Shown one piece after another: positions 1 to 64,000 of a stretch of DNA of 64,000 nucleotides. The notes beneath the pieces are model-generated. The model saw nothing but the letters and a program-made list of their open reading frames with translations, did no database searches and had not been told where the DNA came from. Origin of the DNA: Sphaerolaimus hirsutus (taxonomy: Eukaryota; Nematoda; Chromadorea; Monhysterida; Sphaerolaimidae). How positions within the stretch are numbered: the first letter of the stretch is position 1; the number at the start of each line of letters is the position of its first letter. Where the stretch lies: contig OZ038459.1 of the NCBI GenBank assembly GCA_964036195.1, positions 4,089,206 to 4,153,205 on the forward strand. The letters run 5' to 3'. A program made the position numbers and the translations under genes.

Positions 1-17
1 CTAAAATGCCTTCAAAG

Positions 18-860
18 CAGAGTTGTTCAAATACCGGTATTTTTGGAAAACGTAAACGTAAACGTAAATACCTTTTTCAAGTTTAAAGTATAAATACTAA
101 AACGTAAGGTATTTTTAAAATACCAAGGAATACGTAAAAGAAAACGTAAACGTCAAAATTTCAAGAAGTAAATACCCCATATAAGCAGAGCTTCTGAAAA
201 GACCATTGTTGTGACATTTTCAACAATGTATAATATTCATGATTTCCATCCACATTTTTCACTTGCATTTCATAGCAAACAAAATATCTTTTTTGAAATT
301 TTTGTCTTTGTAAATGAATGTTGGTGCTGATGGCTTCGCAGTTTAGCAAGCTCTTGGATTAGAACACTTATTCATAAAACATTACATTTCTGCTAAACAT
401 CAGCACGATATGAATGAAACAAAACAGTGAAAGGTTGTCTAATGCACAATACACACACATAAATACACACATTCCATTTTCTGCTTGTATTTATAGGTAT
501 TAATATATTCATTCACCACACTGTTCACATTCAACAATTGACACATTGATTACATTTAAAATTGCTTGATTACTTTTATTTAGAATATTTGCGCTGTCAA
601 AACGACAATTACACAACACAATTGGCATTATGTCCAATTGGTATAACTATTTACACAAAATCAATGTGACTGTGTAGTAATAGAGCACATTTGGCAGACC
701 GTGGTTGGATTTTTACGTTTTCTCTGGTACCCGGGTAATTGTGCCAGGAAAACGTAACAAAACGTAATGGTATTTTTGGAAAACGTAAACGTAAACGTAA
801 GTATAAATACCCGAATAACCGGGTATTTCGGGTAAACGTAAATACGTTTTTCCAACTCTG
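18..860. mobile_element. hAT-like non-autonomous element, duplication CTTCAAAG
   Basis: Ends CAGAGTTGTT and CCAACTCTG with CTTCAAAG at 10-17 and 861-868. Subterminal inverted arrays of AACGTAAACGTAAACGTAA. No transposase frame inside. Same family as 56657-57450 and 60511-61297, which carry AAGTGTAAGTGTAAGTG instead. Confidence 0.85.
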
Positions 861-1107
861 CTTCAAAGTGGATTTACGAGTTCCAAAGTATTTGTTTGTA
901 ATTGTAGTGAAAAGTTTTTATTAAAAAAGGGTGATTAAAAATGACAAAATTTAAATAATCTGATTCTGATAAAAAAGTTAAAAAAAACATTTTGAGATGA
1001 AAAGTGCGGGATCGGCGGCGCCAGTTCAAAGAACAACTCACAACCCAGCCATCTAATCCCACCACCCGCCACAAGTCATGTCTCACCCTACACCCCCCTC
1101 TTCCCAG

Positions 1108-1345
1108 GTCGGGCAACTCCAGCACGGCGGCAGAAGGCTCCCGCTCGCCGGGCAGCTCGAGCAGCAGCGGCAACCTGAACGCGGACAACGTGTCCGGCCA
1201 CAATCAGACGCGCAAGCGCCGCGCCCAGGGCAAACTCGCTGGCGCCAAGGAAAGGAAGGTCGGCGCCAAGGGGCAGTTGGCGCTGGGCGCCTACAGGCTG
1301 CGCGCGCGCCGACACCACAGGAGGAGGCACCATCACGTGCACAAG
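1108..1345 (+). CDS. Gene A exon 1 (internal)
   Basis: The acceptor is cctcttcccag|GTCGGG and the donor ACAAG|gtttgt. One base plus 79 codons are open. The content is Ser-rich (SPGSSSSSGNLNADN) followed by an Arg/His cluster (RARRHHRRRHHHVHK). GC content is much higher than in the flanks, which is typical of an exon here. No ATG is needed because it begins in phase 2. Confidence 0.65.
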
Positions 1346-4300
1346 GTTTGTCGGTGGTTTGATTGAGTGATTAGTATTTAAAAAACTGGCGATTTTGGGA
1401 AAATATAATTTAATAGAGTTTCAGAAAGTCTCTCAAACGAAAGCTATAATAAAATCTCTCTTGAAAAACCTTGGAAGATAGGTATATACAAATAACATCT
1501 ATAGTCGAGCTAGAGTATTTTTTGAGAAATTACCGAAAATCCCCTGGCCCAGACCCCTGTAAAGTGCCCTGTCAAGTGTCACGCAAACTATCAAAAATCA
1601 TGTCAACTCGAACTTGATAAAAAAACTTGATATTTTGCAGAATCTGATCGTGGCATCTGCGGGGTTGTGGCAATTACCAACTAACCAACAGAAAGAAACC
1701 CCTCCCAAATCCTCAATCCATCCAAAACCATGCAATAACCCATTTTCAGCGCGCATTGTGCAGCGGCAGCCTGACGGCGGCAATAAACAACCAAATTGGT
1801 CAAACTCAAATCCGCCGCGCGTCACACCGACGCACGAGGAGTTCCGCGGAAGCTGCCGCCGCGGCACATAGAAGGGAGACTAGACTGCACATGTGAGTGT
1901 GGGTGCTACTGTTGCAGTCCCGGAGCCTGTAAAATGCCCTGTAAAATGTAAAATGTCAAGTGTCAAAAGTCATGTAAAATGCCCGGTAAAATGGCAAACG
2001 TACGTGCATGACATTACCCATTTCACAGGGTCTGGGAGTGGCACCTGGGTTGGGGAGGTAGATACAGCTTGTGATTAAGCCCCCCTGGGGCACAGGGGGG
2101 CTTAATCACACCCTGTAAACCCACATCTTAATCCCACACCCTGTAAAATGACAAATGTAATGAAAAGTGTCAAAAGCCACGTAAAATGTAAAATTTTATT
2201 GTTTACTGAACATATGGCATTTTTCACGACACTTTTTTCATACGATAAGAGGCCAGGGGCCAGTTCCGCAAGTGGAAAAGTTAAGAGTTAAAATTTAAGA
2301 GTTGAGTAAAATGACAAATGACAAGTTATGAGTAAAGTTGAGAGCAGGGTTGGTTTTATAAAAATTCATTTTAGTAAAATTGTATAAAAATTGTATAAAA
2401 ATTTTATTTTATTTTAATTTTATTCTTGTTTCATTTTATTTTATTTTATTTTATTCCCAAAAGTCATTAATAATATAAAATGACACATTTTACAAAAATT
2501 TTACAAAAGTTGTACAAAAAATTTACAAAAAATCAGAATCATGCATGCAAGGCCAAAAAATGTTATAATCAGACCTATACATAAAAAACCTGTGACAAAC
2601 TTTTCAAAAGTTGCATGCAGTATGTATTGTTAGCTAGCTGTAAGTGTAAAGTTGCAATTATTGATAAGAATGGTTTGCACTTTCAGTAGAAGGACTAGTG
2701 GAGTGTGATGGGCACATTTGTAAAATGTAATGCAATTTGTCAATTGTCATGACAAATGTAAAGTAAAGTGTCAATTGTCATGCAAAATGTCAAGTGTCAT
2801 GTCAAATTTCAAACAAAGTGGCAATTGTCATGACAAATGTCACGCAAAGTGTAAATTGTGTATCCAAATCTTGTGTTTTTGTAACCATAGTATATTTTGT
2901 ATCCAAATCTTATGTTTTTGTATCCAAATGTTCACATAAGATTTGGATTCAACAACAACATAAGTTGGATACAAAACATAAAATTTAGATATAAAACATA
3001 AGATTTGGAAACAATTTGCTTGACAATTGATACATTATTTTTTACATGTCATGACAATTTACACTTTACCTTACATTTGTCATGACAATTGACACTTTGC
3101 ATGACATTTTACATGGCATTTGACACTTTACACTTGGGACTGCTCCCAGATACATGAATAAACAGGTAGAAACTCAAGCAACGAGATAAAATTTTACAAA
3201 AAAATATGAATTTTTATACAATTTTACAAAAATTCGAATTTTTATACAATTTTTATTTTTATTCTTAAATTTTCCATTTTATTTTATTTTATTTTATTCT
3301 TGAATATTCCATTTTATATTTATTTTATTTTTATTTTTTTCTGAGATTTTGCCAACCCTGGTTGAGAGTTAAGAGTTGAGTAAAACGACAAATGATTTTA
3401 CTCAACTCTTAACTTTTAACTTTACTCATAACTTGTCATTTGTCATTTTACTCAACTCTTAAGTTTTAACTCTCAACTTTTCCACTTGCGGAACCGGCAC
3501 CAGCCATACCTAATGTGAAAAGAATGAACTCGGCGCAACGAAATTCAAATTCTACACACAATTATCCATAAAAACTGGGCCAAATTTACATGGTCAAAAA
3601 AGTCACTCAAACTCACACGCGGATGCATTTTCACCCAAAAAACCCGCGCAGGTACATGGCGCACGGCGGCAGCAAGGACATCGAGCTGTTCGACGAAAGC
3701 GACGAAACTGCTTCGGGCAGCAACGTCTCGCCGGTAGAGGAGCAACTTTTGCTTAATGCTGCCAATAGTAGGTTTTGTATAGTGGGGTTTGGGCGGAAAA
3801 GCGTGAATGCCCCCCCCCCTTGAATAAAACCCGTCGGATGCCCAAAACTGTGTCGACACATTGGCGCCAATGCGATGGCCGCGCCAAAGAGCGCCAAAAG
3901 CGCCATGGCGCTTTTCTTGTTACTGGCGCAGGGGGGATTACAGTTTAACGCAGAATAGGCAATGGAAAATTTCAACGGAAAATTGACTACATGAGAGTGG
4001 ATGATGGTAAAGGTCTCAAATTTTCGTGGATAATATATTTATCAATACCGGTATTGGGTCCTTAACACACCGTGGATGGTCACAGCTGGATCGAACTAAA
4101 AATTTAAAAAATGACAATTTTCCGTTAAAATTTACCGGCAGGGAACTAATTTTAATTTTGCATTAATTATTGCATGTAACCGAAATAATCCACATTTTGT
4201 CAACTGCCCAGAAAGCGAGCAGAAAACAAGGGTTGCATCGGGGAACTCAACGCGCCCTACAAAGTCTAAAAGAGGAGCAATATTTGAACTTGGAAGCGAG

Positions 4301-5031
4301 GTAAAATTGGATTTTGTAGTTTTTATGTGTGTACTGTGCATAGGCGGCGTAAGTGCTTGTACGCTTGTGAATGTCACAAGCGGAATTTTTGGTGTCACTA
4401 GCGGAAATTTCACTGTCACATTGTGACATTCACAAGCGTGTATCGTACAAACGAGGGTGAAATCTTTAAATTAGCTAAAAATCGCTAAGATTTGCTCCAT
4501 TTTGACAATTTTCACCTATATTATCACTATTTGCAACCATTTACATGGTTATATACCTATTTGTAGCCCATTTGAATTATATTTATAGTGATTTCGACAT
4601 GTTTGGCTGGCTGCCAACCTCACAAAAGGGCTCCGATAAAAAGGTGTCACTAGGTGAAATTTTGACCAATGTGAATGTCACAAGCGCAAATTGGGACCTT
4701 GCGCCGCCATTGGTGCTGTGTCATTTTACATGCAGTGTTCATTTCACTTTCACTTTCAATTTCAATTGGGGTATTTCGAAGGGGGTATAAATAAAAATGC
4801 ATTTTAGGCAACGTAAATTGTGTGTAAATTGGCAAATACTAATGCAAATTAACTTGTCTTTAATTCTACTCTAAATATGACCTGTTTTACAGTTTTGACA
4901 AATGCAAATTAACTTGTCTTTAATTCTACTCTAAATATGACCTGTTTTACAGTTTTGGCAAATTTCCAACTTTTCAGATTGTGACCCCCGCGAAGCGCCA
5001 ACGTCCATCTAGAAAAGCAAAAGCTGAGTGA
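1108..5031 (+). CDS. Gene A: basic, Ser/His/Arg-rich protein, 5'-partial, 4 exons modelled
   Basis: I do not recognise the family. Exons are modelled at 1108-1345, 1750-1892, 3652-3767 and 4978-5031. The first three join in phase: exon 1 ends phase 0 (CACAAG|gtttgt), exon 2 starts phase 0 and ends with two bases (CACAT|gtgagt), and exon 3 supplies the third base to make Met. The predicted protein runs from a Ser-rich stretch through an Arg/Lys/His-rich stretch to an acidic segment (KDIELFDESDETASG), so it is probably largely disordered and may bind nucleic acid or scaffold; that is inference. GC-rich third positions contrast with the AT-rich introns. The upstream part lies outside the window. 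The join from exon 3 to exon 4 is uncertain in phase, and an exon may be missing between them. Confidence 0.6.
1750..1892 (+). CDS. Gene A exon 2
   Basis: The acceptor is acccattttcag|CGCGCA and the donor CACAT|gtgagtgtg, the strongest consensus site in this gene. 47 codons plus 2 bases are open (begins RALCSGSLTAAINNQ, ends with an alanine run then HRRETRLH). A copy of the introner-like MITE begins within about 10 bases after the donor. Confidence 0.6.
1901..2050 (+). mobile_element. Introner-family MITE in gene A intron 2
   Basis: GTTGCAGTCCCGGAGCCTGTAAAATG near one end and CAGGGTCTGGGAGTGGCACC at the other. It lies about 10 bases downstream of the strong exon 2 donor, so it is not itself the donor here. 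Confidence 0.55.
2258..3497. mobile_element. Foldback element split by a hAT insertion
   Basis: GTTCCGCAAGTGGAAAAGTT at the left is mirrored by AACTTTTCCACTTGCGGAAC at the right, with (T)AAGAGTTGAGTAAAATGACA repeats in both arms. The hAT element 2345-3360 sits inside. Confidence 0.6.
2345..3360. mobile_element. hAT-like element, duplication GTTGAGAG
   Basis: Ends CAGGGTTGG and CCAACCCTG; GTTGAGAG at 2337-2344 and 3361-3368. The interior has TTTTATTTTATT tracts and GTCAATTGTCATGAC repeats. A second copy lies at 24289-25373 in the opposite orientation. Confidence 0.85.
3652..3767 (+). CDS. Gene A exon 3, acidic segment
   Basis: The acceptor is aacccgcgcag|GTACATGG. It completes Met with the two bases of exon 2 and reads YMAHGGSKDIELFDESDE and so on to EEQLLLNAAN. 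The donor may be CCAATA|gtaggt (end 3767) or GTAG|gttttg (end 3771). The acidic composition and RNY codon pattern support coding. Confidence 0.6.
4841..4960 (+). repeat. 60-bp tandem duplication, two copies
   Basis: 4841-4900 and 4901-4960 are identical except for one base near the end. The second copy ends 17 bases before the acceptor of the last gene A exon. Confidence 0.95.
4978..5031 (+). CDS. Probable last exon of gene A
   Basis: A good polypyrimidine acceptor (ccaacttttcag|ATTGTG) is followed by an open frame IVTPAKRQRPSRKAKAE and a TGA. The Lys/Arg-rich end fits the basic character of exon 1. Phase does not match exon 3 directly in this frame; using the 3767 donor, another frame (NCDPREAPTSI, stop at about 5010) would be read. 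A missing intermediate exon is as likely. Confidence 0.4.
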   Translation: MVTPAKRQRPSRKAKAE

Positions 5032-5970
5032 AGGAAAGAACATTATCTTGATGACCATGTTAAATATTGATTTCACAAAAAATTGTGAAATTAATTTACC
5101 TAGTGAAATTCAGTGCTGTGTGAGTTGTGATATCTTATACTTTAGAAGATAACAATGTTCTGAAATGTTCTACAGGTTTAAATACAATTTGATCAGATAA
5201 AAACAATCAATACAATATCTCTATGAGAACATTGTTGCCTTCCCTTTTCCGGTGGTGAGACAGAATAATTCCCCACTTGCTAGAATAATTCCTCTGGGAA
5301 AGTCATTTTTATTATGTCAGTCTTTTTGGAGGGAACTATTTTTTCTAGGGGTGGAACTATTCAAGGGACAATTACTCTTTCATCAAAATTTCAAAGTATG
5401 TTTCCATCAACTCATTTTCTAAAATGTGCTTTATTAACAAAACAACACACCATTTTTGTTCAACTTGGACATTATTACAAACAAAATAATCATATTATAA
5501 ATACTAATGGAGAGAATTATTCTATGTGGGGAATTATTTGACAAATTTTGTTAACTATTCTATTGATTTTTTAAGTTGTCTCAAAAGGATGTAATTTTTT
5601 CCAGTGCTACATTTGCAAAGTGGCTGTGCACATCAATTTGCGCATGAAAATGCAAAATCCGGAAAAAGCTCACATTTGACTTTTTTGCATCTGCAACCAT
5701 TGGCTATTGATTGATTTTATGAATTCTAATTGTTCAAGAGATCACATTTGCACAGACACACTGCAAATGTTCCCAATATTTGTTGTGTTGTTCAAGTTTC
5801 TGCTTTTTTAGACAATTAATATCTATAATACAAAAAAAAACTTTTTTGTGTTGAGTTCACAATTACTTTGTAATTTTTTTTGTATTTTTAAAAACATTTG
5901 TATTTTTGCTATTATAACATCAACTTTTTTCAGTCTGAACATTTTAATGATAAGAATTTTAATCTACATG
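5032..5970. other. Downstream of gene A, no gene recognised
   Basis: AT-rich. 5260-5545 holds a worn copy of the family with alternating AATAATTCCCC and GGAACTATT tracts. The rest shows nothing I can name. Confidence 0.5.
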
Positions 5971-6507
5971 GATCTTTTTGGCTCGGTGCCAATATTTCGT
6001 AATATGTTTGTACATGTGGTAAGTTGACGGAGTTTTCACTCTGTCAAACGAAATGCGCACGAACATCGTGCACTGTCAAACGAAATTCCCGTAAGCTTCA
6101 AACAAAACTATACGTGAATTTGATGTAATTTGTGAAGTTTTATTAATTATGCATTTACTTTATAATACAATCAAAATCAACTTATTTATGTCGCTTTATT
6201 ATTTCGTCCAATGTGTTGAATGAATAAAGTAGAAAATCTTTGCTCGCTTGCGGCTAACATTGACATTTACAGCAGGCAAAAGGCCATATTTTGACTAACA
6301 GCAAAGCAAGTCAAATACTTTTCAGAAGGTAAAATATTAAAGTCAAAATGTGCGACATAATGGAATTATAAACATTTCTATTAGACTAAATATTTGTAAA
6401 ACACAAACATCATTTACTGCGTAAAATGTTGTGGGATTTCACACGTCATTCGAAACGCGCGCCGCTTCAAACACATTACGAAATGTTGGCACTGAGCCAA
6501 AAAGATC
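5971..6507. mobile_element. Inverted-repeat element
   Basis: GATCTTTTTGGCTCGGTGCC at the left and GGCACTGAGCCAAAAAGATC at the right, continuing with CAATATTTCGTAATATG and its complement. Flanks TCTACATG and TACGTAAC are not clear duplications. Confidence 0.6.
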
Positions 6508-6568
6508 TACGTAACCTGTACTATCGTTTAGTGGAATGTCCGTCGACATACCACATTATATTTACATG

Positions 6569-6930
6569 CCGTATTACATCGAAATAACCCCATGGGGGTT
6601 TATTATTTCGCCAGCAAAATTTGAGGGGAGTTTATTCGAGGGAGGGGTTTATTATTTCGCCAGAAATTTTCGTAAGGTTCGTAGTAAAAAGTAGGCATTT
6701 GCGTACCCAAAACAGGTGATAAATGTGTCCAAACAGGATATATTTGGACAAAAAACGTAGATAGCTACACAAACTAGTCTATGTGTAGCTGCAATGCAAA
6801 TTAGCGGTAGTAGATACATCATGTACATTGCATACATGATGTACATCATTCCGGGGGGGGGATATTTCGAGGGGGGGGTATTATTTCCCCAGCCCATTTT
6901 GAGGGGGGGTTAATTCGAGCTAAAATGGTA
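6569..6930. mobile_element. TACCGTAT-type TA-flanked element, worn
   Basis: CCGTATTACATCGAAATAAC at the left; G-runs of the kind TTTATTCGAGGGAGGGGTTT inside; right end ATTCGAGCTAAAATGGTA. Shares the ACAGGTGATAAATGTGTCCA interior with 7672-8385 and 32445-32852. Confidence 0.55.
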
Positions 6931-7671
6931 TTTACCTAGCTGTTGATTTCTTGCGTCGGATATGCTCAAACAACATAATATCATATGTTAAAATTGTGTT
7001 TCTTATTACTGAACTTTGAATGTTTTGATTATATTTTTCATGCTACATGTTCCATGCGTAAAAATTAAAAAAATGATTTGAATTTACCAAGTTCTTAAAT
7101 TTCATTAGTGTATCTAGCGGCAATACATTTTTGTGTACTTATACTGTCGATGTTGTCATTTTAATAAACATCCCTGTCCAGTCCAATATGGCTTCTTTAT
7201 ATTTATTTTTGTCTGTGATGTTAAACAAACCAAAAATATAATGCAATCTCCATTGACCATATATTTTTGAATAATCTAACCAGGACAATTGTGTAGACAA
7301 GGTTCTAATCAAGGAGGTTCTCTGTAGATCAGACTGGTTAACATACTGGTATTTTGGAAAGCATAAATGTAAATATAAATACACTTTCCAATTTTGAGTA
7401 TTTATACTAAAATGTAAAATACTTTCAAAATACTGGGAAGGCATAAAATATAACATACGTAAACGTAAATATTTGAATAGGCACTCCCACTATTAGAGGA
7501 TACGAAAACTTCGCGCCTAATCGGAATTTTTGAAACCTCTTAGTATAAATGTAAACTGTAAATGTAAAGTGTAAGTCCTACCTAGATATCGACAGACACA
7601 TCAAATAAAGAACTTATTCAAGGGGAGTTTTTACGTGGCGGGGGGCATATTCAAGAATATATTTAGGCAAA

Positions 7672-8385
7672 TACCGTATTACCTCGAAATACCCCCATGG
7701 GGGTTTATTATTTCACCAGCAAAATTTGAGGGGGGGTTTATTCGGGGGGTGGGGGTTTTTTTCGAGGGGGGGGGGGGGTTTATTCGAGGGTTTTTTATAT
7801 TATTTTGTCAGAAATTTTCATAAGAATCGTAGTAAATAGTAGGCATTTACGTACCCAAAACAGGTGATGAATGTGTCCAAACAGGATTTATTTGGACATA
7901 AAAACGTAGATAGCTACACAAAATTCATATTGCAAGCAGCAGTCTGACGTGAAATGTCAAGTTGTTCCTTGACACTGTGACGTGAAATGATGATGACGTG
8001 AAATGATAAAAATTGAATTTTTCAATTCGACCTAGTTGTGGCTGATAACACTCAGTATTGGACACGATTAAGGTATTGATTCATATATTATCCTTAGAAA
8101 ATTGTAGACCCGTAGCATGTTCCACACTCGTGTAACTTATTTCACGACGACATTTCACGTCATCATTTCACGTCGAATCGACGCTGAGCTCTAATTCCCG
8201 CTTAATATACATCATGTTCATTGCATGATGACGTATTTATCATGTACATGACGTACATCATTCCGAAGGGGGGGGGGTATTTCGAGGGGGGGGGGGTTAT
8301 TATTTCCCCAGCCCATTTGAGGGGGGGTTAATTCGAGGGTGGGGGTTAATTCAAGGGGGGGGGGGTAATTCGAGGTAATACGGTA
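7672..8385. mobile_element. TACCGTAT-type TA-flanked element with an inner insertion
   Basis: Ends TACCGTATTACCTCGAA and TTCGAGGTAATACGGTA. Long G runs (TTTCGAGGGGGGGGG). Interrupted at about 7930-8201 by half of the GAATTAGAGCTC palindromic family, whose outer end is followed by TTAA. Confidence 0.75.
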
Positions 8386-8428
8386 TGTAGAAACCAAAAG
8401 TATAGCTGTAAAAGTACACAAGTAAGTA

Positions 8429-8467
8429 TCACTGTTGCTCATACCCATCATATTGATAGTATTCACC
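8429..8467 (-). CDS. Gene C last exon
   Basis: After ggtctgggactgtcctcag the frame reads GEYYQYDGYEQQ and stops (TGA, 8429-8431). The Tyr/Gln composition continues that of the preceding exon across the MITE, which is the best argument that the MITE is removed as an intron. Confidence 0.65.
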   Translation of the reverse strand, partial: GEYYQYDGYEQQ

Positions 8468-11400
8468 CTGAGGACAGTCCCAGACCGTGTGTAATGCCCT
8501 AAAAAGTGTGAAATGTCATGCGAAGTGTCAAAAGTAATGTAAAATTGTAAGCATATGCTTGCCATTTTCCAAGGAACTTTGTATGACTTGATTAGACACT
8601 TTGCATGACATTTGAAATTTTCAGAGCATTTTACAGGGTCTGGGAGTGGCACCTGATTCTCCTCCTGTTGTCCACTTGGCAACAGATTTTTAGTCTGAAA
8701 TGAATTATCTTCCTTCATTTGATCCTGGTCATGGTGCCCTGCTTCAATTGTCAATTGAAATTGATGTTGTAATTGATTTTGTTGGTTGCTGTTTCCATAG
8801 TTGTATTGGTTATAACCAAAATTGGCAGCTTGTTTTGGTGGTCTTTTTTGGCTGGCTGGTTTGGTTAGTTTGGGGGGTTTTCATGTTTTATAAAAATATT
8901 TTTGGATATCATCTCATAGACAGAAATACATACAATTTTTGAGTTTAAGAAGTGCTACTGTGGTTTCTACATGCCTTTGAGATTGTAGGAAATGTGTTCT
9001 ATCCACATGCCTTGTAGAAATAGAATAGAATACTCCTGTGGTAAATACCTCCATAAATCAAATCTATGCAAAAATGACACAGTTCTCAGTCAATGTGTGG
9101 GTCTTAAGGGAAAGTCTCTGCTCTTGGGGAGCAAACTGAGTGGCAGAGGTGACAAAAGTTTGGGTCCATAGCACTCTCAGCTACAAGAAGCAACTGTGAC
9201 TGGAGGTAAAGCACCCCTTGGACAATAGGCACTTGAATTAACATACATCAGGTTTTAAGTTGCCAAACGTGTTGGGAACAACTGAAAAAGCTTCAAAAAA
9301 TTAAAGCCTTCCTAAAAAGTTTTCAAATTTTAAAATCTATTTTTGCCACCATTAATTCAAACCAGCACAGAAAGGGGTCAATCCTCGCACCCCATAGTGC
9401 CATATTCGTTCAATACCATAATGTGGGGGTGGGCGCGGGTTAGGATATGGGCGGGTGGGATACGGACCATACGGTAGCGGCCTGACGCAGGGGTAGCCGT
9501 GGGGGCACCTGTATTCAGTGTGGCCACCCATGGACCAGGGCACGTAGACTGGCACCATGCGTCCACTGCGATGGGAATGGAAATTGAGGTATGGTATCTG
9601 ATGTACCTACCATATACCTTGAGTAAGAGCCCAGGGGAGTCATTTTGTCATCAGTTTTTTTTGGGAGGGGGTGGTTATTTAAGGGGGGTATAGTTCAAGG
9701 GGTTATTTTTTCCTCAGAACTTTCTTGAACACAAGGGGGGATGTTATTTAAGGGAGGGGGCCGTTATTCAAGGATATACGGTAATTGTGCGTAAATGTAA
9801 TTGCCCCCTGGAAAATGTAAAAGCGTGTATTTAAAAAAAATTTTGCCCCAATTTTCACTCAAAAACACTAATTTTCATATCTTTTTGGAGAGTTTCACTT
9901 TCAACTTCACTAGTTCATCTGCTTTTGAACCCCTCTCGAAATACCCCTGTCAAAATCTCCACTCTGAAAAAATAAACCCCCTGGGGGTATCTCGATGAAA
10001 TACGGTACCGTATTTGCTTGAATAGTTCCCCCTTGAATAATTCCCCCTCGAATAATCCCCCCTTTAAAGATTTGATTAATTTGTTATACAATACCTAATT
10101 TTAACAAAAATAGCACGATATTGTGTTTATGAAGCATATTTCGTGAAACGAGTTGATGGAAACATGCTTGAATATTTTGATGAAATAATAATTCCCCCCT
10201 TAAATAATTCCCCCCTCGAATAGTTCCTCCCACAAAAATATCTGACAAAATAATAATCCCCCAGGGTGATTATTCAAGCAAATACGGTATATGGATTGTA
10301 TGAGTGAAATTGAACAAAAATTTTCAAATTTGACAATTTTCAAATCTCACCACCAGTCACAATTCCGCTTTCAAAACAGTGCATTTTAATAAATAAAATT
10401 ATAAAAACTCACGTGCCTTCTTCACGCACATAAATTATGTGAAAGTCCCTGCGCTTGATCACCGGTACTGGATACGGCCCCTCAGTTCTAAAATCTGTCG
10501 CCATCGTTTGACGTGCTTTTTCAGTTGTCGTTTGGTAAGGGGTTGGCGTAGTAGGAGGTGCCCGTGTAGGCGGGCGCTTTGCTAAGCATTCCGCATCGTA
10601 GACGCCCTCGTAATAGTCCCAGGAAAGTGAGGTTCGGATTTGAGTCCTGTGCGGGGTAATTGTGGATGTTATATGTAGCTGATTGGCTATTTACACAGGT
10701 CCCGGTCCCCGGCCGGGACTTGTGTAAATAGCCTAGCTGATTGTATTTAGCATTGAAAAAATCTCTGGGAGATTTATATTAGTACACTAGTTTTCACAAG
10801 AAATTTCGAAAACTCATAAATGAGCTGTAAACGTGTTTGAGTTTTCCACATTGAGTCATTTTTGATATCTGCCAACTGTAGTTGACGGCCAACTCATTGT
10901 AGATAACTCAAATGCGTTCTAAGCTGATTTGTGTGCTTACAAAATTTCGTGTGAAAACTAGTGTGCGCGGGCACATTCAAACATATACTCGGCAGACACG
11001 ATACTCTACAAACAGAAAGGAGTTGTGTCTTGGGCTGGCAGACGGCCAGCCGAGAACTTATGGAAGGCGTGATGACGACGTGATGGCGAGAGATGTTGAT
11101 GGCGACGAAAGTGATCACGTCATGATGGAGTGTTTCCTCCGGAAAAATGTACGGCGTGATGTCATCCGAGTATACACAGTAGTAGTACCGTAATACATTT
11201 ATTAAGCAGACAATCGAGCTAACCCCTCCGAAAGATAGCATCTGCACGTGAGAATTATGGTATTCGGATCGTTACCGGGCACTGGAATGTCGTCGAAATG
11301 GAGTCGGTCTACTGTGGCGCTTGCACCTGGGTACAAAGTATTTCCGTGGACTCCAAGTATAACTCGGCAGACATGATACTATACAATGAGTCGCATGATG

Positions 11401-14400
11401 TCATATCATGCACGCTGTATCCAACCCGTAGAACTCTGTTTTGGTGACTCGTGCTTACGCATATACGGAATGAAACTATTCAATTGTGCCCGCACAATTC
11501 AAACCCCCGTCAAAGTGTAGTTGAGTTTTTTGGCATGATGCCATCCAAGCGTCGTCTGGATCTGTTTCGGTTTCTGGGGAACGGTTTCTGAATTCAAAAT
11601 TTTGAACGTAACAAGTTTTCGTCAAAATGAATCGATAGCGTGTAACTTTTCTAAATATGAATTAGATTAAACGTAGGTAAACGTATAATCAAAAATTTGC
11701 AGCACCTATCGGCACAAAAATTGGAGTAAACGAGTGCGTAAAGAACAGCACATTTTTATTTTCCTTCTTACTACCTTTATATTTTCTTTTTTACTAATTT
11801 CCTTTCTCGTTCGCTCTACAAGAACAAAATATAACTTTCCAATTTTGTAGAATGAGATGTCCGTCGACTATACATATTGACATATTTACGACCCACTGTG
11901 CACAGTTTTTCTACCGTATTTAAGATGTATCGCACTTCGCTGTTCAGTAAGATGTTGAATTTCATTGACGCTCAGCGAAGCGAAACATATGTAAGTGGAC
12001 CAAACCTGTATAATATCATGTCTGCCGACTATAGCAGCATTCTAAAATACGGTAGGTAATTTTCAGAAAATGTAGTTAAAGTATAAACTCAGAAAATGTT
12101 TGAGAAATATAGTGAAATTGAAAAATATACCGTATATCCTCGATTAAGTCCCCCCCCTCGAATAACTCCCCCCTCTTGAATATCGAATAACTCCCCCCTG
12201 TTAGCAGACTGAGGAAAAAAAACTCCCCCCTCGAATAACTTCCCGCTCTTAAATGGGTGACTAAGATCTCCATATACAAAACAACGTTTTTATGTAGCTT
12301 TCTCTAAAAGGATACATTTATTGCAGCGTATCTTCACTACCATTTATTTCATTGCATGAATTAATGAATTTCAATTCTGACTTACAGGTTTATGCAACCA
12401 ATTCAACCTTTTTTTACAATATTTTGATCATGCAGTTTACTTAATATTCTGACAAAAAATAACACCCCCCTCGAATAACTCCCCCCTCTCGATCAACGCC
12501 CCCCTCAAATAGTTCTGAAGAAAAAATAACTCCCCGGGGGACTTATTTGAGGATATAAGGTAATGAAATTTAAATCTCTCAAAGTAAAGCAGGCAAAATA
12601 TAAATAAATGTCAATTAAATAACTTTTTATTTTAGGCTATTTACACAGGTCCCGGCCGGGGACCGGGATCCAGCAAAAAAATTTTTTTAGTCAAAAGTGA
12701 ATAATTGACGTGTATGGATTATTTGCATGTTAATAAGGTGAATTATCACCAAATTAGCATGCACAAAATTTTTGCAAGACGGTTACACCCGCCGATGCAT
12801 ATTCTTTTGGCGGGTGTGTAAAATTATTCCGATTAGTCTCAAATTTGGCATGCGTGTACTCCTATGTTTAGTGAGTATTCATGCCAAATTTTAGCTGCGG
12901 GCGGTTATCGGTTTTCATTTTATTCATACTTTAATTTTTTTCGATCACTGTATTTTTGTTTAGTGATCAAAATCCTAAAGATCAAAAGATCAAAATCAAG
13001 CTAAAATTTGGCATGCGTACTCACTAAACGAAGGAGTACACGCATGCCAAATTTGAGACTAATCGGAATAATTTTACACACCCGCCCAAAGAATATGCAT
13101 CGGCAGGTATAACTGTCTTGCAAAAATTTTGTGCATGCTAATTTGGTGATAATTCACCTTATTAACATGCAAACAACCCATACACGCCAATTATTCACTT
13201 TTGAAAAAATTTATTTTTTGCCGGGTCCCGGTTCCCGTGTGTAAATAGCCTTTATTTTAGGATGTTTTCCAAAAATCTCAGAAAATCTCCAAAAAAATAC
13301 AAAAAAATTTCGCTGGAAATGCTGGAAAAAAACTAATTATGAAAAGAGGTACGCCCAAAAGTGAACTGTAATGCGCCAATACCTCCCCCCTTCACGCATT
13401 CAGCTTGCTTTCAACACAGATTTTACTCTGAACACCGTTACTAGCATTGAAAAAACCCATCAATTTTTCGAAAATATAATTAAATATAATCTCAGAAAAT
13501 CATTCCAGAAAAATATATAATTAAATCCCTCTAAAAAACCTGGAAAAAATAAAAATAAAAATAAATATCAGAATTTGAGAGATTTTCTGATATTTTAAAA
13601 AATCTCAGAAAATCTCTCAAAAAGAAAATGTAATTAAATCTCCCTGGAAAATCGTGGAAAAAATATAAATCTCAGAAAATCTTATATTTTCTTATATTTT
13701 CTGAGATTTTTAAAATATAGATCTCGCAGAGATTTTTTCAATGCTAACCGTTACACGGTATTTCACCAGCAATTTTTATGGGAGTAGGGGGTTAATTCAA
13801 GCGAGTATTTCGAAGGAGGGTCAATTCAAGGGGGCTTTTCGAGGGGGTTTCCTTCAGGAGGGTTTTTCGACGGGGGGGGGAGGGTTCAATTCAAGAGAGC
13901 TTTTCGAGGGGGGGTTTAATTCATGAGGGCTTTTCGAGGTGGGCTAATTCAAGAGGGCTTTCGAAGGGGGTATATTCAAGAGGGAATTTCGAGGGAGGGT
14001 TAACTCAAGAGCGCTTTTCGTGGGGGGAGTTAATTCAAGATAGGGTTCAAACGGGACCGCGGTCCCGGTACATGGTTCGGCAAAAAGACGGGACTGGGGC
14101 GGTCCCGGTCCCGATCCCAGTTCTGACACCTCGGTCCCGGTCCCGGTCCCGACCGCCCAGTCCCAGTCCCGGCCCCGGTCCCGGTCCCGGAATTTTATAG
14201 CGGTCCCGACAAGGGATGGAAAAAACGTATTTTTCAATGACCTGGGTTTAAAGAATTATGTATTTTTAATGAAACGTATTTTAATGAAACGTATGTGTTT
14301 CACATACATATACACGTAAATATGTCAGACAAATAGCAGTATCTTATGATGTCATATATATTTATAGCAATATAATGGCTGTGGAGCCATGTTGTAGTGT

Positions 14401-17400
14401 TATAAGTGGTGTTTTCTGCCAAAAAATCTACCTATTTTAGGTGTTGTTACATGTGTATTGTCTAACTTGCTACATAAATACATTGCTTTTCATCAAATAT
14501 ACACGACTTCAAGTGAAGATTGGAATGGAATGGTGCTTGAATGATGTTATAAGAAAAGGTAATACATTGAGAGCAGTACTTCACACAGTGGAGGTGTGTG
14601 GAACAACATTGGCTGGATATTATGTACCAATAGGGTTCAAACGATACCGCGGTCCCAGTACATGGTTTGGCAAATCCCAGTTCCGGTCCCGGTCACAACA
14701 ATTGGAAAAAGCCAGTCCCGGTCCGGACCCCCCAGTCCCGGTCCCGGTCCCGGTCCCGACAATTGGAAAAAGCCAGTCCCGGTCCCGGTCCCGACCCCCC
14801 CCGTCCCGGTCCCGGTCCCGACATTAGAAAATTTCTGGTCCCGGTCCCGGTCCGAAAAACTGATCCCGTTTGAACCGTAATTCAAGAGGGCTTTTCGAGG
14901 ATGGTGGGTTCAATTTAAGAGGGCGTTTCGAGGGAGGGGGGTTAATTCAAGAACGCTTTTCGAAGGGGCTTATTATTCACCCACTTCACTCAGATCTGAT
15001 TATATTCCGTGAGGGGGCTAATTGAAGGCGGGTATGTCGATGAAGTACCGAAAACGAGGAAAAGTAAAAGGAAAAACGCACTAGACCGCCGATCATAACA
15101 GCTCTTCGTGCAGACAAATCTGCAGTTCAGTGAGAAAATTGACCGCACCATTTGCGATAGAAACCAAATGACCTAACTGACTTGTGAATGTAAAATTCTT
15201 GGAACTGCGCCGGGGGATTACATAGCTTGCCTGCATGGCCAGCACAAGTCGTGATGGGGAAGGCGTTACCCCCAGCTGCGGGGAGTTTGGATCATAGTTG
15301 TTAGGCCGGAATTAGAGCTCAGCGTCAATTCGACGTGAAATGACGACGTGAAATGACGTCATGAAATTAATTACATGAGTGTGGATCATGCTACGGGTCT
15401 ACAATTTTCTAAGGATAATATATGAATCAATACCTTAATCGTGTCCAATACTGAGGGGTCAGGCCTAAATGGCATCTAATCCGCTTGGCATCTGGACCCG
15501 GATAGCATGGATTTCTGCCTGCTTGGCATCTAGACCTGCTTGGCATCTATCCAATGCTGGATGCTAAGCGGGCGGTGGCGTAGGTGCCAAGCGGACGGCT
15601 GGGGCCAGGTTCCAAGCGGGCTAGATGCCATCCGGGCGGGTGGTGCGGGGAGGTATGTGAACTCAGGCGGCAAACACAAAGGGCAAAGAAGAATGGAAGT
15701 ACACATAACAATGGATGTCCCTTTGTGTTTGGCTTCTGAGCTCAATGTTTGACGCATACGTTTGACCCCACCCCCGCTGCCCACACCGATCGATTTCGAG
15801 TCATGATGTTTTGATTGGGTTTGTTTGCGAGAGACGTCGGTGCAACATGCGATGATCAAATTAATTAATTGATGTCGAACATAAATATCGAACATTGACA
15901 TCAACATTGACATTGACCGTAATCCTAACAAGCCAATCCCGATCCCGAATTTTGGGAGTTATGTCATATCTTGTTAACCACCCAAAATATGTAAATTTGA
16001 AAATTTGAACTTGAAATGTAAATAACTTCTTAACGGTGCATCGGAAATGGAAATGAAAATATTTTTTGGACTTGTGAACTTATGAACTTATTAAATGAAA
16101 CTCAAGTGGTCTGTGATGGATATGTGAACTTTCGACGTGAAACTTCTGTTTTTCATAGGGGATTTGAGATGGATATGTGAACTTTCAATATGAAAATTGT
16201 GATTTTACTGAAAATCGGAATGAACAAAATCTCAGGACTGAAATGGACTATAATGCTGAATTTTTTTCTCTAAAATGTGAAAAACTATACGTGGAGGTCA
16301 ATTCCACGCTTAACTCGATTTTTCTAGATTTGGCGCTTGTGAACTTTTGGAACGGAAGTCCCCAATTCCAATACAAGAAAAAACGCAAATCGTGGTGTGC
16401 AATGCAATTGCCCATTTCCGGCTTCAAAGGCAGTTGCCGCGTCACCGCAGTTCGCGGCTGGCCGCGAGAGCCGGAGCTGGGCAATCACATGCACCCAGTT
16501 CGCGTGCAATTATATAGTTATAGTGGCCGCAGTTTGCGGCTAGATACTCGCAGAAACTCGCACGCGCTAACCATCGTTGGCACACTCCCAGCGGGAACCA
16601 CGCGTGCAGGGTGTAAAGTAACCAGAGTATAAGTATAACGATATGCACATTCAAAGCCTAAAATCGGCTGCGGGGGGGGGGGGGTCAGATGCATACATGT
16701 GCCGTCTCGTGGGTGTGTGGGGGGGGGGGGGGGTTCAGCCTGCTTGGCATCTACACCCACACGGCAAGGAGACCGCATGGCATGTGCCGGCATGTAGCCC
16801 GCTTGGCATCTATGGGACGATTGATGCCAAGCAGGTCTAGATGCCAAGCAGGCAGAAATCCATGCTATCCAGGTCCAGATGCCATGCAGGTTTAGATGCC
16901 GAGCAGTGCAGACTCAATACTGAGTGTTATCAGCCGCAACTAGAACGAATTGAAAAATTCAATTTTTATCATTTCACATCATCATCATTTCACATCACAG
17001 TGTCAGGGAACAACTTGACATTTCACGTCAGACTATTGCAAGCAGCAGTCTGACGTGAAATGTCAAGTTGTTCCCTGACACTGTGACGTGAAATGATGAT
17101 GACGTGAAATGATAAAAATTGAATTTTTCAATTCGCTCTAGTTGTGGCTGATAAACACTCAGTATTGGACACGATTAGGTATTGATTCATATATTATCCT
17201 TAGAAAATTGTAGACCCGTAGCATGATCCACACTCGTGTAATTAATTTCACGACGTCATTTCACGTCATCATTTCACGTCGAATCGACGCTGAGCTCTAA
17301 TTCCCGCTATAAAACGTCTTTACGTTTACTCAAAAAGTACGTATACTCGATTACTGAGTACCTAAATACATTTATGTATACTTTGAAAAAAGTACCTGTA

Positions 17401-20400
17401 CTCGCTTTTTACGAATACTTTTAAAAGTACTCGAGTACAGAAGACGTATTTCAGATACCGTATTACTTCGAATTACCCCCCCCCCTTGAATTAAACCCCC
17501 CCCTCGAAATACCCCCCCTAAATTTCGGCTGAGGAAATAATAAACCCCCCTCGAAATACCCCCCCTAAAATTGAGTGTAACGTGAACGTACATGACAAAT
17601 ACCGCAGTTTGTGATCTGTACTATGCAGAACACACGTTAAAAGTGATGATTAAGTGACGTTAGGGATTGGTTTTTGTGTATATACAGTAATATATGCCTT
17701 TAAACACATATAAATCGTGATAAATGTGATTGTTCGAATATGGCGAAATAATAGACCCCCCCCTCGAATAACCCCCCCCCCCCCCTCGAATTATCCCCCC
17801 CTCAAATTTTGCTGGCGAAATAATAAACCCCCTGGGGGTATTTAGAGGTAATACGGTAACCTGTTTACAGGCTTTTTCAAGGCAAAGATGGTAAAAAGTT
17901 GAGACAAAAGTGAAAAATAGGAAAAACAATTGAAAATAGGCAAATAACATATGAAATGATGAATTCGAAGGTTAAAATGGTGAAAAAGGCACGAAAATTG
18001 TGTCAATATGGGCAGCATTCCTAAAAAATACACACTTTTACGTTTTCTGGGGCTAAAAGTATTTTACTCATGTTTACTCAGGAGTAGTGATGTGAAAGCG
18101 CCATGGCGCTTTTGGCGCTTGGCGCTAAAATGCTGTGGCGCCATTGGCGCTTGGCGCCGTGTTTCCGAAAAGCGCCATGGCGCTTTTGGTGCTTGGCGCT
18201 ACTTTCCAGTGGCGCCATTGGCGCTTGGCGCTACCATTTTTTAAAGCGCCAAAAAAGCGCCAGAGAGTGATAATTGTGCCGCGGTGTTCATGTGCCTTAT
18301 TGCTTATTTTCAGCAATTTTTGGCCATGTATGTTATTATTTTACATACCATATTTCCTCGAAATACTCCCCCCCCCCTTGAAATACCCCCAGGTGTTTTC
18401 GAGCTGAGGAAAAAATACCCCCCCCCCCTCGAAATACCCCCCCTCTGGAATAAGGTACATCATGTATGCAAGGAACATGATGTATTTTTTTGCGACCATT
18501 TTGCATCGCAGTTATATTTACGTATACGCTACTTTGTGTAGCGATGTATGTTTACGTCCTGTATGTCCCTACATACCCTATTTGGTCACGTTTATTACCG
18601 GTTTGGGGTATGTAAAAGCGTATTCTTTAGTATGACGTTCCCGAAAATTTCTGACGAAATAATAACTCCCCCCTCGAATAAGCCCCCCTCGAAATGCGCT
18701 TGGCGCCATGGCCCCGTGGCGCCTTTGGCGCTTGGCGCTAAGGTCCAGAAAAGCGCCATGGCGCTTTTGGCGCTTGGCGCCATTTTGCTGTGGCGCCATT
18801 GGCGCTTGGCGCCAGTTCCGGAAAAGCGCCATGGCGCTTTTGGCGCTTGGCGCCAAAAGTCTGGCGCTTTTTACATCACTACTCAGGAGTAAAAGTAAAA
18901 AACTTTTTCTTTACGTTTTCTGTACTCAGGGGGTGAGTAAAACAATAAATATTTTACGTTGGTTGTTTGAAAAAAGTTTGGTACTTTTAACAACTCCGGT
19001 TTAGAAATGTTTACAAAATTGCAGATGTTTCAGAAGTGTTAAATGCGTTAAATGAGATATGTAAAAAGTGTTATAAGACATTACACCTGGGAGTATTGAA
19101 TTATTTTTACAACAATTTACAAGACGGAATTAAGCGGGTGCAAGCGCGGACTGAAAACGCGATTTCCAGGCACGTCGCTAGTGAGCGAATGAAAATTGCA
19201 AATGTACATGGTCGGGCTGAAAAGTCCCCGGGCAGTGCTCGCCATTTGCGCTAGGGGTAAGCTACGGTTATAAAATTTTAACACGTTAATATATCAGGTG
19301 TTTTGAGTTTTCACCCAAAATTTCAACCCTCTAGCTCCACCCACTGCGGAACTGTGGGGGTTACAATTACGGTCATTTTGTACTGATGTACAAATGGTGC
19401 TCTAGCTCAACGCTGCTTTAAGTTGTGATCATGAAGCTTTGGCTAGAGTAAGCCACCAGTGTTGGCAATGTGCTGACAGTATTCAACACTTTCATCAACA
19501 TCGTTGCTATTAAGGTAAAATGAATATGCAGATCAGGGTGATGTGCAAGAAACGTGGTAACTGCGATGGATGTTTTGGTGATCATCTGAAATCATGTTGT
19601 ATTGCAGTGATTTTAATGTTGTTTTGAAATGTGCAGTAAATTATTATGTCAATTAAATTTCATTTGTGTTTCATTACTAATCTGTAGTGGACACATTACA
19701 TGTGTTCAACAGCAGTGTGCATGAAAAACGCCTCCGGTATTCACCTGTATTGACCAACCGTAGAGGCAGAATGATGAATTTGGTAGTGAGAGTAGTGACA
19801 GTAATGGCAATATGGACTAGGCTTATGATATCATAGCTAATGTTGTTTAGTGCTGGCACATTGCCAACACTGGTGGCTTACACTAGCCAAAGTTTCATGA
19901 TCACAACTTAAAGCAGCGTTGAGCTAGAGCACCATTTGTACATCAGTACAAAATGACCGAAATTGTAACCCCCACAGTTCCGCAGTGGGTGGAGCTAGAG
20001 GGGTGAAATTTTGGGTGAAAACTCAAAACACCTGATATATTAACGTGTTAAAATTTTGTAACCGTAGCTTACCCCTAGCGCGAATGGCGAGCACTGCCCG
20101 GGGACTTTTCAGCCCGACCATGTAAATCGATATCGTAGTGAATTGACCCACATCAAAATATGTGCGTTACCTTGTAAATACCGTATTTGTTTGAATAGTT
20201 CCCCCCTTGAATAACCCCCCCCCCTGTAAGACGAGTGAGGAAATAATAATTACCCCTTGAATGATCCCCCCCCCTTTAAAGATTTGATTAATATGTTGTA
20301 CCTAATTTTAACAAAAATGACACGTTATTGTGTTTATAAACCATATTTAATGAAATGAGTTGATAGAAACAGGCTCGAAAATTTTGACGAAATAATAATT

Positions 20401-23400
20401 CCCCCTCTTGAATAATCCCCCCCCCTCGAATAGTTCCCCCCTCAAAAATGTCTGACGAAATAATAATCACCCAGGGGGATTATTCAAGCAAAAACGGTAA
20501 ATCAAATGTTCACTCAGTGTAATTCAAACGAAAGCAACCGACTCATACTGGCAACTTCGTCCTTGCAGTGCTGGGGTGCATTCACCGCGTAGTACGTGTG
20601 CGCCTTCTGTCTAAACTCTTTTCCTGTGCAAAATGGCAGAAAATTATATGGAAACTAATTACCGTATTACCTCGAATTATCCCCCCCCTCGAATAAACCC
20701 CCCCCCCCTCAAAATGGGCTGGGGAAATAATAAACCCCCATCGACATACCCCCCCCCCGGAATGATGTACATGATGTATTTATTACTGCTAATTTGCAGT
20801 GAAGCTACACATACACTAGCGTGTGTAGATATCTACGTTTTTATGTCCAAATATATCCTGTTTGGACACATTTATTACCTGTTTTGGGTACGCAAATGCC
20901 AACTTTTTACTACGATCCTTACGAAAATTTCTGGCGAAATAATGGCCCCACACAAGCTGGTTTTCAAGGTTCCCTCTGTGAAAACCCATTATTTTGTTTT
21001 CAAATTCATTTAAACAGTCTGTGTTATCAGCAAAACGGCCGCCATCTTTGTTTTTTCCGCCGGTAGAACACATATTTGAAAACTATGGTAAAATGCTGCA
21101 GACAAAATATTTTTTTGCAACATAAGTACGCACTTGTAGGACAAGCTGTAAGTGGCATGTGATGCAGAAAATTATGCTTGATTTTTGGGACTGTATTGTA
21201 TATTTTTAGTGCTGTTATACATATTTTTAAAAATTTATTCATTTTCTAACTATAAATATTTTTTAAAATTCAGTTTTACAATGTATATGATATCCGTCTC
21301 AGATATATATCCAGTTTTTTTTTCTCTTTCTTTTGATACCATGTTTTGCGATAGAAGTTCAAAGATGATGAAGAAATTGTGGTTATGCTTTAAACATTAA
21401 ATAATTTTTTAAAATTACATCTGTGTATCTGTAATTATTGCATTATCACAGTAAAAAGCCCTTATTTTTGCACTTCGAACAACAAAAAACTGAATTCAAA
21501 AACATTTCTGCAAAACAAATAATGATATTTTTATACAATCTACTTTATAATTTTTTTAAAAATCAGAAGTGCAATTCAAACAGCTGATTTTGTATGTAAA
21601 TGAAAGCCAAAAAAATGAACTACAAGTGAACACTGACTGCAATGATTTCACATTCAATACACTAGCACAAAAAAATAAAAACAATTTTATTGTATTGTTT
21701 TCAGAAATGTTTTCATTTCATATTTTAATCTGTCACAAAATTTAACACATATGTGAACCTTTTTAAAAACTCATTTAAGTTGTGATCATGAAACTTCGGC
21801 TAGTGTAAGCAACCAGTGTTGGCAATTTGCCAGCACTAAACAACATTAGCTATGATATCATACACCTAGTCCATATTACCAATTCTGTCACTACTCTCAC
21901 ACCCAAATTCATCATTCTGTTTGTACGGTTGGTCAATACAGGTTAATACAGGATGCATTTTGCATGCACACTGCTGTTGAACACAGGTAATGTGTCCACT
22001 ACAGATTAGTAATGAAACACAAATGAAATTTAATTGACATAATTATTTACTGCACATTTCAAAACAACGTTAAAATCACTGCAATACAACATGATCTCAG
22101 ATGATCACCAAAAAGATCCATCACAGTTACCATGTTTCTTGCACATAACCCTGATCTGCATATTAATTTGCCATATTAGCAATCATGTTGATGAAAGTGT
22201 TGAATACTATCAGCACATTGCCAACACTGGTGGCTTACTCTAGCCAAAGCTTCATGATCACAACTTAAAGCAGCGTTGAGCTAGAGCACCATTTGTACAT
22301 CAGTACAAAATTACTGAAATTGTAACCCCCACAGTAACGCAGTGGGTGAAGCTAGAGGGGTGAAATTTTGGGTGAAGACTCAAAACACCTGATATGTTAA
22401 TGTGTCAAAATTTTATGACCATAGCTTACCCCTAGCGCGAATGGCGACCACTGCCCGGGGAGTGTTCAGCCCAACCATACTTTTCAAAATTGGTATTAAG
22501 TTATGGAAACTAGTGACGTCGCCTGAACGTCGCCGAAATGGCATAATTTTAAAAAAAAATTAGTTCATTTTACAGACATTCCAAGTTTTCACAGAGCATA
22601 CCATTCGATGCAGCATAAAATACTGCATATACTGTGCGAATTTTACATGAAACCATCCATCCAGTGGTTTTTGTAGGATTTTGGAGTAGTTTGGCGAAAT
22701 TCTGAAAACTAGCGACGCTCGGCGACGATTTCTGTACATTATGTGTGTACAGCGACGCATCTTTCAAATGTGTAAATGGTTTTGAAAACTGGCACGTACA
22801 GCGACGTAGGGCGACGTCGCTTTACGTCACCGTCCATGTTCATTTTTCAAAAATGTTTACACATTTGTTGAAATATTTAAAAACTTTTTACACCATCTAC
22901 ATACTTATATAAGTCTCAAAACTATTATTTTTATTATTTTGTCGACTACTGTTGCATTTTTCTACGTCTGCATACGTTACAAACTAGGCAACGTGTATAG
23001 CGACGTTGGCGACGCGTCGCCGCTACAGGGCGACGCGTCGCCGTACGGTTTTCAAAAATGTTCTCCAAATGTGAACTTTGTGACTTACCGAAACCAATTT
23101 TCAATCAATTTTCACTTTTTTGAAAAATAAAAGTGCAAATTGCACACTTTTGAATAGCTTACAGCGACGCGTCGCCCAGAAGAGTTTTCAAAAAGGAACA
23201 TTGAAAACCAGCTTGTGTGGCCACAATAACCCCCTCGAGTAACCCCCCTCGAATCAACCCCCCCCCCTCAAATTTTGCTGGTGAAATAATCAACCCCCAT
23301 GGGGGTATTTCAAGGTAATACGCGTGTAAAAATGCCTGTGTGAATCAATTTGCACGATTTGCTAGTGGGAGATTTGGGAAATGCCTGCATTAGCATTTGA

Positions 23401-23671
23401 AAAGAGTAAAATCTTTACAGGGATTGTTTACATTCACCTGGTGTCCCTGCAAGAGCCTGTAAAATGTAAAATGTCATGCAAAGTGTTAAAAGTCATGGAA
23501 AATGCCATGGAAAATTGCTTTCATTTATTTTACTGAGGAGATAACATTTTACATGACTTCCGGCACTTTACATGAGATTTGACATTTTACCGGGATTTTA
23601 CAAGGCCTGGCAGATGATCCGTGATGAACTTCATTCAAAAAATCATCAACTAGTCCGTGGATTTCCGAAAT
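8429..23671 (-). CDS. Gene C: protein with Pro/Tyr-rich then Asn/Gln-rich C-terminal tail, 5'-partial, 7 exons modelled
   Basis: Function unknown. Exons in transcript order are 23602-23671, 23438-23446, 20539-20623, 10413-10646, 9417-9565, 8653-8855 and 8429-8467. Every junction is GT-AG and in phase. The middle part carries Thr/Pro-rich sequence (RPPTRAPPTTPTPYQTTT) and Tyr/Pro repeats (YGPYPTRPYPNPRPPPHY). The end is Asn/Gln-rich and finishes GEYYQYDGYEQQ-stop. Such composition suggests a disordered tail, possibly of a cell-surface or RNA-associated protein; this is inference. The 8468-8652 intron is exactly one MITE, and the 23447-23601 intron also lies in a copy of that family. Introns of 3-10 kb are filled with transposons. 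If the 9417 donor were not used, the frame would stop at 9352-9354. The N-terminus is not found. Confidence 0.6.
8468..8652 (-). mobile_element. Introner-like MITE forming the entire last intron of gene C
   Basis: The 185-bp intron begins GTGCCACTCCCAGACC and ends GGTCTGGGACTGTCC+TCAG. The ends are inverted repeats of the MITE family seen elsewhere in the window. TCAG directly precedes the element and is repeated at its far end, so a 4-bp target duplication would supply the 3' splice AG. Exonic frame is phase 0 across it. Confidence 0.75.
8653..8855 (-). CDS. Gene C exon, Asn/Gln-rich
   Basis: The acceptor is accaaaccag|CCAGCC and the donor AATCAG|gtgcca. Two bases plus 67 open codons include NFGYNQYNYGNSNQQNQLQH and GHHDQDQMKEDNSFQTKN. 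The donor is the first base of a MITE. The low-complexity N/Q bias argues for a disordered region. Confidence 0.65.
9417..9565 (-). CDS. Gene C exon, Tyr/Pro-rich
   Basis: The acceptor is cccatcgcag|TGGACG. It reads GRMVPVYVPWSMGGHTEYRC followed by a Pro/Tyr-rich repeat. The donor chosen is CATTATG|gtattg, which is in phase with the Gln-rich exon. If it is read through, the frame stops at 9352-9354 after WHYGVRGLTPFCAGLN, so this may be an alternative last exon. Confidence 0.65.
9608..9783. mobile_element. TACCGTAT-type TA-flanked element, short
   Basis: TACCATATACCTTGAG at the left and TTCAAGGATATACGGTA at the right. It lies beside gene C exon 9417-9565, in the intron. Confidence 0.65.
10006..10289. 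mobile_element. TACCGTAT-type TA-flanked element
   Basis: TACCGTATTTGCTTGAATAG and CTATT-type complement TTCAAGCAAATACGGTA. Shares its left TA with the right end of another element (GATGAAATACGGTA). Confidence 0.8.
10413..10646 (-). CDS. Gene C exon, Thr/Pro-rich
   Basis: The acceptor is accccgcacag|GACTCA and the donor GGCAC|gtgagt, a full consensus. 77 codons are open on the minus strand: TQIRTSLSWDYYEGVYDAE, then RPPTRAPPTTPTPYQTTT, then GPYPVPVIKRRDFHIIYVRE. The two leftover bases are completed by the next exon to Thr. Confidence 0.7.
10685..10733. mobile_element. Minimal 49-bp Mutator-like element
   Basis: GGCTATTTACACAGGTCCCG joined almost directly to its inverted copy ending GTGTAAATAGCC. 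TAGCTGATT, 9 bp, is at 10676-10684 and 10734-10742. Only the inverted repeats remain. Confidence 0.85.
10988..12035. mobile_element. TATACTCGGCGGAC-type inverted-repeat elements, at least two nested or adjacent
   Basis: TATACTCGGCAGACACGATA at 10986 faces GATGTCATCCGAGTATA at about 11175; ATAACTCGGCAGACATGATA at about 11360 faces TATCATGTCTGCCGACTATA at about 12032. ATGATGGAGTGTTTCCT is shared with 32935-33210 and 39955-40126. Confidence 0.5.
12128..12562. mobile_element. TACCGTAT-type TA-flanked element
   Basis: TACCGTATATCCTCGATTAA and TTTGAGGATATAAGGTA, with CTCGAATAACTCCCCCC repeats inside. Confidence 0.75.
12635..13250. mobile_element. Mutator-like foldback element, 9-bp duplication
   Basis: GGCTATTTACACAGGTCCCG and its complement at the ends; TTTATTTTA at 12626-12634 and 13251-13259. 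The arms share ATTTGGTGATAATTCACC and GGCATGCGTGTACTCC with 51012-53339. Confidence 0.85.
13741..15010. repeat. TTCAAGAGGGCTTTTCGAGGG interspersed tract
   Basis: Irregular repeats of TTAATTCAAGAGGG and CTTTTCGAGGGGG on both sides of the hAT element at 14041-14879. Probably an expanded interior of the TACCGTAT family; no clean ends seen. Confidence 0.6.
14041..14879. mobile_element. hAT-like element with (GGTCCC)-type stems, duplication ATTCAAGA
   Basis: Ends TAGGGTTCAAACGGGA and TCCCGTTTGAACCGTA; ATTCAAGA at 14033-14040 and 14880-14887. Stems are runs of GGTCCCGGTCCCG. A second internal copy of the end starts at 14631. Several open frames here are repeat artefacts. Confidence 0.8.
15305..17307. 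mobile_element. GAATTAGAGCTC palindromic element with an internal insertion
   Basis: GCCGGAATTAGAGCTCAGCG at the left and CGCTGAGCTCTAATTCCCGC at the right. The apex of the palindrome is at about 17041 (AGACTATTGCAAGCAGCAGT). Interrupted by the element at 15456-16914. Confidence 0.7.
15456..16914. mobile_element. Inverted-repeat element with CTTGGCATCTAGACC motifs, 10-bp duplication
   Basis: CAATACTGAG lies at 15446-15455 and 16915-16924. The arms of more than 100 bp share GATAGCATGGATTTCTGCCT. The interior (15640-16630) has no convincing gene; open frames lack domain features and splice sites. Confidence 0.75.
17456..17858. mobile_element. TACCGTAT-type TA-flanked element
   Basis: TACCGTATTACTTCGAATTA and TTAGAGGTAATACGGTA. 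The interior GAGTGTAACGTGAACGTACA is shared with 29167-29598 and 58780-59475. Confidence 0.75.
18085..18881. mobile_element. hAT-like element with GCGCCA stems, duplication CTCAGGAG
   Basis: Ends TAGTGATG and CATCACTA; CTCAGGAG at 18077-18084 and 18882-18889. Arms are arrays of GGCGCCATGGCGCTTTTGGC. The middle holds a TACCATATTTCCTCG element without its right end. It lies in a worn CAGAGTTG-type element (about 17304-18999). Confidence 0.85.
19208..20121. mobile_element. Foldback element, arms of about 270 bp
   Basis: ATGGTCGGGCTGAAAAGTCC and its complement at the ends. The arms carry TTAAGTTGTGATCATGAA and CACCAGTGTTGGCAATGTG. A second, partial copy is at about 21780-22482. Confidence 0.7.
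20179..20499. mobile_element. TACCGTAT-type TA-flanked element
   Basis: TACCGTATTTGTTTGAATAG and TTCAAGCAAAAACGGTA; sister of 10006-10289. Confidence 0.75.
20539..20623 (-). CDS. Gene C exon, KEFRQKAHTYY segment
   Basis: The acceptor is cattttgcacag|GAAAAG. 27 codons are open, reading KEFRQKAHTYYAVNAPQHCK and then DEVASMS. The donor is AGTCG|gttgct, in phase with the next exon; GCCA|gtatga is a better consensus but gives the wrong phase. The stretch is GC-rich compared with the repeats on both sides. Confidence 0.5.
20660..20946. mobile_element. TACCGTAT-type element, right end missing
   Basis: Starts TACCGTATTACCTCGAATTA 37 bases from the gene C exon 20539-20623 and breaks off at GGCGAAATAATGG. 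It lies in the intron upstream of that exon. Confidence 0.6.
21780..22482. mobile_element. Partial copy of the 19208-20121 foldback
   Basis: Shares GCACCATTTGTACATCAGTA and TAGCGCGAATGGCGA. The right end is diverged (TTCAGCCCAACCATA). Confidence 0.6.
22511..23180. mobile_element. GCGACG-stem inverted-repeat element, boundaries unclear
   Basis: TAGTGACGTCGCC at the left and CAGCGACGCGTCGCC at the right, with repeated GGCGACGCGTCGCCG inside. The architecture resembles the GCGCCA and GGTGCC elements, but no duplication is seen. Confidence 0.4.
23438..23446 (-). CDS. Gene C candidate 9-nt micro-exon
   Basis: Sequence GGACACCAG lies between ctcttgcag and gtgaatg. It would join phase 1 to phase 1 and keep the frame from the exon above into the KEFRQKAH exon. 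Such small exons are easily found by chance; the support is the phase agreement and the consensus flanks. Confidence 0.3.
23447..23615 (-). mobile_element. Introner-family MITE between the first two gene C exons
   Basis: Diverged ends (CCAGGCCTTGTAAAAT and TTTTACAGGCTCTTGCAG). The inner GTAAAA and terminal CAG give an in-frame intron of 155 bp in the gene C model. Confidence 0.45.
23602..23671 (-). CDS. Gene C exon (first one seen)
   Basis: Open frame ISEIHGLVDDFLNEVHHG followed by SSARP, ending at CCTT|gtaaaa inside the inverted repeat of an introner-family MITE. The acceptor (aaatggaag|ATTTCG) is weak, so the upper boundary is uncertain. The phase agrees with the micro-exon that follows. 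Confidence 0.35.
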
Positions 23672-23828
23672 CTTCCATTTAAATATGCAAGTAAATTTGA
23701 TTGGGTGCAATCAATTTTGGACTGACTTTTGAAATAACCGGCACATGCTTCTGATCCATGCATGAACATAAAACTAAAGCTAGTAAAAATTATTAAAGTG
23801 TAATGAATTGACATGATGACCCAGGATG

Positions 23829-23972
23829 TACCACCAGATCCTGTAAAATATCATGTGAAATATGATCTAAATATCACGAAAGATGATAAATGCATCGTAG
23901 AAAACTTTTTTTGACATTTCACATGACCTTTTACAATTTACATTGCATTTTACAGGGTTTGGGGAACTTTTC
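23829..23972. mobile_element. Diverged introner-family MITE
   Basis: CAGATCCTGTAAAATATCATG at one end and TTTACAGGGTTTGGGGAAC at the other. No exons recognised beside it. Confidence 0.4.
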
Positions 23973-24288
23973 CCTGGTGGGAAACTTTTTTTGCCCGACA
24001 CTTTTTTCAAGCAGACGGATTTTTTTAGTATTTTACAAGTGTTTACCGAAAAATAGAATGGCAAAAAACGGGTGGAATGATTGCTTTATAAAATTTTTCA
24101 AATTTCTTCTTGAAAAATTGTAAGTGCTGGATTTTTCAAGTTAAAAAGAATATTGTAAATTAAGAAATGAATGGATATTTGTTGCGTGTGGGAATATTCA
24201 CATCAATTTTTGAATAAAATTTTTTTCTTGTAAACATGTGGTTTATGATGCCAATATAATTACAATGCAAATAGAAATGATTTGTGAG

Positions 24289-25373
24289 CAGGGTTGGCAA
24301 AATCTCAGAAAAAAATAAAAATAAAATAAAAATAAAATGGAATATTCAAGAATAAAATAAAATAAAATAAAATGGAAAATTTAAGAATAAAAATAAAAAT
24401 TGTATAAAAATTCGAATTTTTGTAAAATTGTATAAAAATTCAAATTTTTGTAAAATTGTATAAAAATTTGTATTTTTGTAAAATCGTATAAAAATTCATA
24501 TTTTTTGTAAAATTTTGTCTCATTGCTTGAGTCTCTACCTGTTTATTCATGGATCTGGGGGCAGTCCCAAGCATTGTAAAGTGTCAAATGTGATGTAAAA
24601 TGTCATGCAAAGTGTCAATTGTCATGACAAATGTAAAGTAAAGTGTAAATTGTCATGACATGTAAAAATTAAAGTATCAATTGTCAAGCAAATTGTGTTC
24701 AAATCTCATGTTTTATTTCAAAATCTTATGTTTTGTATCCAAATTATGTTGTTGTTGACTCCAAATCTTATGTGAACATTTGGATACAAAAACATAAGAT
24801 TTGGATATAAAACATACTATCGATACAAAAACACAAGATTTGGATGCACAATTTAACTTTGCATGACATTTGTCATGACAATTGCCACTTTGCTTGAAAT
24901 TTTACATGACACTTGACATTTTGCATGACAATTGATACGTTACTTTACATTTGTCATGACAATTGACACTTTGCATGACATTTTACAAATGTGCCCAGCA
25001 CACTCCAGTAGTCCTTCTACTGAAAATGCAAACCATTCTTATCAATAATTGTAACTTTACACTTGCAGCTAGCTAACAATACATACTGCATGCAACTTTT
25101 GAAAAGTAAGCGAAAATTTTTTCACAGGTCTTTCATGTATAGGTCTAATTATAACAATTTTCTGGCCTTGCATGCATGTTTATGATTTTTTGTAAAATTT
25201 TTGTACAATTTTTGTAAAATTTTTGTAAAATGTGTCATTCTATTTTATTAATGACTTTTGGGAATAAAATAAAATAAAATAAAATGAAACAAGAATAAAA
25301 TAAAAATAAAAAAAAATTTTTATACAATTTTTATACAATTTTACTAAAATGAATTTTTATAAAACCAACCCTG
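24289..25373. mobile_element. hAT-like element, duplication TTTGTGAG
   Basis: Ends CAGGGTTGG and CCAACCCTG; TTTGTGAG at 24281-24288 and 25374-25381. Reverse-oriented sister of 2345-3360, sharing the interior from end to end. Confidence 0.85.
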
Positions 25374-25382
25374 TTTGTGAGC

Positions 25383-25656
25383 TACCGTATGTCCTCGAAA
25401 TACCCCCAGGGGGTTTATTTTTTCAGAGTGGAAATTTTTAGGGCGGTATTTCGAGGGGGGGTTATTATTTCGTCAGAAATTTTCGTGAATATCATATTAA
25501 GGAACACGCTTTTTCATACCTAAAACCGGTAATCAACATGACAAAATAGGAGATACTGGACCTATAAATGTACATCGCTATACAAACTGTTTCTATGTGG
25601 TGCATATATAGTGTATATATGCAAACTATTTCGGGGGGGGGGGGGTATTTTGAGGA
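25383..25656. mobile_element. TACCGTAT-type element, right end worn
   Basis: TACCGTATGTCCTCGAAATA at the left and GGTATTTTGAGGAAT at the right, abutting the duplication of the hAT element 24289-25373. Confidence 0.6.
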
Positions 25657-26639
25657 ATCAAAAATTTACAATTTAATTTAAATATTACATTTTACATGGC
25701 CTTTAAAATGTCTTTTGACACTTTGCCCGACAGTTGACATTTTACAGGCTCCACTAGTGGACCCTGTGTCAGATATTTTACATTTTTCTCCTATTTTGCT
25801 ATTTTTCCACTTTTCCTTCCCAATTACACCACTCGTCAGATTACTGCGGCAGAAAATTGGCGTTCCTAGTCCTTAAGCGCAAGTGCGTGTTAATTAATTA
25901 GAGAGTTGTTTTGAGGTACGGGGAGTTTGACACACAATCAGGAACAGCTCCAGAACCCCTTAAGGTCCTGGCTAGTTCCTGTGGACGGACACATCAACTT
26001 ACCAACCGTCTCGTAATCTGCCGACGTTACTTTGGTTAATTGTTAATTAAATAAATTAAATCAGAAGCACTCCAGTTAGCCATAAAGCAATTAGTAATAC
26101 TTCAGGGGGACCAATTTGGTTTGCACGGAACTTTATTCAGCGAAGTAATTGGAGTCAATTTACAATAGCACAAAATGAGTCGTAAAACCTCTAGTGGGTG
26201 AAAAAAACTGCAAAACCAGCACGTTTTATAATCATCAACAAAGTACCATATCACAAATGAATACTTATTTTAAGACACAACAAACTACAGTCATTAAAAT
26301 ATATCAAGATGAAACAATGATCATGTGAAAACCATCAAAATATGATACACAATAATTTGCCGAATAAAATACTTGATAACATACTAAACAAAACGATTTT
26401 CATGAGCAATGTAAACTTATAAACAAAGGGGAGTGTAAGCACAAGGAAAACATATATTAGCTATTTCATTAATTATTACTTTGTCACAAGTGGGCTTTTA
26501 TTTTTTAATTATGGTACCAATCTGAACAGGTGGTGTGTCGCTATGTTATCACCCTGCGCCGCTAAGCATAAATATTTCAGTTGCACACCCGACCAAGTTA
26601 TTGAAAATATGTCTTGTGGGGTTTTTCAAAAATTTATAA
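25657..26639. other. No gene or repeat recognised
   Basis: AT-rich. 25690-25760 holds a fragment resembling the introner family (ACATGGCCTTTAAAATG). A possible 3' untranslated region of the minus-strand exon at 26640 lies at its right edge. Confidence 0.4.
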
Positions 26640-26745
26640 TTATTTAATGGCCGCGGCAGGTTCCATTTGGGCGTACTGTCCTGGGGCTGCGGCCTTGTTG
26701 GTGGCGTGGCGGTGCACAGCAAACTTCGCGTTTGCCGTGACTTCC
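26640..26745 (-). CDS. Last exon of an unidentified minus-strand gene
   Basis: Frame EVTANAKFAVHRHATNKAAA then PGQYAQMEPAAAIK and TAA (26640-26642). Purines occupy 24 of 34 first codon positions, which supports this strand and frame. The acceptor is ggtgcacag|GGAAG, with a poor pyrimidine tract. A possible upstream exon on the same strand reads GSGDTRVAKLLPQPITVQHN (about 26930-27045) and would be in phase, but it overlaps the competing plus-strand exon. Confidence 0.4.
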
Positions 26746-26955
26746 CTGTGCACCGTGAGTGTTCATTTGGTCACACCTGGTCATTCTTGAGTCGTCAGGT
26801 TGTCTGCGCGTAGGGGGTCGTTTACATTTCACACATGGTTTACTAGCCATATTTCTACCCACACCTGTTTCCCTCATTGAGTCCCCCCATCTCAGATAGT
26901 CCCCGACGTAACGGGCTTTCTGTGTGATGGGTCACCCCAATAGTTCGCGTTCACT

Positions 26956-27037
26956 ATGGAAAAAGTTGTGCTGAACGGTGATTGGCTGGGGAAGCAATTT
27001 GGCGACGCGGGTATCTCCAGAGCCAACACCATGTTCA
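26956..27037 (+). CDS. Candidate first coding exon
   Basis: ATG in a fair context (act ATG g), then MEKVVLNGDWLGKQFGDAGI and SRANTMFS, then donor TTCA|gtaagg. Purines fill 18 of 26 first codon positions. An in-frame stop lies just upstream, consistent with a start. No following exon with matching phase was found, so it is not joined to gene B. Confidence 0.35.
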
Positions 27038-27065
27038 GTAAGGCCGCTTTTGGAAGAAACTTGGA

Positions 27066-27836
27066 TAATGAATATCTGTGTTTTGAGTTTTTTCACAAAA
27101 AAAACTTGAGTTTCTTTGTTTTATTACTGTGTTTTTTGAAAAAACTTGAGTTTTTTGGTAAAAACTCAAGTTTTTTGATAAATACTCAAGTTTTTTTAGT
27201 AAAAACTCAAGTTTTTTAACATAAAACTCAAGTTTTTTGGTAAAAACTTGAGTTGTTTTACAAAAAATTGCATTTTACAGCATTTTATTGTTGAAACAGT
27301 GGTTTTCTTATCAAATATTGGTTTTGCATACGTTTTGTTGTGCATTGGAAAAACTTTCATTAGTTCACTGGAGGTAGTTCCAAATGGGTGACCAATATGT
27401 TTGACAGCTTGGGAGGTGAGGAGCCCTCAGCTCAATTGTGTGAGCTGGCAGACCCTGGTGGACACTCATCAACACTTCGATCACAGTCCAAAATATTGTC
27501 AAAACCACCAGGAGATGCGGACACCATTATTTTTTGGATACTTATTTCATCGTTAAACTTACACAAAGGATACTCGAAGTATTTTCACACTATACATCAT
27601 ACCTTATGTATGCACATATACACATTGTTCAGTTCAAATCTTGTGATTTCAATTGCTTGGATAATAAAACTCATAAAACATTTCCGTATTTTCTGTGTTT
27701 CCGTGTTCTCCAAAAAAGAACTCATTTGAGTTTCCGTGTTTTTCAAAATTGTTGAGTTTCCGTGTTTCTGTGTTAAACAAAAACACGGAAACTCAATGAG
27801 TTTCCGTATTTAATATGTGTGTTTTTGCCATCGTTG
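27066..27836. mobile_element. CAACGATGG-type hAT element, left end missing
   Basis: Shares ATATCTGTGTTTTGAG, an ACTCAAGTTTTTT array (27105-27260) and the CCATCGTTG end with 31085-32253. The region 27390-27530 has an open frame that I could not assign. Confidence 0.6.
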
Positions 27837-28589
27837 TGTGTGAGTAAAATGCGACCCCCTCCAATAGTGCGACCACCAAAGAAAAACAAAAAACCAATTA
27901 AGCAAGTTATTGCGCAATCTTCGAACGCTGCTAATTTGGCGGACAAGGAACTATTAAATGGCCATTTTTCTGGCTTTATGGTGTTTATTGCTAGGTATAC
28001 AATATTGCTTTACAATGTCATGCTCACACTAGGTTTCGTGGACAAATGAGTTGTTGAGTTGATGTAAAATAAAATGCGACCCCCTCTATTAATGCGACCC
28101 CTCCAATAGTGCGACCCCCAAAATTTGCTGAAAACAACAATTCGCCAGTCGCAGAAATAGAGTATTTACGGTATTTAGTTTAGCCGTTCTATGCCGCAGG
28201 GTGTGCAGTAGATAAATTGCACCTGCTTTACAATATGTTTATGTCGGTAGATTCAATTAGTCCAAAATATTTAATAAATATTTAATGAAATTTTATCGTG
28301 TAAAACTAGTATTAAATGTGAATGGCCCACGAAAACGGATTAGACAAAAAATCAATCATTAGTCTACAAATCAATCATTGGTCAACAAGCAGGGTCAAAT
28401 TAGTATTTAATTAAATAACTTTCAAGCCCTCTAATTAACTAGCTTTCAGCTCATAATGCGGTGAAATATAGGCTCATATAAAACCGGACGCGCGGAATCT
28501 GGAGCTGCAGCAGTAGCACCGTGAGAAACTTCCTCAAACTTTCCGAGAGAGAAAAAAACATGAATTTTTCCCAAATTCTTTGAAATTTC

Positions 28590-28694
28590 ATGATAATTTC
28601 ACTATCGCATGCATTTATGCACGCGACTGCCGCATCGCCGCTGTTGTTTGACAAGAATTTTAAAATGTTGATAATTAAGCAGGATATCAAGAGT
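28590..28694 (+). CDS. Gene B exon 1
   Basis: 35 codons from ATG 28590, or 26 from ATG 28617, to donor AGAGT|gtgagttt. Encodes LLFDKNFKMLIIKQDIKS at its end. The minus-strand open frame over the same bases has no matching splice sites and is treated as a shadow. Confidence 0.55.
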
Positions 28695-30164
28695 GTGAGT
28701 TTCATCTATTGTTTGTGAGTGTGTGGATTGTGTGAACGTTTAAAATGTGAACAAAAACGTATTTTAACGTGTTTCAGCCAGTCTTTTGGTCACGACGAGT
28801 ACTTGGCAGGTTGCCAGGGATTATACAACCGCAAACGATGGTCAATGCGCTTACGTTCCAGCCCGAAGCAGTGGTGAGTGCGATGTCCACTTTACATTCA
28901 CCATTTTCTGAGGCAAAATTGTCACCTTTCAATTTTTATTTCTCAGGTAACTGAAAGTTTTTCTACCATTCCAGTTTCAATTTTCGTGGCAGAATTTTTC
29001 TTCCTCCTTTTTCATCCGTTTTTCAAATTGCAAAAAAATTTTACACCCTAAAAGTGTGACACAAACACAATGGGAACTATTTTGGTCAGAAAAAGCTGTT
29101 GTAATAAAAAAACATTTTGTAATCAAATAAAATGGTAAAAAAAAATTTTTGGTAAAATATTGGATATACCGTATTAACTCAAAATACCCCCAGGGGGTTT
29201 AGTATTTCGCCAGCAAAATTTGAGGGGGGGGGGATAATTCGAGGGGGGGTTTATTTGAGGGGGGTCTGTTATTTCGCCAGAAATTTTCGGAAATTCCCCA
29301 TTCGCAGACGTGGACAAATCTAACAATTACGCAGATGTATATGTGTTTATAGGCATATATAACTGTATATACACATACACCTTTCCCTAACGTCACTTAG
29401 CCATCACTTTTAACGTATGTTCTGCATTGTACAGATCACAAACTACGGTATTTGTTATGTACGTTCTCTTTACACTCAATTTTAGGGGGGTATTTCGAGG
29501 GGGGGGGGTTATTATTTCCTCAGCCGAATTTTAGGGGGGAGATTTCGAGGGGGGGGGGTTTATTCAAGGGAGGGGGGATAATTCGAGGTAATATGGTAGA
29601 TAAACTGATTCAGCTTATGAAACGTTTGATGACCAGTTTGGGTCGGGCCAGGGCCCAGGGAGAAGTTCCAAACCCTGTAAAATGCCCTGTAAAATGTCAA
29701 ATGTCATGCAGTGTCCAAAGTCATGCAAAATGCCCTGCAAAATGGCAAACACATGTTGTTTTCGCAAACAAAATTCATTTTTTGCAGGGCATTTTACATG
29801 ATTTTGCATGACTATGCATCACATTTGACATTTTACTGTGAATTTTAAAGGGTCTGGGGTTGGCTAAAGGTACGAAACTCACTCAATGTACACGACACTT
29901 ATAGCAAAAATTTCACCCACAATCAACATAGGTAAAACGAACACCAAAATGAGCACACTTTCAACAATATTTAAAAACATCAACTAGCAGAGCTACCCAT
30001 CGCAGCTTCGCTCCGCTCTGCGCGCTCCACTTGGCACGGTGCCAAAACCGAACACGAGCACGAAGGACACGCGGCAGTTTGTGCCAAATTTCGATACAAC
30101 GAAAGCTGAGGAAACGATCAAGAAAGCGAAATCCATGCTCATGTTTAAGGGATGGGTGGAGTGA
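28590..30164 (+). CDS. Gene B: small unidentified protein, 119 codons in 3 exons, complete
   Basis: Exons are 28590-28694, 28778-28873 and 30006-30164, all joined in phase 0 with consensus donors (AAGAGT|gtgagt and GCAGTG|gtgagt). An in-frame TGA lies just before the first ATG; a second ATG at 28617 would give 110 codons. The sequence starts MIISLSHAFMHATAASPLLF, has a basic middle (SRRVLGRLPGIIQP), and ends with a Lys-rich segment (FDTTKAEETIKKAKSMLMFK, GWVE, stop). I see no signal peptide, membrane span or known motif. Intron 2 contains a TA-flanked transposon and an introner-family MITE. Confidence 0.6.
28778..28873 (+). CDS. Gene B exon 2
   Basis: The acceptor is taacgtgtttcag|CCAGTC and the donor GCAGTG|gtgagtg. 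Exactly 32 codons, phase 0 to phase 0: PVFWSRRVLGRLPGIIQPQT then MVNALTFQPEAV. The intron to exon 1 is only 83 bp. Confidence 0.6.
29167..29598. mobile_element. TACCGTAT-type TA-flanked element in gene B intron 2
   Basis: TACCGTATTAACTCAAAATA and ATTCGAGGTAATATGGTA; its sequence GCATATATAACTGTATATAC is the empty-site counterpart of 58780-59475. Confidence 0.75.
29655..29860 (+). mobile_element. Introner-family MITE in gene B intron 2
   Basis: AAACCCTGTAAAATGCCCTG at the left and AAAGGGTCTGGGGTTGGC at the right, with GTCATGCAAAATG-type internal repeats. It is well inside the intron and does not define its ends. Confidence 0.55.
30006..30164 (+). CDS. Gene B exon 3 (last)
   Basis: The acceptor is ctacccatcgcag|CTTCGC. 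52 codons then TGA. Contains LRSALRAPLGTVPKPNTSTK and FDTTKAEETIKKAKSMLMFK. GC-rich start and purine-rich first codon positions support coding. Confidence 0.6.
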   Translation, partial: LRSALRAPLGTVPKPNTSTKDTRQFVPNFDTTKAEETIKKAKSMLMFKGWVE

Positions 30165-30271
30165 CCGTTTGTTGCGAGCTGTATTTATTTGTCGTATTTA
30201 TTGAATTGGGGGATGGTATAAGCAAATATCAGGTATCGAATTGTCGAATGTCGATTGATATAATTAGGTGG

Positions 30272-30830
30272 GTAGGCAATAGTGTTTCGAACCCATACCA
30301 GTACTAAACGTCGATAAGTCCAAAAAATCGATTTTGAGCAAATGGCATTTATAGTATCGTTTCTAGTTTTCTTTCGGTGCTGAAAATTGTAGATTCTAAA
30401 TAGGTATTGATTATAAAGTTTCTCAATTGTTATGGCACGATTTCATTATTTCCGTCTTTTACTGTGAAATTGATGTTTTGAAGCGTATTTCCGCATTTTA
30501 TACGCATTTTCAGCAAAAATACCGGGGGAAAAATCGATTTTTGTTGTGTTTTTTTTCTGATGGTAAAAAAATTCGAAAATATTCGAAAATTAAAAAACGA
30601 ATTCAATTTTCGATTTTTTTCTGCCATCACTACACTTCATTGATACTCATATGGATCCTCTTTTTGTTACTCGCACTGTGTCTAAATCACTTAACTTTTC
30701 CAGACATAAGACATTGACCGAATAAACTATGATCAATATTCTCATGTCTGCTCCTTGCAAAAATATGGTTATCAAATGCTTGATACATCTCTGTATGATG
30801 CCATTTTAGTGAGTAACATACCGCAAATCC
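30272..30830. repeat. Dispersed repeat, copy 1
   Basis: Resembles 33849-34390 over most of its length (TAGTGTTTCGAACC, TTTCTCAATTGTTATGG, GAAATTGATGTTTTGAA, CATTGACCGAAT). Ends undefined. Confidence 0.55.
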
Positions 30831-31084
30831 TCGAAAAAGACCCCCCTCGAATAACACTCCCTTGAATAACTCCCCCCTTTTGGCGAGGTGAGGAAAAAAT
30901 AACTCCCCCCTTGAATAACTCCCCCCTCCTGAAAAACTCCCTATGTGTATGAATACGATACAATACAAAATGCAAAAGAATATTAGCCAACAGCAGCAAC
31001 AGCAGATAAATAAATCATGTGTATGCAGTGTATACACATCTTTTTGTTGTTGTACAGTTTAATACATGAATAACGTGTGTTGAC

Positions 31085-32253
31085 CAACGATGGAAAAAAC
31101 ACAGAAATTGAACACAGAAACTCATTGAGTTTCTGTGTTTTTGTTTTACACAGAAACACGGAAACTCATAAATTTTGAAAAACTCAAAACTCAAATGAGT
31201 TTTTTTTTGGAGAACACAGAAACACAGAAACACGGAAACACAGAAAAGTTTTTTGAGTTTTTGTGTTTTTTTTTCAGCGAAATGGTTGAATGCACATTAA
31301 TTCAGTTGAACTAAACAAGATAAGATAAGCATCTATAGTATGTAAATATGTACATGATGTATTCATATTTTACAATGGTACAAAAAAGAAATTAAAGATG
31401 GCATGCACATCTCATGGTGGATTTGACAATTTAAGTTTCGACATTTAAGTATACCTTATTACCTTGAATAAACCCCCTTGAATTAACTCCCCTCAAAATG
31501 GACTGGTAAAATAATAAGCCCCGCCCCCCTCGAAATACCCCCCTCTGGGATGATGTACATCATGTATCCAATGTACATGATGTATTTATTACTGCTAATT
31601 TGCATCCCAGCTACACATAGACTGTACTAGGTTGTGTAGCTGACTACATGTTTATTTCAAATATATCCTGTTTTTTTTCGCATTTATAACCTGTTTTGGG
31701 TACGTAAATGCCTACTATTTTCTATGATCCTTACAAAACTTTCTGATGAAATAATAATGCCCATGGGAGTATTTCCAGGTAATATGATAGTTGTAGTTCA
31801 AATCAATTCCGTAGTCTTCCATACAGTGCATATCCATTGAAGAATTTTGGAGTACTGCGTGAATTGTCATTTCTGGGCATTTTGTTGCTGGTGTTGTGAT
31901 GTTGATGTCCTCATTGTGGACATTTTTAAGGACTTTTTTGACACTTGAATGAATACACAAATGTTATGTGTGGTTAAAACATGTGCAAAAACAATATTTT
32001 AAAAGAAAACCACTGTTTCCAGATCGAAATGCTGTAAATCAAAATTTTTGGGGGAAAACTCGATTTTTTTTGGAAAAAACTTGAGTTTTTTTAGAAAAAA
32101 CTCAAAAAACTCAAGTTTTTACAAAAAAACACAGAAATAAAAACAGAGTTACTCAAGTTTTTTTCAAGAAAAAAACTCAAAACACAGGTATTCATTTTTG
32201 AAAAACTCAAAACACAGAAAGTGTTGTTTTTTTTGAGAACTTACCCATCGTTG
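31085..32253. mobile_element. hAT-like element, duplication GTGTTGAC
   Basis: Ends CAACGATGG and CCATCGTTG; GTGTTGAC at 31077-31084 and 32254-32261. Subterminal arrays of CACAGAAACTCA and AAAACTCAAG. A TACCGTAT-type element is nested at 31452-31789. Confidence 0.85.
31452..31789. mobile_element. TACCGTAT-type TA-flanked element nested in a hAT element
   Basis: TACCTTATTACCTTGAATAA and TTCCAGGTAATATGATA. Confidence 0.65.
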
Positions 32254-32444
32254 GTGTTGACAGGCTGCATCTGCAATGATTTGAGTCCAAGTTTTCTGAG
32301 GAAAAAATAACTCCCCCTCGAATAACTCCCCCTTGAATAAGTCCCCCCTCCAAAACATCTACGAAAAAACAACTCCCCTGGGGGCTTATTTGAGGATTTA
32401 GGGTAAACTGCTTCTACATCAAGTTCAGCACTGATGTAAAAGTT

Positions 32445-32852
32445 TACCATATTACCTCAAAATACCCCCATGGGGGTTTATTATTTCGCCAGCAAAATTT
32501 GAGGGGGGTTTATTCGAGGGGGGTTTTACTATTTCGTCAGAAATTTTTGTAAGGATCGTAATAAAAAGTAGGCATTTGCGTACCCAAAACAGGTAATAAA
32601 TGTGTCCAAATGGGGTATAATGGGACATAAAAATGTAGATAGCTACACAAACTAGTCTATGTGTAGCTGCAATGCAAATTAGCAGTAGCATACATCATGT
32701 ACCTGCATACATGACATATTTGTTATGTACATGATGTACATCACTCCGAAGGGGGGGGGGGTATTTCGAGGGGGGTGTATTATTTCCGCAGCCCATTTTG
32801 AGTGGGGTTTGTTCGAGGGGGGGGGGGTGAATTCGAGGGGGGGGGTAATTCG
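32445..32852. mobile_element. TACCGTAT-type element, right end worn
   Basis: TACCATATTACCTCAAAATA at the left; interior GGTAATAAATGTGTCCAAAT; right end GGGGTAATTCGATG. A fragment of another copy ends at about 32404. Confidence 0.6.
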
Positions 32853-32934
32853 ATGTCGAGCTGGGTTGATTTGTTGTATTTATTTAATTGAGAGTCTGAA
32901 CTGAATCAGGTATCGACCGTTGTCGAATATCGAG

Positions 32935-33210
32935 TATACTCGGCGGACTGCAAAGTATGTGCCCAAAATTATTTATGTCTTGGTCGATAACGCGCAAGCT
33001 GGATACTTATGTATGCACTTTCACAAAAATAAAAATATTTAAAAAAATAAAAAGGCGGAGTCGCGTACAAACGAGGAATGTTTTTCCCGTCATGTTTTTT
33101 TTTTCTTTTTTAGCTGGAGTGGTTTTTATTTTATTAATGATGAGTGTTGATGACGTCATGATGGAGTGTTTCCTTCAGAAAAATGCATAGCATGGGGTCC
33201 GTCTAGTATA
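32935..33210. mobile_element. TATACTCGGCGGAC-type element
   Basis: TATACTCGGCGGACTGCAAA at the left and GGGGTCCGTCTAGTATA at the right. Shorter sister at 39955-40126. Confidence 0.6.
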
Positions 33211-33848
33211 TCGGTAATATTAGGTAAAGTCGGCGGACATTTCACCCTACAAAATCGGAGAGTTAGAATTCGCTCGCGAATAGAGCGAACACAAAACTTG
33301 GGTCCCGCCCAGACGCTCGGAATTCAAAAAGAAAAAAATATGAAAAGAGAAATGGACGCTTCGCCGTGTCCATGCGTGCACGCCGCCCGTTTCAACGTTT
33401 CGTTTCAACGTTGTCCGTTGGAAGCGGAAAAATTTGACTGTTTTAATGACCCTTTTACCGTTTTTGTTAATTTTTCATTCGTTGGCTCTGTTCCAATGGA
33501 AGAGTCCCCATATGGTAACTTGGCAGCCAGCCAAAATTGCGAAATCCGCTATAAATGTAAATCAAAAAGGCTAACACTAACTATATAACCATGTATATAA
33601 ACAAAAATAGCGATTATAAAGGTGGAAATTGGCAAAGTGGAGCACCTTTTAACGATTTTTGGCTAACTTTGACTTTTCACTCGCGTTTGTATAATATGCA
33701 ACTGGAAACTGGGATAAGAGCCAAGTTTTCATACAGGACCCGATCCATTCCAACCATAAAAATATTGCGTCACAATAATGACGACATGCACTCTCCACTG
33801 GAGAGACTGACGCAAATGTTTGTAGGGCGATACGTCTGCCGACTTTAG

Positions 33849-34390
33849 GCAATAGCATTTCGACCCGGTACTATCAGTATGCAATTTAGGCATCTACATA
33901 TTCCTAAAAGTCGATAAGACCAAAAACATCTATTTATAGTATCGTTTCTTTATTTCTTCCAATGCTGAAAATTTGTAGGATTCTAAATATTGATTATAAT
34001 GTTTCTCAATTGTTATGGAACCATTGCATCTTCTTATTTTACGATGAAATTGATGTTTTGAATTGTTTCCGCATTTAATACGCATTTTCAGCAAAAATAC
34101 TGGGGAAAAATACCGATTTTTAGTTTTTTTCTGATGTTAAAAAAAACTTCAAAAACTAAGAAAACTCAAAAACGAATTCAATTTTCGAATTTTTGTTTGC
34201 CATCACCCCACCTCATTTATACTCATGGATCCACTTTTTGTGAATCGAACTGTGTGAAAATCACTTCACTTTTCCATTGATTTAGGCATTGACCGAATGA
34301 ACAGTGATCATTTTTCTGATGTCTAGCCCTCGCAAAAATATGGTTTTCAAATATTTATGTTTGACAAAATTTCTGTAGGATTCCCGTTTT
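33849..34390. repeat. Dispersed repeat, copy 2
   Basis: Counterpart of 30272-30830. The open frame just beyond it (minus, 34282-34584) partly overlaps this repeat. Confidence 0.5.
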
Positions 34391-34885
34391 TGAGCAACGT
34401 AAAATGGTTTCACATCAAGTTCAGAACCGATTTTAGATAAATCTACACATGTTGTTTCTCCAGCTGTGAGGTGTGTAAATTCATATGGTACCTCTACAGT
34501 GTAATTTCGATTACCTAAATCTGTACTGACAAATAAAATGTGATGTCTTTGCATCCTTTCACAGGGTAAATAAATACTTATCAATATGAATTTTTCCTAC
34601 ACTTGTTTAAATTTATTATGCATAAAAGTGCAGCCATTATAAATATGATGAGTATCAATGGCAATGTCTAAAAAGATCACGCTTTTTCAATTCGCACAAT
34701 ATACTTGTCAATTACTCTATGGAAACTGCCACTGTCCATGACAAACTGAAACTGTCAACAAAAAAGGTAACAGAATTTAGCCGTACTCAAATGCATACAA
34801 AAAACCTTTTGACAACTCCACTCAAACAACAAAAAATCACAATTGACATCACATAATCTGTCACATTTTTATAAATCACAAAATC

Positions 34886-34929
34886 TCAATGGCAATGTCC
34901 CCCAGTGAATCTGGCCCCACCAGGGGGCA
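34886..34929 (-). CDS. Gene D last exon
   Basis: PPGGARFTGGHCH then TGA (34886-34888). The Cys would be the fourth of sushi module 3. The acceptor used is GGTCTGGGAG|TG; another in-frame acceptor (TTTTACAG|GG) reads a different end (LPLRFCDL). The choice is uncertain because the element end here reads CTG instead of CAG. Confidence 0.45.
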
Positions 34930-37900
34930 CTCCCAGACCCTGTAAAAGACACTGCAAATTGTAAATACCCTGTAAAATGTCATGTGTCATGTAAAAGACC
35001 CTGTAAATTGGCAAATGTTTTGCAAAAGACCCTGTAAAGTGTGATGTGTATTTAAACCTTATCTGTTCATATCCAAATCGTATGTTTTTGGATCCAAATC
35101 TTATGCCAAAAAGTATGATTCGGATACAGAAGCATAAGATTTGGATACAATAAAATATGATTTTGATACTGACGTGTAACGATGGCAAAAAAAGATTCGA
35201 AAATTCGAAAACATTTTCGAATTTTCGAATTTTTTGGGAATTTTCGAATTTTTATTCTGCCCCTAGAAAAAACACTTAAAAATCGATTTATTTTTGAAAA
35301 AATTCGAAAATTCAAAAATTCAAAAATTCAAAAATAGTTTTCGAATTTTTCAGGGAATTCAAGGCAAAAATGCACACTTAAGTTCAACATGTGACATAAA
35401 TCGGTAATTGATACGCGGCGCGTATGAAAAATGGGAACATTAAGCAGCGTTTACACTTTTTGTGTGCAGACAAAAATGTTCTGGCTTTCATGACATGAAA
35501 ATTGACTACCTATTCGTTGTGTCTGACATGTGTTTTTTGAAGGCATTCAGCCCAAGGGAAAATGGTGCCGCAAGTGCCTACACACACTAGTTTTCACCAT
35601 GACTTCAGTGAAAACAAGTGATGTAAAAGCGCCATGGCACTGGCGCCTGGCGCTAGCGCCAAAGCAAAAGGCGCCATGGTGCTTTTTGCGCTTGGCGCTA
35701 TTTTGTTGTGGTGCCATTGTCGCTTGGTGCCATGCCTATGAAAAGCGCCATTTAGCTTTTGGCGCTTGACGCTATTTTTGACAGGCGCCAGGAACAAAAT
35801 GCCTGGTGCTGGCGCTTGGTGCTAGCGCCACAGAAAAAAGCTTCTGGTGCTTGGTGCTAGGGGTCAGAAAAGCACCATAGCACTTTTCACATCACTAGTG
35901 AAACTGAATTTTTAATTTTAAATGCAAATTAATCATCACAGTGGGATGATTTAATTGAATTTTAATTTTGATTAATGAAAGTTGAAATTAAAAAATTTGA
36001 AAACTAAAGCACATATAATAGCGTACAATAGCATACTGTAACCTGAATGTCGCCATGTTTTCATTTCAGTTTTCACCCAAGTCACAGTGAAAACTAGTGT
36101 GTGTAGGGCGAATGTGCAAACACGCAATGCAGCACACTGGTCCCCATAACTCCTTCCTCCCACCATTTTTAATGCTAAGTTATGGTGAAAATAAGGTTTA
36201 AAAGTGATCAAAACATCAAAACAGTCCAAATTCTGTGTTTTAAGCTTCAGATTCCTTATTTTTCAAAAAAAATTCAAAAATTATTTGAAAAAATTCGAAA
36301 AATACCCAAAAAAATTCGAAAATTGCCAAAAAAGATTCGAAAATTCGAAATTCGAAAATTAAATTTGAAATTCGAAAATTATTTTGGAGAAAAATTCGAA
36401 AATTCGAAAATTCATTTCAGAAAAAACACTTAAGCGGCGTTTACACTGACACGTGTGACGACAAAAACTTTTTGGGCTTTCAACTTTCTTTATGTCACGA
36501 AAATTGAATAATTGTTGTGTCAGACACCTAGATCTCGATCACTCTTTCTGCCTAGGACAAACATAAATTTTTATATATGACTTGATCATACACAATAAAA
36601 CAAACAAGAAAATTTGTCGTCACAAGTTGTCGGTTCGAGTTGTTCCCGGGAGCCTCGTTAACGAGGCTCCCGGGAACAACTCGAACCGACAACCTGTGAC
36701 GACAAAAATTTATGTTTGTCCTAGGCAAAACGAGTGATCAAGATCTAGGTATCTGACACAACAAATATTCAATTTTCGTCACATAACGAAAGTTGAAAGC
36801 CCAAAAAAAATTGTCGTCACACGTGCCAGTGTAAACGCAGCTTTAAAAATTTTAATACTTTTTTTCCGACCGTTTGCCATCGTTACTGACGTGGGACTTT
36901 TACATGACAGGGACTTTTACATGACAGGGACTTTTACATGACATTTCACACTCTACAGGGTCTTTCACATCACAAATAAAATTTTACAGGGTCTTTAACA
37001 TCACACATGACATTCTACAGTGTCTTTTACACTTTACATGGTCCTTTAGAGGGTCTGGGAGTGGCACCGGGGTGGTTAGCATTTCCTCCCCAGAACCAGT
37101 TGCCATCATTCTGACACGTGGCAATCATTGAGGTGACCTGGTGCACAGTTACCTGATCCTATTTGGTATTTTTGTGAGTTTTTATCGGAGGAAGTGCCTT
37201 CACAGTTAACAGTGAGTGTTCTAAAAATATTTGGGAGATATTATATTGTTTTAACTTTAGAAATATATGATTTTATTATATTTATATTTCTCCCATGACT
37301 TATAAGAATAGTTATACACTACCATGCAGAAAAGTTGACACTTTTCACCAATAGAGGAATGGGGGTCTCTGGGTACACCGGCATAAATCTGCAGGGTAGT
37401 TAGGGTATATATCTGAAGGGTAGTGAGGGCATCAATCCGCAGGGTATTTAGGGCATAAATCTGCACTGAGTTAGGGCATACATCTGCAGTGTAGTTATGG
37501 CATATATCTGCAGGGTAGTCAGGGCATAAATCTGCAGGGTAGTTAGGGCATAAATCGGCATGTGAGTTAGGGCATATATCTACAGGGTAGTGAGGGCATC
37601 AATCCGCAGGGTATTTAGGGCATAAATCTGCACTGAGTTAGGGCATACATCTGCAGTGTAGTTAGTGCATATATCTGCATGTGAGTTAGGGCATATATCT
37701 ACAGGGTAGTTAGGGCATAAATCGGCATGTGAGTTGGGGCATATATCTACAGGGTAGTGAGGGCATCAATCCGCAGGGTATTTAGGGCATAAATCTGCAC
37801 TGAGTCAGGGCATAAATCTGCAGGGTAGTTAGGGCATAAATCGGCATGTGAGTTAGGGCATATATCTACAGGGTAGTTAGGGCATAAATCGGCATGTGAG

Positions 37901-40900
37901 TTAGGGCATATATCTACAGGGTAGTAAGGGCATAAATCTGCCTTCCTGAAAAAATTTAGGCCCTGATAGCTTTCCCATCACTACTGTTAAGGGCATTGCC
38001 ATCGCAGCATGTCAGCCCCTGACTAGAGCCGAGCCACCTCTGTAGTCTAGTGGTTAGGGCATTCGTGTTCTGTACAAGAGGTGCGGGTTCAATTCCCACC
38101 CGATGCAAGTGCCATTTTGCACTCTTTCTCTACCCACCACTCATCAATATCTCGAGTAAACTAGATGCTCTGTGACAACTGTGCACCATGTAGTTGATGG
38201 AGCCGCAGGGCATATGCATGTAGGTTCCAGAGGTGCAGTACACACGCACCTGGGCGCCATATGCGAAGCGACCGGTGGCACTCACAGACCCTGTAAAAAG
38301 CCCTGTAAAATGTCAAAAGTCATGGAAAATCAGGGCAAACCGAGTTGCCATTTTGCAGGGCATTTTCCATGACTTTTGACACTTTGCATGACATTTGACA
38401 TTTTACAGGCCTTTTTACAGGGTCTGGGAGTGGCGCCATAATTGGAGGAGTGCTGTGATTGGAATGAAGGGGTTGATTCAGATGACAATATCACAATGCC
38501 ATGTATGATGGTTGTTCATTTGTAGAGGTATTCCCGATTTAAGTGTCTGGATAGGTACCGTAAATCCTCGAATAAGTCCTCCCCCTCGAATAACTCCCCC
38601 CCTCGAATAACTCCCCCCTGTTAGCTGACTGAGGAAAAAATAACTCCCCCCCTCGATTAACTCCCCCCTACTTTATGCGTGGAAACGACGTACATGTATA
38701 AACACGTTGTAAATGTATGTGTACATTGAAAAGAATGTGTTCTTTTGCTGCTGATGTTCACTAGCGTTGATTCAATTACAATAAATATTGATTCATGCAT
38801 GAATTTAACCCCATTCATACAGTTTATTCATCACGCATTTTGCTCAAAATGGTGACGAAACAATAACTCCTCCCCTCGAATAACTCCCCCCCTCGAATAA
38901 GTCCCCCCTCAAAAAATTCTGACGAAAAAATAACTCCCCCGGGGACTTATTCGAGGATTTATGGTATATATTTTTGAAATGGACAGTTTTAGTTTCGTGG
39001 TTAGGTATAATTTTAAAGGAATATCTGTTAAGAATGCACACGCACTGTGATCAGTGGTTTCCACTTCCATTGCTTTTTATGTGAGCTCACAAATTTAATT
39101 TTTTTTTTTTTGCCATCGTTATTTTCAACTCACATAGTACGATGTTCCCAAGCTTATGCCACCACAGTCAGCGCGATTTACCGCTGGACATTTTGCTGAA
39201 AAACAATGTATTTTTCTCAAAATATGAGTTTCAGATATAAGAAATGTGAAATGTGAAATCGTTGTTTTTTATCAAAAATAATCTACCTAATGGCCCTACA
39301 CACACTAGTTTTCACCGTGACATTTGTGAAAACTGAAATGGCCACATGGCGACATCCAGCCTACTCTTATTGTATGCTTTATGCATTTTAGTTTACAAAT
39401 TTTCAAGTTTCAACTTTCATAAAATAAAATTCAAATTTTATGAAATTAAATCACTCAACGGTGTTCATTAATTTTCATTTGAAATAATCTGTTTTCACAC
39501 GAAGTGAAAACTAGTGTGTGTAGGCACAATCTGGTATTTCTTAAGATAATTCGCAGATTTCTATAAATTGTAAACTGCCCCTGGTGACTTGATGTTTTGG
39601 AAACGCAGGTTTGCCCACTGTTGCATATGTCAATGTCCCAGGTACCATCCTGGTGCCACTCCCAGACACTGTACAAAGCCCTGCAAAATTTCAAATGTCA
39701 TGCAAGGTGTCAAGTACGTTTTCCATTTTGCAGGGCATTTTGCATGACTTTTGACACTTTGCATGACATTTGACATTTTACATGGCTTTTTACAGGGTCT
39801 GGGAGTGCCCCCTGCTGACAGGTTGCATATGTGCTGCTGCTTTGTGTCCAGCTATATGCTACCCAATAATTTGTGCTACATTGCATCCGCAAACGAGAAC
39901 CGTGATCATAAAAGCCGCTGCAAAGTTTGAATATCGTCCCAAATTGGCTTTTGGTATACTCGTCGGACGGCAAAATATGCATCCAAAATTACTTATGTCT
40001 TGCTCATGCGCGATTAGGATACTTTCACAAAAAGGAAAATATTTCGAAACGAAAAAGTATTAACGATGACATCATAATGGAGTGTTTCCTTCAATCAAGA
40101 GCATAGCATGCGGTCCGCGGAGTATAGGTTACCTATGTAAAATAGCCAGCGCTAAAGAAACAGTGACAACCGTATTTCTTCGAAATACCCCCGGGGGCGA
40201 GTGTTTCATAGTGCTCCCTAGAGGGGGGGGGGGGGGGGGGGTTAAACGAGGGGGGGGTATTTCGACTGGGGGGTGATTATTTCGCTAGAAATTTTTTGAA
40301 ATCCTAGTACAAAATCGTTGTTTGTGATGTACACTGGGGTAGAAAAATGCATCAATAACTGACATGTATAGACTCTTGTAGACTAATAGTAGTATGTAGA
40401 TGGTATAAACACTGTTCTAACGTGATTCCGACATTGTTTGACCATGTGTTCTGCACTACGCAGAACACAAACTGCAGTATTTGTCATGTACGTTCTCTTT
40501 ACACTCAATCTGGGGGGGGGTATTTCGAGGGGGGTTGATTGTTTCATAGTGGTCTCTGGTCTCGAGAGGGGGGGGGGGGGTCAAACGAGGAGGGGGGTAT
40601 TTCGAGGGGGGGGGGGGTATTTCGAGGGGGGGGGTATTTCGAGGAAATACGGTAAATCATAAAAAAACATAAACATGGAACTACAATTTGCATGGTTTGA
40701 AGTGGTGTGAAATTGATAATAAAAAGACAAAACGATGAGTACCTTATCACCAATCCTGGCCCAGCATACAGGGTGTAATCATACGCTGCTGAACACACTG
40801 GGGCGCTGCACACTGTGAGCAGCCAAAAGAATTTTTTTCAATTTCAAAATATCTAAATGTTGATTACCATATTTCTTCTAATAGAATGGCATGGGCCAGG

Positions 40901-43900
40901 CCTCCTACGCACAAATGCCTGGTACGGACAAACGCCTGGCACGCACAAACTTGTGCCCGCCACACACAAACTTGTGCCCGCCACGCACATCTTACATGGC
41001 TGATGATCTTTGCGTACCCGACAGATGGTCACTAATGTTATTGCACAGCGTTTTTCACTTAACTTATATCTGAAAATCACTTGAAAAAGTGTCAAGTGAA
41101 AAAAACGGTCAAAAATAGCCATTATCCATCGTTTTTTTCACTTGACACTTTTTCAAGTGATGTTCAAATATGTGTTAAGTGACAAAAAGTTAACTATTGT
41201 CATTGCACAACTTTTTTTTCACTTTACTCACAAGTGTGAAGCAGAGTTGCGAAAGTGTATTTATACTTACCCGAAATACCCGGGTAAATGGGTATTTATA
41301 TTTACACTTACACTTACACTTTCATAAAATACCCATACACTTTTTTACACTTTCCTGAGCAAAATACCCAGGTACAGAAAGTGTATTTTTTCTTTCAGAT
41401 GGCCCTGCTTTATGCTTTTGAGAAAGCATAAAATAGGGTCATGTAGAAAAAAATAACTGCACAGTGCACACATGCAGTTATGCATTGAATGTAGAAAATA
41501 TGGCCAATGTACAAACTAGGCTTTGATCTCCAACCTTTGGTCTGTACTCATGGTATTCTAAAGTTTCATCATACTTTTGTAAAAAGGACAAGATCAATGG
41601 AAATTCACCAGCTGGACACAAAGTCAACTGGCTTTTGCATTGACATTTGCTGCATGTTCATTCTTGCATTTAAACAGTGTGTATCACATTGCTTAATCAG
41701 TAAATTATCAACACTGAAAAAAATGACATTATTAGAGAACTGCATACCACTACAGTATTTGTTACAGTCTGAAATGTTTCATAAAAGGCAGTAAAATGTG
41801 AAATAATGCATGAAAATGACAAATAAATTGATCTAAAGCACAGCAAAAAATGGGTGTGTGATGCGCGGTGAAGTGTCCTGAAGTGTCTTCACGCAGACGC
41901 GCAATGTCGGCGTGCAGACACTTCACTACATCCCAGATGCTTCACGGCACTTCACGAACCATGTAAAGTATGCTGCAAAAGTTCGTGAAGTGCACTTCAC
42001 GAATTTTGGTCTTCGTGAAGCTAGGTGAAGTGAGTGGAAGACATTTCACCGAAAACGTCGTGAAGTGTGGAAGTGAGTGGAAGTGCCTTCACAGAGCGCA
42101 CTTCCACACACTTCACGAACCCATTTTTTGCTGTGAAGGTGAAAACGGTGGTGTTTTCTGATGTTCAACAGTGAGAGCTCTTTCTAAAAAAATTTTTTTA
42201 CAATTACACTTGTTTTTACACTTTCCTAGGTATTTATAAAATACCTTACACTTTTGGTATCCATAGTCAAAATTTAGAAAGTGTATTTACACTTACACTT
42301 ACACTTTCCAAAAATACCGGTATTTTAACAACTCTGGTGTTAAGTGAAAAACACGGTCAAAAATGTAATATAATGTCATTTTGTACCAGGCAAATGTGCG
42401 TGGCAGGCACAATTTTGTGCGTACCGGGCGTTTGTGCGTACCAGGCATTTGTGCGTACAAGTGCACCGCCAATGGCATACCTCCAATAGAATGACATGTG
42501 CAGTTGCACCTAAACAACGTAGCCTCACTTCATTCATTTTACCTCAACATTTTGTTATTTAAATTACTTTAATATTTATGCACCTGTGCTCGGCTATTTA
42601 CACAGGTCCCGGCCGGGGACCGGGACCCGGCAAAAAATAATTTTTTAAAAAAATGAATAATTGGCATGTATAAGTTGTTTGCATGCTAATTTGGTGATAA
42701 TTCACCTAATTAACATGCAAACAACCCATACATGCCAATTATTCATTTTTGAAAAAATAATATTTTGCCGGGTCCCGGTCCCCGGCCGGGACCTGTGTAA
42801 ATAGCCCCTGTGCTCACAGTAACGTTTATGTGATAACCCGACATTTTTGTAGATGTGTGATTCGATTTCACCTTTTTGATTGTTTATGTCACTTACATTC
42901 TTGCAACTTTAAAGCGGGAATTAGAGCTCAGCGTCGATTCGACGTGAATTGATGACGTGAAATGTCGTCGTGAAATTAATTACACGAGTGTGGATCATGC
43001 TACGGGTCTACAATTTTCTAAGGATAATATATGAATCAATACCTTAATCGTGTCCAATACTGAGTGTTATCAGCCACAACTAGAGCGAATTGAAAAATGC
43101 AATTTTTATCATTTCACGTCATCATTTCACGTTGAATCGACGCTGAGCTCTAATTCCGGCTTAACGACCAGGTGCTACCTGATTTTTCGCTTTGAGTAGA
43201 CACAACAAGCAGTTTGCTCACATTTTAGATGTTAACTTGACCACATTGTTGCATTCTGTTTCATATTAGATTCAGTCTACAACTATGCAATTTGATTTAA
43301 TGAGTGATTTTCGGTTTGAATTTGAAGTTGAATAAATAGAAAACTTGAAGAACATTTGACTATTTGTATTTCACGAAAGATAAATTTCCTCGCTCTAAAA
43401 GTGGACACACTTAAGTACAATAAAGCATGGAGCTTTACACAGCACCTCCAATAGAACGGCAGGTAAATAAAAGTTTACTAAAAAAATAGAACAGCGCTCT
43501 TCGATTAGAAAAAATACGGTAAACACCTGAAATTCCCAAGAAACCAACATCGAATACAAAAGTGTTTCTCCCATTCAAGTGGTTCGATTTCCCACTTCAT
43601 TTGAGCCACACACTTTACTGTATGCTCGGTCACTGCCGGGTTATTTTTTAGAGAACCCACACATGTGACTTCTGGGCAGTCCCAAACCATGTGAAATTGC
43701 CTGGAAAATGTCAATTGTCATGTAAAGCATCTAAAGTGATGCAAAATGCTCTGTAAAATGTCAAATGTCATGCAAAGTGTCTATAGTGATGTAAATATCC
43801 CATGAAAGTGGCAAACGCATGACATATGGCATTTTTAGGCCATTTTACATGGTCTGGGATTGGCACCAGCCGATTTTCCAACCGCTATCAAATCGGGGCT

Positions 43901-46900
43901 GGATTCTGATGAACCAATGTATCTGATTTTCAAATTATGATTCTGGTAGTTTTTGGGGCAGCCTGTGGTGATATTTTTAAACAATGTTCTGCAGTGTGGC
44001 AATTTGTGAATGAAAAACTCACGTTTGAAGGTTGGTTTACCCTTGCAGAATATCATTCCTGCCTTTTTCGTTACTTGAAGCTTTTTACTTATGACAGAAC
44101 CATGCAATGTGCACAGTTTCAAATTTGTGTCAAAACTGATTGTGAAACAGAATACATTATCATGGCACTTTCTTTCGCATTCGATCTGGTTGCTGACAGG
44201 CATGTCAGAAGTGATGGTTTCACCTGTTGAATGTTTATCAGGCACGCATTTCATGTTCCATTTAGCAGGTCCTGTAGGCAGCGTTTTTGGGATTTTGAAA
44301 TTTGACAAGTTACGAGAATTCAAGCTAGGTATTGTGTTTGAAAGTGAAAATTTTTAATTTCCTCTTTCTAATTTGCATTTCTAGTTTACTACTAATTGAC
44401 AAACTTTTTACCATTCCCAGTTATTTTACCCATTATTGGGCATCAAATTTTTAAATCATATCTGGGAGCAGTCCAAGCCCTGTAAAGTGTAAAGTCAAGT
44501 GTCAAATGTCATGTGAAATGACAATCAAAACAAAACGAAAATATTTCATTACTGAACTTTGCATGACAATTAACACCTTGTCTGACACTTTGCATGACAA
44601 TTGTCAACCTTGTTTGACATTTGTCACTGAGTTGTTAAAAGTACTGAACTTTTTTGAAAGTAAACATAAATGTAAAGTATTTATTTTTTTACTCGCAGGT
44701 GAGTACAGAAAACGTAAAGCATTTTTCAAATACTTTTACACTGCGTAAAACGTGCATAAAATACTTTTTTTTCATAGAAAACGTAAAAACGCGTATTTTT
44801 TCCAGGGAAAACGTAAAAATGGGCATTTTATTCAGAGAAAACGTAAAAGTGGATGTTTACTCTCACAAAAATAATCTAAAGATCGGTATCATTTTCGATG
44901 TTCACCCTGGAATACATCAAAAATGTGTTTTCTCTCCTGATAAGTATTTCTTAGTAATTTTTTTCTATTTTTGTCACTTTCTGTCTGGAAAAATGACATT
45001 TCTGACCACTTAAAATACCGGTCTGGTTTTCCGTACTTTCAAAAAGTACGCGAGTAAGTGAGTACCGGTATTTTTTTCGGGAGGAAACGTAAACATATTT
45101 ACGCAGTACACGTTTATGCGTATTTTTCGAGTAAACGTAAATACGTTTTAACAACTATGATTTGTCATAACATTTGAGACTTGACTTTACAACTTACAAG
45201 GGTTGGGACTGGCACCAGGCATACTCACTGTACTGCACAATAACAGGCAATTCTGCTACACCAGGGTCTGGTACTAATCCCATCCCAATAATGACACCAT
45301 ATGAATTTTGTGACGAAAAATTTGCAGGATTGACCCAATCTGCTGTGGCAGCAGTTGTCCAGTTTGCATTGGCACCTTTCCAAGAGAAAGTTGAATTGGC
45401 ACTGTCATAAGTGAGGCCAACTCTGTGCGCTGTCATTGTGTACTGAAATTTGTTCATTTGTTTTTGCTTCAAAAGTTATTTGCTGTAAATGTAACACCAC
45501 ATGGGTCTCTTGGTGAAAAATATGGGTATTCAAAATTGGACAAATTTTACTTGCAAGGCTAGTTGAGATTACATCGTATGCAATGAATTGAAGGTTACAA
45601 CAGTTGGGTTCAAGCAATGTTGCCGCATATACAGGGTGCGTCAATTTAGACGGACGCACTAGATTTCGAATAACTCATCACTGGGTGGTCGGATAAACGT
45701 CAAATTTTAGGTCAACATTAACAACTAAATAGGGAAGACTCCCTGAAAATATAGCAACGATCGTTCCACTCGTTCTCAAGTTATTCATGCAAACGCGTAA
45801 TTGTCACTACTTACACCTCATGACAATAGGCATTGAGCGATAAAAACGCACAAAAACCAGTGCAAAATTTTTATTATGAAGGAGTGATATGCACCGACTC
45901 ACAAAATGCAAGAAATGATCACACAATGTAACCAACACTCTTATCAATAGCCAACTGCAACCGATCTGGATTCATCTGCAGCTTCTGTTTTGCCGAAGTG
46001 TATTGCCACGAGGTGGTTGTAAAGCGACAATTATTGGTGTTTGCATGAATAACTTAAAAACGAGTGGAGCTATCGCAGCCATATTTTCAGGGATCCTTTC
46101 CTATTTAGTTGTTAATGTTGACCTAACACTAGACATCAATCTGACCACCCAGTGACGAGTTATTCGAAATCTGGAATGTCCGTCTAAATTGCCGCACCCT
46201 ATATGTATTTACTGGTTTAAATACTAACAGAAGTAAAGTCTGGGTGCTCATAAATTAGCTTTGAACGTATTTGAGTGTACCGCAATGAATTGTTTTAAAT
46301 CTTTGTCAACATAGTTGACAGACACCTCATTCTCGGGAACTGGAAGAATGCTTTCAAAGGCGATTTGTGAGTTACACAAATCTGAGTAAACTGGCAGTCA
46401 TACTTAGATGTGTAACTTTCAGAACAGAAGTAGATGTGTGCAACGGGGACTTTGACATATCTTTCAGTTTTCCCAAAAAAATAGCATTCTAAGTGGACAT
46501 GTTGACTTTTAGTCCAATTCAAGATGCTCTTGTTGATTGCTTGCTCAAATTTTCTTGGTGAATTCTTCCAAAAGTGCCAAAATTTGAATTACAAAAAGGT
46601 GAAGCAAAATTGTAGCAATTATGAAAAATGGTCAAAAGTGAGTGGATTTTGAAAATTTTTGGATTTTTGGTCCTTTTGAATTGGACAACTCCGATACAGT
46701 TTACCTTTTGAAAAGTCTAACAAATTCAATTCAAGTAAGCAAAAATGACACTTCAATAGAACACCCACAGCTTACATTCATTAGAAAGCTAGCAACCATT
46801 ATCATGATTTCAAAGTCCAAAGGTGCTGCCACTTGTACATTTGCTGCCATAATTCCATTTTGATTGAGCAGATCCTGACTCAGCCCAGCCCTGGGGGCAG

Positions 46901-47385
46901 TCCCAGACCCTGTAAAATGCCATGCGGTGACAATTTTACTTTGTTTCTTATTTGCAATTTTCCAGGTCATTTCTGATGATTACAGACATATTGCACGACG
47001 TTGTTCATTTTGCAGGGCATTTTCCATCACATTAGACACTTTGCATGAGATTTGCCAATCTGTAGGCCATTTTCCAATGATTTTAGGCACTTTATATACC
47101 ATTTGTAATTTTGCAGTGCATTGTTTATGATGTGAGACACTTTGCATGACATTTGCCATTTTGCAGGGCAATTTCCATGACATTAGTTATACACTTTGCA
47201 TGGCATTACCTAGACATTATTCAGGGCATTTTCAAGGGCATTTTCCAGGGCATTTTACAGGGTCTGACAGTGGCACCTGGTAAGCGACGGAAATGTCTCA
47301 GTGGTGCTAGTCAAAATGGCCCAGCACCAGCCCGCGTACTGCAGCACTGGGGCGCCCCTCGGCGATTTGCAATGCTTCTGCTCGG
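34886..47385 (-). CDS. Gene D: extracellular C-type-lectin / PAN / sushi protein, 5'-partial, 12 exons
   Basis: Transcript order: 47277-47385, 46776-46890, 45229-45442, 43867-44271, 43527-43671, 39794-39917, 39619-39649, 39134-39195, 38419-38452, 38187-38290, 37068-37137, 34886-34929. All junctions keep the frame, about 480 codons. Domains: a CTLD over the first three exons (HRVGLTYDSANSTFSW core), a PAN/apple module (CERKCHDNVFCFTISF, then KLCTLHG), and three sushi/CCP modules with paired Cys, one with DGTWD and one with NDGNW before the last Cys. The final sushi Cys is two residues from the stop. Such proteins act at the cell surface or in body fluid as recognition or adhesion molecules. 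The signal peptide exon is not seen. At least three introns coincide with MITEs. The CTLD lacks some canonical Cys residues, so sugar binding is doubtful. Confidence 0.75.
35177..36885. mobile_element. hAT-like element, duplication CTGACGTG, carrying further insertions
   Basis: Ends TAACGATGGCAAA and TTTGCCATCGTTA; CTGACGTG at 35169-35176 and 36886-36893. Stems are GAAAATTCGAAAA arrays. Inside are a CCTACACACACTAG element (35579-36108), itself holding a GCGCCA element (about 35619-35897), and a TTTACACTG palindrome (36431-36846). Confidence 0.85.
36431..36846. mobile_element. Palindromic element with a 68-bp perfect palindrome at its centre
   Basis: Ends TTAAGCGGCGTTTACACTG and CAGTGTAAACGCAGCTTTAA. 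36626-36693 is a perfect inverted repeat centred on GTTAAC, and the two sides continue as near-perfect inverted arms. Confidence 0.75.
37068..37137 (-). CDS. Gene D exon 11: sushi module 3, NDGNW motif
   Basis: The acceptor is actgtgcaccag|GTCACC. Reads VTSMIATCQNDGNWFWGGNA then NHP. The TCQNDGNW motif is the end of a sushi module. The donor CCCCG|gtgcca is the first base of a MITE. Confidence 0.65.
37372..37945 (+). repeat. 24-bp minisatellite
   Basis: About 24 copies of the unit TAGGGCATAAATCTGCAGGG+TAGT with variants (GGCATGTGAGT, CACTGAGT). It lies in the intron between gene D exons 10 and 11. Contains TTAGGG by chance of the unit, not as a telomere array. Confidence 0.9.
38034..38106 (+). 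ncRNA. tRNA-like sequence, probably the head of a SINE
   Basis: Has a tRNA A box (TAGTCTAGTGG, 38043-38053) and B box (GGTTCAATTCC, 38086-38096) at normal spacing. The acceptor stem does not pair (5' ACCTCTG, 3' CCGATGC) and the T stem has a mismatch, so a functional tRNA is unlikely. It sits in the intron between gene D exons 10 and 11. Confidence 0.6.
38187..38290 (-). CDS. Gene D exon 10: sushi module 3 middle
   Basis: Reads SVSATG (MITE-derived), then RFAYGAQVRVYCTSGTYMHM and PCGSINYM. The YGAQVRVYC strand is the conserved G-x-V-x-x-x-C of sushi modules. The donor ACATG|gtgcac, phase 0, is the one that fits the next exon. Confidence 0.6.
38291..38418 (-). mobile_element. Introner-family MITE in gene D using the inner splice pair
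   Basis: The element spans about 38271-38438. Its outer donor has decayed to GCGCCA and its outer 3' end to CACCGG. The inner pair CCCT|GTAAAAAG and TTTTTACAG|GGTCT is intact and in frame (phase 1), leaving about 12 element-encoded residues in the sushi module. Confidence 0.55.
38419..38452 (-). CDS. Gene D exon 9: short exon running into a MITE
   Basis: The acceptor is ttccaatcacag|CACTCC. Reads HSSNY, then GATPRP from the MITE end up to CCCT|gtaaaa. Phase 0 in, phase 1 out. An alternative GC donor exists at TATG|gcgcca, the position that is GTGCCA in other copies. Confidence 0.4.
38556..38966. mobile_element. TACCGTAT-type TA-flanked element in a gene D intron
   Basis: TACCGTAAATCCTCGAATAA and TTCGAGGATTTATGGTA with CTCGAATAACTCCCCCC repeats. 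Confidence 0.8.
39134..39195 (-). CDS. Gene D exon 8: start of sushi module 3
   Basis: The acceptor is cattgtttttcag|CAAAATG and the donor TACTAT|gtgagtt, both strong. Two bases and 20 codons: KCPAVNRADCGGISLGTSYY. A CP followed by a G-I-S loop is the usual sushi opening. Confidence 0.65.
39292..39534. mobile_element. CCTACACACACTAG element in a gene D intron
   Basis: CCCTACACACACTAGTTTTC and GTGAAAACTAGTGTGTGTAGG ends. Copies also at 35579-36108 and 61327-61575. The arms share AACTGAAATGGC and ACATGGCGACAT. Confidence 0.7.
39619..39649 (-). CDS. Gene D exon 7: sushi DGTWD motif
   Basis: Starts right after the MITE end: DGTWDIDICN, the conserved G-x-W before the fourth sushi Cys. The donor AACA|gtgggc gives phase 1, the usual phase between sushi modules, and matches the next exon. 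A longer reading to about 39535 stays open but does not match phase as well. Confidence 0.5.
39650..39793 (-). mobile_element. Introner-family MITE in gene D, ends partly exonised
   Basis: Full element about 39650-39808. The left end (CAGGGGGCACTCCCAGACC) lacks the GTGCCA donor of the other copies. Intron use is therefore inferred from the internal CCCT|GTAAAA to the terminal GGCACCAG|, which keeps phase 0 and leaves six element-derived residues in the protein. Confidence 0.6.
39794..39917 (-). CDS. Gene D exon 6: sushi module 2
   Basis: The acceptor is caaactttgcag|CGGCTT. Reads GFYDHGSRLRMQCSTNYWVA, then YSWTQSSSTYATCQQ, then GALPDP derived from the MITE end. The donor CCCT|gtaaaa lies inside the MITE inverted repeat. 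A boundary at ...TATGCAACCTGTCAG would restore the sushi sequence exactly but lacks GT, so the 3' end is uncertain. Confidence 0.6.
39955..40126. mobile_element. TATACTCGGCGGAC-type element, short
   Basis: TATACTCGTCGGACGGCAAA and GCGGTCCGCGGAGTATA. It lies 37 bases upstream of gene D exon 6. Confidence 0.65.
40169..40654. mobile_element. TACCGTAT-type element with long G runs
   Basis: CCGTATTTCTTCGAAATACC at the left and TTTCGAGGAAATACGGTA at the right. Confidence 0.7.
41242..42336. mobile_element. hAT-like CAGAGTTG element, duplication GTGTGAAG/GTGTTAAG
   Basis: Starts CAGAGTTGCG and ends TAACAACTCTG. The duplication differs in one base. Reverse orientation relative to 60511-61297, with the same interior. 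Contains a nested element at 41839-42135. Confidence 0.8.
41839..42135. mobile_element. CACAGCAAAAAATGGGT element nested in a hAT element
   Basis: Perfect 17-bp inverted repeats CACAGCAAAAAATGGGT. Stems are GAAGTGNCTTCAC arrays. AAG flanks both sides; the sister copy at 56657-57450 has the empty site (complement of ACCTTTAGATC). CAC termini with a 3-bp duplication fit the CACTA group. Confidence 0.8.
42592..42806. mobile_element. Mutator-like element, 9-bp duplication CCTGTGCTC
   Basis: GGCTATTTACACAGGTCCCG ends; CCTGTGCTC at 42583-42591 and 42807-42815. A 215-bp palindrome with TTGGTGATAATTCACC in the arms. Confidence 0.9.
42913..43160. mobile_element. GAATTAGAGCTC palindromic element flanked by TTAA
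   Basis: AGCGGGAATTAGAGCTCAGC and GCTGAGCTCTAATTCCGGC ends, with TTAA at 42909-42912 and 43161-43164. TTAA suggests piggyBac or Kolobok affinity. Confidence 0.75.
43527..43671 (-). CDS. Gene D exon 5: end of sushi module 1
   Basis: Begins right after the MITE. Reads VTCVGSLKNNPAVTEHTVKC, then VAQMKWEIEPLEWEKHFCIR, then CWFLGNF. The spacing C...KC...MKW...FC fits a sushi module. The donor AATTTCAG|gtgttt is 5 bases from the end of a TACCGTAT transposon in the intron. Confidence 0.7.
43672..43866 (-). mobile_element. Introner-like MITE forming an entire intron of gene D
   Basis: 195 bp from GTGCCAATCCCAGACC to GGTTTGGGACTGCC+CAG. Phase 1 is kept: G plus AA gives Glu, then VTCVGSLKN. The flanking duplication is imperfect here (GCTG versus CCAG), so this copy is probably older than the others. 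Confidence 0.7.
43867..44271 (-). CDS. Gene D exon 4: PAN/apple domain
   Basis: The acceptor is acgctgcctacag|GACCTG. Two bases, 134 codons and one base. The Cys pattern ECERKCHDNVFCFTISFD, then NLKLCTLHGS, then MIFCKG matches a PAN/apple module. The second half (PHCRTLFKNITTGCPKNYQN) begins a Cys-containing sushi-like module. The donor GGCTG|gtgcca is the end of a MITE. The plus-strand frames over the same bases are antisense shadows. Confidence 0.75.
44463..45217 (-). mobile_element. Introner-family MITE inside the CTLD-PAN intron, carrying a hAT insertion
   Basis: Ends GGTGCCAGTCCCAACCC (just after the exon 3 donor) and GGGCTTGGACTGCTCCCAG (about 190 bp before the exon 4 acceptor). The splice sites of this intron are conventional, so either the element landed in an existing intron or the sites have slid. 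Confidence 0.55.
44627..45159. mobile_element. hAT-like element, 8-bp duplication ATTTGTCA
   Basis: Ends CTGAGTTGTT and AACAACTATG, related to the CAGAGTTG family. ATTTGTCA occurs at 44619-44626 and 45160-45167. The interior is rich in AAAACGTAAA. It lies within a MITE within an intron. Confidence 0.75.
45229..45442 (-). CDS. Gene D exon 3: CTLD core
   Basis: The acceptor is aacaaatttcag|TACACA and the donor CAGTACA|gtgagtatg. Reads YTMTAHRVGLTYDSANSTFS, then WKGANANWTTAATADWVNPA, then YGVIIGMG. The GL-x(4-6)-FxW pattern and the later W are typical of C-type-lectin-like domains. The expected Cys residues of the second half are not visible in this exon. Confidence 0.7.
45632..46201. mobile_element. 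mariner-like non-autonomous element in a gene D intron
   Basis: CAGGGTGCGTCAATTTAGAC at the left and GTCTAAATTGCCGCACCCT at the right, flanked by TA. Inner arms share TTCGAATAACTC-type sequence and CCACCCAGTGA. No transposase frame. Confidence 0.75.
46776..46890 (-). CDS. Gene D exon 2: CTLD middle
   Basis: Begins directly at the end of the MITE intron. 38 codons: AGLSQDLLNQNGIMAANVQV then AAPLDFEIMIMVASFLMN, resembling the CTLD helix region (G-x-LA, then an acidic residue and a hydrophobic run). The donor ATGAAT|gtaagc is strong, phase 0. Confidence 0.65.
46891..47276 (-). mobile_element. Introner-like MITE forming an entire intron of gene D
   Basis: The 386-bp intron starts GTGCCACTGTCAGACC and ends GGTCTGGGACTGCCC+CCAG. 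CCAG precedes the element in the exon (TTACCAG) and is repeated at its 3' end, a 4-bp duplication. The internal part is tandem, with units like TTTGCATGACATTTGCCATT. AG plus G makes Arg, so the frame is kept. Confidence 0.75.
47277..47385 (-). CDS. Gene D exon 1 seen: start of CTLD
   Basis: The acceptor is tttgcaccgcag|CCGAGC. Reads EQKHCKSPRGAPVLQYAGWC then WAILTSTTETFPSLT. The donor TTACCAG|gtgcca is the first base of a MITE. Phase 2 out. The paired Cys and Trp fit the N-terminal strand of a CTLD. Confidence 0.65.
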
Positions 47386-47708
47386 CTGCGGTGCAAAGGG
47401 ATTTTTTGTCACAGATAAATTTGAATAAAGAACTAAGCATTCATTATTCTGATTGCTTCATATTTATATATTTTGTCATCAATTGCTAACGTATCTCTTC
47501 TTATAGTATGGCATACCTCAAATAGAAAGGCACCTTCAATAGAATGGCACCCTCCAATAGAACAGCAGTCAACAACAGAATGGCAGGTAGAAATTACAGT
47601 GGACGACTCCCAAAGCACAAAAATATAGGCCTATAACATATACTCGAATAAAGCCCCCATCAACTACCATTCCCCCTCAAGATTTGCTGGCGAATTAATA
47701 AACCCCAG
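47386..47708. other. Upstream of the first visible gene D exon
   Basis: No further exon recognised. Fragments of the CTCCAATAGAATGGCA family and the start of a TACCGTAT-type fragment (CTCGAATAAAGCCCCC). The gene D promoter and signal peptide exon must lie further away. Confidence 0.4.
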
Positions 47709-48200
47709 GGGCCAGATTCAATTCTCCCTACAGATTTGTAGGGTAGGGCGTACGCCCGATAGATTTTTTAAAGTTCAGCCGCATCGACGCACATGCACTG
47801 AGAGCAAGGCGGTTTGTAAAATACACGAAACTATCCCTTAAAGTCGACGTATATCACTTCGATTTTGGCCCAGAAATCATGATTTCGTCATTTCTTGGCC
47901 GTCCGCCAATTCGTTTTTTTTCTCGATTTTGTGGAGCGCATTACTCGCGTAAGTCGCGCTTTTGCGTAGTATGGTGGTCACTTTTTTAGTGTTCACTGTC
48001 TGCAACCGAAACCACGAGGGCAGCGACAAGAAAGAAATGCATGCACGAGCGTACAATATCGGCGACCTTAGCGGATAATTTCGTGTATTTTACGAACCGC
48101 CTTGCTCTCGGTGCATGTGCGTCGATGCGGCTGAACTTTAAAAAATCCATCGGGCGTATGCCCTACCCTACAAATCTGTAGGGAGAATTAAATCTGGCCC
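47709..48200. mobile_element. GGGCCAGATT inverted-repeat element
   Basis: GGCCAGATTCAATTCTCCCT at the left, AGGGAGAATTAAATCTGGCC at the right, followed inward by CTACAGATTTGTAGGG. It splits a TACCGTAT element that would otherwise read AAACCCCAGGAGGTATTTC. Confidence 0.75.
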
Positions 48201-48386
48201 CAGGAGGTATTTCAAGGAGTGCGGTAGATATTAAACATCAAATTGATGCCCTGTTATTGAAAAATCCGTCAAGATCCTTAAAAAAAAAAATTACTCATGT
48301 TCAAATGAAAAATGTGTTTAAAAAATGGTGAACAAAATATAACGGCACCTCCAACAGAATGGCAGGTAAAAAAGTTTTACTAAAAG

Positions 48387-50648
48387 TTTTACTCCCCTCT
48401 CGAAATACCCCCCCCCCTCTCGAGACCACTATGAAACAATCACCCCCCTCGAAACACCCCCCAGATTGAGTGTAAAGAGACGTACATGACAAATGCTGCA
48501 GTTTGCGTTCTGCGTAGTGCAGAACACACGTTAAAACAATGTCGGAATCACGTGAGAGCAGTGTTAATACCATCTACTACTAATATTAGTATACAGGAGT
48601 CTTTACATGTCAGTTATTGATGCATTTTTCTACCCCAGCGCACATCACAAACAACGTTTTTGTAAACACCTTCCCGGACAAGTTCACCACCCATTTTTTT
48701 ATTTCACTTCGAACGCAATATCTCCGTCCATGGGGGTGTTATAAGGCTGAAACTTTGTATATATAAAGTTGTAAGACCCCCTTACTCCCCAACAATGGGG
48801 GGAGGTGCGGCGACTCACTACAGGGTGGATCGCCCTGTATGCTACAATTTTTGTGGCGTTTTTGGTGTCCCAAGCAAGTTCACCACCCACTTGATAAGCT
48901 ACACTTTGAAGGCTATATCTTCAGCTGTGAGGGCGGTAGAAAGCTGAAATTTGGGGGATGTCTTGCCAACAACCCCCCTCACAATACACCAGTGGGGCGG
49001 CTGCCGACGACTCACTAAAGCATGGGTCACTACATATAAAAATGATAATTTTTTTTAAAACAGCCCAAGTGTCAGAAACAAGTTCGCCACCCAACTGCAT
49101 TACTAAAAAATGTTGTGAGAACATACCTGATATAAAATTGAATCAGATTTGAACCCTAGTTCTGCTCAAAAAAATTTTTCAGTAGGGCACCCACCCTGTC
49201 CCATAAACAGCAGACTGAAAATTTCACTTTAAACCACATTTTTGTTTCACACTTTAAAAGTTGGTTTACAAAGTCCCATAGAGAAGTGTTTAAGGTTCAA
49301 TATTGCGTAAACAACATAACCTCTAAAATGCCCCGATAAAGAAATTTATTTGGGGTGAATTTTATGACATCATAATGACATCACCACAGGAACAAAATTT
49401 GCCCAAATTTTCATTTTTTTGTTCACCCCAAATAAATTTCATTATGGAGGCATTTTAGAGGTTATGTTGTTTACGCAATATTGAACCTTAAACACTTCTC
49501 TATGGGACTTTGTAAACCAACTTTTCAATTGTGAAACAAAAATTTGGTGTAAAGTGAATTTTTTGTCTGCCATTTAGGGAGGGGGTGAGTGTCCCATTCA
49601 AGTTTGCCAGTGCCTACAGAGAAAATTTCGATCAGGAGATCTAGGGTACAAACTGGATATAATTTTTCTTCTGGGATTGGGATCGTTACTGGAGGGTTGT
49701 CTGGGATCATATTTTTTTCATATCAGGATTTTTTTATTTATTTGAGATAGGGATAGTGACTGGGGTCTGTGTGCGGTATTGGGGTGGGGGTCATTCTGGA
49801 TAGTTTTTCATTCAGATTTTTCATATTGGATACTTTTTGAATTATTCCAGATTGGGATCAGGACTAGTTCAGGGTCTGAATAGTTTTTTTTCAAATGTTT
49901 GATGAAATTTTTTATACTTATTTGGGATCAGGATTTGTGTTTAGTTTCTGTGGTCAGGATTGTGGGTCCCAATGGTGTCTGGCTTCACATTTTTAATCAA
50001 CCAAAGCATTTAAAAAGGTGGTGGACTGCTTTTAACAACTTTAATTTTTTTTTAAAGTCAAAACCATTCACTTTTTAAAACGCAATCGGGTGGTGAACTT
50101 GTGTGGGACACTCGGGTCGTTTAAAAAAAACAACTTTAAACGCAGCGACCGATGCTGTAGTTGGTAGCCGGCGGTCATCCCGCCGGTGAATAGTGAGGGG
50201 GGTGTTGTCAAGACATCCCCCAAATTTCAGCTTTTTAACCCCCCTACAGCAGGAGATATGGCTCCTGTAGTGCAGCCAATCAAGTGGGTGGCGAACTTGT
50301 TTGGGACACTAAAAACGCCGGAAAAAAATGTTGCATATACGGCGACCATCCCTGTAGTTCGTCGCCGTGCCTCCCCCCATTGATGCGGAGTAGGGGATTG
50401 TTGAAACTATATATATACAAATTTTCAGCTCTTTAATCCCCCCATAGCCCCAGATATTGCGTCAAGAGTAAAATAAAATATTGGGTGGTGAACTTGTCCG
50501 GGAAGGTGTTTACTAAGATTTCAAAAATTTCTGGCGAAATAATAACCCCCCCTCGAAATACCTCCCCTCTCGTTTAACCCCCCCCCCCCCTCTCGGGAGC
50601 ACTTTGAAACAATCACCCCCGGGGGGTATTTCGAGGAAATACAGTACT
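48387..50648. mobile_element. TACCGTAT-type element split by an AACACCTTCCCGG element
   Basis: CTCGAAATACCCCCCC tracts at 48400-48470 and 50530-50640 belong together; the right end is TTTCGAGGAAATACAGTA. The 48665-50510 element sits between. Confidence 0.65.
48665..50510. mobile_element. AACACCTTCCCGG element, TA-flanked
   Basis: AACACCTTCCCGGACAAGTT and its complement at the ends with TA on each side, as in Tc1/mariner-type insertions. The interior contains a second foldback (about 49180-49580) with TTTACAAAGTCCCATAGAGA arms. No transposase. Confidence 0.75.
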
Positions 50649-51352
50649 CAAAAATATGACGGCGCTCTTCTATTAGAAGAAATACGGTACTCCAATTCAA
50701 ATCGCTCACTAACAGAGTGAAGATGTGTAGACTAGAGAAATCGATGCAATTATCGATAGTGTTCTTATCAGGTAGTTTAGATGAATATATTGATCCATAG
50801 CTATCCACCGCAGTTATTATTGGTAAAAATTGTATTCAAAAGCGCTGAACTGCATAGTGATAATTATCCACTCTGGTGTTAGATACCTATTTAAGCGTAC
50901 GGTATTTAAAAGCACTAACGATGGCAAACACGTATTATTCAATTTTCCATTTTATTTTATTTTATTATTTATTATTTTAGTTTGCGACCAGAATTGATTT
51001 TAATAAAATTCGGCTATTTACACAGGTCCCGGCCGGGGACCGGGACCCAGCAAAAAATAATTTTTTTCAAAAGTGAATAATTGGCGTGTATTGTTTGTTT
51101 GCATGTTAATTAGGTGAATTATCACCAAATTAGCATGCACAAAATTTTTGCAAGACGGTTACACACGCCGATGCATATTTTTTGGGCGGGTGTGTAAAAT
51201 TATTCCAATTCGTCTCAAATTTGGCATGCACGTACTCCTTCGTTTAGTGAGTACGCATGCCAAATTTTAGCTCCGGGTGGTTACCGGCTTTTATTTTATT
51301 TATACTTTAATTTTTTTCAATCACTAAATTTTTGTATAGTGATCAAAATCCT

Positions 51353-53001
51353 GCCGGGGACTGGTCCCCAGCAATGTCGAAATGGCCCCGACCGGGGTCA
51401 AACGTCCCCGGTGAGAAAAATTTTTTTTCAGTAAATGAAGAATTGTGGTCCCCGACCGGGAACGTTCGTCCCCAGCAGGGGACAAATTTTTAGTCCCCTG
51501 CCGGGGAAGAAAGTCCCCGGTTGGGGACAAAAATTCTTTGTTTACTGAAAAAAAATTTTCTCACCGGGGACGTGTGACCCCGGTCGGGGCCATTTTGACA
51601 TTGCCAGTGACTGGGCCCATAGGGGATTTTGGGGTTAGCATTTAAGGGGGGGGGGGGTTAACCTGCCGGCGCGTGCTAATAACTCGGGAACCGCTTGGCG
51701 AAAAATGTTGAAATTTGGATATGATATAGTTCTAGGTTGGGGCTACGCACAATTTTAACGATTTTTTTCTACGACCCCCCAGACCGGAGATAGGGGGGGT
51801 CTATAAAAACACTGTCATTTGCGTTTTTTTGGGTGTCGCCGCGAACATGCAAAATTTGAACATCAATATCTCGGTCATTTGTGAACCGATTGTAGTCATT
51901 AAAATGTTAAAATGATCACAGATGTTCGGAGAGTTCATTTCTGAGGTCAAATCGGAGATACACATTTGTTTATATATCGATTTAGCCGGATTTCGAAATG
52001 CAAAATTTCCGCAAAAGTTGGCTTTTTGAACATGCTATCCTATTCTCCTAATCAAGAGAAAAACAATGAAACAAAAATGAGATCGATATCTCTTTCCGAT
52101 CAAAAGTTATGGCGCTTCAAACTTTTCCCCCCACCCACATAAATAACCACGTGCATGCAACTTCAAAACTCCATATCTCGGCAATTTCTCAGCCGATTTT
52201 CACTTATCAACACTTAAAATGATCAGAACAACATGTAGATATCATTTTTATCCACCGTTTATTTGTATGCATTTTCATTATGACAATTTAATTCAAGAGT
52301 TCGCATTATTTGCTTGTATGGGAAATCTGCTGCAAAATACAGATAATCTGGTCCTAAAAATGAAATCTCCATGTTATTCTGATCAGTTGAAGTGTTCATC
52401 AGTGAAAATCGGCGGAGAAATGGCCGAGATATGGAGTTTTGAAGTTGCATGCATGTGGTTATTTATGTGGGTGGGAGGGAAAAGTTTGAAGCGCCATAAC
52501 TTTTGATCGGAACGAGATATCGATCTCATTTTTGTTTCATTGAGTTTCTCTCGATCAGGAGAATAGGATAGCATGTTCAAAAAGCAAACTTTTGCGGAAA
52601 TTTTGTATTTCGAAATCGTGCTAAATCGATATATAAACAAATGTGTATCTCCGATTTGACCACAGAAATGAACTCTCCGAACATTTGTGATCATTTTAAC
52701 ATTTTAATGACTAAAATCGGTTCACAAATGACCGAGCTATTGATGTTCAAAGTTTGCATGTTCTCGGCGACACCCAAAAAAACGCAAATGACAGTGTTTT
52801 TATAGACCCTCCCTATCTCCGGTCTGGGGGGTCGTAGAAAAAAATCGTCAAAATTGTGCGTAGCCCCAATCTAGAACTATATCATATCCAAATTTCAACA
52901 TTTTTCGCCAAACGGTTCCCGAGTTATTAGCACGCGCCGGCAGGTTAACCCCCCCCCCAAAATGCTAACCCCAAAATCCCCTATGACTGGGCCCCGGCAG
53001 G
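51353..53001. mobile_element. CTGCCGGGGAC inverted-repeat element (middle layer)
   Basis: CTGCCGGGGACTGGTCCCC at the left and GACTGGGCCCCGGCAG at the right. Stems include GGTCCCCGACCGGGAACG. Its right arm is split by the inner element. Confidence 0.7.
51618..52985. mobile_element. CATAGGGGATTTTGGGG foldback (inner layer), duplication ACTGGGCC
   Basis: CATAGGGGATTTTGGGGTTA and its complement at the ends; ACTGGGCC at 51610-51617 and 52986-52993. The inverted arms extend about 680 bp each and remain closely similar, so the insertion is young or the arms are kept alike. Confidence 0.85.
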
Positions 53002-53466
53002 ATTTTGATCACTATACAAAAATACAGTGATCGAAAAAAATTGAAGTATAAATAAAATGACAACCGGTAACCGCGCTGAGCTGAAATTTGGCATGCGTAC
53101 TCACTGAACGAAGGAGTACTCACATACCAAAATTCAGACAAATCCAAAAAAAATTATACACTCCCCCAAAGAGAATGCATCAGCGCGTGTAACCGTCTCA
53201 AAACGATTTTGTGCATGCTAATTTGGTGATAATTCACCTTATTAACATGCAAACAACACAAACACACCAATTATTCACTTTTGAAAAAAATTATTTTTTG
53301 CCGGGTCGTGGTCCCCGGCCGGGACCTGTGTAAATAACCATAAAATTCGATCTACAAAAATTGTAGGCAAGTTGTGTAGAAATTTTTATTTATTTATATT
53401 GTGTATCGTTTTATTTTATGTCCAAATAAAAATACCGATGTATCAAATGCGGTCTTAGTCAATGCT

Positions 53467-53560
53467 AACGATGGCAAAAAAAAAGATTTGAAAATTCAAA
53501 AACATTTTCAAATTTTTGAATTTTTTTGGAATTTTCAAGTTTTTGTATCCTTAGTATCCA
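53467..53560. repeat. Truncated TAACGATGGCAAAA element
   Basis: CTAACGATGGCAAAAAAAAAG and GAAAATTCAAAAAC, the left end of the 35177-36885 family, breaking off into a CAGAGTTG-family right end at about 53651. Confidence 0.5.
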
Positions 53561-53681
53561 AACTAATCCTTAGTATCCATACTCCAAATTTGGAAAGTGT
53601 ATTTACGCTTACGCTTACGCTTTCCAAAAATACCGGTATTTTAACAACTCTGCTAGTTTGTGTAGACATATCCCTTTATAC

Positions 53682-56005
53682 TAGTGATGTAAAGGCACCG
53701 GGGCACCGGTGCCCCGGTGCTGAGCACCGAAGGGCACCAGCACCGGTGCTGGTGCGGTGCCCTCGCAATTTTCAGAGGTGCCCTGCCGGTGCCGGTGCCA
53801 TTTTTTGAAAATAGCACCGGTGCCGGTGCGGTGCGGTGCCCTTTTTCGAGGGCGCCTTTAGGTGCTAGCACCGGCCAGAAAAAGTGGGGCACCGGGAAAG
53901 GCACCGGCAGGGTTTCAAGGGCGTGAACTGCGGTTATTATTGCAGGACATGTGTGTTCATTTAAAAAGTGACCCAATCAAATTCACGTTGAACTTGTGCC
54001 CACAGACACTTTTTTATTGATTTTCTTATGACAAACATAAAAACTATATTTTAAACAATACAATGATTGATTCTGAGTCGGATAAAAGTGATTCCGACGT
54101 GTCAGAAAGGAGCATGTTGTTAAAATCAAACAAACATCCTGGTCCTGTCGCCACGTACTCCTGGCGCCTGCAAACGCGCATGGCGTTGGTGCTGGCCTGG
54201 CACCAACACAAAAAGCGCCATGACTCTTGGCTTCCGGTGCCATTTTGTTGTGGCGCTATTGGTGCTCAGCGCCATGGCAGTTGGCACCATACTGCCCTGG
54301 CACCATAGATTTTGGTGCTGGGGGGCTGGAATAGTGCCAGGGCACTTTTGGCACTTCCCGCCAATGTCCTGGCACTTTTATTATCACTACACACAATTTT
54401 ACCCGGTGCGGTGCATTTCAGTGCTAGCACCGGCAACCCTCCGGTGCCCATAGGTGCCGGTGCCATTTTTTTCAGAATGGCACTGGTGCCGGTGCGGTGC
54501 GGTGCCATTTTTTGGCCTGTGCCCCAGGGTGCCAGGTGCCCTTTTCACGCGATGGTAAAGGTGCCGGTGCGGTGCGGTGCAATTTTTCCCGGTGCCTTTA
54601 ACATCACTACTAGTGATGTAAAGGCACCGGGGCACCGGTGCCCCGGTGCTGGGCACTGAAGGGCACCAGCACTGGTGCTGGTACGGTGCCATTGCAATCT
54701 TCGGGGGTGCCATGCCGGTGCCGGTGCCATTTTTTTCAGAATAGCACTGGTGCCGGTGCGGTGCGGTGCCATTTTTTTGCCGGTGCCAAAGGTGCTAGCA
54801 CCATGGCCAAAGTAAAAGGCACCGGGAAAGGCACCGGCCAAGGCTTCATGTGCTGTGCAATTTTGTCCATAGTATGTGCTTATTCATATTTCAAAAAACA
54901 GCGATATATTTACCCAACCGTTTTTTTGCCTATTTTGTAACCATTTCATCAAATAAATATACCTACTGTAAAATGTATTATACCCGATACGTGATCTGAT
55001 GAGCGAATCTAAAATTTTGTTGAATTTTAAATCATTTTTATATTTTATATTTATCTTGCTTTTTTGTTCAAAATTTGTTGTCAGTTTATGACAGAGATAG
55101 TTCCATTCTCTGTACAGCAACGACTCCGATCAGTAGACAATAGTTGCTATGGACATTGTAGTGAATTAAATATTTTATCTTCCATTTGTAATCATTGTAA
55201 TTGCTTCATAAAAGTGATTGTCACATCATTCTGATCATTTTAAGTGCTCAACTATCAAAATCGGTTGAAAATTCGTGGAAATATGCACTTACAAAGGTGA
55301 GACCACTGAGAAACTGCCCGATATTTACCGTATTTCCTCGAAATACCCCCCCCCTCGAAATACCCCCCCCTCGAAATACCCCCCCTCAAAATGGACACTA
55401 TGAACTTATAAACCCCCCCCTCGAAATACCCCCCCCCCCAAATTTAGTGTATAGAGAACATAAATGACAAAGGCTGCGGTTTATCATCCCGGCAATGCAG
55501 AACACACGTTAAAAACGATGACTCTGTTATGTGAGAACAGTGTTTGTACGTCTACACACTTATAAATGTCTTTAGAGTCTTATAAAAGGCGATTTTCGTT
55601 GCATTTTTCGACGTCTGCGTACGTTTCCGACGACATTTTAGTACTGGTATTTCAAAAAAATTCTGGCGAAATAATAAACCCCCCCCTCGAAATACCCCCC
55701 CCCCTCGTTTAACCCCCCTCAAAATTCTCACTCTGAAAAAATAAACCCCCCGGGGGTATTTCGAGGAAATACGGTACTTCAGAAATTCCAGCCCAGTGCG
55801 GTGCCTTTCGGTGCTAGCACCGGCAACCCGCCGGTGCCCTTCGGTGCCGGTGCCATTTTTTCCAAAAAGCACCGGTGCCGGTGCGGTGCGGTGCCATTTT
55901 CTGGCCGGTGCCCCAGGGTGCCAGGTGCCCTTTTCAAGCGTTGGCAAAGGTGCTGGTGCGGTGCGGTGCCATTTTTCCCGGTGCCTTTAACATCACTAAT
56001 CACTA
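53682..56005. mobile_element. Compound hAT-like GGTGCC-stem element, duplication CTTTATAC
   Basis: Starts TAGTGATG and ends CATCACTA; CTTTATAC at 53674-53681 and 56006-56013. Contains two units back to back: the first ends CATCACTA at about 54608 and one base later the second starts TAGTGATG. Stems are GGTGCCGGTGCGGTGCGG. A TACCGTAT-type element is nested at 55326-55776. Confidence 0.75.
55326..55776. mobile_element. TACCGTAT-type TA-flanked element
   Basis: TACCGTATTTCCTCGAAATA and TATTTCGAGGAAATACGGTA, both ends intact, inside the GGTGCC compound element. Confidence 0.8.
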
Positions 56006-56656
56006 CTTTATACACATGTCCAAATAGATCCTGTTTGGTACTGTTTGGCCCAGTTTGGGGTATGCTTTGCCTATTTTTTACTACAAAACTTCATGAAATT
56101 TGCTCACGAAAGAATAAAATGCCATTCACTACGCTCCCCTCGAATTAACCCCCCCCCCCCCCCCCTCAAAATTTGCTGGCAAATTGATAAACCCCGTTTG
56201 GGGTATTTCGAGGAAATACAGTATAAAAAATATTATATATGTTTTTGATATGAATTATCCAGTGAGATTTTATTATAATTTATTTTGAGTGATTTTCTGA
56301 TATTTTATTTTATTTTATTTTGTCAAAATCACTCATTTTTTAAATGCTAACCGCCAGAACCAGCCTTTGATGGTTCAGAATTAGCATTTGAATTAGAAAA
56401 TTTTACGCGCTTTTCGGATTTGTTACCATCGTCAAGTACACACACGCCACGAGGTTTTTTTCTATTTTGCTAGCGCCAGTCTTTTTGCGCCATGGTGCTT
56501 TTAAATCACAACTCCCCAAAAAGCTTTAACGTCCAACGGTCAAGTCTTTTTTAGTCAGATTGTTTATCAATCTGACTAAGTGTCAAGCATCTGTGGTGTG
56601 TGTTTTCGCATTTGTCATATGGAAGTAAAACCTGAAAACAGTTACCGTATTTCTCC

Positions 56657-57450
56657 CAGAGTTGTTAAAATACCGGTATTTTTGGAAAGTGTAAGTGTAA
56701 GTGTAAATACACTTTCCAAATTTTGAGTATGGATACCAAAAGTGTAAGGTATTTAAAAAAGACCTAGGAAGTAAAAAAAGTGTAAGTGAAAAAAAAATTT
56801 TAGAAAGAGCTCTCACTGTTGAGCATTAGAAAACACCGCTGTTCTCACCTTTAGATCAATTTATTTCTAATTTTCATACATTATTTCACATTTTACGGCC
56901 TTTTATAAATTATTTCAGACTGTAACAACAAATACTGTAGTGGTATGAAGTTCCCTAATAATGACACTTTTTCAGTGTTGATATTTTACTGATAAAGCTA
57001 TGCGATACACACTGCTTAAATGCAAGAATGGACATGCAGCAAATGTCAATGCAAAAGTTGACTTTGTGTCCAACTGGTGAATTTCCATTGATCTTGTCCT
57101 TTTACAAAAAAGTATGATGAAACTGTAGAATACCATGAGGGGGGTGCATCAGACCTGCCCTTACCATGAGTACTGATCAAAGGTTGTAGATCAAAGGCTA
57201 GTTTGTACATTTGCCATATTTTCTACATTCAATGCATTTTTTGTACATGACCTTTTTTTTTTGCTTTGTCAAAAGCATAAAACAGGGCCACCTGAAAGAA
57301 AAAAAATACACTTTCTGTACCCGGGTATTTTGCCCAGGAAAGTGTACCAAAGTGTATGGGTATTTTATGAAAGTGTAAGTGTAAGTGTAAATATAAATAC
57401 CCATTTACTCGGGTATTTCGGGTAAGTGTAAATACACTTTCGCAACTCTG
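56657..57450. mobile_element. hAT-like CAGAGTTG element, duplication ATTTCTCC
   Basis: CAGAGTTGTTAAAATACCGG and GCAACTCTG ends; ATTTCTCC at 56649-56656 and 57451-57458. The target is a TACCGTATTTCTCCCAATAGA element. Confidence 0.9.
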
Positions 57451-57699
57451 ATTTCTCCCAATAGAAGCGCGCCATTCTATTTTTTCGTTATGTCTTTCAG
57501 TGTAAAACTCACTCTCACATGTAAAAATACATTTTCCAGGGAAAAAGTACCTGCTTTTACATTTTCCTGGGGAAAAGTATTTTACACATGAGTATGAGTA
57601 AAAAAGTATTTTACATTTTCTATACTTTGTGGTGAGTAAAAATAAATACTTACATTTACATATACTTTTGAAAAAAGTTCAGTAATTCTAACAACTCTG

Positions 57700-57960
57700 G
57701 TAGTACAGCGGTTCCGATCGATTCCAGGTACTTTTCCCCCGTGGACAACTTGCCCCCGGAGTGTGTTGTATTAGCGTTTTGTCCGTGTTGCATTAGCGTT
57801 TTGTCGTGTTCCATTACCGTTTTGTCGTGTTCCATTAGCGTTATGTCCGCACGGACATAACGCTAATGCATCACACCACGGGGGGGGGGGGGGGGGGGAG
57901 AAGTCCATGGGGGGAAACGTGAAGTTAACGGTTCCGATCTGTTCACGACACTGTTCACGA
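57700..57960. repeat. Inverted repeat with TCCATTAGCGTTTTGTCGTG units
   Basis: GCGGTTCCGATC at the left recurs as ACGGTTCCGATCTG at the right. Centre TTATGTCCGCACGGACATAA. Ends uncertain. Confidence 0.45.
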
Positions 57961-58779
57961 CACTTTCCATGTTCACAAAAGTTATTTTCGATTCTGTTTC
58001 CCTGAGCGACAAAAGAGATTCGTCGACAATCTGCATTAACTAAGACCGCATTTGATACATCGGTCTTTTTATTTGGACAGAAATTGATATGAGCGATTGG
58101 GAAAACTAGTCGATGGACAGCCGGGATTGTTTCAGTTGCCTAGACGCACTGGGAACATAACAACTAGCTGAATCGTTGAATATTCCGAATCAGAACAAAG
58201 CAAATTCTCTTAATCCAAGATACGCACTGGAAATGGGTGATTTTGCGACAAATATAATGGAATATAATGTCGGAAATTCCCTCAAAAATAATATTTTTAA
58301 CTGGTATCTTATATATTTTCTCATATTTTTAAAAATCTCGTGAAATTTCTAAAAACAAACATATAATTAAATCTCTCTGGAAAAAAATATAAATATAAAA
58401 ATCTAATAACTTGATGAGTAATTTTTATTATTTACCGTACTACCTCGAAATACTCCCTTTAGAGCTGAGGAAACAATACCCTGGAAATACCCCCGTCTGA
58501 AATGATGTATACTTGGTGGTCATCACACTTAGTATGAAAACCGACCATAACCCATCTGATAATGACCAACAATTATACAGTTTTTTTCATCATAAACACC
58601 AGAGTTGTTAGAATTACTGAACTTTTTTAAAAGTATATGTAAACGTAAAGTATTTTTATTTTACCCATCACAAAGTATAGAAAACGTAAAATACTTTTTT
58701 TTACTTGTACGTACGCGTAAATGTGAGTACAAAATTTGTTCCCAATAAATTGCAAAAGCGAGCACTTTTCTTCATAGAA

Positions 58780-59475
58780 TACCGTATTACCTCGAATTAA
58801 CCCCCCCCCCCCTTGAATTAACCCCCCCACGAAATACCCCCCCTAAAATTGAGTGTAACGTGAACGTACATGACAAATACTGCAGTTTGTTATCTGTACA
58901 ATGCAGAACACACGTTAAAACTGATGATTAAGTGACGTTAGGGAAGGGTTTTTGTGTATATACAGTTATATATGCCTATAAACACATATAAACACCTTCC
59001 CGGTCACGTCCGGCACCCATTTTTTGATTTTACTTCTATATCCCTATACCCAGTTCTAGGGTGCCGCAGAGGCTGAAATTTGGGGGAGATATTGGCGCAA
59101 CCCCCCTCTACCTCGCATGAATTAGGGGGGTCGCGGCGACTCCTCTCAGAGTGGGTCGCCGCGACCCCCCTAATTCATGCGAGGTAGAGGGGGGTTGCGC
59201 CAATATCTTGCGCAAGTTTCAGCTTCCGGCGCGCCCTAGAACTGAAGATAGGGTGTCACAAGTACGATCAAAAATAGGGTGCCGGACGTGACCGGGAAGG
59301 TGTTTACATCTACGTAAATGTTTGATTTTTCTACCTCTGCGTATGGGGAATTTCCAAAAATTTCTGGCGAAATAATAGACCCCCCCCTCGAATAAACCCC
59401 CCTCGAATTATCCCCCCCTCAAATTTTGCTGGCGAAATAATAAACCCCCTGGGGGTATTTTGAGGTAATACGGTA
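58780..59475. mobile_element. TACCGTAT-type TA-flanked element with nested AACACCTTCCCGG element
   Basis: TACCGTATTACCTCGAATTA and TTTTGAGGTAATACGGTA. Split at 58991-59304. Confidence 0.8.
58991..59304. mobile_element. AACACCTTCCCGG element, TA duplication
   Basis: AACACCTTCCCGGTCACGTC and its complement. TA lies on both sides. The sister transposon at 29167-29598 shows the unsplit sequence (ATAAACACATATACATCTGC on its minus strand), so insertion with TA duplication is directly visible. Confidence 0.85.
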
Positions 59476-60510
59476 TGTAGAACTGGGTACGTTTTCGAAG
59501 TACCCCACTCAAAATGGCCACTACGAATTAAACTCGGCAGACATTATGGAAGTCAATGGGTCTAAGGAGTTTTTGTACGAGTGCGGTATAAACCAACGAT
59601 AGGGTCACATGTGAATTTGGCCCACGTCCAAGTTGCTCTGCGTTTCAGACAAATGAGAGCGAAAAACGCAGGTTTCATGTTCACGTCACTGATTATCGCT
59701 GCGGAATGCAATAAATCGACCGGAAATGATCACAAGTACACTAGTTGACACATTTGTGATCATTTCCAGTCGCTTAATTGTGTTCCACAGACGCAATGAG
59801 TAACGCAAACGTAAATCCTGCCTCTTTCACCTCATTCGTAAAATACGTAACCCAACGTGTGCCAAGTTAACATACGGGATATCTATCACATTCGTCCTTT
59901 TTAGGAATTCGTTAGCATTGTTTGAGCTCGATATCTAGCTTTCCGACTGTGTATTTTTATATCCGTGCTTGATCCATTTATTTTCACATTTGAAAGTTCA
60001 ATCGGTTTCAATAAAATGTGAATCGAACGGAATCCATCCGTTTGAATTCGAATTTGAGACACATCTTACTAGTACATAAAAGAAGGAAAGCTGACTCGTT
60101 TCATGTCAGCCGAGTTTACCTAATAGACCCCGTCGAACCTCCCCCCCCCCCCAATTGAGTGTAAAGATAACGTAAATATCAAAACCTTCAGTTTGTGTTC
60201 TGTGAAATGCAGAACACACGTTAAAACAATGACCAAGTCATTGTAGAACAGGGTTTATACCATCTATATTTACATACATACTTATATAGGTAACTTTTTA
60301 TACATAGGTATACTCTTATACATGGTGAATATTTTCTACCTCAGCGTACATGACAAACAACAAATTAGCACTGAGAGTTCCAAAACATTCTGGCGAAGTA
60401 ATAAACCCCCCTCGAAATACCCGCCCTTGTAAACCCCCCCCCCTTAAAAATTTACACTATAAAACAATTTTGAGGTTTTTTTCAAGGAAATAGAGTACAT
60501 TGCAGTGTAG

Positions 60511-61297
60511 CAGAGTTGTTACAATACTGGTATTTTTGGAAAGTGTAAGTGTAAGTGTAAATACACTTTCCAAATTTTAAGTATAGATACCAAAAGTGTA
60601 AGGTATTTTTAAAATACCCAGGAAAGTGTAAAAAAAGTGTGAGTGTAAAAATTTTTTTAGAAAGAGCTCTCACTGTTGAGCATTAGAAAACACCACTGTT
60701 TTCACTTTTAGATCAATTTATCTATCATTTTCATTCATTATTTCACATTTTACTGCCAATTATGAAACATTTCAGACTGTAACAAATTTAGTGGTATGAA
60801 GTTGCCTAATAATGGCACTTTTTCAGTGTTGATATTTTACTGATTAAGCAATGTGATACACACTGTTTAAATGCAAGAATGTACATGCAGCAAATATCAA
60901 TGCAAAAGCAGTCGACTTTGTGTCCAGCTGGTGAATTTCAATTGATCTTGTCCTTTTTACAAAAGTATGATGAAACTGTAGAATACCATGAGTACTGTTC
61001 AAATGTCAGTGATAGTGCTAGTTTGCACATTTTCCATATTTTCTACATTGAATGCATAACTGCATATGTGCACTCTGCAGTTATTTTCTGTACATGAACC
61101 TGTTTTATGCTTTCTCAAAAGCATAAAACAGGGCCATTTGAAAGAAAAAAATACACTTTCTGTACCCGGGTATTTTGTTCCGGGAAAGTGTAAAAAAAGT
61201 GTACGGGTATTTTATGAAAGTGTCAGTGTAAGTGTAAATATAAATACCCATTTACCCGGGTATTTCGGGTAAGTGTAAATACACTTTCGCAACTCTG
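60511..61297. mobile_element. hAT-like CAGAGTTG element, duplication CAGTGTAG
   Basis: CAGAGTTGTTACAATACTGG and CGCAACTCTG ends; CAGTGTAG at 60503-60510 and 61298-61305. Subterminal GTGTAAGTGTAAGTGTAAAT arrays. Confidence 0.9.
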
Positions 61298-61326
61298 CAG
61301 TGTAGTCACCTTATAAATATTTCCCA

Positions 61327-61575
61327 CAATGGCCCTACACACACTAGTTTTCACCATGACTCGTGTGAAAACTGAAATGGCGACATGGCGACATTCAGCC
61401 TACTCTTATTGTACGCTCCATGTGTTTTAGTTGTAAAATTTTCAAATCTTAACTTTCATTAATTTGAATTCAAATTGAAATTCAATGAAATCATTCAACC
61501 GTGTTCATTAATTTGCATTTGAAAAAATTTCAGTTTTCACACGAAGTCACTGTGAAAACTAGTGTGTGTGGGCAC
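61327..61575. mobile_element. CCTACACACACTAG element
   Basis: CCCTACACACACTAGTTTTC and GTGAAAACTAGTGTGTGTGGG; sister of 39292-39534. Confidence 0.7.
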
Positions 61576-61738
61576 ATTGAATTCACAGAAATACGTTCTC
61601 GTTACGCGTATGCTTCAAAAACGTACGCGTACACGTGAGTACGTTACTTTTTTTAAAAGTATATGTAAACGTATTTGCCGCGTACTCGCGTACGCGTATT
61701 TTTCGAGTAAACGTACGAACCTTTTAACAACTTTGATA

Positions 61739-63690
61739 AACACCTTCCCGGACAAGTCCACCACCAATTTTTTTTATTTCACTTCAGATGCACTATCTCT
61801 GGCTATGGGAACTGTATAAAGCTAATATTTGGTGGGTATATAGTCCTAACACTCCGCTACTCCGTATCAATGGGGGGATGTGCGGCGACTCACTGCAGGG
61901 TGGGTTGCCCTATATGCAAACATTTTTTTTGTGGCTCTTTCAATGTCCCACACAAGTTCACCACCCACTTGATTAGCTACACTACCAGGGCCATATCTCC
62001 AGCTGTGTGGGTGATAGAAAGCTGAAATTTGGGGGATTTTTGCAAACCACCCCCTCTCACAATAAACCAGTGGGTGGCCACCGACGACCCACTACAGCAT
62101 AGTGATGGAATGGCGCCATGGCGCTGGCGCCATTTGAGGGCGCCAAAGGGCGCCGCGCCATGGCGCCATTGGCGCTTGGCGCCCTTTTTTCTGTGGCGCC
62201 CTTGGCGCCTGGCGCCCACATTCTGAAAGGCGCCATGGCGCCCTTGGCGCTTGGCGCCCTTTTTCCGTGGCGCCCTTGGCGCCTGGCGCCCTGCTTTAGA
62301 AGGGCGCCAAAAAGGCGCCAGCAGGGTTTCACGGTGAGTGCTGTGTAAACGAAAAAATATGAAAAACGCATCCGTGGATGATCTAAATGCGCCAGAAAAA
62401 TGGACGGAGTGGTGTGAGTGGGTGGAAATCTTTCGTTTCAACGGTTCACCAGATCTGTCTGACGGATCAAAAGACAAGAATGATGGACCGTCTAACTTGC
62501 AAAATCAGAAATAAACGGATTTAAATCGTTGCAATTAGGAAACATTGTTTGGAAAGGTCTATTTGTAATGAATGGATTGTTGTCAAATGACAATTTCCAT
62601 TGCGTTTGAATTCGTCGTCATGTGGATTTTATTCAAAAAAATTTTTGTTGCTAGCTTTGTTTTTGTTCATTACATCCTGGAGAACGCGAATAAAGAAGTG
62701 AATGCGCGTACAATGGTGCTGTAGAAACATTTTTAGCACACGCATGGTGTCGTAGGCACTTTTTTATCCTGGCGCCCTTGGCGCCTGGCGCCCTATTTTC
62801 CAAATGGCGCCATGGCGCCCTTGGCGCTTGGCGCCCTCTTTCCGTGGCGCCCCTGGCGCCGCCCACTTTCTGAATGGCGCCATGGCGCCCTTGGCGCCTG
62901 GCGCCCTTTTTCTGTGGCGCCCTTGGCGCTTGGCGCCCACTTTCCGAATGGCGCCATGGCGCCCTTGGCGCCCGGCGCCATTTTTTCTGGCGCTTTTCCA
63001 TCACTAGTTGCCGCATAGAAAGTTGTTCATTTTTTAAAACAACCCAAGTCTCCTAAACAAGTTCGACACCCAACTGCATTATAGAAAAATGTTGTGAGAA
63101 CGTACCTGATAAAAAATTGGATAAAATTTGAACCCTAGTTCTGCTCAAAAAATATTTTTCAGTAGGGCACCCACCCCGTCCCATAAACGTCAGACTGAAA
63201 ATTTCACTTTAAACCAATTTTTCGTTTCACACTTAAAAAGTTGGTTTACAAAGTTCACCAGGGGAGGGTCCAAGGTTCAAAGTTATGTAAACAACATAAC
63301 CTCTAAAAATGCCTGCATAAGGAAATTTTTTTGGGGTGAATGAAAAAGTGAAAATTTTGTCAAATTTTGTTCCTGTGATGTTGTCATTATGACATCATAA
63401 TATTCACCCCAAAAAAATTTCATTATGGAGGCATTTTAGAGGTCATGTTGTTTACATAACTTTGAACCTTGGACCCTTCCCTAGTGAACTTTGTAAACCA
63501 ACTTTTTAAGTGTGAAACAAAAAATTGGTTTAAAGTGAAATTTTCGGTCAGCTGTTTATGGGATGGGGTGGGTGCCCTACTGAAAAAATTCTTAATGGGC
63601 AGAACTAGGGTTCAAATCTGACTCAATTTTATATCAGGTATGTTCTCACAGCATTTTTTATAATGCAGTTTGGTGGCAAACTTTCCTGTG
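61739..63690. mobile_element. AACACCTTCCCGG element, right end worn, with nested GCGCCA element
   Basis: Left end AACACCTTCCCGGACAAGTC with TA before it. Matches 48665-50510 over much of its length, including the TTTACAAAGT foldback at about 63160-63600. The right end GGTGGCAAACTTTCCTGTGG is degraded. Confidence 0.6.
62100..63006. mobile_element. hAT-like element with GCGCCA stems
   Basis: TAGTGATGGAATGGCGCCAT and GGCGCTTTTCCATCACTA ends. Arms are arrays of GGCGCCATGGCGCCCTTGGC. The eight bases on each side do not match, so the duplication has decayed or one flank is rearranged. All open frames in the stems are artefacts of the repeat. Confidence 0.75.
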
Positions 63691-63968
63691 GCACAATTCC
63701 TAAAAAAATACTCATGTTTACGTTTTCAGGGGGAAAAAAGTATTTTACTCATGATTACTTATGAGTAAAAGTAAAAAAATTTCTTTACGTTTTCTGTACT
63801 CAGGGGGTGAGTAAAAAATAAATACTTTACGTTTATGTATACTTTGAAAAAAGTTCGGTACTTTTAACAATCTGCCATGCACATGGCTACATTTTTTCAA
63901 AAAAATGGTAACATTCTTGTTTGAGGTTTCAGTCAGATCCGTATTTCTATACTTCGTACAAGCCTACC

Positions 63969-64000
63969 TACCGTATTTCCTCGAAATACCCCCCGGGGGG
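63969..64000. mobile_element. Left end of a TACCGTAT-type element, cut by the window edge
   Basis: TACCGTATTTCCTCGAAATA followed by CCCCCCGGGGGG. Confidence 0.7.

Follow-up and report, generated by a model that had tools for sequence, protein, structure and literature searches.

Structure of the locus

The stretch of DNA analyzed here (the window) is 64 kb long. In each of two apparent minus-strand genes it contains a copy of a short repeated element whose removal from GT to AG leaves an open reading frame (Table 1). The first of these, gene C, was read as three coding stretches (exons A, B and C) followed by the short tail GEYYQYDGYEQQ, and the second carries a predicted PAN domain. Dispersed C-rich and G-rich repeats of the CCCCC(T)CGAATAA type were recognized by eye on both strands at 6590-6910, 7675-8390, 10000-10290 and 12130-12560. 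A tRNA-like match (Rfam RF00005, 31.6 bits) lies on the plus strand at 38036-38107.

Table 1. Positions of coding stretches and family copies in the window (a slash within a sequence marks a splice or insertion border here and in the text; TSD, target site duplication).
Feature	Position	Strand	Remarks
Family copy	1909..2044	-	GT...AG ends, CAG on both sides; without exon support
Gene C, final coding stretch	8432..8467	-	GEYYQYDGYEQQ; stop TGA at 8429-8431
MITE copy with right-hand TSD, proposed intron of gene C	8468..8652	-	GTGCCA...CCTCAG, 185 nt, phase 0
Right TCAG copy, proposed source of the 3' splice AG	8468..8471	-	
Left TCAG target copy, proposed to be kept as exon end	8653..8656	-	AATCAG
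Gene C, open frame before the element (exon C)	8653..8880	-	N/Q/Y-rich, 25 of 59 tested residues; acceptor not fixed
Gene C, probable upstream coding stretch (exon B)	9391..9565	-	GRMVPVYVPWSMGG...; in-frame join to the 10413 exon set by eye
Gene C, probable upstream coding stretch (exon A)	10413..10630	-	Ends at GTGAGT donor
Decayed family copy	29656..29866	-	Right flank CCTG
2.1-kb relative with the same ends	34921..37067	-	Longest listed overlapping ORF 121 aa
Family copy	38275..38436	+	Two ends of the GTGCCAC kind; flanks without match
Family copy	39653..39814	+	TSD CCTG
Frame restored after removal of the second copy	43508..43671	-	EVTCVGSLKNNPAV..., 55 codons to next stop; real exon end not fixed
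Second MITE copy, proposed as an exact intron	43672..43866	-	GTGCCA...GCCCAG, 195 nt, phase 1
PAN_1 exon before the second MITE intron	43867..44271	-	PF00024; acceptor picked by eye
754-bp family copy	44462..45215	-	Apparently within an ordinary intron of the PAN gene, 13 nt from its donor TACA/GTGAGT (GT at 45228)
Family copy	46891..47276	-	GT...AG ends, TSD CCAG; exon status unsupported

The coding potential of gene C was assessed by the G1-G2 codon asymmetry and by amino acid composition. In exon C plus tail the asymmetry is 0.15 in the claimed frame versus -0.09 and -0.06 in the other frames, which is among the top 3.4% of 672 stop-free windows; the test is limited, as it detects no asymmetry in the PAN exon. 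It supports exon A, exon C and the tail, and gave no support to exon B. The tail shares the unusual composition of the exon before it. Seven of its 12 residues are N, Q or Y, which is equalled by only 0.06% of 69,503 stop-free 12-mers from the six frames of the window (tail included), and all 12 belong to the set NQYGDE (0.003% of 12-mers, with a residue set that was picked after the tail had been seen). The Pfam search of the gene C pieces returned no domain, and in two protein homologue searches, which covered gene C and the PAN gene, none of the 24 and 41 candidates reached an E-value of 10 or better. These empty searches, the repeat-filled region, the failure of exon B in the frame test and the unremarkable lengths of the open frames around the element (76 and 12 codons if the claimed phase holds) would suit the view that no genuine gene exists at gene C, its N/Q/Y-rich frame being low-complexity DNA and the matching tail a product of luck. 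We regard this view as quite improbable, because it is opposed by the frame asymmetry of exon A, exon C and the tail, by the composition of the tail and by the GTGAGT donor behind exon A.

The element in gene C belongs to a MITE family

The element at 8468-8652 starts with GTGCCACTCCCAGACC, ends with GGTCTGGGACTGTCC and has TCAG on both of its sides, as described in the earlier note. That note had also assigned inverted-repeat ends to it. The element is an imperfect palindrome with arms of 31 nt that are 81% complementary, and its outermost bases form only imperfect inverted repeats (GTGCCAC versus GGACAGT). Folded as RNA, the element reaches -66.7 kcal/mol (z -7.9), and none of 200 shuffled sequences was equally stable. 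When the element was compared with the window by BLAST, dozens of aligned stretches had E-values up to 1, the best of which besides the element itself had E-values of 6e-24 and 9e-22. Nine copies possessing both ends are located within the 64 kb, eight of which were tabulated with their flanks; the ninth is that at 38275-38436. The motif GGTCTGGGA, with at most one mismatch, occurs 22 times in the window (both ends of the 8468-8652 element included) compared to 7.5 expected occurrences, a number that was reached in none of 100 shuffles. The exact end patterns had no matches in viral_contigs and genome_contigs. An autonomous partner would be expected to carry the ends GTGCCACTCCCAGACCCTG.

The palindrome, the numerous BLAST stretches and the nine two-ended copies identify the element as a member of a MITE family, that is, a short element with terminal inverted repeats and many copies, and the earlier claim that this family extends across the window holds. 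A copy of 185 nt would be too short to encode its own transposase. The 2.1-kb relative may be closer to an autonomous element. Inside this relative, inverted arms occur at 36469-36572 and 36704-36807.

Reading frame and proposed splice sites at gene C

On the minus strand the order at the insertion is ...GAGGAGAATCAG / GTGCCACTCCCAGACCC ... GGTCTGGGACTGTCC TCAG / GGTGAATACTATCAATATGATGGGTATGAGCAACAGTGA. The GT-AG borders of the proposed intron coincide with the borders of the element and its target duplication, and removal from GT to AG joins ...EENQ in frame to the tail and its stop codon. Coordinates, end sequences and frame agree with the original proposal that the MITE is exactly the last intron of gene C, with an N/Q/Y-rich frame that would run unbroken to the stop after splicing.

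Since the element comprises 185 bases, its retention would shift the frame. The retained frame, a point absent from the earlier note, is also open, as part of a 220-aa stop-to-stop ORF (8218-8880) that extends 144 codons beyond the junction. With stops at about 5.1% of codons, the chance of 61 open codons was reckoned to be about 4%. Splice sites were scored with a hand-typed matrix, which gave a weak value of 0.79 for the donor CAG/GTGCCA versus 4.06 for the GTGAGT donor of gene C. With the same matrix, a competing donor just behind the element (AGG/GTGAAT) scored 2.65, and a competing acceptor inside it (TTTTTAG/G) scored 3.42 versus 3.55. The weak donor, the competing sites and the open retained frame could mean that the element lies in an exon from which it is spliced poorly or not at all, which would give a MITE-derived tail, alternative splicing or a damaged allele. 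This explanation appears unlikely to us. The retained tail would consist of the MITE followed by the C-rich dispersed repeat and is of poor composition, being equalled or beaten in amino acid make-up by 83% of the stop-free windows in a test that is itself uninformative, as even the PAN exon was not separated from the background. The spliced tail, on the other hand, has the composition of the exon, and the second copy shows a like geometry with a read-through that meets a stop after 10 codons.

A second copy with intron-like position in the PAN gene

The PAN_1 domain (PF00024) was detected in the unspliced ORF with 21.6 bits, above the cut-off of 21.4; longer spliced queries scored 21.0 and 20.9, just under this value. 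GT-to-AG removal of the copy at 43672-43866 yields ...SSPDLIAVGKSA/EVTCVGSLKNNPAVTEHTVKCVAQMKW..., with 162 open codons before the junction and 55 after it, and an uninterrupted allele of the locus would read GGCTGAAGTCA. Among 20,000 random placements, 1.5% had at least 55 open codons on the shorter side; as six copies were tested, this figure is moderate evidence on its own. The segment downstream of 43672 has an asymmetry of 0.18 in the claimed frame versus -0.16 and -0.03 in the others (top 5.7%), and the RNA fold of the copy has a z of -4.9. The borders of the copy coincide with GT and AG, but its target copies differ (GCTG and CCAG) and do not form a clean duplication. Its splice sites are poor, with scores of -1.42 and -1.18 from the hand-typed matrix. 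On the basis of the frame, this sister copy probably made an intron in the PAN-domain gene in the same manner.

Other readings of the surrounding sequence were abandoned. A sushi domain after the second copy and a C-type lectin domain in the exons before the PAN exon, both judged by eye, obtained no support from Pfam and PDB sequence searches. The copy at 46891-47276 is flanked by 54 and 53 open codons and was considered as a third intron. It is not counted as one, since the sequence upstream of it prefers a different frame and the domain search was negative. The 754-bp copy was rejected as the end of a coding exon, as by our own reading the GTGAGT donor in front of it agrees in phase with the PAN exon. 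Its apparent position inside an ordinary intron would conform to a history in which the MITEs entered older introns whose ends subsequently eroded, so that borders and splice sites coincide only in appearance. For the copies at 8468 and 43672 such a history is very improbable, because the proposed splice sites leave not a single intron base outside the MITE besides the right-hand target copy.

Target sites of the family

Complete 4-bp flank matches are present in three of the eight tabulated copies, namely TCAG (8468-8652), CCAG (46891-47276) and CCTG (39653-39814). The flanks of the other five differ at one or two positions (CCAG and ACAG, GCTG and CCAG, CCTG and CCAG, CCTT and CCTG, CCCG and CCTG). 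Across the eight copies 26 of 32 positions match, a locus-specific pairing that is not significant (permutation P 0.065), and the three full matches have a P of 0.19. By eye count, a G precedes the GTGCC-type end in nine of ten ends, and the tenth end is decayed. These data are suggestive only, and a 4-bp duplication with a preference for C(A/T)G would be the best account of the flanks. A fixed CAG terminus on every element is disfavoured by three right ends that read CCTG, although it may apply to a subfamily.

Five of the eight tabulated copies have GT...AG ends, and exon support, from frame alone, exists for only two of them (8468 and 43672). Due to its CCTG duplication, the copy at 39653-39814 has no AG acceptor. 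Most insertions of the family are at C(A/T)G and the element starts with GT, so that an insertion in sense orientation at CAG amounts to a ready-made GT-AG intron. This leads to the tentative idea of an introner family, probably animal to judge only by the style of the genes, whose C(A/T)G target is a proto-splice site, so that the choice of insertion site and not later mutation makes the introns. We hold this to be a possibility of less than even weight. If it were true, a single T-to-A change in the right-hand copy of the target would be required at CTG sites, and the second copy, with CTG on its left and CAG on its right, may show such a change.

Proposed origin of the intron in gene C

In the order of events that we infer for gene C, the coding end of the gene would have received, at AATCAG/GGTGAA and with duplication of TCAG, a non-autonomous DNA transposon (MITE) that has GTGCCA at its terminus and prefers C(A/T)G targets. 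The 5' splice site would be supplied by the element, whose first bases are GT. The left TCAG would stay as the exon end while the right TCAG would turn into the 3' splice site, and the spliceosome would excise the element together with one copy of the duplication. The insertion would consequently leave the mRNA unaltered (ENQ-GEYYQYDGYEQQ-stop), and the ancestral empty site would read AATCAGGGTGAA. An introner-type gain of this kind, as suggested in the earlier note, is in our estimation the probable origin of the intron. At the level of sequence it is favoured by the ends of the element and the duplication that flanks it, by the frame and the composition of the tail, and by the second GT-AG copy, whose removal restores a frame.

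Comparison with known introners

The origin of new introns is an old question. The step from MITE to intron could be traced copy by copy in a family that has intact ends, that occurs both within apparent genes and elsewhere, and whose target already makes up half of a splice site. A word-based (not sequence-based) literature search did not find the family of the 8468-8652 element; the mechanism is already known, and it is the family that would be new. The survey of Gozashti et al. 2022 (PMC9860276) reports only two groups with introners among animals and land plants, both of them animals. The same article describes introners that carry the 5' splice site and for which a 4-bp TSD provides the 3' site, as well as introners with terminal inverted repeats. 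It further states that introners are efficiently spliced in most species, which fits uneasily with the weak GTGCCA donor found here.

The introners of the Chrysochromulina type, according to the legend of Fig. 2C in PMC9860276, have the 4-bp TSD, the element-borne 5' splice site and the TSD-derived 3' site in common with what is proposed for the present family. No evidence of terminal inverted repeats is reported for them, whereas these are clear in the present family, for which two introns are supported from sequence alone. The MITE-like introners of Micromonas and Aureococcus, as described in PMC9860276 and PMC7789003, are elements with terminal inverted repeats and direct repeats at their borders that create introns by insertion, as proposed here. 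In one Aureococcus group both splice sites are part of the introner, and the mRNA gains 12 bp (PMC9860276), whereas the mRNA would stay unchanged in our case. The introner elements of Amoebophrya are characterized in PMC7789003 by inverted repeats, direct repeats of 3-5 nt at the borders and a hairpin that joins the exon boundaries, and resemble the proposed intron in these respects. They were defined there among introns with non-canonical splice sites, in contrast to the GT-AG borders proposed here. A similar layout is given in the same source for 1% and 15% of the canonical introns of two Amoebophrya strains.
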